Shown here: positions 1-64,000 of the stretch, piece after piece
Numbering within the stretch: position 1 is the stretch's first letter
How the letters are laid out: each line of letters begins with the position of its first letter
DNA from: Methanosarcina acetivorans C2A
Lineage (GTDB): Archaea; Halobacteriota; Methanosarcinia; Methanosarcinales; Methanosarcinaceae
Reading direction: 5' to 3'
Assembly: GCF_000007345.1 (NCBI RefSeq)
Contig: NC_003552.1
Location: 5,394,001-5,458,000, forward strand
Length of the DNA stretch: 64,000 nucleotides
Program-made: the position numbers and the translations under genes
Notes under the pieces: model-generated
The model's input: only the letters and a program-made list of their open reading frames with translations
What the model was told of the DNA's origin: nothing
Database searches by the model: none

Positions 1-1
1 T

Positions 2-82
2 TTTGCCAATAAGGTTGCTTCCAGAAAAATGAAGGAGAAATTCTCCGGCATACTGAAGAAGCTTCAAGGGGAGATGGAATGA
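2..82 (+). CDS. C-terminal end of an unidentified gene (partial)
   Basis: Frame 2 is open from the window edge to a TGA at 80-82. It encodes about 26 charged residues ending KLQGEME. The regulator start codon at 84 follows after one base, and the purine-rich stretch GGGGAGATGG that would serve as its ribosome binding site lies inside this reading frame, so the two genes are probably co-transcribed. The remainder is outside the window and no function can be read. Confidence 0.5.
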   Translation, partial: FANKVASRKMKEKFSGILKKLQGEME

Positions 83-83
83 A

Positions 84-869
84 ATGAAAATATCACTTAT
101 TGACCTGGCGTTTCTATCTGAAAAAAGGAAGGATTTGTTGCTCCTTCTGGAAGAAGGGCCCAAGACAGGCGACGAAATAAAAACGGCCCTTAACGTAAAC
201 TCGACTTCGATTATGCCCCAGATAAAGAAGTTAAAGGAAGGGCGTCTGATCGTTCAGGATGAAAAAAGTGCCTACAAGCTCTCGGACATGGGAGAAATAG
301 TTGTCGAGAAGATGGAGCCTCTGCTGGACACGGTCAGGGTCTTTGAGGAAAACTACGATTACTGGATTAACCACGACTTTAGTGCAATTCCCGAGCACCT
401 TCTTAACCGGATTGACGAACTAGGGAATTACTTCATGCTTGAAGCCGACCTTAACCGGCTTTTTGAGGTTCCCGAGGACTTTAGAAAGAACCTTCTTGAG
501 TCAAAACATATAAAAATGTTCCTTTCATACTTCAATCCCCTCCATATTGAACTCTATGCCGAGATAGTACGAAAAGAAGCGGAAATGTCCCTTATCCTGA
601 CAAAACCGGTCTTTGACAGAATGAAAAATGATTATTTTGAAGACCTGAAAATGCTTGTGGAATCAAAGAACACGGAAGTATATATCTGCGACAAAAATGT
701 GACGCTTAAAGACGTCGTAACGGAACGCTTCTGCTCTCTTGTACTCTTTGATAAAAAAGGAAAGTTTGACCATCAGCGCTTGATGAGCTTCGATGAAAGC
801 GCACTAAAATGGTGCGAAGAGCTCTTTTTATATTATAAAGATATGTCCAGGCGGCTGGACAAAATATAA
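84..869 (+). CDS. Msr/FilR1-type HTH regulator
   Basis: 261-residue regulator of the Methanosarcina Msr family. Residues 1-80 form a winged helix: an opening SLIDLAFLSEKRKDLLLLL helix, then a TSIMPQIKKLKEG recognition segment. Residues about 125-255 match the DUF1724 (FilR1 middle) domain, ending with the family signature MSFDESALKWCEELF before a basic tail. Length and both ends match the three other copies in this window (15794, 34320, 35469). Known members activate or repress mta and mts methyltransferase operons. The target here is unknown. The nearest methyltransferase gene, mtaA1, is about 7.6 kb downstream beyond genes on the opposite strand. Confidence 0.85.
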   Translation: MKISLIDLAFLSEKRKDLLLLLEEGPKTGDEIKTALNVNSTSIMPQIKKLKEGRLIVQDEKSAYKLSDMGEIVVEKMEPLLDTVRVFEENYDYWINHDFSAIPEHLLNRIDELGNYFMLEADLNRLFEVPEDFRKNLLESKHIKMFLSYFNPLHIELYAEIVRKEAEMSLILTKPVFDRMKNDYFEDLKMLVESKNTEVYICDKNVTLKDVVTERFCSLVLFDKKGKFDHQRLMSFDESALKWCEELFLYYKDMSRRLDKI

Positions 870-1127
870 TTTTCCACAGGTAGTGCAAGCACATGTTTAA
901 GACAGAGGCGGCATCTGTTTAAAACATAAGACTTTAGCCGGATAGACGAAATCGAATCTGGATGAAAACGGGAATGGGGGATACTCAACTCGAAATAGAA
1001 AAATGTCTTTCCGACCGCAATAATTTTCCAATGTTGGTTTACTTTCCCTAATTTTTTATTTTCTCCAGATTTTAAAGCTCTTTAGATTGAAAATATGGTT
1101 TCCGATCGCGGTTCTGTACCCTTCCCT

Positions 1128-1499
1128 TTATTCTCCCAGATATTTATCGATCAGGGATCTGAACCTGTGGATGTCTATGGGTTTTGAGATATAATCCACG
1201 CATCCCATTTCGATAAAGTGTTCTTCGCTTCCTTTCATGGCATGGGCTGTGACAGCTATCACAGGAATATCCGCAGTCGCAGGGTTCTTTTTTATTCTGT
1301 CCAGAACCTCAAGCCCGTCCATTTTAGGAAGTTGCATATCGAGGAGGATAATATCGAACTTTTTCTCAGCAAGGCGCTCAAGAGCCTTTATCCCGTCCTC
1401 TGCTTCGGTTACACGGTGTCCGTAAAACTCCAGAAGGTCCAGGATCAATTCCATGTTCATAGGGTTATCTTCGACAATAAGAATTTCTTTCATCTTCAC
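1128..1499 (-). CDS. Stand-alone response regulator receiver
   Basis: 123-residue single REC domain with no output domain. The acidic pocket (VEDN) lies near residues 9-12, the phospho-acceptor Asp in ILLDMQLPKMDG near residue 54, the switch Thr in AVTAH, and the conserved Lys in SKPID. It resembles DivK/CheY-like phosphorelay receivers. Its first 35 bases overlap the end of the upstream histidine kinase gene in another frame, which implies translational coupling. It is probably the final acceptor of the phosphorelay started by that kinase. What it acts on is unknown. Confidence 0.9.
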   Translation of the reverse strand: MKMKEILIVEDNPMNMELILDLLEFYGHRVTEAEDGIKALERLAEKKFDIILLDMQLPKMDGLEVLDRIKKNPATADIPVIAVTAHAMKGSEEHFIEMGCVDYISKPIDIHRFRSLIDKYLGE

Positions 1500-4400
1500 G
1501 CCTCTTCAGCATAGCTAATTGTTTTATCCTATTAATTAACTCTTTTCTTCCGAAAGTGCCCTTTTTCATAATAGAAATAAGATGACCCTTAAGTTCGCCG
1601 TTCAGTTTTTCAATATTCTTCTCGGTAAACTCGCCTGCAGTACAGACAATTAAAGGAATATCTTTTGTCTGTTCCCCGTCTCTCAGACGGGAAATGATCT
1701 CAAATCCACTTATCTCCGGCATCAGCAGGTCGAGGATGAGGATATCCGGCTGCTGCTCGGAAAAGAGCTTGTCCAGACCTGCCTGCCCACTGTAAGCCTT
1801 TACTATCTCAAAGCCCTCGGATTCAATCATTGAACTCAGCAGTTCCACCGCGTTCTCATCGTCGTCAATGATAAGAACCTTTGGTTCGTCGAAACTGAAC
1901 TTACCTGTGATTTCTCTTAAGGAGTCCAGTAGTTCGACTCTTCTTACCGGTTTTGTAAAGGAATAAGTTGCCCCGAGGGCAACTCCCAGCTCGTTGTTAT
2001 CTGTAACTGAAATAATAAGTACTGGGATGCTTGTCGTATCGAGATCGCTCTTCAGCTGTTTAAGAACATTCCAGCCACTGGTATCGGGAAGTAAAACATC
2101 CAGAGTGATAACATCAGGCTTAAGTTTCTTTGCAACTTCCAAAACATCTTTTCCATTATGCAGGGAAGCTGTACTGTACCCGGCTTCCCGAAGAACAACT
2201 GAGATCAGTTCATTGGAATTTATGTCATCGTCGACTACAAGCACAAGACTCTGAGCTTCCCTATTTTCAGGGAGAAGGATTTCCGGAAGCTCGAGTTCTT
2301 CCTTTAAAGCTTCCTCACACTCTTTAGCGGAGAAGGCAGCTGCTTTACTCATTTCAAACTCAAGCATTACGTCCTCAATGCCCTTTGTGTCGGCCTTTGG
2401 GGACTCGGGAGGCTTTGTGAGGGGAATTGTGAACATAAAAGTACTGCCTTTTTCAAGTTCACTCTCAACCCAGATGTCTCCCTTGTGTAGATTTACAATT
2501 TTCTTCACCAGAGCAAGCCCGAGCCCAGTCCCGCAGTACTGCCTGGCTGAGGAGGAATCGATCTGGGTAAAGGGCTGGAAAAGTTTTTTCTGGTCCTCAG
2601 AAGAAATCCCGATTCCTGTATCCGTTACGGAAAAAAGAGCCCTGCTTCCGCTCTTTTTGCAGTAGACCGAGACTCTACCCCCCTCCGGGGTAAACTTAAT
2701 CGCATTGCTTACAAGATTATAGAGGATCTGAATAAGCCGGCTTCTGTCGGCCTGAATGTCTCCGAAATCCGGCCCTACCACAAAGTTTATTTCAAGGGAT
2801 TTAGCCTGGGCAAGAGGGAAGAGCGTGGATTTCACCTCTTCGAAAACCGAGTCAACAGTAAACTCACTGTAGTGCAGGTCCATTTTTCCGGCTTCTACTT
2901 TAGAGAGGTCAAGAATATCATTTATAAGCCCCAGGAGGTGTTTTCCACTTCCAGAGATGTTATTAACATACTTCAGCTGTTTTTCGTTCAGTTCCCCAAA
3001 AACTCTCTCGATCAGGATGTCCGAAAAACCGATAATGGAATTCAGAGGCGTCCGCAGTTCATGGCTCATATTGGCAAGGAACTCGCTCTTTGTACAGCTG
3101 GCTGCCTCAGCTTCCAATTTTGCTTGAAGCAGTTTCTCTTCGGAACGCCTGTGTGCCGTAATATCAAGCCCTGTTTGCAGGAACCCGGTTACTTTTCCGT
3201 CTTCATCCTTTATCAGATTCATACGGATCGTCCAGATTTTTCCGTCGGGGGTAACTACCTCTCCTGTTTCCTCATTTCCGGACTCAAGCGCTTTTTGTGC
3301 AAGAGCTCTTCCGGAAACCGCATCGGAAATAGGGGAAAGTTTTTCATAGCTGTGCCCAACAATGTTTTCGAGTTTAAGGCCTGCGTAGTCAAGAGAAGCC
3401 CTGTTTGCCCAGACGATTTTCAACTCAAGATCCATAAAGATCACGAGTTCGCTGAGAGAGTTGAGAATAACTTTTTTCTCATGTTCCTGAGCTTTAACCT
3501 TATCGGAATTCAACCTCAGGCGGTCAAGCATCCGGTTTATTCCTTCAGTCAACCTTGAGAGTTCGTCATCCCCTTCCATAATACAGTGTGCCGAGAAATC
3601 TTCATCCTTTCCCACCCTGTCTACAAAAGAATCGATAGCAACAAGCCGGGATACGACCTCCCTGTCAAGAAGGAACTTACAACCTGCTCCGACCATGAGG
3701 CCGGAAAACAGGAGGAAGAGAACTATATACCTGAGGGACTTCCTGCCTTCCTCATAGATATTCCTGTCGGCAGTCGTCCTAACCATGATGGTTGGGTTTC
3801 CGTTAATGTCCCTGTGGATAAAATAACCTGCCAACCTGTCCCCTTCTACATCTACAAGCTGTGTGAAATTCTCACTTCCATTTTCTGAAAAAACATGCTC
3901 AAATTCAGGAGGCGCGTTATCAGGCCCATAAAGTAAAACCGGATTTCCCGTAATTTTCTGGATTGAATCAACGAAATCGGAATCCAGCTTCTTTCCCAGG
4001 ACAATTGTTCCGATCATTTTGCTGTTATCGAGTGCTGCAGACACAGGACGGCAGGAAACAATTACAGGCCCGTTTTCCAACAGGAGTATCCCGCTTAAAG
4101 GACTCAGCCTCTCCCTGCAGAGAAGGTCTCCCTCATTGATCTTCTGGTCTATTTCAGTGATAATTAAGTCGCTGGAAGCATCACTGGCATTTTTTGAGTC
4201 AGAGACCTGAGAGTATATCATAGTCCCCGAACTATTGACAAAAAAAACAAAGTCGCATCCGCTCAGGGTAAAAAGATCGGTGAGTAAAGTTCCGCCAAGA
4301 TCTTTCGGATTCTCACTTACCATGAAAGCCCGGACATCTTCCCTTGAAACCAGGGCGGAGCTTGTCTCGTCCAGCTGTATGATTTGGAAATCAATTACAT

Positions 4401-4551
4401 TATGTACACTTTCCACATTTTCAATTGCTTCTTTCTCCTCCAGACCGGAAAAACTTGAGTCAAGAATGTTCTGTGATGCAAAAATAACGACTGAAGTAAG
4501 AAGAGCAAAAATTATGTAGATAATAACAAGAATTTTTCTACTCACATTCAT
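1465..4551 (-). CDS. CHASE4-HAMP-PAS hybrid histidine kinase with two receivers
   Basis: 1028-residue membrane sensor kinase. Order: TM helix (about 7-26), extracytoplasmic CHASE4-like sensor (about 30-265) ending in the typical TTADRNIYEEGRKSL stretch, second TM (about 275-295), HAMP, PAS (about 360-470), HisKA with SHELRTPLNSIIGFSD (phospho-His near 497), HATPase_c with N, G1 (DTGIGI) and G2 (GTGLGLALV) boxes, then REC1 (about 770-885, VVDDD, LDVLLPDTSG) and REC2 (about 895-1015, IIDDDE, LDLLMPEISG). REC2 has MKKGT where a KP motif is usual. The ligand is unknown; CHASE4 is common in Methanosarcina kinases. It overlaps the downstream receiver gene. Confidence 0.9.
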   Translation of the reverse strand: MNVSRKILVIIYIIFALLTSVVIFASQNILDSSFSGLEEKEAIENVESVHNVIDFQIIQLDETSSALVSREDVRAFMVSENPKDLGGTLLTDLFTLSGCDFVFFVNSSGTMIYSQVSDSKNASDASSDLIITEIDQKINEGDLLCRERLSPLSGILLLENGPVIVSCRPVSAALDNSKMIGTIVLGKKLDSDFVDSIQKITGNPVLLYGPDNAPPEFEHVFSENGSENFTQLVDVEGDRLAGYFIHRDINGNPTIMVRTTADRNIYEEGRKSLRYIVLFLLFSGLMVGAGCKFLLDREVVSRLVAIDSFVDRVGKDEDFSAHCIMEGDDELSRLTEGINRMLDRLRLNSDKVKAQEHEKKVILNSLSELVIFMDLELKIVWANRASLDYAGLKLENIVGHSYEKLSPISDAVSGRALAQKALESGNEETGEVVTPDGKIWTIRMNLIKDEDGKVTGFLQTGLDITAHRRSEEKLLQAKLEAEAASCTKSEFLANMSHELRTPLNSIIGFSDILIERVFGELNEKQLKYVNNISGSGKHLLGLINDILDLSKVEAGKMDLHYSEFTVDSVFEEVKSTLFPLAQAKSLEINFVVGPDFGDIQADRSRLIQILYNLVSNAIKFTPEGGRVSVYCKKSGSRALFSVTDTGIGISSEDQKKLFQPFTQIDSSSARQYCGTGLGLALVKKIVNLHKGDIWVESELEKGSTFMFTIPLTKPPESPKADTKGIEDVMLEFEMSKAAAFSAKECEEALKEELELPEILLPENREAQSLVLVVDDDINSNELISVVLREAGYSTASLHNGKDVLEVAKKLKPDVITLDVLLPDTSGWNVLKQLKSDLDTTSIPVLIISVTDNNELGVALGATYSFTKPVRRVELLDSLREITGKFSFDEPKVLIIDDDENAVELLSSMIESEGFEIVKAYSGQAGLDKLFSEQQPDILILDLLMPEISGFEIISRLRDGEQTKDIPLIVCTAGEFTEKNIEKLNGELKGHLISIMKKGTFGRKELINRIKQLAMLKRREDERNSYCRR

Positions 4552-5128
4552 ATTCTAAACTCGGAGGGGTTAAAACTGAATAAGGGATATAAAATAATTG
4601 TAGAAGGCAAGCTTAAGATGATAAATATATAAATACTTCACACACATAGTATAAAAATTTAACCTGATTGGACATATATAAGGAAAAAATAAAGCTCTAT
4701 TACTTAAAAAAAGAAGCAAAAAAGCATATTACCAAAAAATACATTCGATAAGAATCAAGACAATAATTTGCCAAAAATATTAACTATAACACAAAATTAC
4801 TTTTACACAGAATTTACTTTCAAAATCATAAATTTTCGATTTCGCCTTTTCCGTTCAGCTTTCAATTCCGCCTTTTCCGTTCAGCTTTCAATTCCTTCTT
4901 TTCCGTTCAGCTTTCTATTTCGTTTTTCACGTTCAGCTTTCAATTCCGTCTTTTTCGTTCAGCTTTCTATTTCGTTTTTCACGTTCAATTATCCCATTCA
5001 GCTTTCTTGTTTAGTTTTCCCCTTAACCTTCTCTTTAACCTTCTCCTTAACCTTCTCTTTAGTCTCCTTGAGCTACCGTTCCAGCCCAGGGTCATGGTTT
5101 ATTCTATATCAGCTTCCTTCAAGCCAGA
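4552..5128. other. Intergenic region between kinase and ATPase genes
   Basis: 577 bp. The half next to the kinase is A+T-rich (4610-4800) and carries several TATA-like stretches suited to minus-strand transcription of the kinase. The half next to the ATPase stop codon is a pyrimidine-rich repeat array, listed separately. No convincing gene is seen; plus-strand open frames here are translations of the repeats. Confidence 0.6.
4833..5075. repeat. Imperfect pyrimidine-rich tandem repeat array
   Basis: The core cgttcagcttt recurs at about 26-27 bp spacing between spacers of the type caattccgccttttc or ctatttcgtttttca. From about 5020 the array changes to a 12-bp unit of the type aaccttctcttt, repeated about four times. 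It sits just downstream of the P-type ATPase stop codon (minus strand), so the ATPase transcript would read it as a purine-rich stretch. Confidence 0.75.
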
Positions 5129-7918
5129 TCACCATTTAAAGAATCTGGCTACCCAGCTCACATTTTTTCTCAGGAGATACTTCCTGAGTTCATCGACCCC
5201 GAGTAGGAAAACTGCAAAAGGAACGGCAAGCAGCATGTACTTGAAGTCAATGGGAGCGGTATTGAAGATAAGGTTAGCAACCGGGTTCCAGATAATGAGG
5301 GCAAGAATCAGGAGTTCACTTGCAATTCCCAGGAGGACCATGCGATTGCTGAAAAAACCCATTGAAAAGACAGACTGGAACCGGGTTCTTGAAACAAATA
5401 CATTAGCAATCTGGCAGATAATTATGGCTGAGAAGAAAGCGGTTATTGCCTGCATGTAAATAGGATTGTTGTTTGCAAGCTGCTCGCCGTAAGTCCAGCC
5501 TCCTCCAAAAAGTACGGCAAAATAACAGAAGAAACCTGCTGCAGCTTCTATGGGTCCCTTCACCCCGTAGGATGTCAAAAGCACCTGAGAGGTCAGTAAT
5601 TTTTCATCCCGTGGCCTGGGAGGTCTCTTCATAATATCTCCCTCCCCTTTCTCCACCCCCAGTGCAATGGCAGGTAGGATGTCAGTCCCGAGATCGATTG
5701 CCAGGATAAGCTGGACAGGCATAGGAAGGGGAATTGAAAGGAGAACAAAGGCTATGAACGGCAGGATCTCGGGGATATTACTTGTAAGGATGTAAGCAAT
5801 GAATTTTTTTATGTTATCAAAAACGGTCCTGCCCTCTTCTACAGCGTTTACTATCGTAGCAAAATTATCGTCAAGAAGTACCATGTCGGCAGCTTCGCGG
5901 GCCACATCCGTGCCGCTGCCCATTGCGACCCCCATATCGGCATTTTTTATCGCAGGAGCATCGTTTACCCCATCGCCGGTCATGGTCACGATCTCGCCTT
6001 CAGCCTGAAAGAGCTGTACAATTTTCAGTTTCTGTACAGGGGAGGTCCGGGCAAAAACAATGCTCGGATTTTTGAGCCGCGATGCAAGCTCTGTGCGGGA
6101 AAGGGATTTCAATTCGTCTCCGGTAATGATCTCAGGTGTCCCGAATGCTGCAAGACCTACGTCTCTCGCTATTGATTCTGCAGTAACCGGGTGGTCACCT
6201 GTTATCATAACAACTTTGATCCCTGCTGCGTGGCATTTTGCAATAGCTTCTCTGGCTTCAGGACGCGGAGGATCTATAATCCCGATGAAGCCAAGGAAAA
6301 TGAAGTCTCCGGTATACTCTTTCTGGGCGTCGGCCTGCCTGAAGGCGAGGGCAATTATCCTTTCTCCCTTTTCTGCCAGCTTCAGGTGTCTGCCAAGAAG
6401 CTCTTTTTGCCCGGCTTCATCCAGTTTTCGGATTTCTCCGGACTCCAGAATCGACCCGCACATCTGCACAACAACTTCAGGAGCGCCTTTAAGGTAGACC
6501 TCAAGTTTGTCTTCGGGAGTGCGGCAGACAACTTCCATTCTCCGGGTAAGAGAATCGAAAGGAAACTCTTCCTGCCTCGGATACTCGCGCTGGAGGGCTT
6601 TTACATCTACGAAACCGTTTGCAAAAACGAGAAGTGCCCCTTCGGTCGGGTCGCCAGTATATCCGGGAGGAGCTTCGTAAAGCTTTGCGTTATTGCAGAG
6701 CCCTGCAACCCTTATGAAAACAGGAGGGATTTTTTCCGGAGCCCAGCCGGGATTCCCTGTAAGTTCTTTTGAACCCGATTCACCGCCTTCCTGAGGACTG
6801 GAAGGTTTTTCCCGTTCCAGACTTTCAAACCCCAGGATAAGAGAATTTACTGCCATCCTGTTCTGGGTAAGGGTTCCGGTCTTGTCCGTACAGATCACAG
6901 TAGTCGAGCCCAGGGTCTCTACGGACTCAAGCTGCTTTATAAGGGCATTCCGGGTAGCCATTCTTCTGGAAGCAAGGCTGAGGGCAAGCGTAACTGTAGG
7001 CAAGAGCCCCTCTGGGACATTGGCAACAATGATTCCTATGGCAAAGATGAGGCTTGCGAGAAAGATATCTTGGAGAAAAAATGCGAGCAGGAAAAAAGTA
7101 ATTCCCAGGAAAATCGCAATTGCTGAAATGATCTTTATGAAATGGTTGAGTTCTTTTCGAATAGGGGTGTCCACGGAGGTGGTCTGCTCCGTAAGCGTTG
7201 CCAGGCTTCCGATCTGCGTATCCTGGCCGGTTCCGAAAACAATGGCTTTACCGTTTCCGCTCTGTACAAGAGTTCCGGAAAAGACCATATTCCGGCATTC
7301 CAGCATATTTTCATGAGTACACTCAATAGAGCGCAACTGCGGCTCTGACTCACCGGTCAGGGCGGAATTGTCCACTTTCAGGGCATTGGTCTCAATCAAA
7401 CGCCCATCTGCAGGGACCTTATCCCCTTCTTCGAGCAAGATGACGTCCCCTACAACAAGCTCTGAAGCCAGGATGTCCTTCACCTTTCCGTCCCTGAAGA
7501 CTTTTGCATGAGGAGGCAGAAGCTGTCGGAAACTTTCCATTGTCTTTGCAGCCTGGTACTCCTGCACAAACGTGAAAGTCCCGTTAAGGAAAACGACCCC
7601 GATAAGAGCAATTCCTATATATAGATTTCCCTCCCCCGGGTCAAGGTATTCGCCAAGAAAAGATAGAAGAGCTCCTACGGTCAGCAGGATGGAGAAAAAG
7701 TTACGGAACTGCCGGATGTATCTCTTAAATATACTTTCTTTTCCGCTTTCTTCAAGGACATTTGGACCGCACTCCTTGAGTCTGCGGGCAGCTTCCTGTT
7801 CACTGAGCCCGTTTTCATTTACACCTAACCTCTGCAGGAATTCAGAGTAAGAAATTAAATGTTCGTCGCCCTGAGGAGAGCATATCTGATTTTTATTTTC
7901 ATCCAGCTCCTTTTTCAT
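5129..7918 (-). CDS. P2-type cation-transporting ATPase, Na,K-ATPase-like
   Basis: 929-residue P-type ATPase. N-terminal cation-ATPase domain with the PNVLEESGKESIF segment (about 50-65), actuator TGES loop (about 190), phosphorylation motif ICTDKTGTLT (about 343-352), the KGAPE nucleotide-binding site, and hinge motif MTGDGVNDAPA. The M4 motif reads IIVANVPEGLLPTVTL, as in the P2C (Na,K/H,K-ATPase) subfamily, rather than the AAIPEGLP of P2A calcium pumps. About ten membrane helices are visible. It likely exports Na+ or another monovalent cation. The ion cannot be proved from sequence and no beta subunit is seen nearby. Confidence 0.88.
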   Translation of the reverse strand: MKKELDENKNQICSPQGDEHLISYSEFLQRLGVNENGLSEQEAARRLKECGPNVLEESGKESIFKRYIRQFRNFFSILLTVGALLSFLGEYLDPGEGNLYIGIALIGVVFLNGTFTFVQEYQAAKTMESFRQLLPPHAKVFRDGKVKDILASELVVGDVILLEEGDKVPADGRLIETNALKVDNSALTGESEPQLRSIECTHENMLECRNMVFSGTLVQSGNGKAIVFGTGQDTQIGSLATLTEQTTSVDTPIRKELNHFIKIISAIAIFLGITFFLLAFFLQDIFLASLIFAIGIIVANVPEGLLPTVTLALSLASRRMATRNALIKQLESVETLGSTTVICTDKTGTLTQNRMAVNSLILGFESLEREKPSSPQEGGESGSKELTGNPGWAPEKIPPVFIRVAGLCNNAKLYEAPPGYTGDPTEGALLVFANGFVDVKALQREYPRQEEFPFDSLTRRMEVVCRTPEDKLEVYLKGAPEVVVQMCGSILESGEIRKLDEAGQKELLGRHLKLAEKGERIIALAFRQADAQKEYTGDFIFLGFIGIIDPPRPEAREAIAKCHAAGIKVVMITGDHPVTAESIARDVGLAAFGTPEIITGDELKSLSRTELASRLKNPSIVFARTSPVQKLKIVQLFQAEGEIVTMTGDGVNDAPAIKNADMGVAMGSGTDVAREAADMVLLDDNFATIVNAVEEGRTVFDNIKKFIAYILTSNIPEILPFIAFVLLSIPLPMPVQLILAIDLGTDILPAIALGVEKGEGDIMKRPPRPRDEKLLTSQVLLTSYGVKGPIEAAAGFFCYFAVLFGGGWTYGEQLANNNPIYMQAITAFFSAIIICQIANVFVSRTRFQSVFSMGFFSNRMVLLGIASELLILALIIWNPVANLIFNTAPIDFKYMLLAVPFAVFLLGVDELRKYLLRKNVSWVARFFKW

Positions 7919-8477
7919 CGAATCCCCTTTAATTCAATGCGACGCAAGAATAAGAAACTTAACGTTGCGAGCATGTTGAATGCAGAAAAATAATCCGAAA
8001 TTATCAATTATCTGAGGAAGGGATTTAATAAAACCTTTCCTGTTCCGGAACAGGATAGTAGAAAAACAGAAGACGGAAAGGAACGGGAAGAGACAGGACG
8101 CTGGACAATAGGGTGAAAATTTATCAAGAGATTTATTAAAAAAAAGGCAAAGAAAAATTCCTGACAATTATTTTTTATAATTTGATAACTAAAAAAATAT
8201 CCGCATCCCATCCCAATTGAGGGACTTGAGAATTGTTTTTACGGCCAATATTCTCATTCCTGCTCATATGAGACAAAAAAGGTGATACAGAAGGCACTAT
8301 CTGCCCCCATTTACCCGTAAAAACTACAGTTTTTTAATATGTTTTGAACACCGGATACTCTAGTCTGGAGTATGAAACATTTTGGATTGAAAAGGTCTAT
8401 ATAATATTGTCAAGTAGACAATAAAATTGCAATAAAAATATATGTACTAAGATAAAAGTAAAAAAGGTATGACCGAT
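7919..8477. other. Divergent promoter region of the ATPase gene and mtaA
   Basis: About 560 bp, A+T-rich, with promoters pointing outward. No open frame here has family character. The right end holds the mtaA TATA box. The open frames on the minus strand (7934-8211) are low-complexity and have no recognisable content. Confidence 0.5.
8397..8406 (+). promoter_or_regulatory. Probable TATA box of mtaA
   Basis: The sequence ctatataata lies about 70 bp before the mtaA start codon, preceded by an A/G-rich stretch (gaaaagg) that could act as BRE. Transcription would begin near 8430, giving a leader of about 45 nt. Confidence 0.5.
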
Positions 8478-9497
8478 ATGAGCGAATTCACACTCAAAAC
8501 AAGACTTTTAGCCGCCGTGAAAGGCGAACCTGTTGACAAAGTACCTGTTTGTTCCGTGACCCAGACCGGAATTGTAGAACTTATGGACGAAGTCGGCGCT
8601 CCCTGGCCTGAAGCCCACACCAACCCTGAACTGATGGCAAAGCTGGCGCTCGCCAACTACGAGCTCAGCGGACTTGAAGCAGTAAGGGTCCCCTACTGCC
8701 TTACTGTCCTTGTCGAAGCCATGGGCTGTGAGATCAACATGGGTACCAAGAACAGGCAGCCCTCAGTTACCGGTCACCCCTTCCCCAAAGCCCTTGATGG
8801 TGCAGCCGTGCCTGCAGACCTCCTGCAGAAAGGAAGAATTCCGGCAGTACTCGAAGCAATCAAGATCATCAGGGAAAAAGTAGGCCCTGACGTGCCAATC
8901 ATCGGCGGGATGGAAGGTCCTATCACAGTCGCATCCGACCTTGTAAGTGTAAAATCCTTCATGAAATGGTCCATTAAAAAACCTGATCTCTTCGAACAGT
9001 CTCTTGACCTCGCAACCGCAGCTTCAATTGCGTATGCAAACGCCATGGTAGAAGCCGGTGCAGACATTATTGCTATTGCAGACCCTGTAGCATCCCCTGA
9101 CCTTATGAGCCCTGATTCCTTCAAGCAGTACCTCCAGCCCAGACTACAGAAATTCTCCTCCAGCGTTAGCAGCGTAACTGTTCTTCACGTCTGCGGAAAC
9201 GTAAACCCAATCCTCAGCTACATGGCAGACTGCGGTTTTGAAGGTCTCAGCGTTGAAGAAAAGATCGGCAGCGTAAAGAAGGCAAAGGAAGTCATCGGAA
9301 CCAGAGCAAGGTTAATAGGAAACATTTCCAGTCCCTTCACCCTGCTACCCGGACCTGTTGACAAGATCAAAGCCGAATCCAAGCAGGCTCTTGCAGACGG
9401 TGTAGATGTACTCGCCCCGGGCTGTGGTATTGCACCCATGACCCCTCTCGAGAACATCAAAGCCATGGTCGAAGCAAGAAACGAATTCTACGCCTGA
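8478..9497 (+). CDS. mtaA1: Methylcobamide:CoM methyltransferase MtaA (methanol-specific MT2)
   Basis: 339-residue zinc enzyme of the uroporphyrinogen-decarboxylase fold. It transfers the methyl group from the methylated corrinoid protein MtaC to coenzyme M. Zinc ligands are visible as HVCG (His237, Cys239) and GCGIAP (Cys316), which match the family numbering only if translation starts at MSEFTLK (8478). That ATG also has AAAGGT nine bases upstream, so I prefer it to the ATG at 8469. Start MSEFTLKTRLLAAVKGEP is typical of MtaA rather than MtbA. From memory this is M. acetivorans mtaA1 (MA4379). It is followed by the RamA-like gene but unlinked to mtaCB. Confidence 0.9.
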   Translation: MSEFTLKTRLLAAVKGEPVDKVPVCSVTQTGIVELMDEVGAPWPEAHTNPELMAKLALANYELSGLEAVRVPYCLTVLVEAMGCEINMGTKNRQPSVTGHPFPKALDGAAVPADLLQKGRIPAVLEAIKIIREKVGPDVPIIGGMEGPITVASDLVSVKSFMKWSIKKPDLFEQSLDLATAASIAYANAMVEAGADIIAIADPVASPDLMSPDSFKQYLQPRLQKFSSSVSSVTVLHVCGNVNPILSYMADCGFEGLSVEEKIGSVKKAKEVIGTRARLIGNISSPFTLLPGPVDKIKAESKQALADGVDVLAPGCGIAPMTPLENIKAMVEARNEFYA

Positions 9498-9821
9498 AAA
9501 CGCATAAAAACCCTTTATTTTTCTACGGGCAGATCCCGGAGCTCTAAAGTAATCAGGACTCCGGGATATCCTGTCCCTGTTCATATTTTCCTTAACTTTG
9601 CCAGGAAGGGTCCTCTTAGAGATGAGGAAATCCGAAACCAGGCCTCTAACAGGCTGTCAGTTCAGAAGATTCGATCCGGGCAAGGGATTCAGTAAAACCC
9701 ATAAGGGCAGCTTATTCATTACGACACTTATTGAATTTATTCAAATTAACAAATTCTGGGATAACTAAGCTAAGTATGTTCAGTTGAGTAAATCTTAAAC
9801 TTTTTTAGAGGAGGTTAAGAT
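9498..9821. other. Spacer between mtaA and the RamA-like gene
   Basis: 324 bp containing one hairpin (9534-9566) and otherwise no visible gene. The region just before 9822 is A+T-rich and ends in gaggaggttaag, a strong ribosome binding site. Confidence 0.5.
9534..9566 (+). terminator. Hairpin downstream of mtaA
   Basis: Perfect 8-bp inverted repeat tcccggag/ctccggga with a 17-nt loop, 36 nt after the mtaA stop codon. There is no T-tract directly after it, so it may be a 3' processing or stability element rather than a true terminator. Confidence 0.4.
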
Positions 9822-11441
9822 ATGAGAACAGGAGTTGCAATTGACCTGGGCACAAGCGGATTCAGGGCCCAGAAAATTGACCTGGAAAGCGGCGAGATTA
9901 AGAAAACCGTGATAACTCTCCGGAACCCTCTGCCGGGAGCAAATGTAATGGACCACCTTGACTTCGCAATCCACTACGGACTTGACAAAGCTCATGGACT
10001 CTCAGCAACAGCGGTCAAAAATATCCTTACGGAACTCGGAGTAGAGCCCGAAGAGATGGAGAAGTTCTCAATTTGCGGAAACCCTATCCAGCTTTCTATC
10101 TTCCAGGGAATTCCTATCGAAGACCTGGCATACGCAGGCGAGCGTAAGAAGCAGAAGTATCACATTGAAGAACAGAACAGAGATTCCAGGGTAGTCCCTC
10201 TTGCTGAAATTGTGGGATTTGAAGATTTTAAGAACTGCAAATTGTTTGTGCCTCCTGCCATTAAACACGAGGTCGGAGCCGACGCACTTGCCCTTATAGT
10301 TAAGGCAGGCATGGTTGAGAGCGATGAAGTCGCAATCGCTACGGACTACGGGACAAACGCCGAAATGGCCCTGAAATCAAACGGGATTATTTACACCGGA
10401 TCGGCTGCTGCCGGACCTGCTCTCGAAGGACAGGAAATCGAATACGGATCCATTGCCTCCCCGCACACAATCTGTGACGTCGAATTTGAAGGAGAGAACC
10501 TGCGCTGTTATGTGCTCGACAGAGACATGAAAACAACCATGGGAGACCTTGTAAACCCTAAGACCGGAGAGGTTGTGGAAAAGGGAGAGGTCACTGCAAA
10601 AGGCATCACAGGGACAGGAGTTATTGCCCTAATCGAAGCCGGGATGAGGAACAAACTGATAGTTCTTCCGAAAATTCAGACCCCTGAAAAAATTATTTAC
10701 CTCCAGAACGGGATAAAGTTCACCGAAAAAGACCTTATCGCTGCCGGAAGAGCCATAGGAGCCCTCCGGGCAGGGCACATTACGCTCTGTGCAGCTGCTG
10801 GCATTGAAATGGAAGACCTCAAGGTAGCCCATATGTCAGGAGCTGCCGGGACCTACATGGATGCTGCAAAAGCCCACCAGGTAGGAATGATCCCGTACAA
10901 TGCTAATTATGTCTCCCAGATCGGAAACACCTCCCTGACCGTTGCCAGGGAAATCCTGCTTTCCGAAGACAGGCTCTGGGAACTGCAGGCAATTGCAAAG
11001 GAAATCGTGGGAACGCATGTGATGTTTGCAACCTCCGAAGCCTTTAAGGAAGCTTATCTGCTGGAACTTGCCTACTGGAACGAGGGTATGGCATTCAAGA
11101 TGCTCCAGAAGTTCCTGAAAAAGAAAAAACTCCCGATGATCAGCGAACCTTCAACTATCCTGAAAATCGACCGCCAGGTCGAAAGGGATATTCCGGAACT
11201 TGGAGAAGAAGGACTTGAAGTGCTCGAAAAAGTCGGGACCTACCTTACCATGGTCATTGAGGATTGCCAGGGCTGCAAGAAATGTGTAAAGGTATGTCCT
11301 AACGGAGCTCTTAGAACGGAGGACAGCGGGCTTGTGAAAATAAGGACCGACCTCTGTGACGGAGCAAATTGCCAGCGCTGCCTGCATGCCTGCCCTGACG
11401 ACAGATTCAAATGGGAAAACCTGACCGTTGCAGGACTCTGA
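9822..11441 (+). CDS. RamA-like reductive activator of corrinoid methyltransferases
   Basis: 539-residue ASKHA-type ATPase with a C-terminal ferredoxin domain. The N-terminus (VAIDLGTSGFRAQKIDL) is the phosphate-1 loop of the fold; the DUF4445-type core follows (ATDYGTNAEMAL near 170, GAAGTYMDAAKA near 345). Residues about 485-530 hold two [4Fe-4S] sites: CQGCKKCVKVCP and CDGANCQRCLHACP. M. barkeri RamA reduces inactive Co(II) corrinoid to Co(I) in an ATP-dependent step for methylamine methyltransferases. Position next to mtaA1 suggests the methanol-side counterpart (I recall the name ramM for the M. acetivorans gene, unverified). Start has gaggaggt upstream. Confidence 0.88.
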   Translation: MRTGVAIDLGTSGFRAQKIDLESGEIKKTVITLRNPLPGANVMDHLDFAIHYGLDKAHGLSATAVKNILTELGVEPEEMEKFSICGNPIQLSIFQGIPIEDLAYAGERKKQKYHIEEQNRDSRVVPLAEIVGFEDFKNCKLFVPPAIKHEVGADALALIVKAGMVESDEVAIATDYGTNAEMALKSNGIIYTGSAAAGPALEGQEIEYGSIASPHTICDVEFEGENLRCYVLDRDMKTTMGDLVNPKTGEVVEKGEVTAKGITGTGVIALIEAGMRNKLIVLPKIQTPEKIIYLQNGIKFTEKDLIAAGRAIGALRAGHITLCAAAGIEMEDLKVAHMSGAAGTYMDAAKAHQVGMIPYNANYVSQIGNTSLTVAREILLSEDRLWELQAIAKEIVGTHVMFATSEAFKEAYLLELAYWNEGMAFKMLQKFLKKKKLPMISEPSTILKIDRQVERDIPELGEEGLEVLEKVGTYLTMVIEDCQGCKKCVKVCPNGALRTEDSGLVKIRTDLCDGANCQRCLHACPDDRFKWENLTVAGL

Positions 11442-12277
11442 TAGAAAATAAAAACAATTAATAAACGAAAAAAAGAGGAAAGCCCGTGAACTGAAGTTTG
11501 TGGACTTTCTGCTTCACATTTCAGAGTGCAGTTCTTAAGAATTAGAGTGCAGTTCTTAAGAAAGATTCCTCTTTCAAAGTATCCGGCTCCAATCAAGTCT
11601 GATCCTGAGTAAATTTCGGATAGTATTGCGGATATTGTATTTGCGCCACGTATTACAGTTTTGATTTTCGCTAGTTTTAATTTTTCAGTTCTGTTTTCTA
11701 TTTCTGCTCTTTTGAGTTCATGCTTGGATATCGATACACTTACAGCCCTGATATTTTTCTTTTTCAGTGCTTACTAACATACTGCAATGTGATCCAGCTT
11801 ACTGCATTTTGACAATAATTAAGAATCCAAGCATCTGTATCACAGAAATATTTGGGCATATACCAATAAATTTTTTATTAATACCAAAATTAGAAAGAAA
11901 TACACGAATGAAAGAATGAAATGGTAGACAGAAAGAGAAGAGAAAAAAATTAGAGAATAGAGAAAAGATATAAATCATACAGAGTAGCACCCAGATACAT
12001 CAGGAGTTGATTTTGACATAAAGAACTGCATAATACAAAAAATCCAGAATAGTTGCAATAATTTTGCCTTATACCAAAAAAGTATTAGGGATATTAATAA
12101 AAAAGATAATTAAGCCGTTAAAAAATATTTTTATACATACCAAATTAGAGATAAAGAAATATACTATGAAGATAGAGAAGTAAAAGTTTAAATTTCCCAT
12201 AAAAAATTGCGGAGATTTAGGTTTCTCATAAAGATAAAAAACAGCAAGTAAAAAATGGAAGAAAAAGAGGACAAAAA
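11442..12277. other. Long A+T-rich leader region before the first cobW
   Basis: 836 bp. Near the left end is a two-copy 21-bp tandem repeat (11523-11562). From about 11780 the sequence is very A+T-rich. The segment 12120-12240 resembles 14250-14340 before the second cobW copy (shared pieces such as gagata-aga-aatatact and agatagagaag/gaatagaaaag), as expected if gene and leader were duplicated together. No gene is seen. Confidence 0.5.
11523..11562. repeat. Two-copy 21-bp tandem repeat
   Basis: agagtgcagttcttaagaa occurs at 11523 and again at 11544. Each copy contains the palindrome cttaag. It lies just downstream of the RamA-like gene. Confidence 0.8.
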
Positions 12278-13747
12278 ATGGACGTAATTGTTGTTGGTGG
12301 TTTCCTGGGAAGCGGGAAGACCACAACTGTCATTAATATGGGTAAATACCTGGCAGAAAAAGGAAAAAAAATTGCCATCATTGTGAATGAGATAGGAGAA
12401 ATAGGGATTGATGGGGATATAATTAAGAAATTCGGATTTGATACCAAAGAGATCACAAGCGGATGTATATGCTGTACCCTGAAAATGGGGTTGAGAACAA
12501 CAGTCGATACTCTCATGAAAGAGTATAAGCCCGATATCCTGATGATCGAACCTACAGGTATTGCTTTTCCAAACTCCATTAAAAACGAATTCAAGCTAAT
12601 GAACCTAGGTGAAGAAGTTAAAGTTGCTCCCCTGGTAACTCTGATCGACGGCAGCCGCTTCAAACACCTGATGAAAGAAATAAAGGATTTCGCCATGAGG
12701 CAAATCATAGACGCTGAGATTCTGGGCATAAACAAGGTGGATCTTATAGACTCACTTCAGATCCCCATTCTTGAAGTTTCAGTCCAGCAACTTAACCCAA
12801 CAGCCAAGGTAGTCTTACTTTCAGGAAAAGACACCGGAGAAAAGTTTGAAAACTTCATACAACTGGTTCTTCCAGGAGTAAAGGATATTCCAAATAAAAC
12901 CAAAAAGACAGAGGAAGAGACCGAACCCACACAACAGGATTTTGAAAACTCAAACGACACCTGTGGAGTTGATGGTTCTGAAGAGAACTCCTCAAATGTT
13001 CCATATAATCATGGCGATTCTTTCAAGCATACCGTTGGCAGTTATTCTGTAGAGTATTCCTTAAAAGGCGGCAGAGACCTTAGCGAGGAAACTGCAAGAA
13101 TCATTACAACTGAAATAATGAATAAAATAAAAGAAAAGGCCCTTAAACTTAATCCGGAATTTTTGGGGCATATTAAGCTCTTCCTCGATAACGGATCAGA
13201 AACAGTGAAACAGAGCATTACAATATATAACGAAGAGCCGCAAGAAGATCTTTTCAAATCGAATGATGGAGCTACCCCGACATTTAAAGTTCTTTCTGCG
13301 GTTTCAAAAGTCGAAAAAGAAGTTCTTAAAAATGCAGTAAGCAGTTCAGTGCAAGAAACATTTGAAAAAATGGGAATAGAGATTCAGCAGATCAAACACA
13401 GCCATGATCATGAACATCACCATGGACACGATCATCACCAAGGACACGATCATCACCAAGGACATGATGAGGAAGATGAAGACTGTCATCATGGACAGAA
13501 ACATCACCGTGAGCAGCATCACCACGCCGATGAGGAAGAATATCATGAAGAAGAAAATGACCACGAAGAACACGAGCACTACGGGAATGATCATCACCAT
13601 AAACACGACCATATAAGGAAGCATGGTTATGGAGAACAAGAACATGAGCATGATGTAGTTCATGATTGTTGCTGCCACGAATGTGATCACCATAAGCATT
13701 ATGTACACGAAAATTATGAGCCTCAAAAGCCTCATAAATTAAAATAA
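12278..13747 (+). CDS. CobW/COG0523 GTPase with long His-rich tail
   Basis: 489-residue G3E-family P-loop GTPase. Walker A is GGFLGSGKTTT (about 7-17), the metal-binding motif is SGCICCTL (about 62-69), the Asp/Glu motif is MIEPTGIA, and the base-recognition motif NKVD is near 150. A CobW C-terminal domain follows (about 260-360). The last 120 residues are His/Asp/Glu-rich (HDHHQGHDHHQGHD and similar), a likely Zn2+, Ni2+ or Co2+ store. COG0523 proteins act as metallochaperones, for example ZNG1 for zinc. The gene lies between mtaA1-ramA and mtsF, so methyltransferase metallation is a reasonable but unproved role. Paralogue of the next gene. Confidence 0.85.
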   Translation: MDVIVVGGFLGSGKTTTVINMGKYLAEKGKKIAIIVNEIGEIGIDGDIIKKFGFDTKEITSGCICCTLKMGLRTTVDTLMKEYKPDILMIEPTGIAFPNSIKNEFKLMNLGEEVKVAPLVTLIDGSRFKHLMKEIKDFAMRQIIDAEILGINKVDLIDSLQIPILEVSVQQLNPTAKVVLLSGKDTGEKFENFIQLVLPGVKDIPNKTKKTEEETEPTQQDFENSNDTCGVDGSEENSSNVPYNHGDSFKHTVGSYSVEYSLKGGRDLSEETARIITTEIMNKIKEKALKLNPEFLGHIKLFLDNGSETVKQSITIYNEEPQEDLFKSNDGATPTFKVLSAVSKVEKEVLKNAVSSSVQETFEKMGIEIQQIKHSHDHEHHHGHDHHQGHDHHQGHDEEDEDCHHGQKHHREQHHHADEEEYHEEENDHEEHEHYGNDHHHKHDHIRKHGYGEQEHEHDVVHDCCCHECDHHKHYVHENYEPQKPHKLK

Positions 13748-14422
13748 AAAGATCTGGCTGAGGGATAATTCTCGACGCCACCGTTTCAGAAAAACAATGC
13801 CTTGCTTCAGAGTCTTTGCCTGATTTCAAAAAATAATTCCATGAGGGATTACAACTTAACTACTGGTATGCTTACCAGTCATGTGAAACCCGATGTATTT
13901 AAGATTTAACCTCCAAAAACACAGGTGGTTTCCGCATTAAGGCTTTCTCCAGACCCTTGACGTGGAACCACCATATATCCTTAACCACCATATATCTCTA
14001 ATATGAGTGTTTGTAATATGCCTAGATTCTTTGATGTTTTGTGCTTTTCTGTACTAACATAGTCACACCAAATAGCTGCTTGTAATAAGCCTGGATTCTT
14101 TGATGTTTTGTGCTTTTCTGTACTAACATAGTCATACCAAATAGCTGCACCCATTATGCTTGCAACTGCAGGCTCTTTTTAACGTTATTTTTGAGCGTCC
14201 GCAGAGTTCAATCCGAATCTATGACGTCTTAACATGGATATCACCTTTTTTCATCTGCAAGCACTTTTTTATAAGGAGGGATATAGAGATAGAAAAATAT
14301 ACTTTGAGAATAGAAAAGTTGACACTTATATTTCTGAATTAAAAGCAGGATTTTACACTACATATTATGAACATCAAAAAAATGACGATAGTAATAAAGT
14401 AGCAGAAAACGGAGGAAAGAAA
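13748..14422. other. Spacer between the two tandem cobW genes
   Basis: 675 bp containing the 69-bp tandem duplication listed separately, a short repeat caccatatat at about 13970-13996, and a leader resembling that of the first cobW. An in-frame extension of the second cobW back to 14234 exists but has no family similarity and no ribosome binding site. Confidence 0.55.
14011..14148. repeat. 69-bp tandem duplication
   Basis: Two adjacent, nearly identical 69-bp units begin ttgtaata at 14011 and 14080, sharing gattctttgatgttttgtgc and ctgtactaacatagtca. They differ at only a few positions, so the duplication is recent. Position is upstream of the second cobW. Confidence 0.85.
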
Positions 14423-15589
14423 GTGGACGTCATTGTTGTTGGAGGTTTCCTGGGAAGCGGGAAGACAACCACCATTATCAATATGGGTAAGTACCTGGCA
14501 GAAAAAGGAAAAAAAGTTGCCATTATTGTAAATGAGATAGGCGAAGTAGGGATTGACGGGGACGTGATCAATAGGTTCGGGTTCGATACCAAGGAGATTA
14601 CAAGCGGATGCATCTGCTGTACCCTGAAAGTCGGGCTGAGGACAACAATGGACCTTCTGACAAAAGAATACAAGCCCGATATCGTGATGATCGAACCCAC
14701 AGGAATTGCGTTCCCGAACGTTATCAGGACTGAAGTCGAACTTATGAATCTTGGAGAAGAGGTAAAAGTTGCCCCCCTTGTGACCCTGATCGACGGCAGC
14801 CGCTTCAAGAATCTGATGAAAGAGGTAAAAGAATTTGCCATGAGGCAGATTATTGATGCCGAAATTCTGGGGATAAACAAGGTGGACCTGATAGAACCTA
14901 TCCGGATCCCGATCATTGAGGCTTCGGTGCAGCAGCTGAACCCCAAAGCCAAGGTGGTTTTGCTTTCAGGAAAGGATACGGGAGAAAGGTTTGAGAATTT
15001 CATGCAGCTTGTTCTTCCTGAGATCAAAGAAAATCAGGAAAAAACTCAGGTAACCACCCAGAAAGAAAAACCCGTACCTTCTGAAGTTCAGGAAACCGAG
15101 GATTCCATCAAAGCTTCCGGGGTTGGCAGCTATGCTGCAGAGTTTGAAATTAAGGATGGAGGCAGCCTGAGCACGGAAGCCGCCAGGAACCTTACTGCGG
15201 AATTAATGAACACAATAAAAGAAAAAGTTCTGAAGCTGAACCCCGAATTTGTAGGACATATCAAACTCTTCCTGGACAACGGGCTGGAAACCGTAAAACA
15301 GAGTGTTACTATCTATTACGAAGAACCCCAGGAAGAGATAATTAAATCAAAAGAAGGTGCTACCCCGACATTCAAAATCCTCTCCGCTGTTTCAAACGTT
15401 GAGAAGGAAGCTCTGAAAGATTCTGTGAACAGTTCGGTACACGAAACCTTTGAGAAAAAGGGAATGGATGTACATAAAGTCGAAAATGGACATGGTCACG
15501 GACATGAGCATCACGGACATGAGCATCACGAACATGAACAGCATGAACATGTACAGAGAATCACGGGAATTAAAAGCAGAAAAGAGTAA
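14423..15589 (+). CDS. CobW/COG0523 GTPase, short His-rich tail
   Basis: 388-residue paralogue of the upstream GTPase, nearly identical in its first 210 residues: GGFLGSGKTTT, SGCICCTL, MIEPTGIAFP, INKVDL. I start it at GTG 14423 because GGAGG lies seven bases upstream and because this gives VDVIVVGG, aligning with MDVIVVGG of the paralogue. The tail is short (about 20 residues of HGHEHHGHEHHEHEQHEH type) compared with about 120 in the first copy. Expected to bind GTP and a divalent metal and to pass the metal to a client. The client is unknown; a zinc or cobalt methyltransferase component is the contextual guess. Confidence 0.85.
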   Translation: MDVIVVGGFLGSGKTTTIINMGKYLAEKGKKVAIIVNEIGEVGIDGDVINRFGFDTKEITSGCICCTLKVGLRTTMDLLTKEYKPDIVMIEPTGIAFPNVIRTEVELMNLGEEVKVAPLVTLIDGSRFKNLMKEVKEFAMRQIIDAEILGINKVDLIEPIRIPIIEASVQQLNPKAKVVLLSGKDTGERFENFMQLVLPEIKENQEKTQVTTQKEKPVPSEVQETEDSIKASGVGSYAAEFEIKDGGSLSTEAARNLTAELMNTIKEKVLKLNPEFVGHIKLFLDNGLETVKQSVTIYYEEPQEEIIKSKEGATPTFKILSAVSNVEKEALKDSVNSSVHETFEKKGMDVHKVENGHGHGHEHHGHEHHEHEQHEHVQRITGIKSRKE

Positions 15590-15793
15590 GGTAAAAAGAA
15601 TAAGAGAGAAAAAGTAAGAGGGGAAGAAAAATCTCGTAGGGTTAAAAATTTCCCCGCATCTTCTTTATCGAATATTTTATTCCTTAATTTTTTCTTTAAT
15701 TTCTGCATGGCTGCCGAAACCAGAAAATTTCAGTCATAATCCGGATTCCAACAACAGTCTGGGAAATACCAAGAGCTGATGACGTTACGTTTT

Positions 15794-16567
15794 TTAGATG
15801 ATTTTCTCCGAGCGGTCAATGTAATACTGGGCAAGTTCCCTGCCCCATTCCAGAGCACTCGGGGTGAAACTCATGATTTTTCTGTGGTCAAACTCCCCAT
15901 CTTTTCCAAAGAGCTTCAATAACATGAAGTTGTCCGAAACCATGAAGGAAGAAGGCCTTACCTTACCGGAGTAAATGTAAAGAGAAACCCCGTTTTTCAA
16001 GCAGGTATTATATTCGTCTTCAAAGTCGTTTTTCATCCTGTTATAGACCTTTTCATCAAGGATAAGATGTACATCAGCCCCGTTTTCTGCACAATCGGCC
16101 TGAATTGCGGGGCAATCGGGGCAGAAATAAGAATAAAAGGACGTAAGGTTTTTAGAGCTGTAAAGCCTTTCCCGCAATTGCTTTGGGAATTCAAAGAGAT
16201 GGTCCAGATCAGGTTCTTCCAGAGTACATTTCCCAAGCATGTCTATCTTCTGTATCAGGTGCCTCGGAATCGGGGATCTGTCATGTTTTGACCAGTAGTC
16301 TTTATTTCCATCAAAAACATTCAGAAGAGAAGTAAGCGGGAGCATCTTTTCAACGATAACCTCTCCGATATCCGAGAGTTCGTAGGCACTTCCTTTCTGC
16401 ACGATTATATCCATATCCTTCAGTTTTTTTATCTGTGGCATCACCGCACATGCCTTTACATTAAGAGTATCCTTGATCTCATCAATATACATCGGCCCAT
16501 TAGCTAACTGAATAAGGAGATTCTTTCTTTTTTCAGAGAAGAAAATCAAGTCTATAAGGGAACTCAT
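15794..16567 (-). CDS. msrC: Msr-type regulator divergent from mtsF
   Basis: 257-residue Msr family regulator: winged helix (about 1-75, MSSLIDLIFFSEKRK start) plus DUF1724/FilR1 domain ending MSFTPSALEWGRELAQYYID. The open frame extends eight codons further to 16591, but starting at 16567 aligns with the sister regulators. It is divergent from mtsF with a 1.1-kb gap. In M. acetivorans the regulator upstream of mtsF is MsrC, reported as an activator of mtsF with cross-effects on another mts gene; I identify it by position and family. It may sense substrate or sulfide state, but no ligand site can be read from sequence. Confidence 0.82.
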   Translation of the reverse strand: MSSLIDLIFFSEKRKNLLIQLANGPMYIDEIKDTLNVKACAVMPQIKKLKDMDIIVQKGSAYELSDIGEVIVEKMLPLTSLLNVFDGNKDYWSKHDRSPIPRHLIQKIDMLGKCTLEEPDLDHLFEFPKQLRERLYSSKNLTSFYSYFCPDCPAIQADCAENGADVHLILDEKVYNRMKNDFEDEYNTCLKNGVSLYIYSGKVRPSSFMVSDNFMLLKLFGKDGEFDHRKIMSFTPSALEWGRELAQYYIDRSEKII

Positions 16568-17709
16568 GTTTATCAGCTTCCAACCATGCATCTGTTATGT
16601 TAAGACGAACTACCGTTTTCCGGAGTTTTACCCAAAAACCCGCCTCGTCCTCCGGGAAGGATAGCTTTAACATTTAGCCAAGAGCATTAATGGATAAATC
16701 CAGTATTTTGCCAGGATTCACTATACGACCTGGAAATTAAGGGTTTTGAAACCAGCTCTTGTGATAGTACCTCTACATTAAAGAATGGTTCTTGACACAT
16801 CCTTAACATGAAATAGGATCTAAAAGTGAAAAACTTCTTTAGATCAAAACCATATCAATTATATTACAAGTATTATATTTAAATTTTGATTCTGATCGGT
16901 ATAATAAAAACGAGAGATATTATATTTAAATTATCATAATAAGCAAGAAATCAAAAGATATAAAACGAAAGTCAGAGATATTTTACGGTTTTCGTATACT
17001 GAGAGACAAAATGCCTGTTTTGACACTGACTAATATAAAATTCAATGGATTCAAAAGGATGGATCAGCGGGCTGATAGATGATCAATGGACAGAGAGACG
17101 ACCGTAACTTTTCAACCCGCGATTCTCCGAACAATACCCTCAAATTTTCAATGCCCTCTATTTTTTACATCCACCCTCAAAAATTAGCAGGTACTATTTT
17201 CCCAGAGATATGGGGTTTTCCAACCCCCGAATAAAAACTTCATGCTTGCAAAAAGGCCGAGAACGCAAAAGCTAAAGAAACAACAAATTTCCCCCTGGTT
17301 CTAAAATTAGAAGTCTAGTAAAAATCCATTCCACGCAAAATATAAAGAAAACTATATTTTTCCGGGAGGGAAAAAAATGCCCCTGAATCAAAAAACACTG
17401 TCGGTTAAGCTATATACCATAGAGTCAATCTGTCATTAGTGACCATTTAAACCTGAAAGAAAGAAAAACCTGTACTGGATTCAGGGAAAAATCCCAGTTT
17501 GTACCGCGGCTGAAGATGCTGATTTCCGGGAAAAAAATCAATTTTCAGGAAAAATGGTCATTTTGTGGATTAAGGAGTATTATTAGTGGATTTAGAGAAT
17601 TGACGGGCTGTGGAACCCGTTAAAGACCTAAGCAAAAACAGATAGAGATCTGGAGAAAACAGGCAAAAAACTGGTTGTCCGGATTCTAATAAAAAAAGGA
17701 GATTTTTTA
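16568..17709. other. Long msrC-mtsF divergent control region
   Basis: 1142 bp without a credible gene. It contains several TATA-like blocks and a direct repeat tattatatttaaatt at 16871-16885 and 16918-16932. A strong ribosome binding site (aaaggagat) precedes mtsF. Long untranslated leaders are known for Methanosarcina methyltransferase transcripts, so much of 17000-17709 may be mtsF 5' UTR. Confidence 0.5.
16871..16932. promoter_or_regulatory. Direct repeat tattatatttaaatt, 47-bp spacing
   Basis: Two perfect 15-bp copies lie in the divergent msrC-mtsF region. Each contains a TATA-like core, so they may be two promoter elements, or a repeated regulator site. There is no direct evidence for either. 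Confidence 0.35.
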
Positions 17710-19605
17710 ATGGCAAAAGAAGATATTCTGAATACTTTAGCTGATGCTGTCGTTGATGGTGACGACGAACTTGCAGAAGAATTCGCACAAAAAGCCCTTG
17801 ACGAGGAACTCGACGCTTACGAAGCAATCGTTGATGGCCTTGCAAGAGGCATGAAGATCATCAGTGATATGTACGAAAGAGGAGAGGCCTTTGTCCCCAG
17901 CCTTCTGCTCGCAGCAGACGCTATGTATGCCGGGATGGACATCCTCACACCCTACATGAAAGTGGACGGAACTGCAGCCCCCAAGAATGTCATTATCGGT
18001 ACTGTCGAGGGTGACGTGCATGACATCGGAAAGAACCTCGTTAAGACCATGATGACCGCAGCCGGCTTCAACATGATCGACCTTGGCTGTGACGTACCCC
18101 TTGACAAGTTTGCAGAAACTGCAAAGGAAAAGAAAGCTGCAGCCATCTCCATGAGCACACTTATGACCACAACAATGGGCGGCATGGAGACTGTTATTGA
18201 ACAGCTCCAGGAAGAAGGAATCAGAGATTCCCTCATTGTAATGGTCGGTGGTGCACCTATTTCTCAGACTTTCGCAGACAGTGTCGGCGCAGACGGCACG
18301 GCCCTCGATGCAAGCGCAGCAGTCGAGACTCTTACCTCCCTTGTAAGCGAGCTGCCTTCAGACTCCTGGAGCGACTCTGCAATTGCAGCAAGCAAGATGA
18401 AGTATAAGGAAGTTCTCGCACAGAAAAGCGGCAAGGAAAAGGTAGACATCGGCAGAATAACTGCAGAGAAAATAATAGCAGAATTCGACTCCGTGGTCCC
18501 GAAGTTCAATGAAACCATGACCAAGGCAGAAAGGTTTGGTGCTGCCTTCCAGGACAAGAAGGTCGACAGACTCCCTGTAGCACCTCTCGCCTGCGGTGTA
18601 TCCAGAAAGTTCGTGCCCTGCTCTTATGTTGACTACTCTACAAAGGCAGAGAAGTATGCGGATTGTGTCGAAGCAGGCATCAAATACTTCAATATGGATA
18701 CCTTCGTTGGCCTGACCGACCTCTGTGTTGATGCAGCTGACTTCGGTGCAACCATCAGATACCCTGAAGAGGACACACCCGCCGCAACCGGCCACCTTGA
18801 AGACTACGAGAAACTTGAAGTCCCCGAACTTAAGGAAGGTACTCGTGCCTACAACCTGATCCAGGGCAACAAACTTGCAACCGAGAAAGCACATGCTCTC
18901 GACGCACCCATGACGGCCCTGATCGAAGGCCCGATGGTCGCTCTGACCCAGATAATGGGAGCAACCCGTGTCCTTTCCGATCTCAGGACAAACCCTGATG
19001 TTGTACTCAAGGCTCTTGACAAGACTACAGTCTATGTAGAAGAAATCATGAAGGGCATGTTCGAAGAGGCCCAGCCTGACAACCTCTGTATGGTTAACCT
19101 CTGGACAAACAACGTCATCCTCAGCGCTGACGAATACATGAAGTCCGAGGGTCAGGTCATGCAGAACAGGATTGCTCCTCTGTATAAGAAATACAATAAG
19201 CCTGTTGTTATCCACAACTGTGCCGACGCCCCACACTGGGAGCTCATAAACAAATGGAACACCGAGTACTACAGCTATACCTTCTACCCTGATGAGGCCG
19301 GGAAAGGATCCAAGGATCACAAGTACCTGATCAACAACTATGGCAAAGAAACCATGTTCGGTGGAGAAGTCAGTCCGATTGTCTTCCTGGACAACAGCCC
19401 AGAAGGCCTCCAGAAAATGAAGGCAGACACAATTGCCCTTCAGGAGAGCGTCCTGAACACTCTCAAGGAGAACGGTATGCAGTCCAAATACATGATTTCA
19501 ACAGGCTGTGAAGTCCCACCAGGAGCACCCTGTGACTCCATTACTGCCCAGACCTACACCGTGGCAGAAAAGGGTCCGGAGCTCTACAAAAAGATAATCG
19601 GGTAA
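17710..19605 (+). CDS. mtsF: Fused corrinoid protein/methyltransferase for methyl sulfides, MtsF
   Basis: 631-residue fusion. Residues 1-215 are a MtaC-like corrinoid module with cobalt-ligating His104 in DVHDIGKN. Residues about 265-631 are a MtaA/MtbA-like methyltransferase with zinc ligands His502 and Cys504 (IHNCAD) and Cys600 (STGCEV). The protein can therefore carry methyl groups on its own cobamide and pass them to coenzyme M, the reaction proposed for dimethyl sulfide and methanethiol metabolism (also discussed for CO-dependent methyl sulfide formation). Size and layout match the MtsD/F/H family. It is monocistronic, regulated by divergent msrC, and followed by two hairpins. Confidence 0.9.
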   Translation: MAKEDILNTLADAVVDGDDELAEEFAQKALDEELDAYEAIVDGLARGMKIISDMYERGEAFVPSLLLAADAMYAGMDILTPYMKVDGTAAPKNVIIGTVEGDVHDIGKNLVKTMMTAAGFNMIDLGCDVPLDKFAETAKEKKAAAISMSTLMTTTMGGMETVIEQLQEEGIRDSLIVMVGGAPISQTFADSVGADGTALDASAAVETLTSLVSELPSDSWSDSAIAASKMKYKEVLAQKSGKEKVDIGRITAEKIIAEFDSVVPKFNETMTKAERFGAAFQDKKVDRLPVAPLACGVSRKFVPCSYVDYSTKAEKYADCVEAGIKYFNMDTFVGLTDLCVDAADFGATIRYPEEDTPAATGHLEDYEKLEVPELKEGTRAYNLIQGNKLATEKAHALDAPMTALIEGPMVALTQIMGATRVLSDLRTNPDVVLKALDKTTVYVEEIMKGMFEEAQPDNLCMVNLWTNNVILSADEYMKSEGQVMQNRIAPLYKKYNKPVVIHNCADAPHWELINKWNTEYYSYTFYPDEAGKGSKDHKYLINNYGKETMFGGEVSPIVFLDNSPEGLQKMKADTIALQESVLNTLKENGMQSKYMISTGCEVPPGAPCDSITAQTYTVAEKGPELYKKIIG

Positions 19606-19905
19606 ACCTTCTGAAGCCATTAAATACGAAAGAAGCAAGCCAGGCTTGCCAGATGCTGGATGGGCTTCCGGCCCATCCTCCCCTTATTTATCAAAATAAA
19701 AAACCGGGTTCTCGCTGTTTCTGCACCCACTGTCTCAAAAAAATGCAAGCGAACTAAAAACGAGAAAAAAAGGCACTGGGAAAGAAAAACAGAGAAAAAA
19801 CGGAAATAAAAAACGAATACACACATTTGGGCCGAAAAACGCAAAAACTTCCGCAGAGGATGGCAGAGAACCTTTTCAAATATTCTGATGAAGAGGTGAA
19901 ACTGG
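19606..19905. other. mtsF 3' region
   Basis: 300 bp. It carries the two strong hairpins listed separately and an A-rich stretch. No gene is seen. Confidence 0.5.
19635..19678 (+). terminator. Two consecutive hairpins after mtsF
   Basis: Hairpin 1, gcaagcc/ggcttgc (19635-19649), is followed by hairpin 2, ggatgggc/gcccatcc (19658-19678, loop ttccg), then a pyrimidine run ctccccttattta. They lie about 30 nt after the mtsF stop codon and probably terminate or protect the mtsF mRNA. Confidence 0.55.
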
Positions 19906-20277
19906 ATGAGATATCGGAAATTACCCGAGCATGAGGAAAAAATGTTCTATTCGAGTCCTGTGCACCCTGCAACCTATAAACTGAGAATGAACCATTCGTC
20001 TCAGAGATTCCTCTTCCACTATTCGGTTATTAAAACGGGTACTGTGGGCTACGAATCGGGCTTAACCCCAGAATCTATAGAATATACAGAGATATGCATG
20101 GATTCCAGATCTTACGACCTTGTTGCCGAAAAATATACAGATGTGAGCACAGATTCCAGAGTTTACTATCAGGTTTCCGAACTAGACTTCACAATGGAAG
20201 AACCTGATACATACCTTGAATGCGCAGGCAGACTCTCCGAATCATCGGATACTCAGCAGTCAGTTAAGAAAAAGTAA
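19906..20277 (+). CDS. Hypothetical protein, 123 residues
   Basis: An open frame with a plausible ribosome binding site (gaagaggtg, just before the ATG) and ordinary codon use. The protein is soluble, with a basic N-terminus, an acidic Tyr/Ser/Glu-rich second half containing repeated MDSRSYDL/STDSRVYY-like pieces, and a lysine end. I recognise no family. It ends just before the A/C-rich repeat array. It could be a lineage-specific gene or a chance frame. Confidence 0.45.
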   Translation: MRYRKLPEHEEKMFYSSPVHPATYKLRMNHSSQRFLFHYSVIKTGTVGYESGLTPESIEYTEICMDSRSYDLVAEKYTDVSTDSRVYYQVSELDFTMEEPDTYLECAGRLSESSDTQQSVKKK

Positions 20278-20305
20278 TTCGGCAGCAAGAATTTCCATAT
20301 GAAAT

Positions 20306-20772
20306 AAAAAACGACAAAAACGGCAAAACATCAAAAACAACAAAAACGGCAAAACATCAAAAACAACAAAAACGGCAAAACATCAAAAACAACAAAAACG
20401 GTAAAACATCAAAAACGACAAAAACTGCACCCACCAAAAACAACAAAAACGGTAAAACATCAAAAACAACAAAACCTCCAAACTGCACCCATCAAAAACA
20501 ACAAAACCTCCAAACTGCACCCACCAAAAACAACAAAAACGGTAAAACATCAAAAACAACAAAACCTCCAAACTGCACCCATCAAAAACAACAAAAACGG
20601 CAAAACATCAAAAACAACAAAACCTCCAAACTGCACCCACCAAAAACAACAAAAACGGTAAAACATCAAAACAACAAAACCTCCAAACTGCACCCACCAA
20701 AAACAACAAAAACGGCAAAACATCAAAAACGGTACCCACCAAGATCCAACAAAAACAGCAAAACATCAAAAA
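20306..20772. repeat. A/C-rich array of two interleaved repeat units before the chaperonin gene
   Basis: About 470 bp built from two units. Alpha is about 26 bp (core aaaacgg-aaaacatc ending aaaaacaac). Beta is about 32 bp (core aaaacctccaaactgcaccc, also ending aaaaacaac). The order runs from mostly alpha at the left to alternating alpha/beta at the right. The plus strand has very few T and G, so a transcript would be nearly unstructured. It ends about 25 bp before the chaperonin start codon. Confidence 0.85.
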
Positions 20773-20798
20773 AGAACCGCAGCGGCTGAGGAGAGTAC

Positions 20799-22406
20799 AT
20801 GGCAAGCGAACTGAAAACACCGGGCAACACGAGCCCTGAAAGCCAGGACGGAATGGCAAAACTGGCGCGGACGATAAGGGATAAGATCCTGATTGACGAG
20901 CCGGTAAAGGAAGAAGAGCTGATCGACCAGCTTGAAAGGGCAGCGATAGAAATTGACGAACTTCTTGGCTCATCCCTCGGCCCGAAAGGGATGAATAAGA
21001 TAATAGTAAATCCGGTGGGAGATATTTTCGTTACAAGCGACGGGAAAGTCATCTTAAAGGAAATAGATGTACTTCACCCGATCGTGACCTCCCTCAAAAA
21101 GCTCGCGGAATCTATGGACAAAGCCTGCGGGGACGGTACAAAAACGGCAGTCATTTTTGCAAGCAACCTGATTAAAAACGCGGTCAGGCTTATCAGGGCA
21201 GGGGTACACCCGACAATTATTATTGAAGGGTACGAACTTGCCATGCAAAAAACGTATGAGATGCTGCAGTACAGCATAAGGCAGGCCTCAGAAGAGGACA
21301 TCCGCACAACCATAATGTGCTCGGCAACAGGAAAGGGGATTGAAAGGCAGCAGGCACAGGCCGTTACGGAGATTGCCCTGAAAGTTATAAGTCACCTTTC
21401 CGAAAAACAGGCAGGAAGAATCGACCTTAACAGAAACGTTAAGATCCTGAAAAAGAAAGGCGGGCCAGAAATTGTTGCAATTGAAGGTCTGATCATGGAC
21501 GAAAACCCGGCAAGAGAGGATATGCCAAAAAGCTACCAGAACCCGGCGGTCCTGATTACAAATTACGACCTCAAGATAAAAAGCGGATACTTAAACCCCC
21601 AGCACAACTTCAAAATGGATTCCGTGCAGACTGCACTCCTTTTTGAGGAGAGGAAAAAGCAGCTCTGCGGGGAAATTGCCCGGAAGATTATTGATTCGGG
21701 AGCAAATGTCCTCTTTTCCGAAGGAGATATTGACCCCTATATCGAAACTCTGCTCAGGGACAGTAATATTCTGGCTTTCAAGAAGCTAAAGATGAAAGAC
21801 CTGGAAAAGCTTGCAGAGGCTACAGGTACGACCCTGATGGCACAGCCGGACGAGATTCGCCCCTGCGACCTCGGAAGAGCAGGCAGTATAAAACTTGAAA
21901 AGAAAAACGGGGAAAACTTCGTTTTCATTACCGTGAAAGACAAAGCTATCGCCACTATCCTGATCCGGGAGCCTGTGAAATACGGGCTTGACAAAGTGGA
22001 AGAAGCTGTTGATGATGCCCTGAACAATGCGGCGTTCCTCCGGAAAAACAGGGAAATCGTAAACGGAGGAGGAGCAATTGAGTTTGAGCTTGCGCATATG
22101 GTCAGGCTCTTTGCGGCGACGCAGACAGGGAAAAGACAGCTGGCAGTCCAGGCATATGCCGAGGCCCTCGAAAAAATTCCTGTGATACTTGCCAGAAATA
22201 TAGGAATGAATGAAATAGATGCAATGGCGCAGATGAGGAATTCGTATGCAAGAGGACTGGAGGCAAGGATAGACCTATCAAGAAAGGTAACGGACAGGGG
22301 ACCTGAAGTCTACGACTCGGCAACGGTAAAGAAACTCGCAATTATTGCGGGTACGGAAACGGCAAAAAAAGTACTCAGGATAGACGAGATAGTGCCTAAG
22401 AAGTAA
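20799..22406 (+). CDS. Divergent group II chaperonin (Hsp60-4 type)
   Basis: 535-residue CCT/thermosome-family protein clearly unlike the canonical subunit at 55038. Recognisable motifs are GPKGMNKI, a degenerate TSDGKVIL in place of [16 protein letters not shown] in place of GDGTTTAA, and NGGGAIEFELAH in place of [11 protein letters not shown]. The C-terminal Gly/Met tail is missing and an N-terminal extension of about 20 residues is present. ATP-site Asp residues appear kept. M. acetivorans is known to carry divergent extra chaperonins beside the standard subunits, and this position matches one (Hsp60-4, by memory). It may form mixed rings or have a special client. The start has gaggag upstream. 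Confidence 0.85.
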   Translation: MASELKTPGNTSPESQDGMAKLARTIRDKILIDEPVKEEELIDQLERAAIEIDELLGSSLGPKGMNKIIVNPVGDIFVTSDGKVILKEIDVLHPIVTSLKKLAESMDKACGDGTKTAVIFASNLIKNAVRLIRAGVHPTIIIEGYELAMQKTYEMLQYSIRQASEEDIRTTIMCSATGKGIERQQAQAVTEIALKVISHLSEKQAGRIDLNRNVKILKKKGGPEIVAIEGLIMDENPAREDMPKSYQNPAVLITNYDLKIKSGYLNPQHNFKMDSVQTALLFEERKKQLCGEIARKIIDSGANVLFSEGDIDPYIETLLRDSNILAFKKLKMKDLEKLAEATGTTLMAQPDEIRPCDLGRAGSIKLEKKNGENFVFITVKDKAIATILIREPVKYGLDKVEEAVDDALNNAAFLRKNREIVNGGGAIEFELAHMVRLFAATQTGKRQLAVQAYAEALEKIPVILARNIGMNEIDAMAQMRNSYARGLEARIDLSRKVTDRGPEVYDSATVKKLAIIAGTETAKKVLRIDEIVPKK

Positions 22407-22470
22407 AACAGGCATGGAAGCATAAATCCGGAAAAGGGAGCCGGTAAAATTCAAAAATATCACGCTGATG

Positions 22471-22500
22471 ACAATGCCACTCCCTCTCCAAGGGCATTGT
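22471..22500 (+). terminator. Hairpin after the divergent chaperonin gene
   Basis: acaatgcc/ggcattgt, an 8-bp perfect stem with a 14-nt loop. Pairing can be extended by atg/cat outside, with a small bulge. It lies 65 nt after the stop codon. Confidence 0.4.
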
Positions 22501-22541
22501 TGTCATATACACCAAAAAGAAGTTAGACCTGCAATACTCTT

Positions 22542-22586
22542 TTCCGGAAAGGCACAGATTTGCCATTTCAAAATGCCTTTCCGGAA
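22542..22586. repeat. 13-bp inverted repeat
   Basis: ttccggaaaggca (22542) and tgcctttccggaa (22574) pair perfectly around a 19-nt loop. It could be a second terminator or a regulatory stem. Each arm contains the small palindrome ttccggaa, which recurs often in this genome. Confidence 0.5.
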
Positions 22587-23073
22587 GGGTGTCTGAACCA
22601 GGAAAAAACTCTGAATAGGCGATATACTCCGGTTTTGCCATTTTCCGGGAGATTACTGCCTAGAAGCCGGAAAAACGACTTGATACTCAAAACCTGAATC
22701 ACCTCTCAAAAAGAGTATCAAAGGAAAAAATTCAAAGAAAAAAATCAGGAGAAAGGCCCTTTTCAAACCCTTTTGCCATTTAGGGTTTAAAGGAAAGAAT
22801 GTGAAACCTGAAGCATAGGACAGGTAGCCCCATCTACTGCTAACCCCAGGCAGGAAAGGGGTAATATTCCTGCCCTTATGATGTATGAGGCAGGCTATTA
22901 GCACAATAATTTAACACTATAATAATACTGCTGACAGACAGCGATATTCCGGTAATAATGTCCGGTTCTTACCTGATATTTGATTTAACCTTACGTGACG
23001 TTCAATCCTACCGGTATTCAATTATTATCGATATTAAATTTTTACCTGAAGGCATGAAAAAGAGGGCAGAGCC

Positions 23074-24177
23074 ATGAAATGCATGATAATCGGAGGCTTC
23101 CTCGGAAGTGGAAAAACGACAACAATAAGAAAACTTGTCGAGTACCTTGGAGCCCGGGGGCAGCGAACGGCAATCATTGTCAATGAGATAGGAGAAATAG
23201 GAATCGACGGGGATATTATCTCGGGAGGGGAAGTGGAAACCCGAGAAATTACAAGCGGATGCATTTGCTGTACCCTGAGAATCAGTATGGAGCAGACCCT
23301 GAGAAACCTTATGCTCACCTATAGTCCGGATACTATTATAATAGAGCCCACAGGGATAGCCTTCCCAAGACAGATAAAAAGCAATATCGAAAGCATGGAT
23401 CTTCCGGAGATTAGTATTACTCCGATCGTAAATCTTGTAGACCCCTCCCGCCTGAGCCCGAACGTAGAAGACCTGCAGAATTTTGTTCGAAATCAGATAG
23501 AAGATGCCGAGATCCTGGGCATAAACAAAGTAGACCTCATAGGGCAGGAAAAACTTCTGGAGACCTGTCTGCTCCTCCGAAAATTAAACCCGAGAGCAAG
23601 GATTGTTCATTTCTCAGCCAGGCAGGGAGGAGAAGGTCTTGACAAATTTTTCGGGCTGATAGGGGTAAGCAACAAGGATAAAACTGCCTCCGAAGTGAGA
23701 AATTCAGTAAAAGCAAAGAACCCAATTGAAGAAAGAAACTCCGTTGAAATGTCCGGGGTTTCGGCTTACTCAACCGAGTTTGAGATTACTTCGCAGGAAA
23801 TACCTCTTGAAACGGCGGTCTCTGTTTCGGGGCAAATTCTGGACAGCATAAGAACTAGAATGACACAACTGAACCCTGAATTTACAGGACATATTAAAGT
23901 TTCCTTTGCACACAAAGAGAATTTTGTAAAGGGAAGCGTGACTTCAGCACATGAAAAACCCGAAATTGAAATCCTCAAAAAAGAAAAGAATCCCAGCTCA
24001 AGGCTAAAGATACTCTCTGCGGTGACATCCGTGCCCAGAGAAGAACTTATCAGAACCGTGGACACAACGGCAAGTGGGCAACTGGAAGACAGGAAGCTCT
24101 CATATAGAAAGGTGGAAAAAAGCAATCACGGTTACAGTCAGGTTCCGATTAGCATCCTTAAACAGAAGAACTTCTGA
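23074..24177 (+). CDS. CobW/COG0523 GTPase without His-rich tail
   Basis: 367-residue third member of the set: GGFLGSGKTTT (about 6-16), SGCICCTL (about 62-69), IIEPTGIAFP, INKVDL. It is more distant from the other two, which resemble each other closely, and its C-terminus is basic, with no His tract. It lies upstream of mtaCB in the same direction, but a 1.1-kb leader separates them, so it is probably a separate transcript. Likely role: GTP-driven metal insertion or delivery, with the metal unknown. Confidence 0.85.
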   Translation: MKCMIIGGFLGSGKTTTIRKLVEYLGARGQRTAIIVNEIGEIGIDGDIISGGEVETREITSGCICCTLRISMEQTLRNLMLTYSPDTIIIEPTGIAFPRQIKSNIESMDLPEISITPIVNLVDPSRLSPNVEDLQNFVRNQIEDAEILGINKVDLIGQEKLLETCLLLRKLNPRARIVHFSARQGGEGLDKFFGLIGVSNKDKTASEVRNSVKAKNPIEERNSVEMSGVSAYSTEFEITSQEIPLETAVSVSGQILDSIRTRMTQLNPEFTGHIKVSFAHKENFVKGSVTSAHEKPEIEILKKEKNPSSRLKILSAVTSVPREELIRTVDTTASGQLEDRKLSYRKVEKSNHGYSQVPISILKQKNF

Positions 24178-25260
24178 AGGAAGGATATTTCCGGTTGAGG
24201 AAAGCTGCGGCCTGACACACAAAAACTTTATATAGGTTAAAATTGTCCTCGCTCCTTGCCCGAAAGAGTCACCTGTAGAGAGAGAAAAAATGCTCTTTCA
24301 GCCTTCCAGAAAAACCTGGCTTCAGGATTGTAACAGTTTATGGAAAATATCCGGAAGTTTTGCCTCTGAAAAAATCAAAAACAGAGCTGCAATAACCTAC
24401 CAGGGAAAAAGTTCACCTATATTTTAAAAAACGGCCGAAAAAAGGCAAATGATTTGATTTAGTCGGAATAAGGGACAAATTAAAGCCAGGAACTTTAAAA
24501 ATTCACATAATATATTGGAAAGAAAATAGAAGTTCCGGAAAAAAGGAGAAAAATATTGAGTATGTTAAACTTACTTTCATGCTTCCAGGAGAAAGTCCCA
24601 ATGTATCAGATTTAGTCTCATTAAAGATTCCAGATAAAACAAATCTACTTGATAACCTCCATAGCTCGAATTAAAGCCTTCAGCTCTTCAAGGCCCGCAA
24701 GAAAAAAATCCCCCCCGGGACAGAATAATTGCCCGAGAAATTTTGATCCCATTGATCAGAACAATGGAAACAAAAAAACAACTCTTTTTTATAAAATCAT
24801 TTGCGGAAAAAATTGGATCTAGAATTATAAAATTATAGCTGCGCAAAAATTAGCACAGGTGAAGGTATATGCGAGGAAATCCAACTGTCATCTGCAAGTG
24901 AATTCCCGAGTTGCAAGGGAGTACACCTTTCAGTAGTTAACTGGGAAGAAAAGGGCTATTGGCACCTAAAAAGAAAAACTGGAGCCCTGTAATCAGGAAA
25001 TTCAGTACTCATTTATAAGGAGCCTGAAAAACAGGAAAAAAGGGCCTGTAATTCGGCACACTCGTGCAACCAGTACACCAGAAAAGGTTATCCATATCCC
25101 CCACAATGAAAAGAATTCGATCTGGAGGTTTTCGAATTCGTTTACGTTGTTTTGGATATATTTAGGAAGAATATATCTGAATGAGAGGGAAGATGCAACT
25201 TGCATGGTCTCAGATCTGAGCAATCTGAGATCGCTTCATTATTAAAATGGAGGTTAAAAT
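24178..25260. other. Long mtaCB upstream region
   Basis: 1083 bp without a credible gene. TATA-like sequences occur at 24228-24236 (tttatatag) and near 24508-24517 (ataatatatt). The ribosome binding site ggaggt lies at 25250-25255. The length fits the long untranslated leaders described for Methanosarcina methanol methyltransferase operons, where much regulation is transcriptional and post-transcriptional. Confidence 0.5.
24228..24236 (+). promoter_or_regulatory. TATA-box candidate upstream of mtaCB
   Basis: tttatatag preceded by an aaaaac stretch. If used, the mtaCB leader would be about 1 kb. A nearer candidate is at about 24508. Confidence 0.3.
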
Positions 25261-26037
25261 ATGTTGGATTTGACACTGGAAGACATCGATGGCATATTAG
25301 TACGCTATAACGTCGCCCTCGAAAAGGAAATGACCCCTGACGAAGCGGCAGAAGAGCTTTACCCGAAGGACGAACTCATCTACCCAATTGCAAAAGCAAT
25401 CTACGAGGGAGAAGAAGACGACGTTGTTGACGCCCTCAAAGCCGCAATCGATGCAGGCAAGAAGCCAATCGACCTTATAAACGATGCCCTTATGATAGGC
25501 ATGGGTGTTGTATCCCAGCTCTACGACGAAGGTATCATTTTCCTCCCCAATGTGATGATGTCTGCAGACGCAATGCTGAACGGTATTGAATATTGCAAGT
25601 CCCAGACCACCGAAGTGCCCGCGCCAAAGGGCAAGGTCGTCTGCCATGTTGCAGAAGGTGACGTCCATGACATCGGAAAGAATATTGTTGCTGCCCTCCT
25701 GAGAGCTGCCGGTTATGACGTAACTGACCTTGGCAGAGATGTCCCTGTTGACGAAGTCATTGAAATCGTTGAGAAAGAAAAGCCAATGATGCTGACAGGT
25801 ACTGCTCTCATGACAACCACCATGTACGCATTCAAGGAAATCAACGACAAGCTCCTTGAAAAGGGAATAAAACTGCCCTTTGCATGTGGTGGCGGTGCTG
25901 TGAACCAGGACTTCGTTGCTCAGTATGACCTCGGAGTTTATGGTGAAGAAGCTTCAGACGCTGTGAAGATTGCTGATGCAATCATTGCAAGCGGAGACGA
26001 CATCGAGAAATTAAGAGAGGAATTCCACAAGCACTAA
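25261..26037 (+). CDS. mtaC: Methanol corrinoid protein MtaC
   Basis: 258-residue corrinoid protein that accepts the methyl group of methanol on Co(I) cobamide. It has an N-terminal helical cap (about 1-120) and a Rossmann B12 domain with EGDVHDIGKN. The axial His falls at residue 136, exactly as in M. barkeri MtaC. GTALMTTTMYAF and CGGGAVNQDF are further B12-loop motifs. It is the first gene of mtaC-mtaB, with 14 bp between stop and next start and its own strong ribosome binding site. By context with mtsF and cdhA3 this is the isozyme called mtaC2 in M. acetivorans (from memory). Confidence 0.95.
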   Translation: MLDLTLEDIDGILVRYNVALEKEMTPDEAAEELYPKDELIYPIAKAIYEGEEDDVVDALKAAIDAGKKPIDLINDALMIGMGVVSQLYDEGIIFLPNVMMSADAMLNGIEYCKSQTTEVPAPKGKVVCHVAEGDVHDIGKNIVAALLRAAGYDVTDLGRDVPVDEVIEIVEKEKPMMLTGTALMTTTMYAFKEINDKLLEKGIKLPFACGGGAVNQDFVAQYDLGVYGEEASDAVKIADAIIASGDDIEKLREEFHKH

Positions 26038-26051
26038 TCGGAGGGAGCAAA

Positions 26052-27437
26052 ATGGTAAAGAAATACACTTCAATGGCTTACGCTAAAGCAGATGACATGC
26101 TCTTTGGGAACTCAAAATACCCAGTAAAGGCAGGGCTTGGCCTCGAGATCGGTGCTGGATACACAACTCCTGAACTGAACTATGCTCCGAGACCTCAGGC
26201 AGGCAAGTCCAAAGACAAACTCGTAAAAGAATACGAAAGGATTACCACCGACGCAATGGCAAGAATGGTCCAGATCGGTGCACCCTCCATCGTACTCGAA
26301 ACCGAACACGTCGAACAGATGTCCAACAACCCCGACTGGGGAGGCGCTGTTGCACACGCCCAGAAGACCATCATGGAAGAATACCACGATGAATACGGCA
26401 TAAAGTGCGCCCTCCGCCACACCATCGGTGACATCCGTGAAGACCGTGACTACCTCCAGCTCAGAGGAGACAAGTACAGCACCTTTATGGAAGCCTTTGA
26501 GCAGTGCGCCCAGAACGGTGCAGACCTGCTTTCTGTTGAGTCAATGGGTGGTAAGGAAGTATTCGACTACTCCATCCTCAGGAACGACACTGCAGGCATC
26601 CTCTTCGGTATCGGTGTGCTCGGCAGTATGGACATGGAAATGGTCTGGTCCGACATTGCCGACATCGCAAAGAAGAACGGCGTAGTTGCAGCCGGTGACA
26701 CCGACTGTGCCCAGGCAAACACTGCAATGTTCATCGCAGGCGGTCTCCTTGACAAGAACCTTGCCCACACCATCGCAATCGTTGCAAGGGCAATCTCTGC
26801 AGGAAGGTCCCTCTGTGCATATGAAGCAGGTGCAACCGGCCCCGGAAAGGACTGCGGATACGAAAACACCATCATAAAATCCATCGCTGGTGTGCCAATC
26901 GCTCAGGAAGGTAAGACATCAACCTGCGCCCACTCTGACCTGATGGGTAACCTGACTATGCAGTGCTGTGACCTCTGGTCCAACGAGTCCGTTGAATACC
27001 ACGGTGAATTCGGCGGTACAACCGTTCAGTGCTGGTCCGAGACCCTTGCATACGACTGTGCAATGATGAACACTTCTCTTAAACTCGGAAAGGCAAAAGA
27101 TCTCAGAGACATCCTCACCCTCTCTGACAAGTACAGAGACCCACAGGGATATGTCCTAGCCTATGACAACGCCTACAAAGTTGGAGAGGCAATTGCAAAG
27201 AACGGAGACAACAACTACCTCCGTACAAAGGCAGCTGCAATCGAGTGCTGTAACATTGTAGAAGAAGGCATCAACTCCGGCAAGCTCAAACTTACAAGGT
27301 TCGAAACCAATGCTCTTGCAAAGGTTAAAGCTGACCTTGAAGCCCTTACCGATGATGCTGACAAGTTCATGAGTGACAACCTGACCAAATTCAAACAGGA
27401 AGTTGCAGTTTTCAAGACAGAAAACTACGGGCTCTAA
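26052..27437 (+). CDS. mtaB: Methanol:corrinoid methyltransferase MtaB
   Basis: 461-residue zinc methyltransferase that activates methanol and methylates MtaC. Zinc ligands line up as Glu163 (LLSVESMGG), Cys219 (GDTDCAQAN) and Cys268 (GPGKDCGYEN), one less than the M. barkeri numbering, with the same total length. Full length and no frameshift. It starts after GGAGGGAGC. Codon use is strongly biased (many ATC, AAC, CTC), typical of highly expressed methanogenesis genes. Downstream T-tracts may end most transcripts before the transporter gene. Confidence 0.95.
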   Translation: MVKKYTSMAYAKADDMLFGNSKYPVKAGLGLEIGAGYTTPELNYAPRPQAGKSKDKLVKEYERITTDAMARMVQIGAPSIVLETEHVEQMSNNPDWGGAVAHAQKTIMEEYHDEYGIKCALRHTIGDIREDRDYLQLRGDKYSTFMEAFEQCAQNGADLLSVESMGGKEVFDYSILRNDTAGILFGIGVLGSMDMEMVWSDIADIAKKNGVVAAGDTDCAQANTAMFIAGGLLDKNLAHTIAIVARAISAGRSLCAYEAGATGPGKDCGYENTIIKSIAGVPIAQEGKTSTCAHSDLMGNLTMQCCDLWSNESVEYHGEFGGTTVQCWSETLAYDCAMMNTSLKLGKAKDLRDILTLSDKYRDPQGYVLAYDNAYKVGEAIAKNGDNNYLRTKAAAIECCNIVEEGINSGKLKLTRFETNALAKVKADLEALTDDADKFMSDNLTKFKQEVAVFKTENYGL

Positions 27438-27445
27438 GCCCTAAA

Positions 27446-27467
27446 CTTCTTTTTTTTAATTTTTTTC
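27446..27467 (+). terminator. T-tract terminator after mtaB
   Basis: Two runs of eight and seven T separated by AA, starting 9 nt after the mtaB stop codon and without a hairpin. Oligo-T runs are the usual archaeal termination signal. Read-through into the next gene, 55 nt from the mtaB stop, remains possible. Confidence 0.6.
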
Positions 27468-27492
27468 AAAAAATGGCTTCAGGGGAATAATC

Positions 27493-28074
27493 ATGAGCGA
27501 AAACGCAGCTTCTACAATAATAATTGATAAAACCGCAAACGCCGCACCTCTCGGCTTTACCGGGCTGGGCCTCGCTGCAGTTCTGTTAAGTCTGAGCTAC
27601 ATTGGTGTGTACCCTGTGGGGTCAATGATTGTCTCCATGGCAATATTCCTGGGAGGATTTGCCCAGGTATTTGCAGGAATCATGTCCTGGAAGAAAGGAG
27701 ATATTTTTGCAGGAACGGCATTTTCAGCATTCGGGCTTTTCTGGTTCTCACTGGCAGGACTGATCGTAATGCCAGCAATGGGCTGGATTGAAGCCTCATC
27801 TGGAATCGCTATGGCCGCATATCTCTTCATCTGGGGTGTGTACACCTTTGTTATGTTGATCATTACAATAAAAATAGGAGTCAAAGCCCTCCAGTTTGTA
27901 TTTGTAACATTATTTATACTGTTTATGCTGCTGGCCGTTGTAAACGCAACCGGAAGTGCCGGGCTGCTTGTAGTGGCTGGATACGTTGGACTTATTATGG
28001 GCCTTGCATCTATGTATACGGCTCTTGCCATGGTAATGAATGAAGTCCATGGGAAGACAGTTGCTCCACTCTGA
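27493..28074 (+). CDS. SatP/AceP-type acetate transporter (GPR1/FUN34/YaaH family)
   Basis: 193-residue protein with six membrane helices and the family motif NAAPLGFTGLGLA near residue 16, plus the GGFAQVFAGIMSWKKGD and FSAFGLFWFSL signatures. Family members import or export acetate or succinate with protons. It sits 55 bp behind mtaB in the same direction. In Methanosarcina, AceP is linked to acetate uptake. Its place in a methanol locus may allow acetate release or assimilation when C1 flux is high, but that is inference. Confidence 0.85.
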   Translation: MSENAASTIIIDKTANAAPLGFTGLGLAAVLLSLSYIGVYPVGSMIVSMAIFLGGFAQVFAGIMSWKKGDIFAGTAFSAFGLFWFSLAGLIVMPAMGWIEASSGIAMAAYLFIWGVYTFVMLIITIKIGVKALQFVFVTLFILFMLLAVVNATGSAGLLVVAGYVGLIMGLASMYTALAMVMNEVHGKTVAPL

Positions 28075-28490
28075 AGATAAAGTAATGACAACATTACACC
28101 CCTCAGTATTAGAAAAACGATTGGAAAAACGATTGGAAAAACGGAACCTGAGGAAAAACACACACCAACCTCGACGACCTACAAAACCCGTAAAAACAGC
28201 AGGGCAAAAACAGGACAGAAAGCCCTAAAAAATTTCCAACCCTTGAAAACACAGATTAATCTAATCTGTGTTTTCAAAATACATACCCTCTCCGAAATCT
28301 ACTGATCTTAGTGGCCAAGAATGCTGCTTCATGTACCGCGTTATGGAAAATGTAGGCGTTCGAGGCTTCCTTAACATTTTCGATTATCGTCTTACCATTT
28401 TCAATTACCGTATAATTACTCTTTTAGACCTTTTTGAACGGTCCCGCTTATGAAGGAGGATTCAAAAAATTCATCAACGGTGAGTTTCGG
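28075..28490. other. Spacer with perfect palindrome
   Basis: 416 bp with a short tandem acgattggaaaa (28117-28141), the strong palindrome listed next, and an open extension of the CDF-like frame that starts with a TTG lacking a ribosome binding site. No other gene. Confidence 0.5.
28243..28277. terminator. Perfect 16-bp hairpin
   Basis: ttgaaaacacagatta and its exact complement are separated by a 3-nt loop. It stands about 170 nt after the transporter stop codon and is likely the end of the mtaCB-transporter transcription unit. There is no T-run after it on the plus strand beyond the tttt inside the stem. Confidence 0.55.
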
Positions 28491-29459
28491 ATGAAAGCGG
28501 AAAAAAATTTGAATAAAACCCGGAACATCTCGTATGCAGGACTCTTTTTCAGCCTTGCACTAACTATTTTCAAATTATTTGCAGGACTGCTGGGACACAG
28601 TACAGCACTTCTTGCGGATGCGGTCCGTTCCTTTTCAGAGCTAATTAATGAGCTCGTAAAACTTCTTGACCTTTCTATTGCCGGCAAACCCGAAGATTGG
28701 AGCCATAATTACGGGCATGGCAAAGTCGCGACTCTCGTTACGGGAGCGGGAGCATGTGTGCTCCTGTTTGCAGGCATCCAATCAGCAAGTCTGGCCTCAG
28801 GAGAGCTGCTTATGTTTATTCAGGGAAAAGAGACAGAAGCACCTGAACTGTTTGCACTCTCAGCAGCTGCTTTCGCCCTTGTATCAAAAGAAATTATCCC
28901 TCTTTTCAGCAGGCTAGCCTGGAAACAAACAGATAAAAGTTTATCAGAAACTGATATTTATACAGGAAACTCTCGGCTCAAAAGTTTAGGGCTTTCCTGT
29001 TTTGTTACTCTGGGCATAGGATGTACATTTCTCCCCGGAAAGAACTGGGCTGTGACGGATTCTCTTATTGCGGTTCTTTTAAGCCTTTACCTCCTCGGAT
29101 CATCGGGCAGGCTCCTCTACGGTACTGCCAACGAACTCATAGAAGCTTCCCTCGATGAAGAAAATAATCGGAAAATCAGGGAGATAATAAACCGGACAGA
29201 AGGAGTATTGGGTTCGGGAGAACTTAAAACCCGGAGAATAGGAAACGGGATTGCAATCAATGCCTGTATTACTGTAAATAGCTCTCTTAACATTCAGGAA
29301 GTTGCAGAGATTGCAGACCTGGCGGAGGAGAGACTTAAAAAAGCCTATGGGGAGGGCATATATACCCTTATAAAAGCAGAACCTGCCCTCGAGAGGAATT
29401 GTTCTTTCCAGAAAAAGCCCAAGATTTCCAAGGAAGGGGGAAATAAGATAATAGTATAA
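28491..29459 (+). CDS. Cation diffusion facilitator-like membrane protein
   Basis: 322 residues by starting at ATG 28491 (ggtgag six bases upstream). Six helices, the HNYGHGKVATLV loop after the second helix, and a cytoplasmic domain with repeated IREIINRTEGV pieces identify a CDF family protein. The metal sites look changed. The helix-2 motif reads ADAVRSFSE where ADxxHSxSD is usual, and the helix-5 His-x3-Asp region reads GNSRLKSLG, with neither residue. It may move another ion, be inactive as a zinc exporter, or be a sensor. It sits between mtaCB and the HyuA-like pair. Confidence 0.8.
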   Translation: MKAEKNLNKTRNISYAGLFFSLALTIFKLFAGLLGHSTALLADAVRSFSELINELVKLLDLSIAGKPEDWSHNYGHGKVATLVTGAGACVLLFAGIQSASLASGELLMFIQGKETEAPELFALSAAAFALVSKEIIPLFSRLAWKQTDKSLSETDIYTGNSRLKSLGLSCFVTLGIGCTFLPGKNWAVTDSLIAVLLSLYLLGSSGRLLYGTANELIEASLDEENNRKIREIINRTEGVLGSGELKTRRIGNGIAINACITVNSSLNIQEVAEIADLAEERLKKAYGEGIYTLIKAEPALERNCSFQKKPKISKEGGNKIIV

Positions 29460-30078
29460 ACGAGGAGGACAAAACAACCAGCCAAAAGAAATATAAACAC
29501 AAAAAAATAAAATAATAGAAAAAATAATAAGATGGAGAAAAAAATAAATCCGAATGCGTAAACGAGAAAAAATCGCATTCTGAAATTAGCGTTTTGATCC
29601 CTTCAACTTCTAACTTTTATCCATTAAATTAAACTGCTGCCAGGACAAGAGAAAATCCTTCTGGATTTTACAGGGTTAAAAAGATATTATTCAACTACTC
29701 AACATTCAATTATTCACATCCGGTTATAACTCAACATTCAACTACTCACATTCAACTACTCAACATCCAATTGTTACTCATATTCAACTACTCATATTCA
29801 ACTACTCAACATCCAATTATTACTCAACATTCAACTACACAGGTTTCATCAGAATCAGATATCCATTTAGCTACTACATGTTTAACAACTATTCAGACTT
29901 TAATTATAATAGCAGACTTCAACAAGTACCGAACCTAGCTGTAAACCATAGCTTGAAACCTTACCGGGTTGAAGATTACTGGTTTAATATTATACTAAAT
30001 ACACCACCCAGAAACGGATAACTTTCCGGAAAACCTGAGGAAGCTACAATCCAATTCACAAAAGAGGTAAGTAAGAAA
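29460..30078. other. Spacer before the HyuA-like genes
   Basis: 619 bp. The centre is the ttcaactactca-type repeat (listed). The right end is A+T-rich with a TATA-like tttaatattatac near 29980 and aaagaggtaag as ribosome binding site before 30079. No gene is seen. Confidence 0.5.
29691..29837. repeat. Degenerate short tandem repeat
   Basis: Pieces of the form attcaactactca and aacatccaattattactc recur about ten times. As in the array before the chaperonin, one strand is depleted in G. It is upstream of the first HyuA-like gene. Confidence 0.75.
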
Positions 30079-32094
30079 ATGCACTTCAGTCTTGGAATAG
30101 ATGCAGGGGGCACCTATACTGATGCCGTTATCATAAGAGATTCTGACGGAGCAGTAGTTGAGTCGAGCAAAGCCCTGACGACTTATCCCGACCCTCTGCC
30201 GGGGATGAAAAACGCGATCGATAGACTGGACACTGGCTATCTTAAGGATATAAAGCTCGTATCCGTATCTACTACCCTGTCCACAAATACGATTCTGGAA
30301 AGCACCGGATTTCCGGTCGGGCTGATCATGATAGGGGACTATGTGATCCCCGAGAAACTTCCTACAGACTACTGGGTAGCAGTCTCAGGCGGGCACGACA
30401 GCGACGGAGAAGAACTAAAAGTTCTGGATCTTGATTCTGTGGAAGAATTCGCCCTCAAAGTAAAGAGTAAGGTTTCGGCTTTTGCAGTTTCCTCCTACTT
30501 CAGCAACCGAAACCCCGAGCATGAGCTTGCGGTCAAAAAAGCGGTAAAGGACATTACCGGACACCCTGTAGTATGCGGGCATGAACTCTCCCAGGACCTC
30601 GGAGCCTATGAAAGGGCTATAACTGCTTTTCTAAACGCCCAATTAATCCCGATTACCCATAAGTTCATCCAGGCAATAATAAGAGAATTCGAAAGCCGCG
30701 GAATCAACGCAAACATGTTGATGTTAAAATGCGACGGGTCGGTGGTCGGAATCGAGGAAGCCCTGGAAAAACCCATCGAAACTATCTTTTCAGGGCCTGC
30801 AGCAAGCCTTGTGGGCGCCTCCCACCTAAGCCGGCTTAACACATGTGCCATGATTGACGTTGGGGGCACGAGTACGGACGTAGCCATGATGCAGAACGGG
30901 CTCCCGGAACTCAGCAGTGCAGGGGCGGTAGTAGGAGGCTGGCAGACCCGCGTAAAAGCTATTCGTATGGAGACTTCGGCAACCGGAGGAGACAGCCACG
31001 TCTGGCTTAAAGGGGACAGGATCAATGTAGGACCCCGCCGGGTTATTCCTCTCTGCAGGGCTTCTGTCATCTACCCCGAATTCAGAGAGAAACTCAAGCA
31101 CAATAGGGTAGCAAAAGGGTATCTCTGCGAAAACATCCAGGTAACGAAATTTTTTGTCCGCACGGGTTTCAGGCCTATCGAGCTGAAAGCAGGAGAACGG
31201 GAGATATACAAACATATCGGAAAAGAACCCGTTTCCTTCGGAGACCTGCTCATTGCGCTGAAAAAACGCCCTTCCCCTTCAATGCTCGATTCGCTCATAC
31301 AGAAAAGGCTGATTCAGGCCATAGGTTTTACGCCCACCGATGCCCTGCATGTCCTTGGAGAGTATAACGAGTGGGATACGGAAGCTGCAAGAATAGGAGC
31401 CCACATGCTCGGGAGACCCCTGAAGCTAAGCCCCGAGGATCTCAGTGCTGAAGTAAAGCGCAGGGTTGCGCACAACATTGCCGAAGACCTTATCACATAC
31501 CTGATCGAGGGAATGCCCAGAAATGAAATTGATAGGGTACTTCTTGGAAAGAACTTCGCGCGCTTCAGGGTAGAAATTCCCGTTGTTCTTCTCGGAGGCC
31601 CTGTAGGGGCATACGTAGAAGACCTGAGAAAACTGATTAATGCCGAGTTCATAGTTCCCGAACACGCTGATGTCGGCAATGCTGTTGGGGCCCTTGTAGG
31701 AAAAGGAATTAAAAGGGTAGAGATCCTCATAAAAACAAGACTCGTCCCCAAATCCAGGGAAGAAAAATCTGAAGAAGATGAGGAATACGGCGTAGCTCCG
31801 GAGAGTGAAGTTATAGAAAGTGCCCTTCAACAGGAAAAGAAAAACGAGTACATTGTGTTTTCTCCGACGGAGAGAAAGAAATTTGAGGTCTACAATGAAG
31901 CTCTGGAATATGCAGAAAAGCTTGGGAAACAGTTTGTTATGGACTACATGATCGGGGCAGGGCTTGGAAAAGAGGAAATAAGGATAGAGGTAAGCAGGAA
32001 ACACCTGGCACCCCCCGGCTGGACCGGCGTGCCTCTGGAAACAAAATTTGTGTATGTAGGGGTAGGTGTTCCGAAGAATTCCCTGACAGTCTAA
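30079..32094 (+). CDS. HyuA-like ASKHA ATPase, copy 1
   Basis: 671-residue protein of the hydantoinase/oxoprolinase A superfamily. The N-terminal SLGIDAGGTYTDAVI is the phosphate-1 loop, TTLSTNTILE follows near residue 80, and the phosphate-2 motif MIDVGGTSTDVAM is near residue 260. A basic/acidic insert (about residues 553-590) is absent from copy 2. No HyuB partner is present, so hydantoinase or oxoprolinase activity is unlikely. ASKHA proteins include the corrinoid activators RamA and RACo, so ATP-dependent activation of a partner is a sensible guess. Neighbours are copy 2 and two Msr regulators. Confidence 0.8.
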   Translation: MHFSLGIDAGGTYTDAVIIRDSDGAVVESSKALTTYPDPLPGMKNAIDRLDTGYLKDIKLVSVSTTLSTNTILESTGFPVGLIMIGDYVIPEKLPTDYWVAVSGGHDSDGEELKVLDLDSVEEFALKVKSKVSAFAVSSYFSNRNPEHELAVKKAVKDITGHPVVCGHELSQDLGAYERAITAFLNAQLIPITHKFIQAIIREFESRGINANMLMLKCDGSVVGIEEALEKPIETIFSGPAASLVGASHLSRLNTCAMIDVGGTSTDVAMMQNGLPELSSAGAVVGGWQTRVKAIRMETSATGGDSHVWLKGDRINVGPRRVIPLCRASVIYPEFREKLKHNRVAKGYLCENIQVTKFFVRTGFRPIELKAGEREIYKHIGKEPVSFGDLLIALKKRPSPSMLDSLIQKRLIQAIGFTPTDALHVLGEYNEWDTEAARIGAHMLGRPLKLSPEDLSAEVKRRVAHNIAEDLITYLIEGMPRNEIDRVLLGKNFARFRVEIPVVLLGGPVGAYVEDLRKLINAEFIVPEHADVGNAVGALVGKGIKRVEILIKTRLVPKSREEKSEEDEEYGVAPESEVIESALQQEKKNEYIVFSPTERKKFEVYNEALEYAEKLGKQFVMDYMIGAGLGKEEIRIEVSRKHLAPPGWTGVPLETKFVYVGVGVPKNSLTV

Positions 32095-32251
32095 AGGAAA
32101 AAGATAGGAAGAAATGTGAATTGCTGCACATTATAAGTAGAAATATATATCTTGAAACATAACTTTACAAATCCGGCTAAAAAGGGAATTAATACAGCTA
32201 AAAAAAAGATAGATCACCTAAAATAGAGTAAAAAATGGGGCTGTTTTGACA
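32095..32251. other. Spacer between the two HyuA-like genes
   Basis: 157 bp, A+T-rich, containing tataagtagaaatatatatcttg near 32130, which could be a promoter for copy 2. It is therefore unclear whether the two copies form one operon. Confidence 0.4.
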
Positions 32252-34180
32252 ATGCAATATAGTCTGGGTATTGACGCAGGTGGGACATACACTGATGCAG
32301 TTATCTTAAGGGATTCGGACAGCCGGATCCTGGATACAAGCAAGGCGATTACCACCTATCCAAACCTGATGACCGGAATACGGAACGCAATTGACAAGTT
32401 AAACCCGGAATATCTCAAGCAAGTAAAACTCGTGTCGGTTTCAACAACTCTCTCGACAAATACAATCCTTGAAAGAACCGGATACCCTGTTGGCCTGATC
32501 CTCGTAGGGGACTATACCATACCAAGAGAGCTGCCAGCCGACTACTGTATTAAAGTGAGAGGGGGACACGACAGCAATGGAGACGAACTCCATCCCCTTG
32601 ACCTTACAGCTGTAGAACAGTTTGCAGTGAGTCTCAAAAAGAAAGTATCCGCATTTGCCGTTTCTTCCTATTTTAGCACCCGAAACCCTGAACACGAGTT
32701 AAAGATTAAGGATGTAATCCTCAAACTTACGGGGCATCCGGTGGTCTGCGGGCATGAGCTTTCCCAGGAACTCGGAGCCTACGAAAGGGCAGCAACCGCA
32801 GTCTTAAATGCCCAGCTAATTCCCATAACATACCAGTTTATCCATTCCATCATGAATGAAGTGAGGGAAAGAAACCTTGATGCGAAGGTTCTGATGTTGA
32901 AATGCGACGGCTCGGTCATAGATATAAAAGGTGCGAAACTGCGCCCGATTGAGACTATTTTTTCAGGCCCCGCTGCAAGTATTATGGGAGCTTCACACCT
33001 TTCAGGACTTGACACCTGTGCGGTAATCGATGTTGGAGGAACAAGCACGGATGTCTCCATAATTAAACGCGGTGTACCCGAGCTCTGCGAAAAAGGGGCA
33101 GTTGTTGGCGGCTGGCAGACACGCGTAAAAGCTATAAAAATGGAAAGCTCCGCAAACGGGGGAGATAGCCACGTGTGGTTCAAAAAATGCATAAGGATAG
33201 GCCCGAGAAGAGTCATGCCACTCTGTTTTGCTGCGGTAAATTACCCTAACTTCAAAGAAAAGCTTGAGAAAAATCCCATACCGTTGAGAACCATGCTCAA
33301 CGAGCATATCCAGCCCACCAAGTTTTTTGTCAGAACCGGAGTAATACCTGTCAACCCCACAGAGAGCGAGAAGAAGCTGCTGGAAGTTATAGGCGAGGAA
33401 CCTCTTTCTATCCACGAAATATTAAATAAAATGAAGCGTTTTCCTTCTCCTGCAGTCCTGGATTCCCTGCTCAACCAGCGGGTTATCCATGCAATAGGCT
33501 TTACACCCACCGATGCCCTGCACGTCCTCGGGGAATATACGGAATGGGATGTAGAAGCTTCCCTGATAGGAGCCAAAAAACTTGCCCGCTTCACTCAGCT
33601 GGGGGTGCACGCCTTCTGTAAGAAAGTAAAGCAGCAGGTTGCCAGAAATATGGCTTACAGTCTTATGTCCTTTATAATGGAAGGCAGGGGAAAAGATGGA
33701 ATAAAGATGATGCTGGAAGAAGAAGTCCCTGTCCAGTACAAAGTAAATATCCCCATAGTTCTGCTGGGCGGACCTGTAAAAGCCTACTATGGAGAACTGA
33801 AAGGTCTTATTGATGCGGATATTATTGTTCCCGAACAGGCTAGAGTGGGCAACGCTGTCGGAGCTCTTGTAGGAAAAGGGATTAAAAGAATTGAGATAAC
33901 TATCAGACCTTACTCGATGGAAAACCCGGACCAGAATTTCCTTGTATTTACTCCGGTAGGAAGAAAAAAGTTCGAGCAGTACAGGGCTGCCCTTGAATAC
34001 TCTCAAAAAGCCGGGGAAGAATTGATCCTGGATTCCCTGAAGGATTTCGGGCTTCCGGAAAGTTCAATAAAGATAGATACCAGCATAGAGTATCTAGTGC
34101 CTCCGGGATGGAAGCAGACCCCGATGGAGACAAAGATGACGTTTGTGGGAGTCTGTACTCCAGGTTTTTCAACGGACTAA
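32252..34180 (+). CDS. HyuA-like ASKHA ATPase, copy 2
   Basis: 642-residue paralogue of the previous gene, alignable along its whole length (SLGIDAGGTYTDAVI, TTLSTNTILE, VIDVGGTSTDVSI, GWQTRVKAIKMESSANGGD). I start it at ATG 32252, which gives MQYSLGID to match MHFSLGID of copy 1, rather than at TTG 32246. The C-terminal insert of copy 1 is missing. Function is unknown. Two divergent copies side by side suggest a heteromer or two clients. It is followed after 139 bp by an Msr regulator in the same direction. Confidence 0.8.
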   Translation: MQYSLGIDAGGTYTDAVILRDSDSRILDTSKAITTYPNLMTGIRNAIDKLNPEYLKQVKLVSVSTTLSTNTILERTGYPVGLILVGDYTIPRELPADYCIKVRGGHDSNGDELHPLDLTAVEQFAVSLKKKVSAFAVSSYFSTRNPEHELKIKDVILKLTGHPVVCGHELSQELGAYERAATAVLNAQLIPITYQFIHSIMNEVRERNLDAKVLMLKCDGSVIDIKGAKLRPIETIFSGPAASIMGASHLSGLDTCAVIDVGGTSTDVSIIKRGVPELCEKGAVVGGWQTRVKAIKMESSANGGDSHVWFKKCIRIGPRRVMPLCFAAVNYPNFKEKLEKNPIPLRTMLNEHIQPTKFFVRTGVIPVNPTESEKKLLEVIGEEPLSIHEILNKMKRFPSPAVLDSLLNQRVIHAIGFTPTDALHVLGEYTEWDVEASLIGAKKLARFTQLGVHAFCKKVKQQVARNMAYSLMSFIMEGRGKDGIKMMLEEEVPVQYKVNIPIVLLGGPVKAYYGELKGLIDADIIVPEQARVGNAVGALVGKGIKRIEITIRPYSMENPDQNFLVFTPVGRKKFEQYRAALEYSQKAGEELILDSLKDFGLPESSIKIDTSIEYLVPPGWKQTPMETKMTFVGVCTPGFSTD

Positions 34181-34319
34181 TCTTTACAGTTGTGTCCCCA
34201 GAAACAGGTAGTTTGAAAAATGCCGGTGAAATTGAAAAAGAACAGCCAAGGAACCAGCCTGCCGGAAAGAAGGCTCGGCAGCATATCGCAGCACATAATA
34301 CTGCAGGAAGTAGGGAGAT

Positions 34320-35105
34320 ATGGAATCTTCACTTATTGATCTTGTTTTCCGCTCCGATAAAAGAAAAAACCTCCTTATATTGCTGGATAGCGGCTCAAAA
34401 AACATTGATGAAATCAGGGATGAACTGGATGTTACTGCCACTTCAATTCTCCCCCAGATAAAGAAATTGATAGATAGCGACCTTATCGTTCAGGAAGACC
34501 GGATGTACAAGCTCACGGTACTCGGAGAGTTCATAATCAAGAAGGTGAAGCCTCTGATCAGCGCCCTTGAGGTTGTGGAAAAAAATAACTCTTACTGGAC
34601 AGGACATGACCTGAATTCGATCCCCCGTCACCTGCTCGAAAGAATCGCAGAGCTTGGAGACTGCGCTCTTATAGAGCCGGACCTGAACCACATTTATGAG
34701 CCCTCCCAGAAGATCATTGATAGCATGGCCAATGCAAAAATGGTTTCAACCTTTGCTTCATATTTCAATCCTGCCTATCTGCCTCTGTACGTTGAACTTG
34801 GCAGAAAGGATGCCGAACTGTCTCTTAATTTTACGCAGTCTGTCTGGGACCATCTCTCAAACGAGCACTCAAATATGATAGAAGAGTTAATGAGCATGGA
34901 TAACGTGAGCCTTTACATCTCTAAAGAGGGAATAAAGCTAACCGAAATTACTGTTACTGATAGAATAATGCTCCTTGGGCTCTTTGACAAAAATGGAAAG
35001 TTCGACCAGCAGTTTATTATGAGTTTTGAGCCTGCTGCCCTGCGCTGGGGCCAGGAATTATTTGACTATTTCAAGAAACTTTCCAAGCAGGTAAATAAGA
35101 TATAA
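34320..35105 (+). CDS. Msr-type regulator
   Basis: 261-residue regulator: winged helix (SLIDLVFRSDKRKNLLILL, then TSILPQIKKLIDS) and DUF1724/FilR1 domain ending MSFEPAALRWGQELF. AGGGAGA precedes the start. It is the first of a tandem pair. Published work on M. acetivorans names regulators of the mtaCB isozymes MsrA-MsrE. This one or its neighbour is probably among those controlling the nearby mtaCB, possibly MsrD, but I cannot assign the letter from sequence. Confidence 0.85.
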   Translation: MESSLIDLVFRSDKRKNLLILLDSGSKNIDEIRDELDVTATSILPQIKKLIDSDLIVQEDRMYKLTVLGEFIIKKVKPLISALEVVEKNNSYWTGHDLNSIPRHLLERIAELGDCALIEPDLNHIYEPSQKIIDSMANAKMVSTFASYFNPAYLPLYVELGRKDAELSLNFTQSVWDHLSNEHSNMIEELMSMDNVSLYISKEGIKLTEITVTDRIMLLGLFDKNGKFDQQFIMSFEPAALRWGQELFDYFKKLSKQVNKI

Positions 35106-35468
35106 CTTGAAAAAGACCATATAAAAGGAAAGGCACAGATGAATTCCCCAACTTATTTTAAATATATATACTGTAGCGATCCCCAGACATGTGAAAAAAA
35201 GATAAAGAAAAGTTTTGCCGGATGAGGCTCAGACATGGGGCCATCATAACAAAAAATCATGAAAAATAATTATATATCTTATAGTGGTAGTTTGTTACGT
35301 TAAAATGGCAATTTTCGGAATGTCCCCATAGTTACTAACCTGAAGGTACTTTTTCCATTAAAAGTGATAATGGCGAGGAAGAAAAGAAAGAGAAGTGCAT
35401 ATACTTCTGGTATAGAGATATATACAATGTTAGATATAACAGGATAAAAACATAAGAGAGGGAATCAG
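35106..35468. other. Promoter region between tandem msr genes
   Basis: 363 bp. TATA-like blocks occur at 35161-35171 (aaatatatata), 35267-35277 and 35416-35425 (agatatatac), suggesting the second regulator has its own promoter. No gene is seen. Confidence 0.45.
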
Positions 35469-36257
35469 ATGGAATCATCATTACTGGATGTTCTCTTTCT
35501 TTCAGAAAAAAGGAAAAACCTCCTTCTGCTACTTCTGGGCGGGCCCAAGACTATCGAGGAGATTAAGAATACACTGGATGTACGTTCAAGCCCGATAATG
35601 ACTCAGATAAAGATCCTGATGAAGCAGGACCTGATTGTAGAAAACAACAGGCTCTACAAACTTTCCAGTATCGGAGAGATTCTTGTCCCCAAAATGAGAG
35701 CAATCCTTGAAACCTTCAATGTCTTCGATAAAAACCACGATTACTGGATAAACCAGGATATGACTTCAATTCCCCCTGAATTTCTGGATGAGATAGGAAA
35801 GCTTGGAGATTATATTGAAGTAAACCCTGACCGAAACCACGTGTTCGAATACCCGAAAGAAGTCGTAAAACACCTTTCCGAATCCGAGAAGGTAATGATC
35901 TCGTCTTCTTTCTTTCTTCCGATCTATCCTTCGCTCTGTATAGAGCTTGCAGCAAAGGGTACGGACATCACCCTCGTATTCACGGAGTATGTTTATGACA
36001 GGATGCTCAACGACTACAAAAAAGAGCTTGAACATTTCCTGAACTTAAAATACACCAAACTCTATGTATGCAACAACAATAATATGAAGATCGCATCAAG
36101 TATTGTCACAGAGAAATTTATGGCCCTGTCCCTCTTTTGCAATAGCGGGATCTATTACAACCATAACCTCGTGAGTTTTGACGAAAGCGCACTTAAATGG
36201 GGAAAAGAACTTTTTGACCACTATAAAAGTATGGCAAGGCCGATTACAAAGGTCTGA
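35469..36257 (+). CDS. Msr-type regulator
   Basis: 262-residue regulator: SLLDVLFLSEKRKNLLLLL start, recognition helix SSPIMTQIKILMKQ, and DUF1724/FilR1 domain with VSFDESALKWGKELFDHY at the end. AGAGGG lies before the start. It differs from its neighbour enough that this is not a recent duplication. The two may act together, as reported for other Msr pairs that jointly activate one mtaCB isozyme. Its C-terminus faces the 3' end of cdhA3, so these two genes converge. Confidence 0.85.
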   Translation: MESSLLDVLFLSEKRKNLLLLLLGGPKTIEEIKNTLDVRSSPIMTQIKILMKQDLIVENNRLYKLSSIGEILVPKMRAILETFNVFDKNHDYWINQDMTSIPPEFLDEIGKLGDYIEVNPDRNHVFEYPKEVVKHLSESEKVMISSSFFLPIYPSLCIELAAKGTDITLVFTEYVYDRMLNDYKKELEHFLNLKYTKLYVCNNNNMKIASSIVTEKFMALSLFCNSGIYYNHNLVSFDESALKWGKELFDHYKSMARPITKV

Positions 36258-36881
36258 AAGAAAACCATTCTCTGTAAAATTTCTTCTATTAAAACTCTTT
36301 CCGTTAAAGTTCCGAATTTGAAATAACTTTTAAACAACTAGCTCTTAAAAGGTAATACCCTTTCAAGCAGTTGAAGGCTATTTTTCCGAAAAGAGCATTT
36401 TTGCAACAATCCGTATATTTTTTCCTTAAGGGTTCATAAAGAGCCTGAGGCTTTGCCTGTAAACAGGTAGTGAGGCTGTCATTCGGTTGCTGTCCATGCA
36501 ATCGCTTAACAAATATCTGTCACCTCATGTAACGGTTAATCCTCAAACCCTGTCCGACCACGCAGAAGTCTGCTGATATCAGAAGAAAAAAGCGGCTCTG
36601 TAGAAGTCTCTTGATTGATTTTTGCTCAATCTATTATAGAAGTAGTAGTGTAAAACTGCTCCTTATCTTTTGTTCTCACAAAAGAAGGAGCAGTTAATAT
36701 TGAAATCAAATAAGTTTGTCACAGATTTGTTATAAAACTTACGCAGTTGAGATGAGATATCAATAGAGCATTGAACCGAGCATTGAACCTTTAAGTGTTT
36801 AAAAATATAAATTAGAAAAATAGCATGATTGTGCTTGATTTTGCACCTCAAATACGCAAGTTTCCTTGTGTCAACCTTTTT
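36258..36881. other. Convergent 3' region of msr and cdhA
   Basis: 624 bp. It holds the minus-strand hairpin listed next and, at 36738, a cttacgcagttga sequence that recurs at 39436. The frames seen here are short and have no family character. Confidence 0.5.
36655..36694 (-). terminator. Hairpin downstream of cdhA
   Basis: Sixteen-bp interrupted stem: actgctcctt pairs with aaggagcagt and cttttg with caaaag around a 6-nt loop, with a 2-nt bulge. Read from the minus strand it is followed directly by TTTT. It lies about 190 nt past the cdhA stop codon. Confidence 0.55.
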
Positions 36882-39299
36882 TCAGGCCTCCTTGCAAAGT
36901 CTCTTGAGGTTAGTTGGCTGTGCAGAGACATCGAATTTGATCTTCGGACCGGAGATGATCTTCTTTCTCTTCCAGTCAATTTCCCAGCCCTGTTCTGCCT
37001 CGAGCCTCTTGAGGAGCTCTTCACGCTTGGCGAGCGGGAGGTCAGCCTCATTCCTGACGAACTTCCACCAGTCTTCGGGCTCTACACCAAGGTATTTCTT
37101 GGAAAGCTCCATCCAGTGAGTCAGCTTTATGGACCTGCCCATGTTGTTGTCTGACGGGCGTATGCAGGCTTTTGCCATCATCGGGAGTGCTTCCTGCCAG
37201 GTTTCTGCGGTGGTCAGGAGGAATTCAGGTGCTGGTGGGATGTTCATCTCTGAACCGTCTCTGGCATCAAAGACTTTCCACTTGTCTTCTTCATAGGTCT
37301 TGGCAATCAGGGCTCTCCTGTACTTGGAACTGTGCGGGCCGAGCACTGCCGGAATTCCGTATATGTTGCATCCGGTACCGATTGAAGCAGCCTTCTGTGA
37401 GTATGCACCCCAGGCAAGTCCGCATGCACCCACACGATTGAGAGTGTAGTCTGCAACTTCTGCAAGGTTTCCTGCCAGGGTCCTCTGGGCAAAGATTCCG
37501 GCAACTTTTTCAGCGGCTCCAGTAATGTGTGCATTGGACACACAGGAACCGGTGTTAAGCAGTCCACCGCCTGAGAATGTACCCGGGTACCTTTCATAAA
37601 GGGTCTTGCCGTCATCGTCCTTGTACATACCAATGTCCATTGCGGAACATCCGCTCACCACCACGAGATAGTTCCTCTTCAGGAATTCTTCGGCAATGTT
37701 GTAGACATCCTTGGTACCTGCCGGATAGTTCGGACATCCGATGATTGCGATGATACCTGGAGTAGTTCCCATAACGAGGTTCAGACCTTCTGCCCTGATT
37801 TCTGCGTCACTTGCCTGTCCTCTGCCTGATCTGACCCATCCTTTCTCTTCGCTGATGGATTTCTGTGCAGCCTTCTCAAGCACATTCAGGATTGGAATTT
37901 CCTTCTTACAGACCTGCTCGCAGCGGCGGCAGCCGATACATACATCGTGAAGGGCTTCAAGATACTCGTAGCTTCCCTTAGCTGCATATTCCAGGGCTTC
38001 CGGGATATCGAGTTCTTCCGGACATGCCAGCATGCATTCTCCACACTTGACACACTTGTCGATGTATACCTTGAATTCCTCGTCAGTCGGGATTGCTGTA
38101 ATACCTTCCGCATCACGGATTGGAGCCATTACTTCGGCAATCTTCGGGATGAGTTCTCCGAGTTTATCATAATCCAGCATCACACAACCCGGAATTGCTC
38201 CTGACTTGATCTCCTCAACTATTGAGTCCACGTCAGCATCCGTACGGTCCGGCAGGCCCATCATGATCTTTTCGTTTGATGCGATCACAGGGATCTTGAG
38301 TTTCATAGATTCTGATAAGACATCGCCGCGGACGCACTGCTCGTCCACAACAATGACGTCGGGCATTCCGGAGCGGATAACCTTCAGTTCTTTTGCCAGA
38401 GACCCTACGATCTTTGCGTACGGAGCTCTCCTGTCGGCTTCCTTGTACCTGGTCATGTCGAATGCGGTACAGCAAAGTCCAGCGATTTCCATCTTGTCGG
38501 TCAGATTATTTTCTTCCATGTAGTCCATGATGTATGTTACACCGGCTACGTTGTGCCCGATTGCAACAATTAGGGGCTTGGACTTATCAATAGATCCCAT
38601 GCCGATTTCAATAAGCGGGGCTTCGGGATCAGCTTTCGGGAAGTCATATGCTGAGACCTGAGCGATATCGGAGACTTCCATCCCAACGTGGTCAAGGCTG
38701 CCGCTGAAAAGGGCTTTTGAATCATAGTCAATTTCTGCGCTTTCCTGGCCTGCGTGGATGGTTGCAAGGAGCTGGGTGAGCTGTTCTTCGACATACTCCA
38801 TCGGGGCTCTGCATTCTCCGAGGGTCTTTGGGCTCAGTCCTGTGCAGATTGTGACGTTCGGGGTCAGGACGTTTGATTCCCCAAGGTTAAGGGGGAGATC
38901 TTCACCAAAGACTTCAATTACATGGTCAAGCAGGTGGCGACCGTGGGCAGCGTGGCAGGCTGTACCTGTAATTACACGAAGGAAAAATTCTCTCCCGGTT
39001 TGTCCGGCCATGTCAATACCACATGCCCCTCTTTTGTTTCCGGAGAGGTCACATGGTCCATAGGTACAGTAACAGCACTGGTCACACATAGGGGTCAGGA
39101 CAGGTTCGTAGCGGTCAAGAAGAAGCAAGTTCCAGCTTCTGTAGGATGCCAGACCTGCCATAGCAGTGGGGCCCATCGGACCTAACTCTTTTGCTTTTTC
39201 TTCAGCAGCCTCCTTTGCTGCCCCTACAATATTATTAATAGTGATCTGAACGGATTCCAGATCTTCTATAGAAAAACTCCCGGTAGTTAGTTTGCTCAT
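36882..39299 (-). CDS. cdhA3: CO dehydrogenase/acetyl-CoA synthase alpha subunit, solitary (CdhA3)
   Basis: 805-residue CdhA, the nickel-iron CO dehydrogenase subunit of ACDS. N-terminal cysteine motifs [12 protein letters not shown] and RGACGID bind the B/D clusters. The middle carries two ferredoxin-type sites ([12 protein letters not shown] and [14 protein letters not shown], about 415-480). The second half contains C-cluster segments such as [21 protein letters not shown] and GACGLAWGA. Full length with no break. No cdhB, C, D or E gene follows. M. acetivorans has an orphan cdhA3 (MA4399, by memory) reported to influence expression of the complete cdh operons rather than replace them. A strong aggaggt precedes the start. 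Confidence 0.93.
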
Positions 39300-39386
39300 T
39301 TGAGCTTTACCTCCTAAATTTGTTTAAAGTCGACTTCGCCATGGTGGTTGCAATTCTGAGATGTGGCAGATCCTTAATGATTATAC

Positions 39387-39397
39387 ATTATATATTT
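39387..39397 (-). promoter_or_regulatory. Probable TATA box of cdhA
   Basis: On the minus strand the sequence reads AAATATATAAT, about 90 bp before the cdhA start codon. Transcription would begin near 39362, giving a leader of about 60 nt. Confidence 0.5.
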
Positions 39398-39435
39398 TGC
39401 CGTCTGCTTTAAAGTTGCAACCGTTTAAATCAAAG

Positions 39436-39542
39436 CTTACGCAGTTGAAGGTAAAAATCAAATACTCTGGCGTTGTGGTTTAAGTTTATTTTTATGTTGA
39501 TGAAAGTTCCATACCATTGACCACTCTGTTAATCTGCGTAAG
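39436..39542. repeat. 107-bp element with 9-bp inverted ends
   Basis: cttacgcag at 39436-39444 and its complement ctgcgtaag at 39534-39542 bound a non-coding A+T-rich core. The left end continues ttgaa and a matching cttacgcagttga occurs alone at 36738. It could be a MITE or a trimmed insertion-sequence end. No target duplication is obvious. Confidence 0.45.
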
Positions 39543-39731
39543 TTATGCACTTTATATATTAAATTTGTGGATATATATAATTTATGTTATAAAATTTTCA
39601 TTATTTATTAGCGAAGAACGAAGAAGCGTCCAATACTGTTTTCACAAAAAATATCGGGCAAAAACTCGATTGAGAAGATTTTTACAGAACCAAAAAAGAA
39701 GTGGTCTTTAAAAAAGGGAGAACAGAAGTTC

Positions 39732-40151
39732 TCAGCTCACCCTTATTGTAACGTTCATTTCCGGAACGTCTTTTACAGTGAAAACGTAAGTTCCCGGATT
39801 ATTAAAGGTATAACTATAAGGAACACTGTAAGCCATTTCCTGATCAGGGAAGAGTCCATCTTCACTTACCAGGACATAGGTTCCCTGCCTTTTGCCACTC
39901 CACCAGGAGACCGTATCCCCTGTCAGAATATCCAGTTCGGAAGGTCTTGTTACATTATAATACTCAAGGCGGACAATATGCTCCTTTCCATCAGAAACAA
40001 CATTTTCCTGCGGTACGTTTTCCTGTGATTCCGTTACTGCGGCTTCTGAAGCAGCAGAGTCATCTGTCCCGGACCCCGCATCCTCCTCGGCACAGCCGGA
40101 AGCAAACAAAAACACAAATACCAGAAGTAAAACCAGAATTTTCCCTTTCAT
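39732..40151 (-). CDS. Small lipoprotein with cupredoxin-like domain
   Basis: 139 residues from the ATG at 40151, chosen because GGTGAG lies six bases upstream. A signal peptide ends in the lipobox FASGC (Cys near residue 20). A Ser/Glu-rich linker and a beta-rich domain with YNVTRPSELDILTGDTVSWW and YSYTFNNPGTYVFTV follow, resembling plastocyanin/azurin-like folds. The His and Cys copper ligands are not evident, so it may be a non-metal variant. Probably anchored outside the membrane. Function unknown. Confidence 0.7.
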   Translation of the reverse strand: MKGKILVLLLVFVFLFASGCAEEDAGSGTDDSAASEAAVTESQENVPQENVVSDGKEHIVRLEYYNVTRPSELDILTGDTVSWWSGKRQGTYVLVSEDGLFPDQEMAYSVPYSYTFNNPGTYVFTVKDVPEMNVTIRVS

Positions 40152-40398
40152 GAATCTCACCATCTTTTAGTCTGTATTTATAAGATAATTTATATTCATT
40201 ATCTTTTTGATAGATTTAAGAGATTAGTGAGAAAAAAACAGAAAGAAGATAGGAAGGAAAAAGAGGAGATGCAGATAGTCGTGAGGGAGAAAAACGAAGA
40301 ATAGACAAAGAGTAAACAAAGAGTATCCGGAAAGAATTAAAGAATAAATAAAAAGAGATGAAGAATAACCAGAAAATGGATAAAAAATAAGAATTTAC

Positions 40399-40469
40399 GT
40401 CCCGACTGAGACTTGAACTCAGGTCTAAGGCTCCGCAGGCCTCAAGGATATCCACTACCCTATCGGGAC
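40399..40469 (-). tRNA. tRNA-Arg (anticodon GCG)
   Basis: On the minus strand the acceptor arms GTCCCGA and TCGGGAC pair fully. The T arm is CTGAG-TTCAAGT-CTCAG. The anticodon stem GAGGC/GCCTT encloses loop CTGCGGA, giving anticodon GCG. CCA is not encoded. There is no intron. Confidence 0.9.
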
Positions 40470-40642
40470 GCAAGCGAGCACCACTGATAAGCACATTCTA
40501 GAATATAAACTTTGTTACTCAAAAGACAACTGGACCTGCAACGCATCCGGCGATTTTTCTCAGAAAATACAGGGAAAAAAACCTATTTCCACGGCTTCAA
40601 TATCAATAAAGATTAAATGCAACAAGCTCTTTTTTATAATTT

Positions 40643-41827
40643 ATGTCGATGACCATAGGCCTTGCAGGAAAGCCCAATGCGGGCAAATCCACTTTCTTCA
40701 AAGCTGCTACCCTCGCAGATGTTGAAATTGCAAATTATCCATTCACAACTATCAACGCAAACCACGGCGTCACATATGTCAGGGCGGAATGTCCCTGTAA
40801 AGAGAAAGAAAAAACATGCGGGAAGTGTGTGGACGGCGTCAGGCTTGTTCCTATAGATATCATTGACGTGGCAGGGCTTGTGCCGGACGCCTGCAAAGGG
40901 AAGGGACTCGGAAACACTTTTCTGGACGAGCTCCGACAGGCCCAGGCAATAATTCATGTCGTAGATGCCTCAGGCGGGACGGACGCCGAGGGCAACCCTG
41001 TAGAAATAGGAGACCACAACCCGCTTGATGATGTGGCTTTCCTGAACAGGGAAATTACCATGTGGCTTTATGGAATTCTGGAAAGGAACTGGGTAAAGCT
41101 TTCCAGAAAAATACAGGCTGAAGGGTTAAAGCTTGAGATCGTGATTTCGGAACAGCTCGCAGGAGCAGGGATAAAAGAATCTCACGTAAACGCAGCCTTG
41201 ATCGACACCGGGCTTGCAAGGGTGGATCATGTTAAATGGACTGAAGAAGACATGATCCGGCTCTGCGACGCGATGAGGGAGATCAGCAAACCCCTGCTTA
41301 TTGCTGCAAATAAGGCAGACATTGCCCCGCGAGAAAACCTGGACAAACTCAAAGAACTTGACAGGATAGTAGTCCCTACGAGTGCAGCTGCCGAACTGGC
41401 TTTGAAATCCGCGGCAAAAAGCGGGATAATCAGGTATGCACCCGGAGACAGAGACTTTGAGCTGCTTACAGAAGACCTTACAAAAGCCCAGAAGAAAGGG
41501 CTTGAGGCCATCCATAAAGTGATTGAACGGCTTGGCACCACCGGGGTTCAGGGATGCATAAACAGGACGGTCTTTGAACTTCTGGATCTCATTGTAGTAT
41601 ATCCCGTAGAAGACGAAGGAAAATGGTCCGACAAAGTAGGGAATATGCTTCCGGACGCTTATCTGATGAAAAGAGGTTCTACCTGCCACGACCTTGCATA
41701 CCAGATCCATACCGAAATAGGAGACCGTTTCCTGTATGCGGTAGATGCAAGGACAAGACTCAGGCTCGGGGAAAAGCATGAACTGAAAAATGGAGACGTA
41801 ATCAAGATCGTATCTACTGCAAAATAA
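40643..41827 (+). CDS. YchF/OLA1-type ATPase/GTPase
   Basis: 394-residue Obg-family P-loop protein: [17 protein letters not shown] (G1, about 6-22), [17 protein letters not shown] (G3 and switch II), a base-recognition region ANKADIAP (about 226), a coiled-coil insert, and a C-terminal TGS domain near 315-392. An inserted [13 protein letters not shown] four-Cys knuckle near residue 52 is typical of archaeal members. These proteins associate with ribosomes and translation. The transcript may be leaderless or nearly so, since no strong ribosome binding site lies before the ATG. Confidence 0.85.
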
Positions 41828-41951
41828 CTTGCTGGAAAACGGGCTTAAAAAAGTTTGAAAGCCCGAGAACACAGGATGAACAAAATAAAAAGACCGAACC
41901 AGTAAATAAGGAGTACCGGGCCACTTAAGGCACTTTTAGAAGGAATACTCA

Positions 41952-42626
41952 ATGGACCTGCTTTCTTTTGGTCATCCTCTCTACGAGAGGTTCCTGGCCT
42001 GGCAAATAACGAGGTCAACTACAAAGACCCCGGCGCATGTAGCTATTATACTTAAGGAAACCGATCTACTTGAACCGAAAGGGATGGAAAAACTCCTTTC
42101 TGCACTCCTCATATTCAAAAGGTATAATGTAGAACTCGTGAGCATTTATGTAGATATCCTTAAGGCTGAACAGCCACTTAAAACCGAGCTTGCGTCAACG
42201 CTTGGAACTAGCATTGAAGAAATCTTCACATGCCTCTCTTCCGAAACAGGATATAAAATACACGGCCTTGAAGGGGAAGTAAAGAGCAGCCGACAGGGTA
42301 AAGATTTTTTTGTATATGTATCACTCGGTTTCGGAGGACGAGGGGAAATCACAAGGGCTGTACTCTCAATTCTTGAAGAAGTTAAGACGGGAAGCGTCAG
42401 CCCGGAAGAAGTTGACGAAAAAATGCTTGAATCCCATCTCCTTGTCAAGCACGAACCCGACATAATGATCCGTTCGGGCGGGCAGAAGCTTTCGGACTTC
42501 CTTGTCTGGCAGTCCGTATATTCGGAACTTTATTTTACGGACGTCAACTGGAAAGATGTACGAAGAATAGACCTTTTGAGAGTAATAAGGGATTTCCAGA
42601 AGAGGCAGAGAAGGTACGGAAAGTGA
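41952..42626 (+). CDS. Cis-prenyltransferase-like subunit lacking the catalytic Asp (NgBR-like)
   Basis: 224 residues of the undecaprenyl-diphosphate synthase fold. The C-terminal half is well conserved: PDIMIRSGGQKLSDFLVWQ and YSELYFTDVNWKDV (about 170-205). The N-terminal catalytic motif HVAIIMDGNGRW is replaced by HVAIILKETDLL, with no Asp, and the FSTENW region is also lost. Non-catalytic partners of this sort (Nus1/NgBR) exist in eukaryotes, and a heteromeric cis-prenyltransferase has been reported in Methanosarcina mazei for glycosyl carrier lipid synthesis. This is probably the accessory subunit. The next gene starts six bases after its stop. Confidence 0.8.
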   Translation: MDLLSFGHPLYERFLAWQITRSTTKTPAHVAIILKETDLLEPKGMEKLLSALLIFKRYNVELVSIYVDILKAEQPLKTELASTLGTSIEEIFTCLSSETGYKIHGLEGEVKSSRQGKDFFVYVSLGFGGRGEITRAVLSILEEVKTGSVSPEEVDEKMLESHLLVKHEPDIMIRSGGQKLSDFLVWQSVYSELYFTDVNWKDVRRIDLLRVIRDFQKRQRRYGK

Positions 42627-42632
42627 GAGGAG

Positions 42633-43160
42633 ATGGAGTTCGGAGATAAACCCTCCCATTATGTTGTGGTGGTCTGCCCTAAATGCCGGCAGCATGTCCA
42701 GATAACCGAAACTGGGAAGAAAACTCTCAGGTGCCAGCACTGCGGAGCGCTCCTGAAGGCACGAAAACTCAGAATATTCGGCTCTTTCGAAGAATTATCC
42801 GAAGCTGTAAACTTCAGGACGTGCCTGCAGGCTGAGCTTTCCGGAAAAGGAAAAGGGACTTTTTTCCTGGAATCCTCTCCTGAAGAAGCTGAAAGCCCAG
42901 GCTCCGGAGATCAGTCCGGGAAAAAAACAGTCCATTCCGGAACCAGAGCTTCTTCTGGAAAAACAGCTGCCAGAAAAGACCCGAAATCAATCCTCAAAGA
43001 GATCCTTACGGCGTCGGATGGGAAAATAGGAATTGAAGAGTTTCGTGAGAAGGCTGTGGAAAAAGGGATCAGTCATGAGAAATTTGATACAATCCTGGAA
43101 AAACTTCTGGAAACAGGGGAGCTTTATTTTCCCGAACCTGGAATTGTAAAGCTTGTATAA
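42633..43160 (+). CDS. Zinc-ribbon protein (DUF1922/DUF5817-like)
   Basis: 175 residues. The N-terminus holds a CPKC...CQHC zinc ribbon (about 15-38), then a linker rich in Ser/Gly/Lys (about 75-115), then a small winged-helix-like domain (about 118-172, EILTASDGKIGIEEFREKA). AGGAGATGG serves as the start signal. Six bases separate it from the prenyltransferase-like gene, so they form an operon. Archaeal proteins with this ribbon are unstudied; nucleic-acid binding is plausible. The gene's last codons are repeated downstream in tandem. Confidence 0.65.
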   Translation: MEFGDKPSHYVVVVCPKCRQHVQITETGKKTLRCQHCGALLKARKLRIFGSFEELSEAVNFRTCLQAELSGKGKGTFFLESSPEEAESPGSGDQSGKKTVHSGTRASSGKTAARKDPKSILKEILTASDGKIGIEEFREKAVEKGISHEKFDTILEKLLETGELYFPEPGIVKLV

Positions 43161-43253
43161 CTTATGAGTACCGGAGCTGTAAAACTTGTATAACTTATGA
43201 GTACCAGAGCTGTAAAGCTTGTATAATTTATGAGTACCGGAGCTGTAAAGCTG
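43146..43253. repeat. 33-bp tandem repeat carrying the 3' end of the zinc-ribbon gene
   Basis: Three copies (43146, 43179, 43212) and a 9-bp partial (43245). The first copy contains the last codons (VKLV) and stop of the gene. Each following copy keeps the same frame and stop, because 33 is a multiple of three. Differences are at one to two positions per copy. Confidence 0.9.
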
Positions 43254-43757
43254 GCACAATACGATATCCGAATTTAGTACAAGCTGACTGATTATACTGC
43301 TGAAACCTTTATTGAGAATTTATACTGCCTTACACTGTCACATTAAATAAGTGGGAGAACCATAAAAGAAAAAGTTAATAATGAGAGGGTTAAAAGACTT
43401 TTGCTGTCGGAAAAAATTCTCTTTTCCGGGATTTTCAGCAGCAGTTATTATGAAGTTGAGCGAGACAAACTTATATTAAGTACTAAAAGATTTACTATTA
43501 ATTGACTATTTAAAAGAAGGATTTAATCCTTTTTGATCAATCGAGAAATAGCTAATTATATTCAGGGATAATTATATGAACCCGTACTCATGGGGAATCC
43601 CAACATGAGCTAGGGAAACTGCTTACCGAAACCTATTGAAACCACTTAATACTCATTGAGACCGGTACAGAATGCTTTAATATGCGGTCTTTATGGTTTC
43701 ATCACGATTATCCGTAAAGTTCACGGAATTGATACAGGGTATAACGGTGTTATAGAC
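43254..43757. other. Spacer before nrpRI
   Basis: About 500 bp, A+T-rich around 43330-43570, with TATA-like tatttaaaag near 43506. The regulator frame is open back to 43656, but the residues before 43758 do not resemble the family. No gene is seen. Confidence 0.45.
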
Positions 43758-44732
43758 ATGATGGATCCGCAAATCGAGCGAAAACTTATTGAAATCATGA
43801 GGGTGATTCACGAAAGTGACAAACCTATAGGTGCCCGGGCAATAGCTGACGAATTAAACAACCGGGGCTATGATATAGGAGAGAGGGCTGTCCGCTACCA
43901 CCTGAGGATCCTGGATGAGAGAGGGTTTACAAACAAACACGGGTATGCCGGGCGTACGCTTACGGATCTTGGAGAAAGCGAGATGAATGATGCCCTCATA
44001 GGGGACCGTTTTGGTTTTGTAATATCCAGGATAGAAGAAATGGCATTCCGAACCACTTATGACCCTGAAACAGATAAAGGAGATGTCGTGGTAAATATCT
44101 CTTATTTTGACAAAGACGATTTCGAAACTGTTGTTGATTTAGTTTCGTATACGGCCCACGCAGGGTATATGATAAGCCCGAGGGTAAGAATCTTCGAAGA
44201 GGACTCGGAATCCGAAATTCACCTTCCCCCCGGAAAAATAGGAATAGCTACCGTATGCAGCGTCACTTTTGACGGACTTCTCCTGAAAGCAGGCATTCCC
44301 GTAGAACCCGCCTACGGAGGGATCCTCCAGATAGAAAACAAGAAACCATCACGTTTCCTTGACCTGATCTCCTACAGCGGGACCTCCATTGACCCGATAA
44401 AGATTTTCATGAATCGGACTCCTACCTCCGTCCTTGAGGTCCTTGAAAAAGGAGATGGAAAAATCCTTGCCAATATGCGGCAAATAAATGCCTCCGCTTA
44501 TGATACGGCAAAAGGAATTATGAAAAAGGCAGAAAAAGTGGATCTGGCGGGCTGCATCACCATAGGAGAAATCGATGAGTTCTTACTTGGGGCTCCGGTT
44601 GAAACTGGAAAGTTCGGGGTTGCCGTAGTCGGAGGAATTAACGGGATCTGCGCTCTTGAGGAAACAGGGATCGAGATCGAAACAAACCCGATTTCCATGA
44701 TGCTTGACTACCGGACAATGTCAGAGATATGA
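43758..44732 (+). CDS. nrpRI: NrpR-type nitrogen repressor with HTH (NrpRI)
   Basis: 324 residues. Residues 1-70 are a winged helix (KPIGARAIADELNNRGYDIGERAVRYHLRILDERG, read as two pieces). The rest is one NrpR (DUF128) effector domain with GIATVCSVTFDGLLLKAGIP and GFVISRIEEM motifs. NrpR represses nif, glnA and glnK operons and is released by 2-oxoglutarate. In Methanosarcina the DNA-binding protein NrpRI and a second protein NrpRII carry one effector domain each; this one has the HTH, hence NrpRI. No nitrogen genes are nearby. Confidence 0.85.
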   Translation: MMDPQIERKLIEIMRVIHESDKPIGARAIADELNNRGYDIGERAVRYHLRILDERGFTNKHGYAGRTLTDLGESEMNDALIGDRFGFVISRIEEMAFRTTYDPETDKGDVVVNISYFDKDDFETVVDLVSYTAHAGYMISPRVRIFEEDSESEIHLPPGKIGIATVCSVTFDGLLLKAGIPVEPAYGGILQIENKKPSRFLDLISYSGTSIDPIKIFMNRTPTSVLEVLEKGDGKILANMRQINASAYDTAKGIMKKAEKVDLAGCITIGEIDEFLLGAPVETGKFGVAVVGGINGICALEETGIEIETNPISMMLDYRTMSEI

Positions 44733-44764
44733 GCAGCAAAATACTTAGAATGTGAGGCCGGCAG

Positions 44765-45427
44765 ATGCTCAGACTGACAGTGCTGTACGATAACGAAGCT
44801 TGCCCTGGTTTTACAGGAAGCTGGGGATTTTCGGCTCTTCTTGAAACCGGCAAAGAAATCCTCCTTTTCGACACAGGATGGGATGGAACTCTGCTTCTAA
44901 AGCATATGGAGAAAATTGGTATCAACCCCACCTGTATAAGTAAGCTTGTCCTTTCCCACCAGCACTGGGACCACATAGGAGGTTTGCCTGAACTTCTTTA
45001 CGCAAATCCCGGACTTACCGTATATGTCCCTTCATCTTTTTCAAAGAATCTCAAAAGGGAAATTCGGAAGAGGGCTGACCTTGTAGAAATAAAGGAAGCC
45101 ACGGAGATATCCGAAGGGATCTGGAGCACGGGAGAACTTGGAGATAAAATAAAAGAGCAGTCCCTTGTCCTGAATACGGAAAACGGATCCTATGTGCTTA
45201 CAGGCTGCGCTCATCCGGGAATTGAGGCAATTATGGATGCTGCCCTTTCCTGCGGGAAGATTAAAGGGATTCTTGGAGGACTGCATGATAGCGAGAGATT
45301 TGAGCGGCTTAAAGAAATGGAACTGATAGCAGCCGGACACTGCACAGTACACAAGGAAAAAATAAGGAATGCTTTTCCGTCTAAATATACGGAAACGCGA
45401 GCTGGCATGCGCTTTGAACTCCACTGA
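44765..45427 (+). CDS. Metallo-beta-lactamase-fold hydrolase
   Basis: 220 residues. The motif SHQHWDHIGG (about 63-72) matches HxHxDH with a Gln in the second position typical of the dihydropterin/RFA-P synthase-like branch. GCAHPGI (about 147) and GGLHDSE (about 177) supply further metal ligands, and AAGHCTVHK closes the fold. Homologues in methanogens are annotated as 7,8-dihydropterin-6-yl-methyl-4-(beta-D-ribofuranosyl)aminobenzene 5'-phosphate synthase-like, but the substrate here is not proven. It follows nrpRI by 32 bp. Confidence 0.75.
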   Translation: MLRLTVLYDNEACPGFTGSWGFSALLETGKEILLFDTGWDGTLLLKHMEKIGINPTCISKLVLSHQHWDHIGGLPELLYANPGLTVYVPSSFSKNLKREIRKRADLVEIKEATEISEGIWSTGELGDKIKEQSLVLNTENGSYVLTGCAHPGIEAIMDAALSCGKIKGILGGLHDSERFERLKEMELIAAGHCTVHKEKIRNAFPSKYTETRAGMRFELH

Positions 45428-45874
45428 GTGAAAATTAAAAGGAAGATGCTTTTTTTCAAAAATATCCTGTTTTCAAACAAATTTTTCCGACAATAATTTC
45501 TTCCCAACAATATTTCCCTTTCAAAAATGATTTTTTAAAAAAACCATTTTTGACAAAGGAATTAATGTAGTTGTAATCTCTATGGTAATCCCAATATTCG
45601 GGCCCCTCAACTTCATACTTAAATTTAAAAAGAGGAGGAGGAGACCCTTTGGGGACGGATGATTAGAAATACAATGGCTTCCAACAAGAATAAGGATTTT
45701 GTGCAGATAACTGGAAATCAGACCGGGTAGACCGGACTGCCGGAACAATCTGATTTTAGAGTTATTTCTGCCGAATAGAGTTCAGATAAATGTATTTTGA
45801 ATGGCTACTTCTTAAGATACGGAGAAAGGAAGAGGGGAAACCGTATCTGAAATGAGATTAAGGGAGAAAAACCG
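45428..45874. other. Spacer before sufC
   Basis: 447 bp with T-rich tracts (45449-45545) that could terminate the upstream gene, and no gene. The sufC ribosome binding site is weak (gggag, about 10 bases before the ATG). Confidence 0.45.
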
Positions 45875-46618
45875 ATGCTGAAAATAGAAGATCTGACTGT
45901 AGAGGTTGACGGAAAAACATTACTCCATGACGTGAACCTCGAAGTTGAAAAAGGGTATACAAATGTGCTTTTCGGCCCGAATGGAGCCGGAAAGTCAGCC
46001 CTCATGAGGACAATCATGGGCTTTAGCGAGTACAGGGTTGTAAAAGGCAGGATACTCTTCAAAGGAGAAGATATTACCCATCTTCCGATTGATGAAAGAG
46101 CCCGCCTCGGGCTGGGCATCATGATGCAGCGCCCGCCTGATATGGCAGGAATTAAACTGAAGGACCTTGTAAAAGTAGCATCGAAAGGAAAAAAGGACCC
46201 TGAAACCCTTGCCGAAAATCTTGACATGAAGCGCTTTCTGGACAGGGATGTAAATGTGGGTTTTTCAGGTGGAGAAATCAAGAGATCCGAACTTCTCCAA
46301 CTATCAGCCCAGAACCCGAGCCTCTACCTTCTGGACGAACCTGAGTCCGGAGTAGACCTCGTAAGCATCGAACAGGTCGGAATGACAATAAAAGAACTGC
46401 TTGAAGAAGGCCTGGAATGCCCCGGAGAGAGGTGCAAAAAAGGGAAATCGGCCCTTATCATTACCCATACAGGCCAGGTTCTGGACTATGTACAGGCAGA
46501 CAGAGGGTATATTCTCTGTAACGGAACGGTCATGTGTTCGGGAAATCCTATGAAAATGCTGGAAGAAATAAAAAACAAAGGGTACCAGGAGTGCATAACA
46601 TGCAAACTGATGAAATGA
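45875..46618 (+). CDS. sufC: SufC, Fe-S cluster assembly ATPase
   Basis: 247-residue ABC ATPase. Walker A GPNGAGKSALM (about 35-45), the Q-loop region, signature FSGGEIKRSE (about 130), Walker B LYLLDEPESGVD (about 150-161) and His switch ITHTGQ. Together with SufB it assembles [Fe-S] clusters. It is the first gene of a two-gene operon with sufB, overlapping by 19 bases. Methanogens with many Fe-S proteins commonly keep only SufB and SufC. Confidence 0.92.
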   Translation: MLKIEDLTVEVDGKTLLHDVNLEVEKGYTNVLFGPNGAGKSALMRTIMGFSEYRVVKGRILFKGEDITHLPIDERARLGLGIMMQRPPDMAGIKLKDLVKVASKGKKDPETLAENLDMKRFLDRDVNVGFSGGEIKRSELLQLSAQNPSLYLLDEPESGVDLVSIEQVGMTIKELLEEGLECPGERCKKGKSALIITHTGQVLDYVQADRGYILCNGTVMCSGNPMKMLEEIKNKGYQECITCKLMK

Positions 46619-47823
46619 GCCTGAAAAAAAGAGCCGAAAGCGCAGCTGAGAAAAAGGCAGCTTACGGAGAGGATTTTGAACTGGAAAAGTTTGAAGAAGG
46701 CTCCAAGGTCAGCAAGCCTATTGAAGACCTTCAGACTCTTGACGAGGAAAGCAAAAAAACCCTGCTTCAGGTAGGAATAATTCCAAGTGAAGAAGGCAGA
46801 TCCGGCAGTTTTATTGTTCTGGATAATGCAGTCTCCCACTCTTCACTGAAGGACGAAAATGTGGAACTGATGTCCACACATAAAGCCCTTGAAAAGTATG
46901 AATGGCTCAAAGATTACTCCTGGAAACTCGTGCAGGTGGATGCTGATAAGTACACGGCAAAGACATACCTTGAAGATGCGGACGGTTACTTTATCCGGGC
47001 TCCTCCGGGAAAGAAATCTTCCATGCCTGTCCAGACCTGCCTTATGCTGGGCAGCAAAAAAGCAGCTCAAACAGTACATAATATTATAGTCGTAGAAGAA
47101 GAAGCAAGCCTTGACATAATTACGGGCTGCACCACCAAAAAGGGGGTTGAAGAAGGTCTGCACCTTGGAATATCCGAGATGTACGTCAAAAAAGGAGCAA
47201 CCCTTAACTTTACAATGATCCACAACTGGGCAGAACAGATAGGAGTACGCCCGAGAACTGTTGTGCACGTCGAAGAGGGCGGGACTTACATAAGCAATTA
47301 CATTTGCCTGAAACCCGTGCATTCGGTACAGACCTACCCGACCGTCAGGCTCGAAGGAAAAGGAGCGGTGACAAGGCTCAATACCATAGCAATTGGCCAC
47401 CCAGGCTCCGAACTTGACCTCGGGAGCAGGGCTGTCTTCAATGCCCCGGATACACGAGCAGAGCTGATATCGAGGACGATCACTATCGGGGGGAGGCTTG
47501 TTGCAAGAGGAGAAATGATAGGCAATGCAAAGGGCGCAAAGGGGCACCTGGAATGCAAAGGGCTTGTCCTGACCGACAAAGGCAGCCAGTTGGCAATCCC
47601 TATCCTCGAGGCAAATGTGGACGACATTGAGCTCACCCACGAAGCTGCCGTAGGGAAAATTGCTAAAGACCAGGTTGAGTACCTGATGGCAAGAGGGCTT
47701 ACCGAAGACGAAGCCGTCGGAATGATCATAAGGGGCTTCCTGGATGTTGGAATAAGGGGGATCCCGGAAGAGTTGAAGAAAGAGATAGAAGAAACGATTA
47801 CACAAACCGCTCTCGGGATGTAA
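46600..47823 (+). CDS. sufB: SufB/SufD-like Fe-S scaffold
   Basis: 407 residues from ATG 46600, chosen because AGGAG lies eight bases upstream, although the frame is open further back inside sufC. It contains the SufBD beta-helix core (about 140-385) with TYISNYICLKPVHSV and RAVFNAPDTRAELISR, and ends DVGIRGIPEELKKEIEE. Archaeal SufB proteins are shorter than bacterial SufB and serve both B and D roles. It partners SufC. Confidence 0.9.
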   Translation: MQTDEMSLKKRAESAAEKKAAYGEDFELEKFEEGSKVSKPIEDLQTLDEESKKTLLQVGIIPSEEGRSGSFIVLDNAVSHSSLKDENVELMSTHKALEKYEWLKDYSWKLVQVDADKYTAKTYLEDADGYFIRAPPGKKSSMPVQTCLMLGSKKAAQTVHNIIVVEEEASLDIITGCTTKKGVEEGLHLGISEMYVKKGATLNFTMIHNWAEQIGVRPRTVVHVEEGGTYISNYICLKPVHSVQTYPTVRLEGKGAVTRLNTIAIGHPGSELDLGSRAVFNAPDTRAELISRTITIGGRLVARGEMIGNAKGAKGHLECKGLVLTDKGSQLAIPILEANVDDIELTHEAAVGKIAKDQVEYLMARGLTEDEAVGMIIRGFLDVGIRGIPEELKKEIEETITQTALGM

Positions 47824-48558
47824 GTCCCGGCACCGGGCAAATCTGAAGCATAAAAATAAGATCCGGAAAAAACTGTATCTTCAGAAGGAAAAGACGGGTA
47901 CATCTGGAAGAAGCCTGAGAAAAAGACAGTTTTTTCCGGATCAAGTATATTTTTCCGGATCAGGAGATCAAGTATAGTTTAATTGAAAAAAGTGTGTGGA
48001 TCCGGCAGGAAAAAAGGAGAAACCTGCCGGTTTTTGTGGAGTATATGTGGATTTTAATGAGCCGAGAATAGTTTCAGGATCGAGGGTTTTTTTGTGGAAG
48101 AACCCTTTGTGGAAGAACCCAGAAACAAACAAGCTCATTAAACCTTAATTTGAGGATTGGAGAGGGGGTATAAATATGTATCTCAATTTTCCAGGTAATG
48201 GGCATTTCCCTGGACAGATAGGAGAAAAGTCCGATGAAAATCAAGGAAATTTCTACAAACAGGAAATATTACAAATATCCGGGATAGCCGAAAATTATAA
48301 AGAAAAAATGTTCTCGAAACATGCAATGGGGATGGAGTAGAGATGAGGTTATATTTTATCAAGTAAATTTGTTTTAGTTAAGGAATCTGGCTTATGCTGG
48401 GAACATGAGCTAAGGGAAGGGAAACCGCTGAAAAAGAGCGGAAACAGAAAGAATAAATTTCAGTACTGCTGATTTTCACCTGCATTGTGCTGTACTTCCC
48501 AGTGTATATATACTCCTGACATAATATTACAGTACTGTAGAAGAGAGGAGGGATTGGA
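47824..48558. other. Spacer between suf operon and HTH gene
   Basis: 735 bp. Short direct repeats occur: tttttccggatca at about 47930 and 47951, and gtggaagaaccc at about 48092 and 48108. The right part (48330-48545) is A+T-rich, with tgtatatatactcc at 48501 as a promoter candidate for the HTH gene. No gene is supported. Confidence 0.5.
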
Positions 48559-48918
48559 ATGATAGATTTCGCCTGCAAAGAATTCAGAATAGAAGATGTA
48601 ATCAAATGCGCTCTCAATCTTACAAAAGCCGACCTGAATGTAATGAAGCACTTTCTGAATGAACCCGAAAAATGGGTTGATACCGACACCCTTTCAAAAT
48701 CTCTGAACCTGGATATTTCTACAGTCCAGCGCTCCGTGAAAAAGCTGCACGAAAAAGGAATTCTTCAGAGGTCGCAGCAGAACCTTGACGGAGGGGGCTA
48801 TGTCTTCATTTATAAGATTCATTCGAGAAACCAGATTAAAAATGTCATTCTAAAAATTGTTAACTCCTGGGCTGACAGACTCGGACAGGAACTCGAACAA
48901 TGGGAAAACGGAGGTTAA
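48559..48918 (+). CDS. HTH transcriptional regulator (MarR/TrmB-like)
   Basis: 119 residues forming one winged helix. A helix DLNVMKHFLNEPEKWVDTDTL leads into recognition helix DISTVQRSVKKLHEKG, and a glycine-turn wing LDGGGYVFIYKIH follows. It has a C-terminal dimer helix. GAGAGGAGGG precedes the start. It lies five bases before a ferredoxin-type membrane gene, so it probably regulates that gene. It may sense redox or metal state, but has no cysteine cluster; only one Cys near the start and one further in are seen. Confidence 0.75.
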   Translation: MIDFACKEFRIEDVIKCALNLTKADLNVMKHFLNEPEKWVDTDTLSKSLNLDISTVQRSVKKLHEKGILQRSQQNLDGGGYVFIYKIHSRNQIKNVILKIVNSWADRLGQELEQWENGG

Positions 48919-48923
48919 TTAAA

Positions 48924-49541
48924 ATGCTCAAAATCACTCCTTACCTGGGAATCCTTGTCTTGATAGTCTCTATCGGAGGGCTCTGGTATCCTGTCCTCGG
49001 GTATTTCATGCTTCTGGTCTTTGCCGCAATCTTCCTTATCAGCCCCTTCAGAGGCAGATGGTTCTGCGGAAACCTCTGCCCGAGGGGAAGCCTGGCTGAT
49101 TTCTGGATTGGCAAAATTTCAAAGAAAAGAAAGATCCCAGCTATACTCCGGAGCCTGTGGGTGCGCCTTCCCATCTTTTTCCTGATGATGGGTATTATGG
49201 GTTACAGGATTTCAAGCGTCATCGGGACCCTGAATACCTTTGAAAAAATAGGGATGATCTTTGTCACCATATGCCTTGTGACGACCACAATTGCAGTCCT
49301 TCTCGGCAGCTACCTGAGCCCGAGGACCTGGTGTTCCTTCTGTCCGATGGGAACCGCCCAGAACCTGCTCGGAGGAAAGAGATACCAGCTGAAGCTTGAA
49401 AAAGACAAATGCATCAGCTGCAAGAAATGTGAAAAAGTCTGTCCCATGCAGCTCAAGGTCTGCCAGACCGAGACAAAACCTGACTGTATCAAATGCGGAC
49501 GCTGTGTGAGTGCCTGCCCCAAAGATGCCCTTCACTTTTAA
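48924..49541 (+). CDS. NapH/NosR-like 4Fe-4S membrane protein
   Basis: 205 residues from ATG 48924 (GGAGG just upstream, inside the end of the previous gene). Four or so membrane helices, with cytoplasmic Cys motifs CGNLCPRG and CSFCPMG typical of the NapH/NosR/RdxA family, and a C-terminal ferredoxin pair CISCKKCEKVCP and CIKCGRCVSACP. Family members pass electrons between the membrane and soluble reductases. The partner is unknown. It is translationally coupled to the HTH gene. Confidence 0.82.
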   Translation: MLKITPYLGILVLIVSIGGLWYPVLGYFMLLVFAAIFLISPFRGRWFCGNLCPRGSLADFWIGKISKKRKIPAILRSLWVRLPIFFLMMGIMGYRISSVIGTLNTFEKIGMIFVTICLVTTTIAVLLGSYLSPRTWCSFCPMGTAQNLLGGKRYQLKLEKDKCISCKKCEKVCPMQLKVCQTETKPDCIKCGRCVSACPKDALHF

Positions 49542-49810
49542 TTTTATTCTTTTTAGAAAAACACCGGAAATAGAAGAATACTATAAAAAGAGTTTAAAAA
49601 AACTGAATAACAGAAAAAAGAGCTGAAAAGAAGAGTTTAATCCGAAAAAGAATTCGGACTCACATCCGAATATATAATATTTTTAATTGAAAAATATATA
49701 ACGTAAATTATAAGGGAGCTAAAAAACATTTCCAGAACCTGACTTAGCACGATCATCTTCGCACACTGTAAAGTGTCAACAAATCGGCCCCAAACCAGGA
49801 GGAGAAAAAT

Positions 49811-52800
49811 ATGACAGCAAAAAAAGTACCGGAACTTTCAGAAGTCCAGAAAACAGAACTCTCCGAACTCTTCGGGGAACGCGTCAATCTTGACAAACGC
49901 GACCGCCACTATTATAATCACGATATAGGAGCCTTACCCCCACTTGTCAAGAAAGTAATTGGGAACACCGACCCTGCGGCTGTTGTAAAGATCAAGACGG
50001 AAGAAGACGCAGCAAAACTTCTGGAATTTGCAAACAGGCACAAGATTCCTGTTGTCCCCCGCGCAGGGGCATCCTCAGGGTACGGCGGGGTAATCCCTAC
50101 AAAGGGAGGCATAGTTGCCGATGTCACATTACTGGATAGGATCATAAGTATCGACCCCGAAGGACAGAAAGTGGTGGTGCAGAGCGGGATGATCTGGGAA
50201 AAATTAGAGAGGAAGCTGAAAGAACAGGGACTTTCTGTCAGGGCAATCCCCTCAAGCGCTCCGTCCTCAACCGTCGGAGGCTGGCTGGCCCAGAGCGGAG
50301 CCGGATATGGGAGTTATGAGTTCGGCTGGGGCTACGAGAGCATGGAAAAAGTCCGGGTTGTCCTCCCCAACGGAAAAATAAAGGAATTTTCAGGCCCCGA
50401 GCTCAAGAAACTGATAGGGACGATGGGAACCACTGGCATAATCACCGAAATAACCCTGAAGGTCCAGAAGCTCGAAGAGAGAAAAGCCGTTTCAGTCAGT
50501 TTCCCTGATGCTTCAGCCATGAAAAAGGCGGTCGAAACCATAAGGGAAAAGAACATCCCGCTCTGGTCCATCTCCTTCCTGAACCCCGAATGGGCGGACA
50601 TGAAAAACAAATCGCCCCTGAAGCTCCACTATGGGGAGATTGTGGACAAACACAGACCTGTGCTGCCTGTTGCTTACGTCTGTACTTTCATGTATCCTGC
50701 CTCAAGAGACGTCTCAGGCTTGACAGAAGCAGTCGAGAGTGCAGGAGGCACAATCCTTCCGGAAGAAATTGCAAAGCACGAAACTGAGGAATGGTTCAAG
50801 TCCATGAAGGTTAAAAGGCTCGGTCCCTCCTTTATCCCAGCCGAGATCCTCGTGCCGCTAGAGAAGATGGACACTGCTTTTGAAGAAATTAAAAAGCGGA
50901 TTAAACTCCCTGTGCTTACCGAAGGGATGGTTATCAGCGACGGAAATGTCGTACTCCTCTGCTTTATGCGCCACTCCGAACGCTCCTTGCTCTTCAATAC
51001 AGCCTTTGCCCTTTCCCTGAGCATCCTGAAAATTGCAGAAGAAAACGGAGGCAGGGCGTATTCTTCAGGCCTCTTCTTTGCCTCGAAAAAACAGAGCGTC
51101 TTTGGAAACCGGCTTTCGGAAATAGAAGCCCTCAGGAAAGAATTCGACCCCAACGGGATCATGAACCCGGAGACCCTGGAAGGAAAAGGGCTCCTGAATA
51201 CCGCTGTTTCCCTCGGCTCTTCCTTCGAACCCATGGGAAGGCTTGTCGGGAATATGTCCGGGATCGGGGAAGTTTCCTTCAAAGACGAAAAGGAGATCCC
51301 CGCAGAAGTTGCCGAACTTGCCTACTCCTGTTCCCAGTGCGGATACTGTGTGAGTGAGTGCGATCAGTACTATGGCAGGGGCTGGGAGTCCCAGTCACCC
51401 AGAGGGAAATGGTTCTTCATCAAAGAATACCTGGCTGGCCGGGAAAAACTTGACCAGAGGCAGACCAACACCTTCCTTGCCTGTACTACCTGCCAGATGT
51501 GCGACGCCCGCTGTGAGCTGGACATGCCAATCGAACATGCCTGGATGACAATGCGCGGAAAGCTGGTCGAAGAAGAGAAAAAGATGACTTTCCCGCCCTT
51601 TGAGATCATGGCTGCAAGCCTCCTGAAAGAGAGGAACATCTGGGCAAACTTCAGCAAAGACAGGGACAAATGGATTCCTGACGACATCAGGGCAAAGATG
51701 AAAGACAAAGCCGATTATGCCTATTTTGCAGGCTGTACGGCGTCCTTTGTGGAAAAAGATGTGGCTGTCGGGGCTGTGCGTATGCTCGATGATGCGGAGA
51801 TCGAGTTTACAGGCCTCGGGGATAAGGAAGCCTGCTGCGGAATCCCCATGCTCGTGGCCGGAAAGTGGGATGTCTTTGAGAAGATCATGAGAATGAACGT
51901 CGCCAACATGAAAAAGCGGGGCGTAAAAACCGTGATCACATCCTGCCCTGCCTGCTGGCTCATGTGGCATACGGTCTATCCCCAGTGGGCGGAAAAACTC
52001 GGAATTGAGTACGGACTTGAGACAAAGCACTATTCCGAAGTGCTGGCTGAGCGCCTGGACGTGCTGAAACCCAAATTCAAAAAACCACTTAATAAAGTGG
52101 TTGCCTGGCATGACTCGTGCCACCTGGGGAGAGCCGGCGGGAAGGTGTACGAACCTCCGAGAGAGTTGTTGAAAGCCATCCCCGGCCTCCAGTTCAGGGA
52201 ACTTGAATACAACAGGGAACAGGCGCATTGCTGCGGCTCGGTGGTGAGCCTGATTGCCGAGCCTCCGGTTGCATATAAACTCGGAGGCATGAGGCTTCAG
52301 GAAGCTGCAGATGTGAACGCAGATATCCTTGCGGCTCTGTGTCCCTGCTGTACTGTCCAGTTCCGGGTCGCAGCCGAGAAAAACAACATGAAAATAGAAT
52401 CGCAGGACCTCGGTGCCCTTGTAGCCAGAAGCCTTGGCCATGACATCCCCGACTCGACAAACTTCGCGTTGCAGTCATGGGTACCCTTTGAGAAGATGAT
52501 TGACCTCATGCAACCCGAAAACATGACCGACCTGATGGTAGAACTCCTGCCCGAAATGATGGCGGCAATGCCGTCCCCACTCCAGGCAATGATGAAAATG
52601 GTCAAATACGTGCCGGGGATGGACGCCATGATGAAGCCCATGATGCCGGTTATGATGCCAATGCTCATGCCTTCGGTCATGCCCAAAGTGATGCCGGACA
52701 TGCTCAAAGCCGTGGAAAGGCGGGTTCCGATGCCTGACTACATGAAAGATCAGCTCCCTGACCTCATGCCAAAAGCCATGGATAACTTGATGCCAAACAT

Positions 52801-52861
52801 GCTGCCCCTGATCATCCCGCTGCTAACCCCACGGATGATTGAGTATATAAAAACACACTGA
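49811..52861 (+). CDS. FAD-linked oxidase fused to Fe-S/CCG domain, Met-rich tail
   Basis: 1016 residues. Order: PCMH FAD domain (about 45-225, PVVPRAGASSGYGGVIP), FAD-oxidase C domain (about 230-460), two [4Fe-4S] motifs CSQCGYCVSECD and CTTCQMCDARCE (about 508-580), two CCG domains (GDKEACCG...CPACW and HDSCHLG...HCCGS...CPCC, about 640-860), then a tail with roughly 29 Met in 125 residues (MPVMMPMLMPS style). It is a GlcD/GlpC-type fusion that would oxidise a 2-hydroxy acid such as lactate and feed electrons to the membrane. The substrate is not readable. Confidence 0.85.
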   Translation: MTAKKVPELSEVQKTELSELFGERVNLDKRDRHYYNHDIGALPPLVKKVIGNTDPAAVVKIKTEEDAAKLLEFANRHKIPVVPRAGASSGYGGVIPTKGGIVADVTLLDRIISIDPEGQKVVVQSGMIWEKLERKLKEQGLSVRAIPSSAPSSTVGGWLAQSGAGYGSYEFGWGYESMEKVRVVLPNGKIKEFSGPELKKLIGTMGTTGIITEITLKVQKLEERKAVSVSFPDASAMKKAVETIREKNIPLWSISFLNPEWADMKNKSPLKLHYGEIVDKHRPVLPVAYVCTFMYPASRDVSGLTEAVESAGGTILPEEIAKHETEEWFKSMKVKRLGPSFIPAEILVPLEKMDTAFEEIKKRIKLPVLTEGMVISDGNVVLLCFMRHSERSLLFNTAFALSLSILKIAEENGGRAYSSGLFFASKKQSVFGNRLSEIEALRKEFDPNGIMNPETLEGKGLLNTAVSLGSSFEPMGRLVGNMSGIGEVSFKDEKEIPAEVAELAYSCSQCGYCVSECDQYYGRGWESQSPRGKWFFIKEYLAGREKLDQRQTNTFLACTTCQMCDARCELDMPIEHAWMTMRGKLVEEEKKMTFPPFEIMAASLLKERNIWANFSKDRDKWIPDDIRAKMKDKADYAYFAGCTASFVEKDVAVGAVRMLDDAEIEFTGLGDKEACCGIPMLVAGKWDVFEKIMRMNVANMKKRGVKTVITSCPACWLMWHTVYPQWAEKLGIEYGLETKHYSEVLAERLDVLKPKFKKPLNKVVAWHDSCHLGRAGGKVYEPPRELLKAIPGLQFRELEYNREQAHCCGSVVSLIAEPPVAYKLGGMRLQEAADVNADILAALCPCCTVQFRVAAEKNNMKIESQDLGALVARSLGHDIPDSTNFALQSWVPFEKMIDLMQPENMTDLMVELLPEMMAAMPSPLQAMMKMVKYVPGMDAMMKPMMPVMMPMLMPSVMPKVMPDMLKAVERRVPMPDYMKDQLPDLMPKAMDNLMPNMLPLIIPLLTPRMIEYIKTH

Positions 52862-52920
52862 GAACTCGCTGAAAACCAAGCAGGAAAAAACAGAAAAAAA
52901 CTAAATAGAACTTACGCATT

Positions 52921-52945
52921 TGCCTGCTTCGCAGGCAACTTTTTA
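52921..52945 (+). terminator. Rho-independent-like terminator after the dehydrogenase
   Basis: tgcctgc/gcaggca, a 7-bp stem with a ttc loop, followed by acttttta. It stands 60 nt after the stop codon. Confidence 0.6.
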
Positions 52946-53225
52946 ATTTCCTTAATTTTTAGGCTAAGGCATAGATTGGATTTCTCATAAATTGATTAAC
53001 AGCACTCTTGTAATATTCCATTTTGTATCAAACCATTTTAATACTCTTTTATTCTTTGAATTTCAAATCTAAGAAACGCCTTTGTTGCCATCACAATATG
53101 TGCTCTCTGTACACTATTGCTCCTTGCCCGACATCGTTCTACTCCACAAAAAATATATTATTCCTGTATGGTACTCTTCAATTTTTCAGGCTTTCTTTGC
53201 TAGCTCTTTCCTTTTTTCATCCTCC

Positions 53226-53403
53226 ATACTAGTACATCGATTCCATATATCCTCAATAAACCATGAATAAAAACAAGTGAACACAAATATTTTCAATTCG
53301 TGTTTATTCTTGTCCGCTTGTGGTTTTCTCATAGAAAAAACATTAACCAGTGCTGATTTCAAAGTCCAATTCTTCCCATAATTTGGAATCGATGTACTAG
53401 TAT
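53226..53403. mobile_element. 178-bp element with 20-bp perfect inverted ends (MITE-like)
   Basis: atactagtacatcgattcca (53226-53245) and its exact complement (53384-53403) bound a core with further imperfect complementarity (acaagtgaacac against gtgtttattcttgt). It is too short for a transposase gene. A MITE or IS remnant fits best. Confidence 0.5.
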
Positions 53404-53512
53404 CGAGTCATCAGTAAAATGTCGTATATAATCGATCGCAACTGTTCAGAATTATTAAATCCTTGAGGACTGACGCGACACTAGAAACTTTCTATAAAAC
53501 ACCCAAGGAACC

Positions 53513-54121
53513 TCAGGAAACAATTTCAAGCTCTCCAAGGGTGCAGACTTCCCCCAGCATTGGAAAGACTACTTCGATAGAAAACTTTTGAAGCTCTGCA
53601 TTGATGGAAGCTGTGCAGTTGCTAAGCACTATAATATTGTATCCCCTATCAAAAGCTCCTCTAACCGTGGTTTCAAGGCAGAGGTTCGTTATAGCTCCTG
53701 TAAAGACCAGCGTATCCCGTTTAAGACCCTTCAATATCTGCTCCAAATCGGTATTGAAAAAACCGTTCATGGCGTTGTATTTTACAACTATAAAGTCCTC
53801 GGACCGGGGGGCAAGTTCTTCCACGAATCCAGTCTGAAACTCCTCCTCTTCCGGGCTGATTTTTGAAAAATCGATTTCTAGGAGCGGTTTCCAGAATCCG
53901 ATCGCATGCAGAGTCTGAGGTCTCAGGATCACTTTCAAGTAAATAATAGGAATACTGTATTCTCTGGCCTTTGCTATGGCTTCCTTCGTATTCTCAATCA
54001 TATCTGTATCTTTAGCGTGCTTCAGTACACCCCATTCCGCATTGAGCCCTTTCTCATTAAGTATGAAATTTTGTGCGTCCACAACAATCAGCGCTGCACT
54101 TTCTCTGTTTATACCTGTCAT
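53513..54121 (-). CDS. Isochorismatase-family cysteine hydrolase
   Basis: 202 residues from the ATG at 54121; the frame extends upstream, but MTGINRESAALIVVDAQN is the natural start. Motifs: catalytic Asp in VVDAQNF (about 13-19), a Lys in the middle (ILRPQT to VVKYNA region), and nucleophile Cys in TNLCLETTVRGA (about 155), then YNIIVLSNCTAS. Family members hydrolyse amides or vinyl ethers such as nicotinamide, carbamoyl sarcosine or isochorismate. The substrate is unknown and no neighbours inform it. Confidence 0.82.
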   Translation of the reverse strand: MTGINRESAALIVVDAQNFILNEKGLNAEWGVLKHAKDTDMIENTKEAIAKAREYSIPIIYLKVILRPQTLHAIGFWKPLLEIDFSKISPEEEEFQTGFVEELAPRSEDFIVVKYNAMNGFFNTDLEQILKGLKRDTLVFTGAITNLCLETTVRGAFDRGYNIIVLSNCTASINAELQKFSIEVVFPMLGEVCTLGELEIVS

Positions 54122-54800
54122 AGTCTTTCCCCAGATCAGTTTTCCACAGTTCCAGAACTTCAAAAAGGTTTGCAAATCTCACTTTCAATTCAAGAATATG
54201 CATCAATTTCCTCTGAAATTCTTCTCACTTGAAAGCTGTTTCACGTCATACTTTTTACTTCTCATAACCTAAAAACATTCTCTGATATTTGAATCTTTAG
54301 TGGCTACGGGGTTAATCAATAGATATTATTCAGAATATCCAAAGCGGAAGTCTTCTGTTTTTCTGTTCTGCTCCTTGCAGGACTAAAGTTGCCTAATCTG
54401 CAACGCAAAAAAGTAACAGGTAAACTCACACTGTCACCAAGAGAAACGGAGTTCAGAACTGTCTTTCCTGTCCGAAGAATGCTTTCATTGACTGGAGAGA
54501 CTTAGTTAAATTCACAGATAAATATAAGCGCCTCCGCCAGCTTGTCCGGCGGCCCCGCAAAAAAGAAGAAAAAAAAATTTAAAAAAGAGATAAGACCGGA
54601 ATTCCTTCCTCTTTTGTCTATTTGGTTCTCGTTCTTACTTACGAGTGTTTCCAGCAGTTTTCACTTTAGGTTTTTATCTCTTTATTCATTCGGATCTCTC
54701 TATTCTCTTCTTGGAGAAGACCGCTCTCCTTCGTCGAGCGGGGCAAGAGTAACACGATAAGGTTAGTTACATTACATAGATCAAAGAGATTTATCAATTA

Positions 54801-54860
54801 GTCCTCTTGAGCGAGCGAAGCGAGTGAAAAGAACCTCGTGCTCCCGAAGCGAAACTCGGG
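54801..54860 (+). repeat. Two-hairpin structured repeat, copy A
   Basis: gtcctctt pairs imperfectly (6 of 8) with aaaagaac around a cttgagcgagcgaagcgagtg core, then a second stem cccga/tcggg. Related copies with different stem sequences but preserved pairing lie at 59344-59394 and in the 121-bp units at 59936-60237. Confidence 0.5.
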
Positions 54861-54922
54861 TGTATTAAAAGTACCCGCAGCCCTTTTTTTTCCGGGTTCA
54901 GGCCCTGCCCTCCAGAGGAATT

Positions 54923-54931
54923 CTTATATAG
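54923..54931 (+). promoter_or_regulatory. Probable TATA box of the thermosome gene
   Basis: cttatatag about 110 bp before the TTG start. A transcript would begin near 54955. Confidence 0.5.
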
Positions 54932-55037
54932 AAGTGCTTGCATTAAGAATAGGAAAATTACGCACAAAGGAAAGTGCTCTGGAATACAATTAATAAAAAA
55001 TTCATACTAGTTCACATCATTGAAAGGAGATTAAAGC

Positions 55038-56669
55038 TTGGCAGCACAACCGATCTTTATATTACGGGAAGGAAGCAAGAGAACTCACGGTTCCGACGCT
55101 CAGCACAACAACATCATGGCCGCAAAGGCAGTGGCTGAGGCAGTAAGAACCACTCTTGGGCCCAAGGGTATGGACAAGATGCTTGTAGACTCGATGGGAG
55201 ACGTCGTCATTACCAATGACGGAGCAACCATCCTTAAAGAAATGGACATCGAGCACCCAGGTGCAAAGATGATCGTAGAAGTCGCCAAGACCCAGGACGC
55301 CGAGGTCGGGGACGGAACCACCACAGCAGCCGTGCTTGCAGGAGAATTCCTGACAAAGGCAGAAGAACTGCTGGAAAGCGGCGTACACCCCACTTTGATC
55401 GCAAGCGGTTACAGGCTTGCAGCAACCCAGGCTGCAAAGATTCTTGACACGGTTACCATCAGTGCATCTCCCGAAGATACCGAGACTCTTGAGAAAATAG
55501 CAGGTACAGCCATCACCGGAAAGGGTGCAGAGGCGCACAAAGCCCACCTTTCAAGGCTCGCAGTCCATGCGGTTAAGTCCGTTGTCGAGAAAAGCGAAGA
55601 TGGAAAGATCACTGTAGACATCGAGGACGTAAAGACTGAAAAGAGACCCGGTGGCAGCATTAAAGATTCCGAGATTATCGAGGGTGTAATTGTCGACAAG
55701 GAACGGGTCCACACCGCCATGCCGGAAGTTGTGAAGGATGCAAAGGTCCTCCTCTTAAGCGTACCAATCGAACTCAAAAAGACAGAAACCAAAGCCGAAA
55801 TAAAGATCACCACCCCTGACCAGATGCAGCTTTTCCTCGACCAGGAAGAAGCCATGCTCAAGGAAATTGTGGACAAAGTGATCAGGACAGGCGCAAACGT
55901 GGTATTCTGCCAGAAGGGCATTGATGACCTTGCCCAGTACTACCTGACAAAGGCAGGCATTTTCGCCATGCGGAGGGTAAAGAAGAGCGACATGGACAAG
56001 CTCTCCAGAGCCACAGGTGCAAGGGTTATTACCAACCTGGATGAAATCGAGGAGGCAGACATCGGCTATGCAGGCCTTGTGGAAGAAAAGGATGTCACCG
56101 GTTCCAGAATGACCTTTGTCACAGGCTGCAAGGACAGCAAGACAACCTCTATTCTTCTCCGCGGCGGAACGGAGCACGTAGTGGACGGCCTTGAGAGAGC
56201 CCTTGAAGATGCTCTCAGAGTTGTCGGCGTTGCTCTCGAAGACCAGAAAATCGTAGTTGGTGGCGGCTCCCCTGAAGTAGAACTCGCTCTCAGGCTCAAG
56301 GAATATGCAGCAACCCTCAAAGGCAGGGAACAGCTTGCAGTTATGAAGTTCGCCGAGTCCCTCGAAGTAATCCCCCAGACCCTCGCTGAAAACGCAGGAC
56401 TTGACCCGATCGACATGCTCGTGGAAATGCGCTCCCAGCATGAAAAAGGCAACAAGAGGGCAGGACTCAACGTCTACACAGGCAAGATCGAGGACATGTT
56501 CGAAAACAATGTTGTCGAACCCCTCAGGATCAAGACCCAGGCAATCAACGCAGCTACCGAAGCCGCAATCATGATCCTCAGGATCGATGATGTAATCGCT
56601 TCATCCGGCGGCGCAAGAGCTGGCCCAGGCGGAATGCCAGGCGGCGAAATGCCTGAAGACATGATGTGA
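55038..56669 (+). CDS. Thermosome subunit (group II chaperonin, canonical)
   Basis: 543 residues with the standard motifs [54 protein letters not shown] and [14 protein letters not shown]. The C-terminal tail is Gly/Met-rich ([13 protein letters not shown]), as in typical thermosomes. It starts at TTG (LAAQPIF written as M), with aaaggaga seven bases upstream; no ATG lies nearby in frame. Forms ATP-dependent double rings that fold proteins. Contrast with the divergent copy at 20799. Confidence 0.95.
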
Positions 56670-57039
56670 AGATACTAAACTAAACTGGGGGCTCCCGGAA
56701 AATCCCAAATTTTCCGGAACCTTCCCTCTTTTAGAAATCTATTTTTGGAACCTATTTTTGGAACCTATTTTTGGAGATTTCTTTTAAAAACGTGTTTTTA
56801 CGGTGAGAAATAGGAATCTGTTTTCAGAGTAACTTCCGGAAATAGGAATAATTCCTGGAATAGATTTTTTTGTTTCTGGAAAACTTTTTTGAGAAATCGA
56901 TTAAAGGGAAAGTAAAAAACGTTTTTTAGAAAGCGGAAGCCATATTAAAACCGGATACTTATTAAAGTGAATTACAGGTTCCGGAAAATATATTTAAGAT
57001 CGAAGTCCGGCACAGGAATTTAACTATTTAATGAAATCT
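56670..57039. other. Spacer after the thermosome gene
   Basis: 370 bp. It holds the terminator hairpin (listed), a three-copy 13-bp repeat ctatttttggaac/g (56740-56775), and no gene. Confidence 0.5.
56695..56717 (+). terminator. Hairpin after the thermosome gene
   Basis: ccggaaaat/attttccgg with a 5-nt loop, followed by aaccttccctctttt. It is 26 nt after the stop codon. Confidence 0.6.
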
Positions 57040-57429
57040 TTATCTGGCTTCGTAGCAGGAGATATCCCTTGCATCTACCCGTACCGGTTTCCCGATTTCA
57101 TTTGAAATAACACTTCTCACCCTTGCCATATGCCGGCACTCAAGTTGAATGCGAGCTGAAAGAGTCTCTCGTTCTTCAATGTAGAGATCATTTGAGCTGA
57201 CAAATGAGTGAACAGAAATTTCCTTTTGAATAACCTTTGCTATGAGTCCCGAAGTTCCGTCAGTAAGATCCTGAAGGCTCGTAGAAGTCAGGAGAACACT
57301 ATCTCCTGCATTGAGCCCCAGTACTCCGAAAAAGTTCTGCGGATTTCGGATCTCAAGAGTCCTCAGCTCGTGTTTTTTCAGGATCTCAATTACGGAATCG
57401 GCAATCCCTGTTAACGCAATGTACTCCAT
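57040..57429 (-). CDS. DUF473-family protein
   Basis: 129 residues, started at 57429 (MEYIALTGIADSVIEILKKH), four bases after the stop of the upstream PAC2 gene; longer frames would overlap that gene. The fold appears alpha/beta with a PUA/ASCH-like N-terminus (LEIRNPQNFFGVLGLNAGDSVLLTS). It is archaeal, commonly methanogen-associated, and its function is unknown. Its tight link to the PAC2 protein hints at a shared role. Confidence 0.7.
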   Translation of the reverse strand: MEYIALTGIADSVIEILKKHELRTLEIRNPQNFFGVLGLNAGDSVLLTSTSLQDLTDGTSGLIAKVIQKEISVHSFVSSNDLYIEERETLSARIQLECRHMARVRSVISNEIGKPVRVDARDISCYEAR

Positions 57430-57433
57430 AGGA

Positions 57434-58192
57434 TCACCCGTACATTGGGAACTCCTTTTTGACTTCTCCCTTCCGCTCGGTAGCCTGAACATCTTCAGCA
57501 AGCTTCTGGAGCTCGGTTTCTATGCGCTCGGCCTGCTCAATAAGCCTGTCGGTGCTGACCGAAAGTCCGTACAGTTCATTAAGGACCCCAATAACGGCGG
57601 AAGCGGCTCTTGGGTCAGGGTTCTGGGTTTTTGTAGCTCCAAGCAGACTGATTGCAGGAATCCCGCGCAGCAGGCATTCGGCCATTACGCTCCCTGAAAT
57701 CCCGGAAATTGTTCCCATCTGGAAAATTTCCACCTTATCCTTGATTTTATCCAGCATTTCCGGTGTGGTAGCTGCCCCAAAGACCTTGTGCCCCCCGTCC
57801 ATAATTGCAATTCCTGCAATAGAAGCAATCTCCCTGACATTGATAGACTCAGCCCAGTCCACAAGGGCATTGCTCACATCATAGGAAACCGAATGGCTGA
57901 TCGGAATATCGGAGATAACTATAATGATGTTATGCTCCACGTTTTCGTAGATCCTTACAGGCATGTTTATGAGCCCTTCATAAAGCACTGCAATTGAAGG
58001 GAAATACCTGGACTCAATGGAGCCGATATACTCCATATTCATCTCTTCTATCATGTGCTGACTTGCTATATTCCCCACAAGCCCGATTCCGGGAAAACCT
58101 TCAATCAAAATAGGGTTTTTTGACTGCACAGGTTTGGTAATAATCTTCACGTCGTTGTTGTCATAGTCTGTAGTAGTTGACAGAAAAACCAC
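57434..58192 (-). CDS. PAC2-family protein (proteasome assembly chaperone-like)
   Basis: 252 residues. The pattern NPILIEGFPGIGLVGNIASQHMIEE (seen in two pieces near residues 26-50), FPSIAVLYEG, and the C-terminal ISLLGATKTQNPDPRAA and LNELYGLSVSTDRLIEQAE helix is that of PAC2/PbaA-type proteins, which aid 20S proteasome assembly in archaea and eukaryotes. Some members only bind proteasomes or have unknown roles. Operon with DUF473. Confidence 0.82.
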   Translation of the reverse strand: MVFLSTTTDYDNNDVKIITKPVQSKNPILIEGFPGIGLVGNIASQHMIEEMNMEYIGSIESRYFPSIAVLYEGLINMPVRIYENVEHNIIIVISDIPISHSVSYDVSNALVDWAESINVREIASIAGIAIMDGGHKVFGAATTPEMLDKIKDKVEIFQMGTISGISGSVMAECLLRGIPAISLLGATKTQNPDPRAASAVIGVLNELYGLSVSTDRLIEQAERIETELQKLAEDVQATERKGEVKKEFPMYG

Positions 58193-58623
58193 CTCAATGA
58201 AATGAAACCCCTATGATAATATCTGACCTAATCCTAAATAAACAAGTTTCTCGCCAGCCCGGGTCTGCGTTGTCATCAGCACAGACATCGATAAAAAAAT
58301 ATCGACGAATCCGGGATTCCAAAAGCCCTAGCCCTCTTTTTTATTAAAAGAGAATCCTTTTAATATATATCTTTTCTCATGACAGAGAAAAAATAATTCA
58401 GATCAGGAGCGTTTATTCTAATAAAAATACCTTCTCCGCTCAATAACTTCTAAATGCAAACTGCATTGATGCCGGGGAAGAAAAGGGGAAGGAAAAGAGT
58501 TTCATAGAAAAAAAGGAAGATAACAGAAAAGAAATGCAAGAACGGCAGAACAGAAACCGGAAAAACAGTCTACAAAAGCAGTTCGTAGAAAGGTAACAAA
58601 CCAAATACAGGAGGAATTAATTC
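58193..58623. other. Divergent promoter region
   Basis: 431 bp between PAC2 (minus) and the next plus-strand gene. A TATA-like ttttaatatatatc lies at 58357-58370. The purine-rich stretch at 58470-58600 is low complexity. ggaggaatta precedes the plus-strand start. Confidence 0.5.
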
Positions 58624-59211
58624 ATGAAAAAATCAATTCTCTATCTGGACAGCGTAGGAGAAGAGAATACAGACGCAGTTGTCGAAGCTGCAGCAAAAAG
58701 AGCTGCAGAACTTGGAATAGCCCATATCGTAGTTGCCAGTACCAGCGGAAAAACCGCCCTCAAAATGGCAGAAGCAGTAAAGGGCAGCAATATCAAAGTA
58801 ATCGGAGTAAGCCACCAGTACGGCCAGAAGGAAAAAGGCGAGTGGGAAGTCGAAGCAGAATACAAAAAGAAGCTCGAAGAGCTTGGCGCAGTAATCACCA
58901 CCCAGTCCCACATGTTTTCCGGAATCGAGCGCTCGATCACAAAGAAGTTCGGAGGCTATTCAAGGCTTGAAGTAATAGCCGATACCCTGCGTTCCCTATT
59001 CGGCAAGGGCTTCAAGGTAGCCATAGAAGTTGCCATCATGGCGGCGGACTCAGGCCATATCCCTGTCTCGGACAACACGGAAATCATAGCCATAGGAGGC
59101 ACGAGGCAGGGTGCAGACGTAGCTCTCGTGCTGAGGCCGGCTCATAGCAATGACTTCTTCTCCCTGCAGGTAAGGGAAATTATTGCAATGCCGCGGGCAA
59201 AAGAAGACTGA
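58624..59211 (+). CDS. Stand-alone pyruvate kinase C-terminal-domain protein
   Basis: 195 residues matching only the regulatory alpha/beta (PK_C) domain of pyruvate kinase, for example AAAKRAAELGIAHIVVASTSGKTA and ALVLRPAHSNDFF, without the catalytic barrel. The protein is full length as a stand-alone unit and has a strong ribosome binding site. Archaeal stand-alone PK_C proteins have no assigned function; binding of a phosphorylated metabolite or nucleotide is conceivable. Monocistronic. Confidence 0.8.
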   Translation: MKKSILYLDSVGEENTDAVVEAAAKRAAELGIAHIVVASTSGKTALKMAEAVKGSNIKVIGVSHQYGQKEKGEWEVEAEYKKKLEELGAVITTQSHMFSGIERSITKKFGGYSRLEVIADTLRSLFGKGFKVAIEVAIMAADSGHIPVSDNTEIIAIGGTRQGADVALVLRPAHSNDFFSLQVREIIAMPRAKED

Positions 59212-59343
59212 TCCAGAAAAAGAGATCAAAGGAAAAAAATGGGGAGAGAGGAGACTACATTACAATGGAGATATACATGGGATTCGCCCGAGACTTTATA
59301 ACCACTAAAAATACGGAAAGGATTTACAATATTTGTAACTCAA

Positions 59344-59418
59344 CCCTCTTGATCGAAGCGAAAAGGGCAGCATACTGTTGCGTGATATCGCAACTCCCAT
59401 GAAATCTCCGATTTCATG
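59344..59418. repeat. Three-hairpin region, includes two-hairpin repeat copy B
   Basis: Stem 1: ccct/aggg around cttgatcgaagcgaaa. Stem 2: gttgcg/cgcaac (59377-59394, loop tgatat). Stem 3: catgaaatc/gatttcatg (59398-59418, loop tcc). It lies between the 3' ends of two convergent genes, so it may act as a bidirectional terminator. Confidence 0.55.
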
Positions 59419-59481
59419 TGACCCGAGGCTCTATTCAGATGGCATAACTCGGGACATGAAACTCTTCTGAGACTACCATAA

Positions 59482-59906
59482 TTATTCGTATTTAGAAACC
59501 AGGTACTTAGCAACGTATTCAGCAAAAAGTTCCAGGTCATCAATGTCGTTTTGAAGATGGGAGTAAAGCTTTTCCAGGTCAATATCTGCATACATATGGA
59601 AAAGCACATTTCGAAAACCGGCCGCATGTGATAGTTTTTTGGCAAATTCCTTTGGGAGGATGTCGTGCTGCCCAAGTATAAGTATAACTTCTCTGTAAGT
59701 ATCCGGACGCCTCAGTTTCTCGCTAGAAATGATCATCTCGCAGATATCAATCATGCAGGCAAGGGAGATCTCCATATACCTTTCAACCGCTCCCCTCAAA
59801 GTACGGTTATTCCTTATAATTCCTCAATATCACATGGCTGGTATTCTCTGAGAGTGCTGACATACTCTCCAAGTTGTTCCAGCTTGAAGTTAATCTCTTC
59901 AATCAT
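59482..59906 (-). pseudogene. HepT-like HEPN toxin, frameshifted
   Basis: The product would be a HepT ribonuclease-type toxin (HEPN, DUF86). The 3' part (59482 to about 59816) keeps the active motif RNVLFHMY (RX4HXY). The 5' part (59906 to 59814, MIEEINFKLEQLGEY...CDIEEL) is in another frame. One missing A in the stretch gaattataagg near 59817 would restore a single frame reading EEIIRNNRTLRGA. The original start codon, overlapping mntA at 60269, is separated from the body by three 121-bp units. So the toxin is broken unless the frameshift is a sequencing error. Confidence 0.75.
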
Positions 59907-60278
59907 CAAAATCCACTTATCCTGTCCCAAACTTAGTCCGCTTGAGCGAGTGTAACGAGTGAAACGGACAGCGCATCGTCGAGACGCAACTCGACTGTTC
60001 CAGCTTGAAGTTAATCTCTTCAATCATCAAAATCCACTTATCCTGTCCCAAACTTAGTCCGCTTGAGCGAGTGTAACGAGTGAAACGGACAGCGCATCGT
60101 CGAGACGCAACTCGACTGTTCCAGCTTGAAGTTAATCTCTTCAATCATCAAAATCCACTTATCCTGTCCCAAACTTAGTCCGCTTGAGCGAGTGTAACGA
60201 GTGAAACGGACAGCGCATCGTCGAGACGCAACTCGACTGTTCCAGCTTGAAGTTAATTTCTTCAATCATCGAAATCCA
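59877..60278. repeat. 121-bp tandem triplication inside the hepT 5' end
   Basis: Identical 121-bp units start at 59877, 59998 and 60119. A 39-bp partial starts at 60240 and differs at two positions. Each unit contains 39 bp of the hepT start (encoding MIEEINFKLEQ) and about 82 bp of a structured insert (two-hairpin repeat: gtccg/cggac and gtcgag/ctcgac). An insertion into hepT, duplicating its 5' end, followed by amplification explains it. Confidence 0.9.
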
Positions 60279-60721
60279 CTCTCTGCTATCCTTTTCAAGC
60301 TCTCTTTTGCATGCCTTTCAATGTGGTATCGCTCATCCAGGTACCTGGACATGATTTTAGTCTCAAACTTTACCCTTAAAGGTTCATCAGCCTTTAAAAT
60401 GATTCCGTTACGTATGATGTTATAAGTCAAAAGAAGAGGTGAATCATTGAGCAGCACAAGGTCTACATTGTTAGTTTTAAGGAGACCTGTAAGTTCACTT
60501 ATTAATTCCAGCTGAAGGTCAAAAGTGTCCTTTTGTAAAATAGTATCATCAAAAAGAACAGCAATATCTATGTCGCTCAGGCTGTTAGCTTCTCCCCGGA
60601 CGGTTGAGCCGAAAAGATAGGCTAATGTAACATACTCGACTCCGGAGAAAAATTCCCTTAGCTCCTGTTCAAGCTGTTTGAGATTTAATTGTGGCATAGC
60701 AGGCGACATATCATCAATCAC
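60266..60721 (-). CDS. MntA-like nucleotidyltransferase antitoxin
   Basis: 151 residues. The minimal nucleotidyltransferase motif is complete: LFGSTVRGEANSLSDIDIAV fits GSX10DXD (about 41-56). Such MntA proteins AMPylate the HEPN toxin HepT on a Tyr next to its active site. The stop codon overlaps a hepT start codon (ATGA at 60266-60269), the normal layout of this operon. The antitoxin is intact while its toxin is broken, as expected in decay of an addiction module. Confidence 0.85.
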   Translation of the reverse strand: MIDDMSPAMPQLNLKQLEQELREFFSGVEYVTLAYLFGSTVRGEANSLSDIDIAVLFDDTILQKDTFDLQLELISELTGLLKTNNVDLVLLNDSPLLLTYNIIRNGIILKADEPLRVKFETKIMSRYLDERYHIERHAKESLKRIAESGFR

Positions 60722-60843
60722 CTATGACTTTATGCTTACCACTGTTTATAATTTGTGCAGAAAAGGTGTTTCTTTCCACCTTACCCTAATCTCCTGCCAG
60801 CCCCCAAAGATAAATATATCTGAGAGGCATCTATACCCCCGGC

Positions 60844-62316
60844 ATGTCAGCGATATTTGAAATTCTCGACAAAGATGCAGGCGGCAGGATAGGGAAACTC
60901 AGGACCCCCCACGGAATAGTTGAGACCCCCACAGTCATGCCTGTTATCAATCCGAACATCCAGCTTATCTCCCCGAAAGAAATGAAAAGCTTCGGGGCTG
61001 AAATTCTTATCACCAATTCCTATATCATCTACCGGAAAGAAGAACTGCGAACTGTCGCCCTGGAAAAAGGACTGCACGGGCTCCTTGGCTTTGACGGGCC
61101 GATAATGACAGACTCGGGCTCTTTCCAGCTTTCAGTATACGGGTCAGTGGAAGTTACGAACGAAGAGATCCTCGGGTTCCAGCAGAAAATCGGGAGCGAC
61201 ATCATAGTTCCCCTTGATATCCCGACTCCTCCGGATGTCCACTTCAGGAGAGCGGAAGAAGAACTTGCAGTCACTGCCGAACGCCTTGAAGCTGCCCGCA
61301 AATTCATCCAGGGTGAACAGCTCCTGGCAGGCCCGGTCCAGGGCTCGACTTATCCCGAACTCAGGGAAAAGGCGGCATCTCGCTTAAGAGACCTGAACTT
61401 TGAGGTTTATCCCCTGGGAGCAGTTGTCCCGCTAATGGAGGCCTATCGCTACGCAGAACTTGTGGATGTAATTGCCGCATCCAAAAAAGGACTTTCTCCA
61501 ACCTCACCTGTACACCTCTTCGGGGCAGGGCATCCCATGATGTTTGCCCTTGCAGTCTCTCTTGGCTGCGACCTTTTTGACTCGGCAGCTTATGCCCTAT
61601 ATGCAAAGGACGGGCGTTATATTACTGCAAACGGGACGTATCACCTGGAAAAACTGAATTATCTGCCCTGCTCCTGCCCTGTCTGTTCCAAATATACTGC
61701 CGACGAGTTGAGAAAAGCCAAAAATAAAGAAGAGCTTCTCGGAAAGCACAATCTTTATGCAACTTTTGCCGAAATCCGGCTGATCAAGCAGTCCATCAAG
61801 GACGGAAAACTGCTCGAGCTTGTCGAACAGCGCTGCCGTGCCCATCCGAAACTTCTTGACGGACTGAAAAGGCTCTACACTCACTCTGCATGGCTGGAAC
61901 AGTTTGATCCTGCAACCAAGGGCACATACTTTTACTGCGGGCCGGAATCCTCCTTTAGACCGGAAGTCCTGCGTTTCGAAAAGCGGCTGGACAGATTCAG
62001 CCTTGAAGGTTCGGCAATTATCCGCACAGCTCCTGTTAAGGGAGAAAAGGATTATGACCGGGTTCTGACATTCAAAGCTCCCTTCGGGTCGTTCCCTGCA
62101 GAAATGGAAGAGGTATACCCCTTCAATGCCGAGGTCCCGAAGTTCCCGGACTATGAAACCCTCAGTACAGCTCTCTCAAATACCCTTAAATTGATGGAAC
62201 TGAATCCCGGAGCAGAATTTACCTTTATCTGCGAAAAGGAGTTTGAACACCCGTTAATTGAAGAAATAGGGAAGAAAGCAAAGCTTGTATACAGGGCAGC
62301 CTGGAAAAAAGAATAA
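60844..62316 (+). CDS. tgtA: Archaeosine tRNA-guanine transglycosylase TgtA
   Basis: 490 residues. The TGT barrel carries TPTVMPVINPNIQLI, catalytic Asp in TDSGSFQLS (about 90), LDIPTPPD, and zinc site CSCPVCSKYTADEL (about 275-290). It swaps guanine-15 in archaeal tRNA for preQ0, the first step to archaeosine. The remainder (about 340-490) is the archaeal C-terminal extension without a clear PUA domain, as when PUA parts are on a separate ArcS protein. It starts at the ATG right after gagaggcatctataccccc, so the transcript is probably leaderless or short. Confidence 0.9.
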   Translation: MSAIFEILDKDAGGRIGKLRTPHGIVETPTVMPVINPNIQLISPKEMKSFGAEILITNSYIIYRKEELRTVALEKGLHGLLGFDGPIMTDSGSFQLSVYGSVEVTNEEILGFQQKIGSDIIVPLDIPTPPDVHFRRAEEELAVTAERLEAARKFIQGEQLLAGPVQGSTYPELREKAASRLRDLNFEVYPLGAVVPLMEAYRYAELVDVIAASKKGLSPTSPVHLFGAGHPMMFALAVSLGCDLFDSAAYALYAKDGRYITANGTYHLEKLNYLPCSCPVCSKYTADELRKAKNKEELLGKHNLYATFAEIRLIKQSIKDGKLLELVEQRCRAHPKLLDGLKRLYTHSAWLEQFDPATKGTYFYCGPESSFRPEVLRFEKRLDRFSLEGSAIIRTAPVKGEKDYDRVLTFKAPFGSFPAEMEEVYPFNAEVPKFPDYETLSTALSNTLKLMELNPGAEFTFICEKEFEHPLIEEIGKKAKLVYRAAWKKE

Positions 62317-62580
62317 GCATCTCATAGCCCTTTAGGAAGCCTCCGAGCCTGGATTTTTTACAGATTCTAATGATTCCAGGGGTTCTCATGTTCCTCATAA
62401 ATTTCTCAGTTACCTTCCCATGAGGAATTCTTCTGAAAAGAGAAAAAGGAAACTTTTTTGAGATGCTAACGTTTATAGGACTAACTGTAAAACCCCTGAT
62501 AACACTAAAAACCTGACAATCCCCTAAATATAACCAACCCTCAATAAACCAACCCTCAATACAAACCAGAAAAATTACAG
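62317..62580. other. Spacer before the UbiA gene
   Basis: 264 bp, A+T-rich at the right, with a tandem ccaaccctcaataaa (62534-62560). No gene is seen. Confidence 0.5.
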
Positions 62581-63531
62581 GTGAAACTATTGTCCCTTAC
62601 AGCAAGAATCGGGGAGCTCAGCCCTTACCTCCGGCTGCTGAGACCCGAACTCTACTACATGGACCTGACCCTCCCTGCCGCAAGCGCTATCCTTGCTTCC
62701 TACCTGGCAACCGGAGGGCTGCCCTTACTTGTCCCCTTCCTGATTGCCGTGATAGGAGGTTTTGCGGCAATAACCAGTTCATATGTTTTCAATGACTGCT
62801 GTGATGTCGATATCGATACAATCAATATCCCGGACAGACCACTTCCCTCCTCGAGAGTCTCGAAGAATTCGGCGATGATGTACGCGTTCTTGCTTTTGCT
62901 TATCGCAGGTGCCGCAGCCGCATACCTGAACCCGGAATCCCTTGTAGTCCTCTTTATCGCAGCTGCAACCATTACCATATACTCAATCTTTGCAAAGCGC
63001 AGCACCTTCCTGAGCTTTCTTCCCGTGGGGATATCCTACGGGCTTGTTCCTGTAGGCGTCTGGCTCGCCTTTGATCCTGCCGGGATTTTGAAGGGCGGCG
63101 ACGGAGTAATCCTTCCTCTTCCTGCAATCTGTTTCGGACTTATGATGTGCGTTACGGACTGGGCTTTTACCCTTGGAGGCGTTGCCAGAGATGTTGAAGG
63201 AGACCGGCTGAAAGGAGCACCGACAATGCCCGTAACTTTTGGAATTCCCTTTACCGCAAAGTTTGTGACCTTCTGGTGGATTGTTGGGGTTATTGCTTCA
63301 GTCATAATAGGCTGGTCAGCCAGACTCGGCCCGGTCTTTTTTGCAGGGGCTCTTGCCTCGGGGCTCTGGATGCTTGCCCAGTGCTTTGACTTTATAAAAC
63401 ACCCGACGCCTGAGAGAGGAGGCGCGCTTTTCCTTAACGGCTCAAACTACAGGGCAATAATGTTCGGGTCAATGATCCTGGACGTGGTGCTCTGCATATA
63501 TCTTGGATCTTATACCTCCATTCTCTGGTAA
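62581..63531 (+). CDS. UbiA-family prenyltransferase
   Basis: 316 residues, GTG start, about eight membrane helices. Two Asp motifs: NDCCDVDIDTINIPDRPL (about 78-95) and ARDVEGDRLKGAP (about 200-212). These bind the Mg-diphosphate of an isoprenoid. Candidates are digeranylgeranylglyceryl phosphate synthase of membrane-lipid synthesis, or the enzyme that prenylates the phenazine core of methanophenazine. The gene 17 bp downstream is a geranylgeranyl-reductase-like protein, which fits either. Confidence 0.85.
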   Translation: MKLLSLTARIGELSPYLRLLRPELYYMDLTLPAASAILASYLATGGLPLLVPFLIAVIGGFAAITSSYVFNDCCDVDIDTINIPDRPLPSSRVSKNSAMMYAFLLLLIAGAAAAYLNPESLVVLFIAAATITIYSIFAKRSTFLSFLPVGISYGLVPVGVWLAFDPAGILKGGDGVILPLPAICFGLMMCVTDWAFTLGGVARDVEGDRLKGAPTMPVTFGIPFTAKFVTFWWIVGVIASVIIGWSARLGPVFFAGALASGLWMLAQCFDFIKHPTPERGGALFLNGSNYRAIMFGSMILDVVLCIYLGSYTSILW

Positions 63532-63548
63532 AAAAGGATCGGAAAAAA

Positions 63549-64000
63549 ATGGATGCGGAAATTATTGTAATCGGGGCGTCCCCTGCGGGGCTCATGGCTG
63601 CCAGAAACGCCTGTGAAAAGGGTACAGATGTCCTTTTACTGGAAAAAAAGGATGAGATAGGATACCCTCCCCACCCTGCAAACTCTTTTTTTAAGGGGAT
63701 GCTTGACAGGTGCGGAGAAAAGGCAGACCCGTCTTATGTTGTACACTACCTCAAAGGAATGAAGATCATCTCTCCGGTAGGACGCGAGGTAATAGTAGAG
63801 ACTCCAGGCTATTCTATTGACAAAGCAAAGTTTGACCGGTTTTATGCTGAAAAAGTAATGAAAACCGGAGTTGACATCAGGACAGGGGTAGAGGCAAAGG
63901 ATATCTGGAGAGAAGGAGGGGAATTTGCTGTCAGCACTTCGGCGGGGAGATTCAGATCGAAACTTGTAATCATATCCGACGGCGTAAATTCGAAAATGGC
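63549..64000 (+). CDS. Geranylgeranyl reductase-family FAD protein (partial)
   Basis: Open from ATG 63549 to the window end, 150 codons with no stop. The N-terminus DAEIIVIGASPAGLMAARNA is the FAD dinucleotide-binding fold (GxSPAG variant), and a conserved YSIDKAKFDRFYAEK segment follows near residue 90. Such enzymes saturate geranylgeranyl chains of archaeal lipids or quinone-like cofactors. Only 17 bp separate it from the UbiA gene, so they form an operon. The C-terminal half is outside the window. Confidence 0.85.
   Translation, partial: MDAEIIVIGASPAGLMAARNACEKGTDVLLLEKKDEIGYPPHPANSFFKGMLDRCGEKADPSYVVHYLKGMKIISPVGREVIVETPGYSIDKAKFDRFYAEKVMKTGVDIRTGVEAKDIWREGGEFAVSTSAGRFRSKLVIISDGVNSKM

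Follow-up and report, generated by a model that had tools for sequence, protein, structure and literature searches.

COG0523 GTPases beside corrinoid methyltransferase genes in Methanosarcina acetivorans: candidate zinc chaperones of separate modules

Introduction

Why do three GTPase genes of the COG0523 family lie among methyltransferase genes in Methanosarcina acetivorans C2A? Methylotrophic methanogenesis relies on zinc and cobalt enzymes, which are abundant. A preliminary description of the locus suggested a dedicated metallation system with graded metal storage. We asked which parts of this proposal stand.

The link between COG0523 proteins and methyltransferases has been known since 2009, and the core idea is a rediscovery. 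The portion of Haas et al. (2009, PMC2770081) available to us places most archaeal COG0523 proteins in subfamily 13, co-localising with the corrinoid methyltransferase genes mtaA, mtaB, mtaC and ramM. The same portion lists a candidate ZntR site common to MA4381 and znuABC, and records MA4382 in the proteome of methanol-grown cells. We consider the same genes. Relative to that portion, we add their split by module, the linkage to mts and chaperonin genes and the truncation of one copy. Searches by MA number found no earlier report in the literature covered, an absence that is unproven.

Results

Genes of the locus

The window, meaning the whole stretch of DNA analysed, is 64 kb long. Genes are on the plus strand unless stated otherwise. 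The gene mtaA1 (MA4379; PMC6703419) encodes a methylcobamide:CoM methyltransferase with an HxC...C motif (8469–9497; NCBIfam MtaA, 518 bits, cut-off 400). Between mtaA1 and the first GTPase gene, CobW_1, sits a gene for a ramA-type corrinoid reductive activase (9822–11441; TIGR04270, 791 bits, cut-off 500). CobW_1 (12278–13747) and CobW_2 (14423–15589, with the longest open reading frame starting at 14234) equate, by gene order, to MA4381 and MA4382. An MsrC-type regulator gene follows on the minus strand (MA4383; 15794–16591; Pfam FilR1_middle; PMC11619418). Downstream are mtsF (MA4384; 17710–19605), encoding a fused corrinoid protein and methyltransferase (Pfam B12-binding and URO-D) with an HxC...C motif, and the group II chaperonin paralogue of the mts module (20799–22406; Pfam Cpn60_TCP1). 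CobW_3 is at 23074–24177. The methanol corrinoid protein and methyltransferase genes, mtaC2-mtaB2, occupy 25261–27437 (NCBIfam MtaC, 452 bits; MtaB, 828 bits). Thus, the three GTPases (Pfam cobW, E ≤1e-37) and the mtaA1, MtsF-type and mtaC/mtaB neighbours are where the preliminary description put them. It had overlooked the ramA-type gene, the regulator and the chaperonin.

Three further close COG0523 copies are encoded elsewhere in the M. acetivorans genome. One adjoins an MtsF-like gene, mtsD by position, and a 97%-identical chaperonin. The second adjoins another MtsF-like gene, mtsH by position. The third is away from methyltransferase genes.

Comparison of the three GTPases

As described previously, the GTPase and CxCC motifs are kept: GFLGSGKT, CICC and NKVD occur in all three proteins. 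Pfam PF02492 scores are 130–137 bits and, in an alignment of 50 sequences, the P-loop and all three cysteines of CxCC are invariant. The tandem pair is not "nearly identical". CobW_1 and CobW_2 share 70% of residues (272 of 388 aligned) and 72–78% of DNA positions; CobW_3 is 39–40% identical to either. The tails do differ sharply. There are 39 histidines in the last 130 residues of CobW_1 (His-rich tail at approximately 13400–13744), 14 in CobW_2 and 4 in CobW_3, which has no His-rich tail. For CobW_2, the GTG at 14423 is the probable start, giving a protein of 388 rather than 451 amino acids, because the 63-residue extension is absent from the other two copies and the GTG is closely preceded by a GGAGG-like ribosome site.

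The predicted structure of CobW_2 had a mean pLDDT of 83.8. Its best PDB match was YjiA, a COG0523 protein, including a Zn-bound form (Foldseek). Pfam returned no CobW_C match. The Foldseek alignment with YjiA spans 359 columns and takes in the model's two domains, whose orientation differs (rmsd 21.6).

A zinc-type box upstream of CobW_1

The znuA promoters of several Methanosarcina genomes share the footprint TTTGG-N7-CCAAA, and znuA adjoins a DtxR-type regulator gene. We built a matrix from the znuA sites alone and then applied it to the regions upstream of cobW genes. This rederived, from znuA only, the ZntR-type candidate site that MA4381 has in common with znuABC. The 64 kb window contains only two matches of at least 12 bits, to which no strand is assigned, and both precede CobW_1. 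These are box 1 (TATTTGGGCATATACCAATAA; 11849–11869; 16.1 bits) and box 2 (AATTTTGCCTTATACCAAAAA; 12060–12080; 15.5 bits), at about −419 and −208 respectively. A box at one or both of these positions precedes all five Methanosarcina CobW_1 orthologues (5/5). In the same upstream scan, no box was found before orthologues of CobW_2 or CobW_3. Two other genera also have boxes: one before its stand-alone His-rich copies, the other before two genes. Overall, 11 of 116 cobW genes were boxed. Among 987 control genes there were 4, two of them with an intergenic region in common with a cobW. When the whole genome was searched for exact TTTGG-N5-7-CCAAA, the two znuA sites came up; the CobW_1 sites, each carrying a single mismatch, did not. 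Comparing k-mers directly between the regions upstream of znuA and of CobW_1 was uninformative.

In the tree, the Methanosarcina CobW_1 set and the His-rich set of the other genus form separate supported groups. Hence, the boxed state was gained more than once or repeatedly lost; the fewest changes needed are 4. His-rich copies, those with at least 20 histidines, showed no association with methyltransferase neighbours (Fisher p 0.57, with related sequences treated as independent). The same copies went with the box in raw counts (Fisher odds ratio 32, p 2.7e-6), related sequences again being counted as independent. A phylogeny-controlled pair test of tail against box had too few informative pairs and so no power. 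The box is missing from eight of 16 His-rich copies, and three boxed copies are His-poor.

These patterns suggest that CobW_1 is a tandem duplicate placed under a zinc-type box and a putative zinc-starvation copy. Together with znuABC, it would be under a DtxR-type zinc repressor, ZntR (MA0022), predicted to bind the box. A zinc-starvation role for the tail is plausible: once the repressor is released, the His-rich segment would store scarce zinc or pass it on. CobW_1 would then be the zinc-limitation version of the GTPase.

CobW_2 and the mta genes

CobW_2-type genes represent the conserved copy on the mta side and mostly follow ramA immediately. Among 66 mta-side sequences, ramA was on the same strand and at most two genes away in 51. 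In most other genera, the gap between ramA and cobW is 10–42 bp, and the two genes look like an operon. The remaining 15 of the 66 are mainly stand-alone copies, one genus with a hydantoinase-like gene in ramA's place, a tandem partner and a contig edge. The direct neighbour of CobW_2-type genes is ramA, which encodes an Fe-S protein, and no zinc enzyme. From its position, CobW_2 would be an old partner of the methanol genes mtaA-ramA-mtaCB, acting as the housekeeping methanol copy.

CobW_3 and the mts genes

The full-length CobW_3-type genes identified (at least 54% identity) either share their locus with an mts gene or come from mts-positive genomes. A scan of genome contigs for CobW_3 relatives found only those related to Methanosarcina. 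In six species with no Mts match (G002, G003, G004, G014, G028 and G030), CobW_3 is cut to 222–242 amino acids. CxCC is lost in 5 of the 6, pieces of the C-domain remain downstream, and the neighbouring CobW_2 is intact. The truncation was probably one event common to the six species, because all six copies end at the same place. Median dN/dS was approximately 0.22 for truncated CobW_3, 0.15 for intact CobW_3 and 0.09 for CobW_2. To call truncated CobW_3 a pseudogene would be too strong; its value is raised but far from 1 and not neutral. It appears instead to be a copy losing its metal site, under constraint that is relaxed and not gone. We found no remnants of mts or hsp60 in the mts-lacking loci, where MtsF matches were to the corrinoid domain of mtaC. 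In other genera, most of the mts loci fetched irrespective of cobW have none nearby.

These data point to CobW_3 belonging to the methylsulfide (mts) module, as a GTPase that would serve MtsF-type enzymes. Upon HdrED depletion, the genes from MA4384 (mtsF) to MA4394 respond as one block, with MA4381 and MA4382 outside it (PMC11619418). An RNA block starting at mtsF fits a split of the mts side from MA4381/MA4382. With CobW_1 and CobW_2 on the mtaA-ramA side and CobW_3 on the mts side, the genes fall into different units, which argues against one graded system. The "graded metal storage" of the preliminary description is therefore unsupported as a single system, the tails following the box in raw counts.

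Distribution in the order

We surveyed 186 genomes of the order for close COG0523 relatives and for MtaB, and overlapped the two lists. A close COG0523 relative was found in 101 genomes and MtaB in 96. Both were present in 95, COG0523 only in 6, MtaB only in 1 and neither in 84, a co-occurrence that is phylogenetically confounded, nearly all positives coming from one family. The single genome with MtaB and no COG0523 match (G017) is 92% complete. A 99%-complete Methanosarcina (G024) has neither. Like subfamily 13, these loci co-localise with corrinoid methyltransferase genes. Synteny across genera and, within its confounding, the co-occurrence with mtaB support the dedicated link between COG0523 proteins and corrinoid methyltransferases that had been proposed. 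The corrinoid protein MtrA was present in all 15 COG0523-negative genomes tested (15/15). This speaks against the proteins being general suppliers of cobalt or corrinoid.

Discussion

On balance, we think it probable that the three proteins are COG0523 (G3E) metallochaperone GTPases, each passing Zn(II) to the zinc-dependent methyltransferases of its own module, and not parts of one graded storage system. The HxC...C motif, which binds zinc in MtaA-type enzymes, is common to MtaA, MtsF, MtsD and MtsH. The predicted recipients would be these HxC...C methyltransferases: MtaA on the mta side, where MtaB is a further putative client, and MtsF, MtsD and MtsH on the mts side. We favour zinc over cobalt as the probable cargo. 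Several points weigh against this reading: the immediate neighbour of CobW_2-type genes encodes the Fe-S protein RamA, one genome has MtaB and no COG0523 match, the sequences behind the tail and box correlation are related and include exceptions, truncated CobW_3 is under constraint, and mts loci in several other genera lack a nearby cobW.

The chief alternative gives the GTPases a MeaB-like role in reactivating corrinoids. MeaB/MMAA, itself a G3E GTPase, controls the loading of cofactor onto methylmalonyl-CoA mutase. By analogy, the CobW proteins could act alongside RamA and hydantoinase-like ATPases in loading or resetting corrinoid proteins, the metal site being regulatory. The most constant direct neighbour is indeed ramA, often 10–42 bp away in an apparent operon, and its substitute in one genus encodes a hydantoinase-type protein. 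MeaB and MMAA are also among the structure matches of the CobW_2 model. However, the three cysteines of CxCC are invariant, one copy has both a zinc-type box and a His tail, and MtrA-bearing genomes manage with no COG0523 relative. Furthermore, CobW_2 scores 19.2 bits against Pfam MeaB, below the gathering score of 23.1, and CobW_1 and CobW_3 have no match. We judge this role unlikely. Slightly less likely again is a neighbourhood of no specific function, in which general zinc-homeostasis GTPases are linked to methyltransferase genes by chance. A fourth type of copy (L048-type) adjoins unrelated genes in Methanosarcina, and the boxed His-rich copies of another genus are stand-alone, as this would predict. 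Yet the position of the mta-linked type is constant in many genera, and absence of mts goes with truncation of CobW_3 and not of CobW_2.

The lowest probability goes to cobalt chaperones that bring Co(II) to the corrinoids of MtaC, MtsF and others, in the manner of true CobW during late cobalt insertion. The name and the corrinoid-protein neighbourhood invite this idea, and true CobW is described as a Co(II) chaperone in the portion of PMC10206600 available to us. In one genus, His-rich copies also lie near a CbiX chelatase gene; the CbiX genes examined are convergent with cobW, not co-oriented. Against cobalt, the three copies score 84.4–88.3 bits for the CobW equivalog TIGR02475, with a cut-off of 332.1, and the common box is that of znuA. 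The MtrA-bearing genomes above weigh on the same side.

Zinc delivery within modules, our preferred reading, would bring these proteins closest to the zinc COG0523 chaperones YciC, ZigA and ZNG1. The likeness lies in the G3E GTPase, the CxCC motif, His-rich stretches and one zinc-type repressor site. Unlike that group, the regulator here is DtxR-like, not Zur, and the presumed clients are methyltransferases; the ZigA equivalog NF038288 gives the three copies 77.8–86.7 bits, below its cut-off of 600. Cobalamin CobW has the superfamily and GTPase domain in common with them, and differs in TIGR02475 score, in the methyltransferase linkage seen here and in the zinc-type box on one copy. MeaB/MMAA and HypB/UreG resemble them in GTPase-domain fold and in a chaperone role for metallo- or B12-enzymes. 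They are set apart by the CxCC motif and the putative YjiA-like second domain of the present proteins, and MeaB also by its Pfam score.

One tractable archaeon would combine a constitutive copy, one controlled by zinc and one specific to mts, with a client predicted for each, which offers a clean genetic test. More tentatively, each methyl-substrate module of the Methanosarcinaceae may have its own maturation kit: a zinc-delivery GTPase, RamA or a hydantoinase-like ATPase as corrinoid reactivator and, where the substrates are methyl sulfides, its own group II chaperonin. Zinc-starvation GTPases with a His tail may have joined the ZntR regulon more than once. We hold this wider picture to be possible, and rather doubtful as a whole.

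Other genes near mts

Near the 43 mts genes examined, some of whose loci were fetched because of cobW, we found the chaperonin paralogue in 37 cases, an MsrC-type regulator in 40 and a hydantoinase-like gene in 24. The literature searched contained no earlier report of a link between chaperonin and mts genes, the absence being unproven. The chaperonin paralogue (E ≤1e-110) was present in 47 of 53 genomes with Mts and in 0 of 133 without. This strict co-occurrence invites the question whether a single enzyme family has a folding machine of its own.

A chaperonin paralogue in the mts operon

The operon of methylsulfide methyltransferase (mts) genes contains a group II chaperonin paralogue. In the window, this lies at positions 20799-22406. 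Further copies are found at loci L049, L117, L137 and L201-L217. Across genera the paralogues share approximately 50% identity, yet they are only approximately 31% identical to thermosome subunits. We counted the paralogue across the genomes of the order Methanosarcinales. It is present in 47 of 53 mts-positive genomes and in none of the 133 that are mts-negative. In genomes G006 and G009, a frameshift or stop breaks the chaperonin gene at the mtsF locus (L055:6712-7628 and L057:5617-6524, given as locus:position). Both genomes encode a second, intact copy at another site.

In many genera, mts is followed by a gene for a hydantoinase/oxoprolinase-type protein (L049:13347, L105:10113, L201:11548 and others). 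In one genus, a gene of this type occupies the position of the corrinoid reductive activase gene ramA, beside cobW and mtaCB. The protein may be an alternative corrinoid reactivator.

COG0523 genes

The listed CobW_2 open reading frame encodes 63 additional N-terminal residues (window 14234-14422) that are missing in both paralogues. The listed start at 14234 is likely to be wrong.

A fourth COG0523 type occurs in Methanosarcina (L048:9628; orthologues at L060, L062, L064, L066 and L100). Here, it has no methyltransferase neighbour; its surroundings are conserved and comprise larB/larC-like genes, a semialdehyde-dehydrogenase-type gene and a radical SAM gene. Related copies at L101 and L121, from two further genera, each adjoin a lone mtaA-like gene.

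Stand-alone His-rich COG0523 genes, single or paired, lie close to CbiX chelatase and DUF169 genes (L110, L113, L116, L130, L163). Most carry a zinc-type box, the motif derived from znuA promoters. Short, GTPase-only COG0523-like proteins of approximately 195-215 amino acids are encoded at L205:15360, L217:14678, L211:11082 and L218-L220. In one genus, such a gene immediately follows a row of mts, hydantoinase, chaperonin and mtaA genes.
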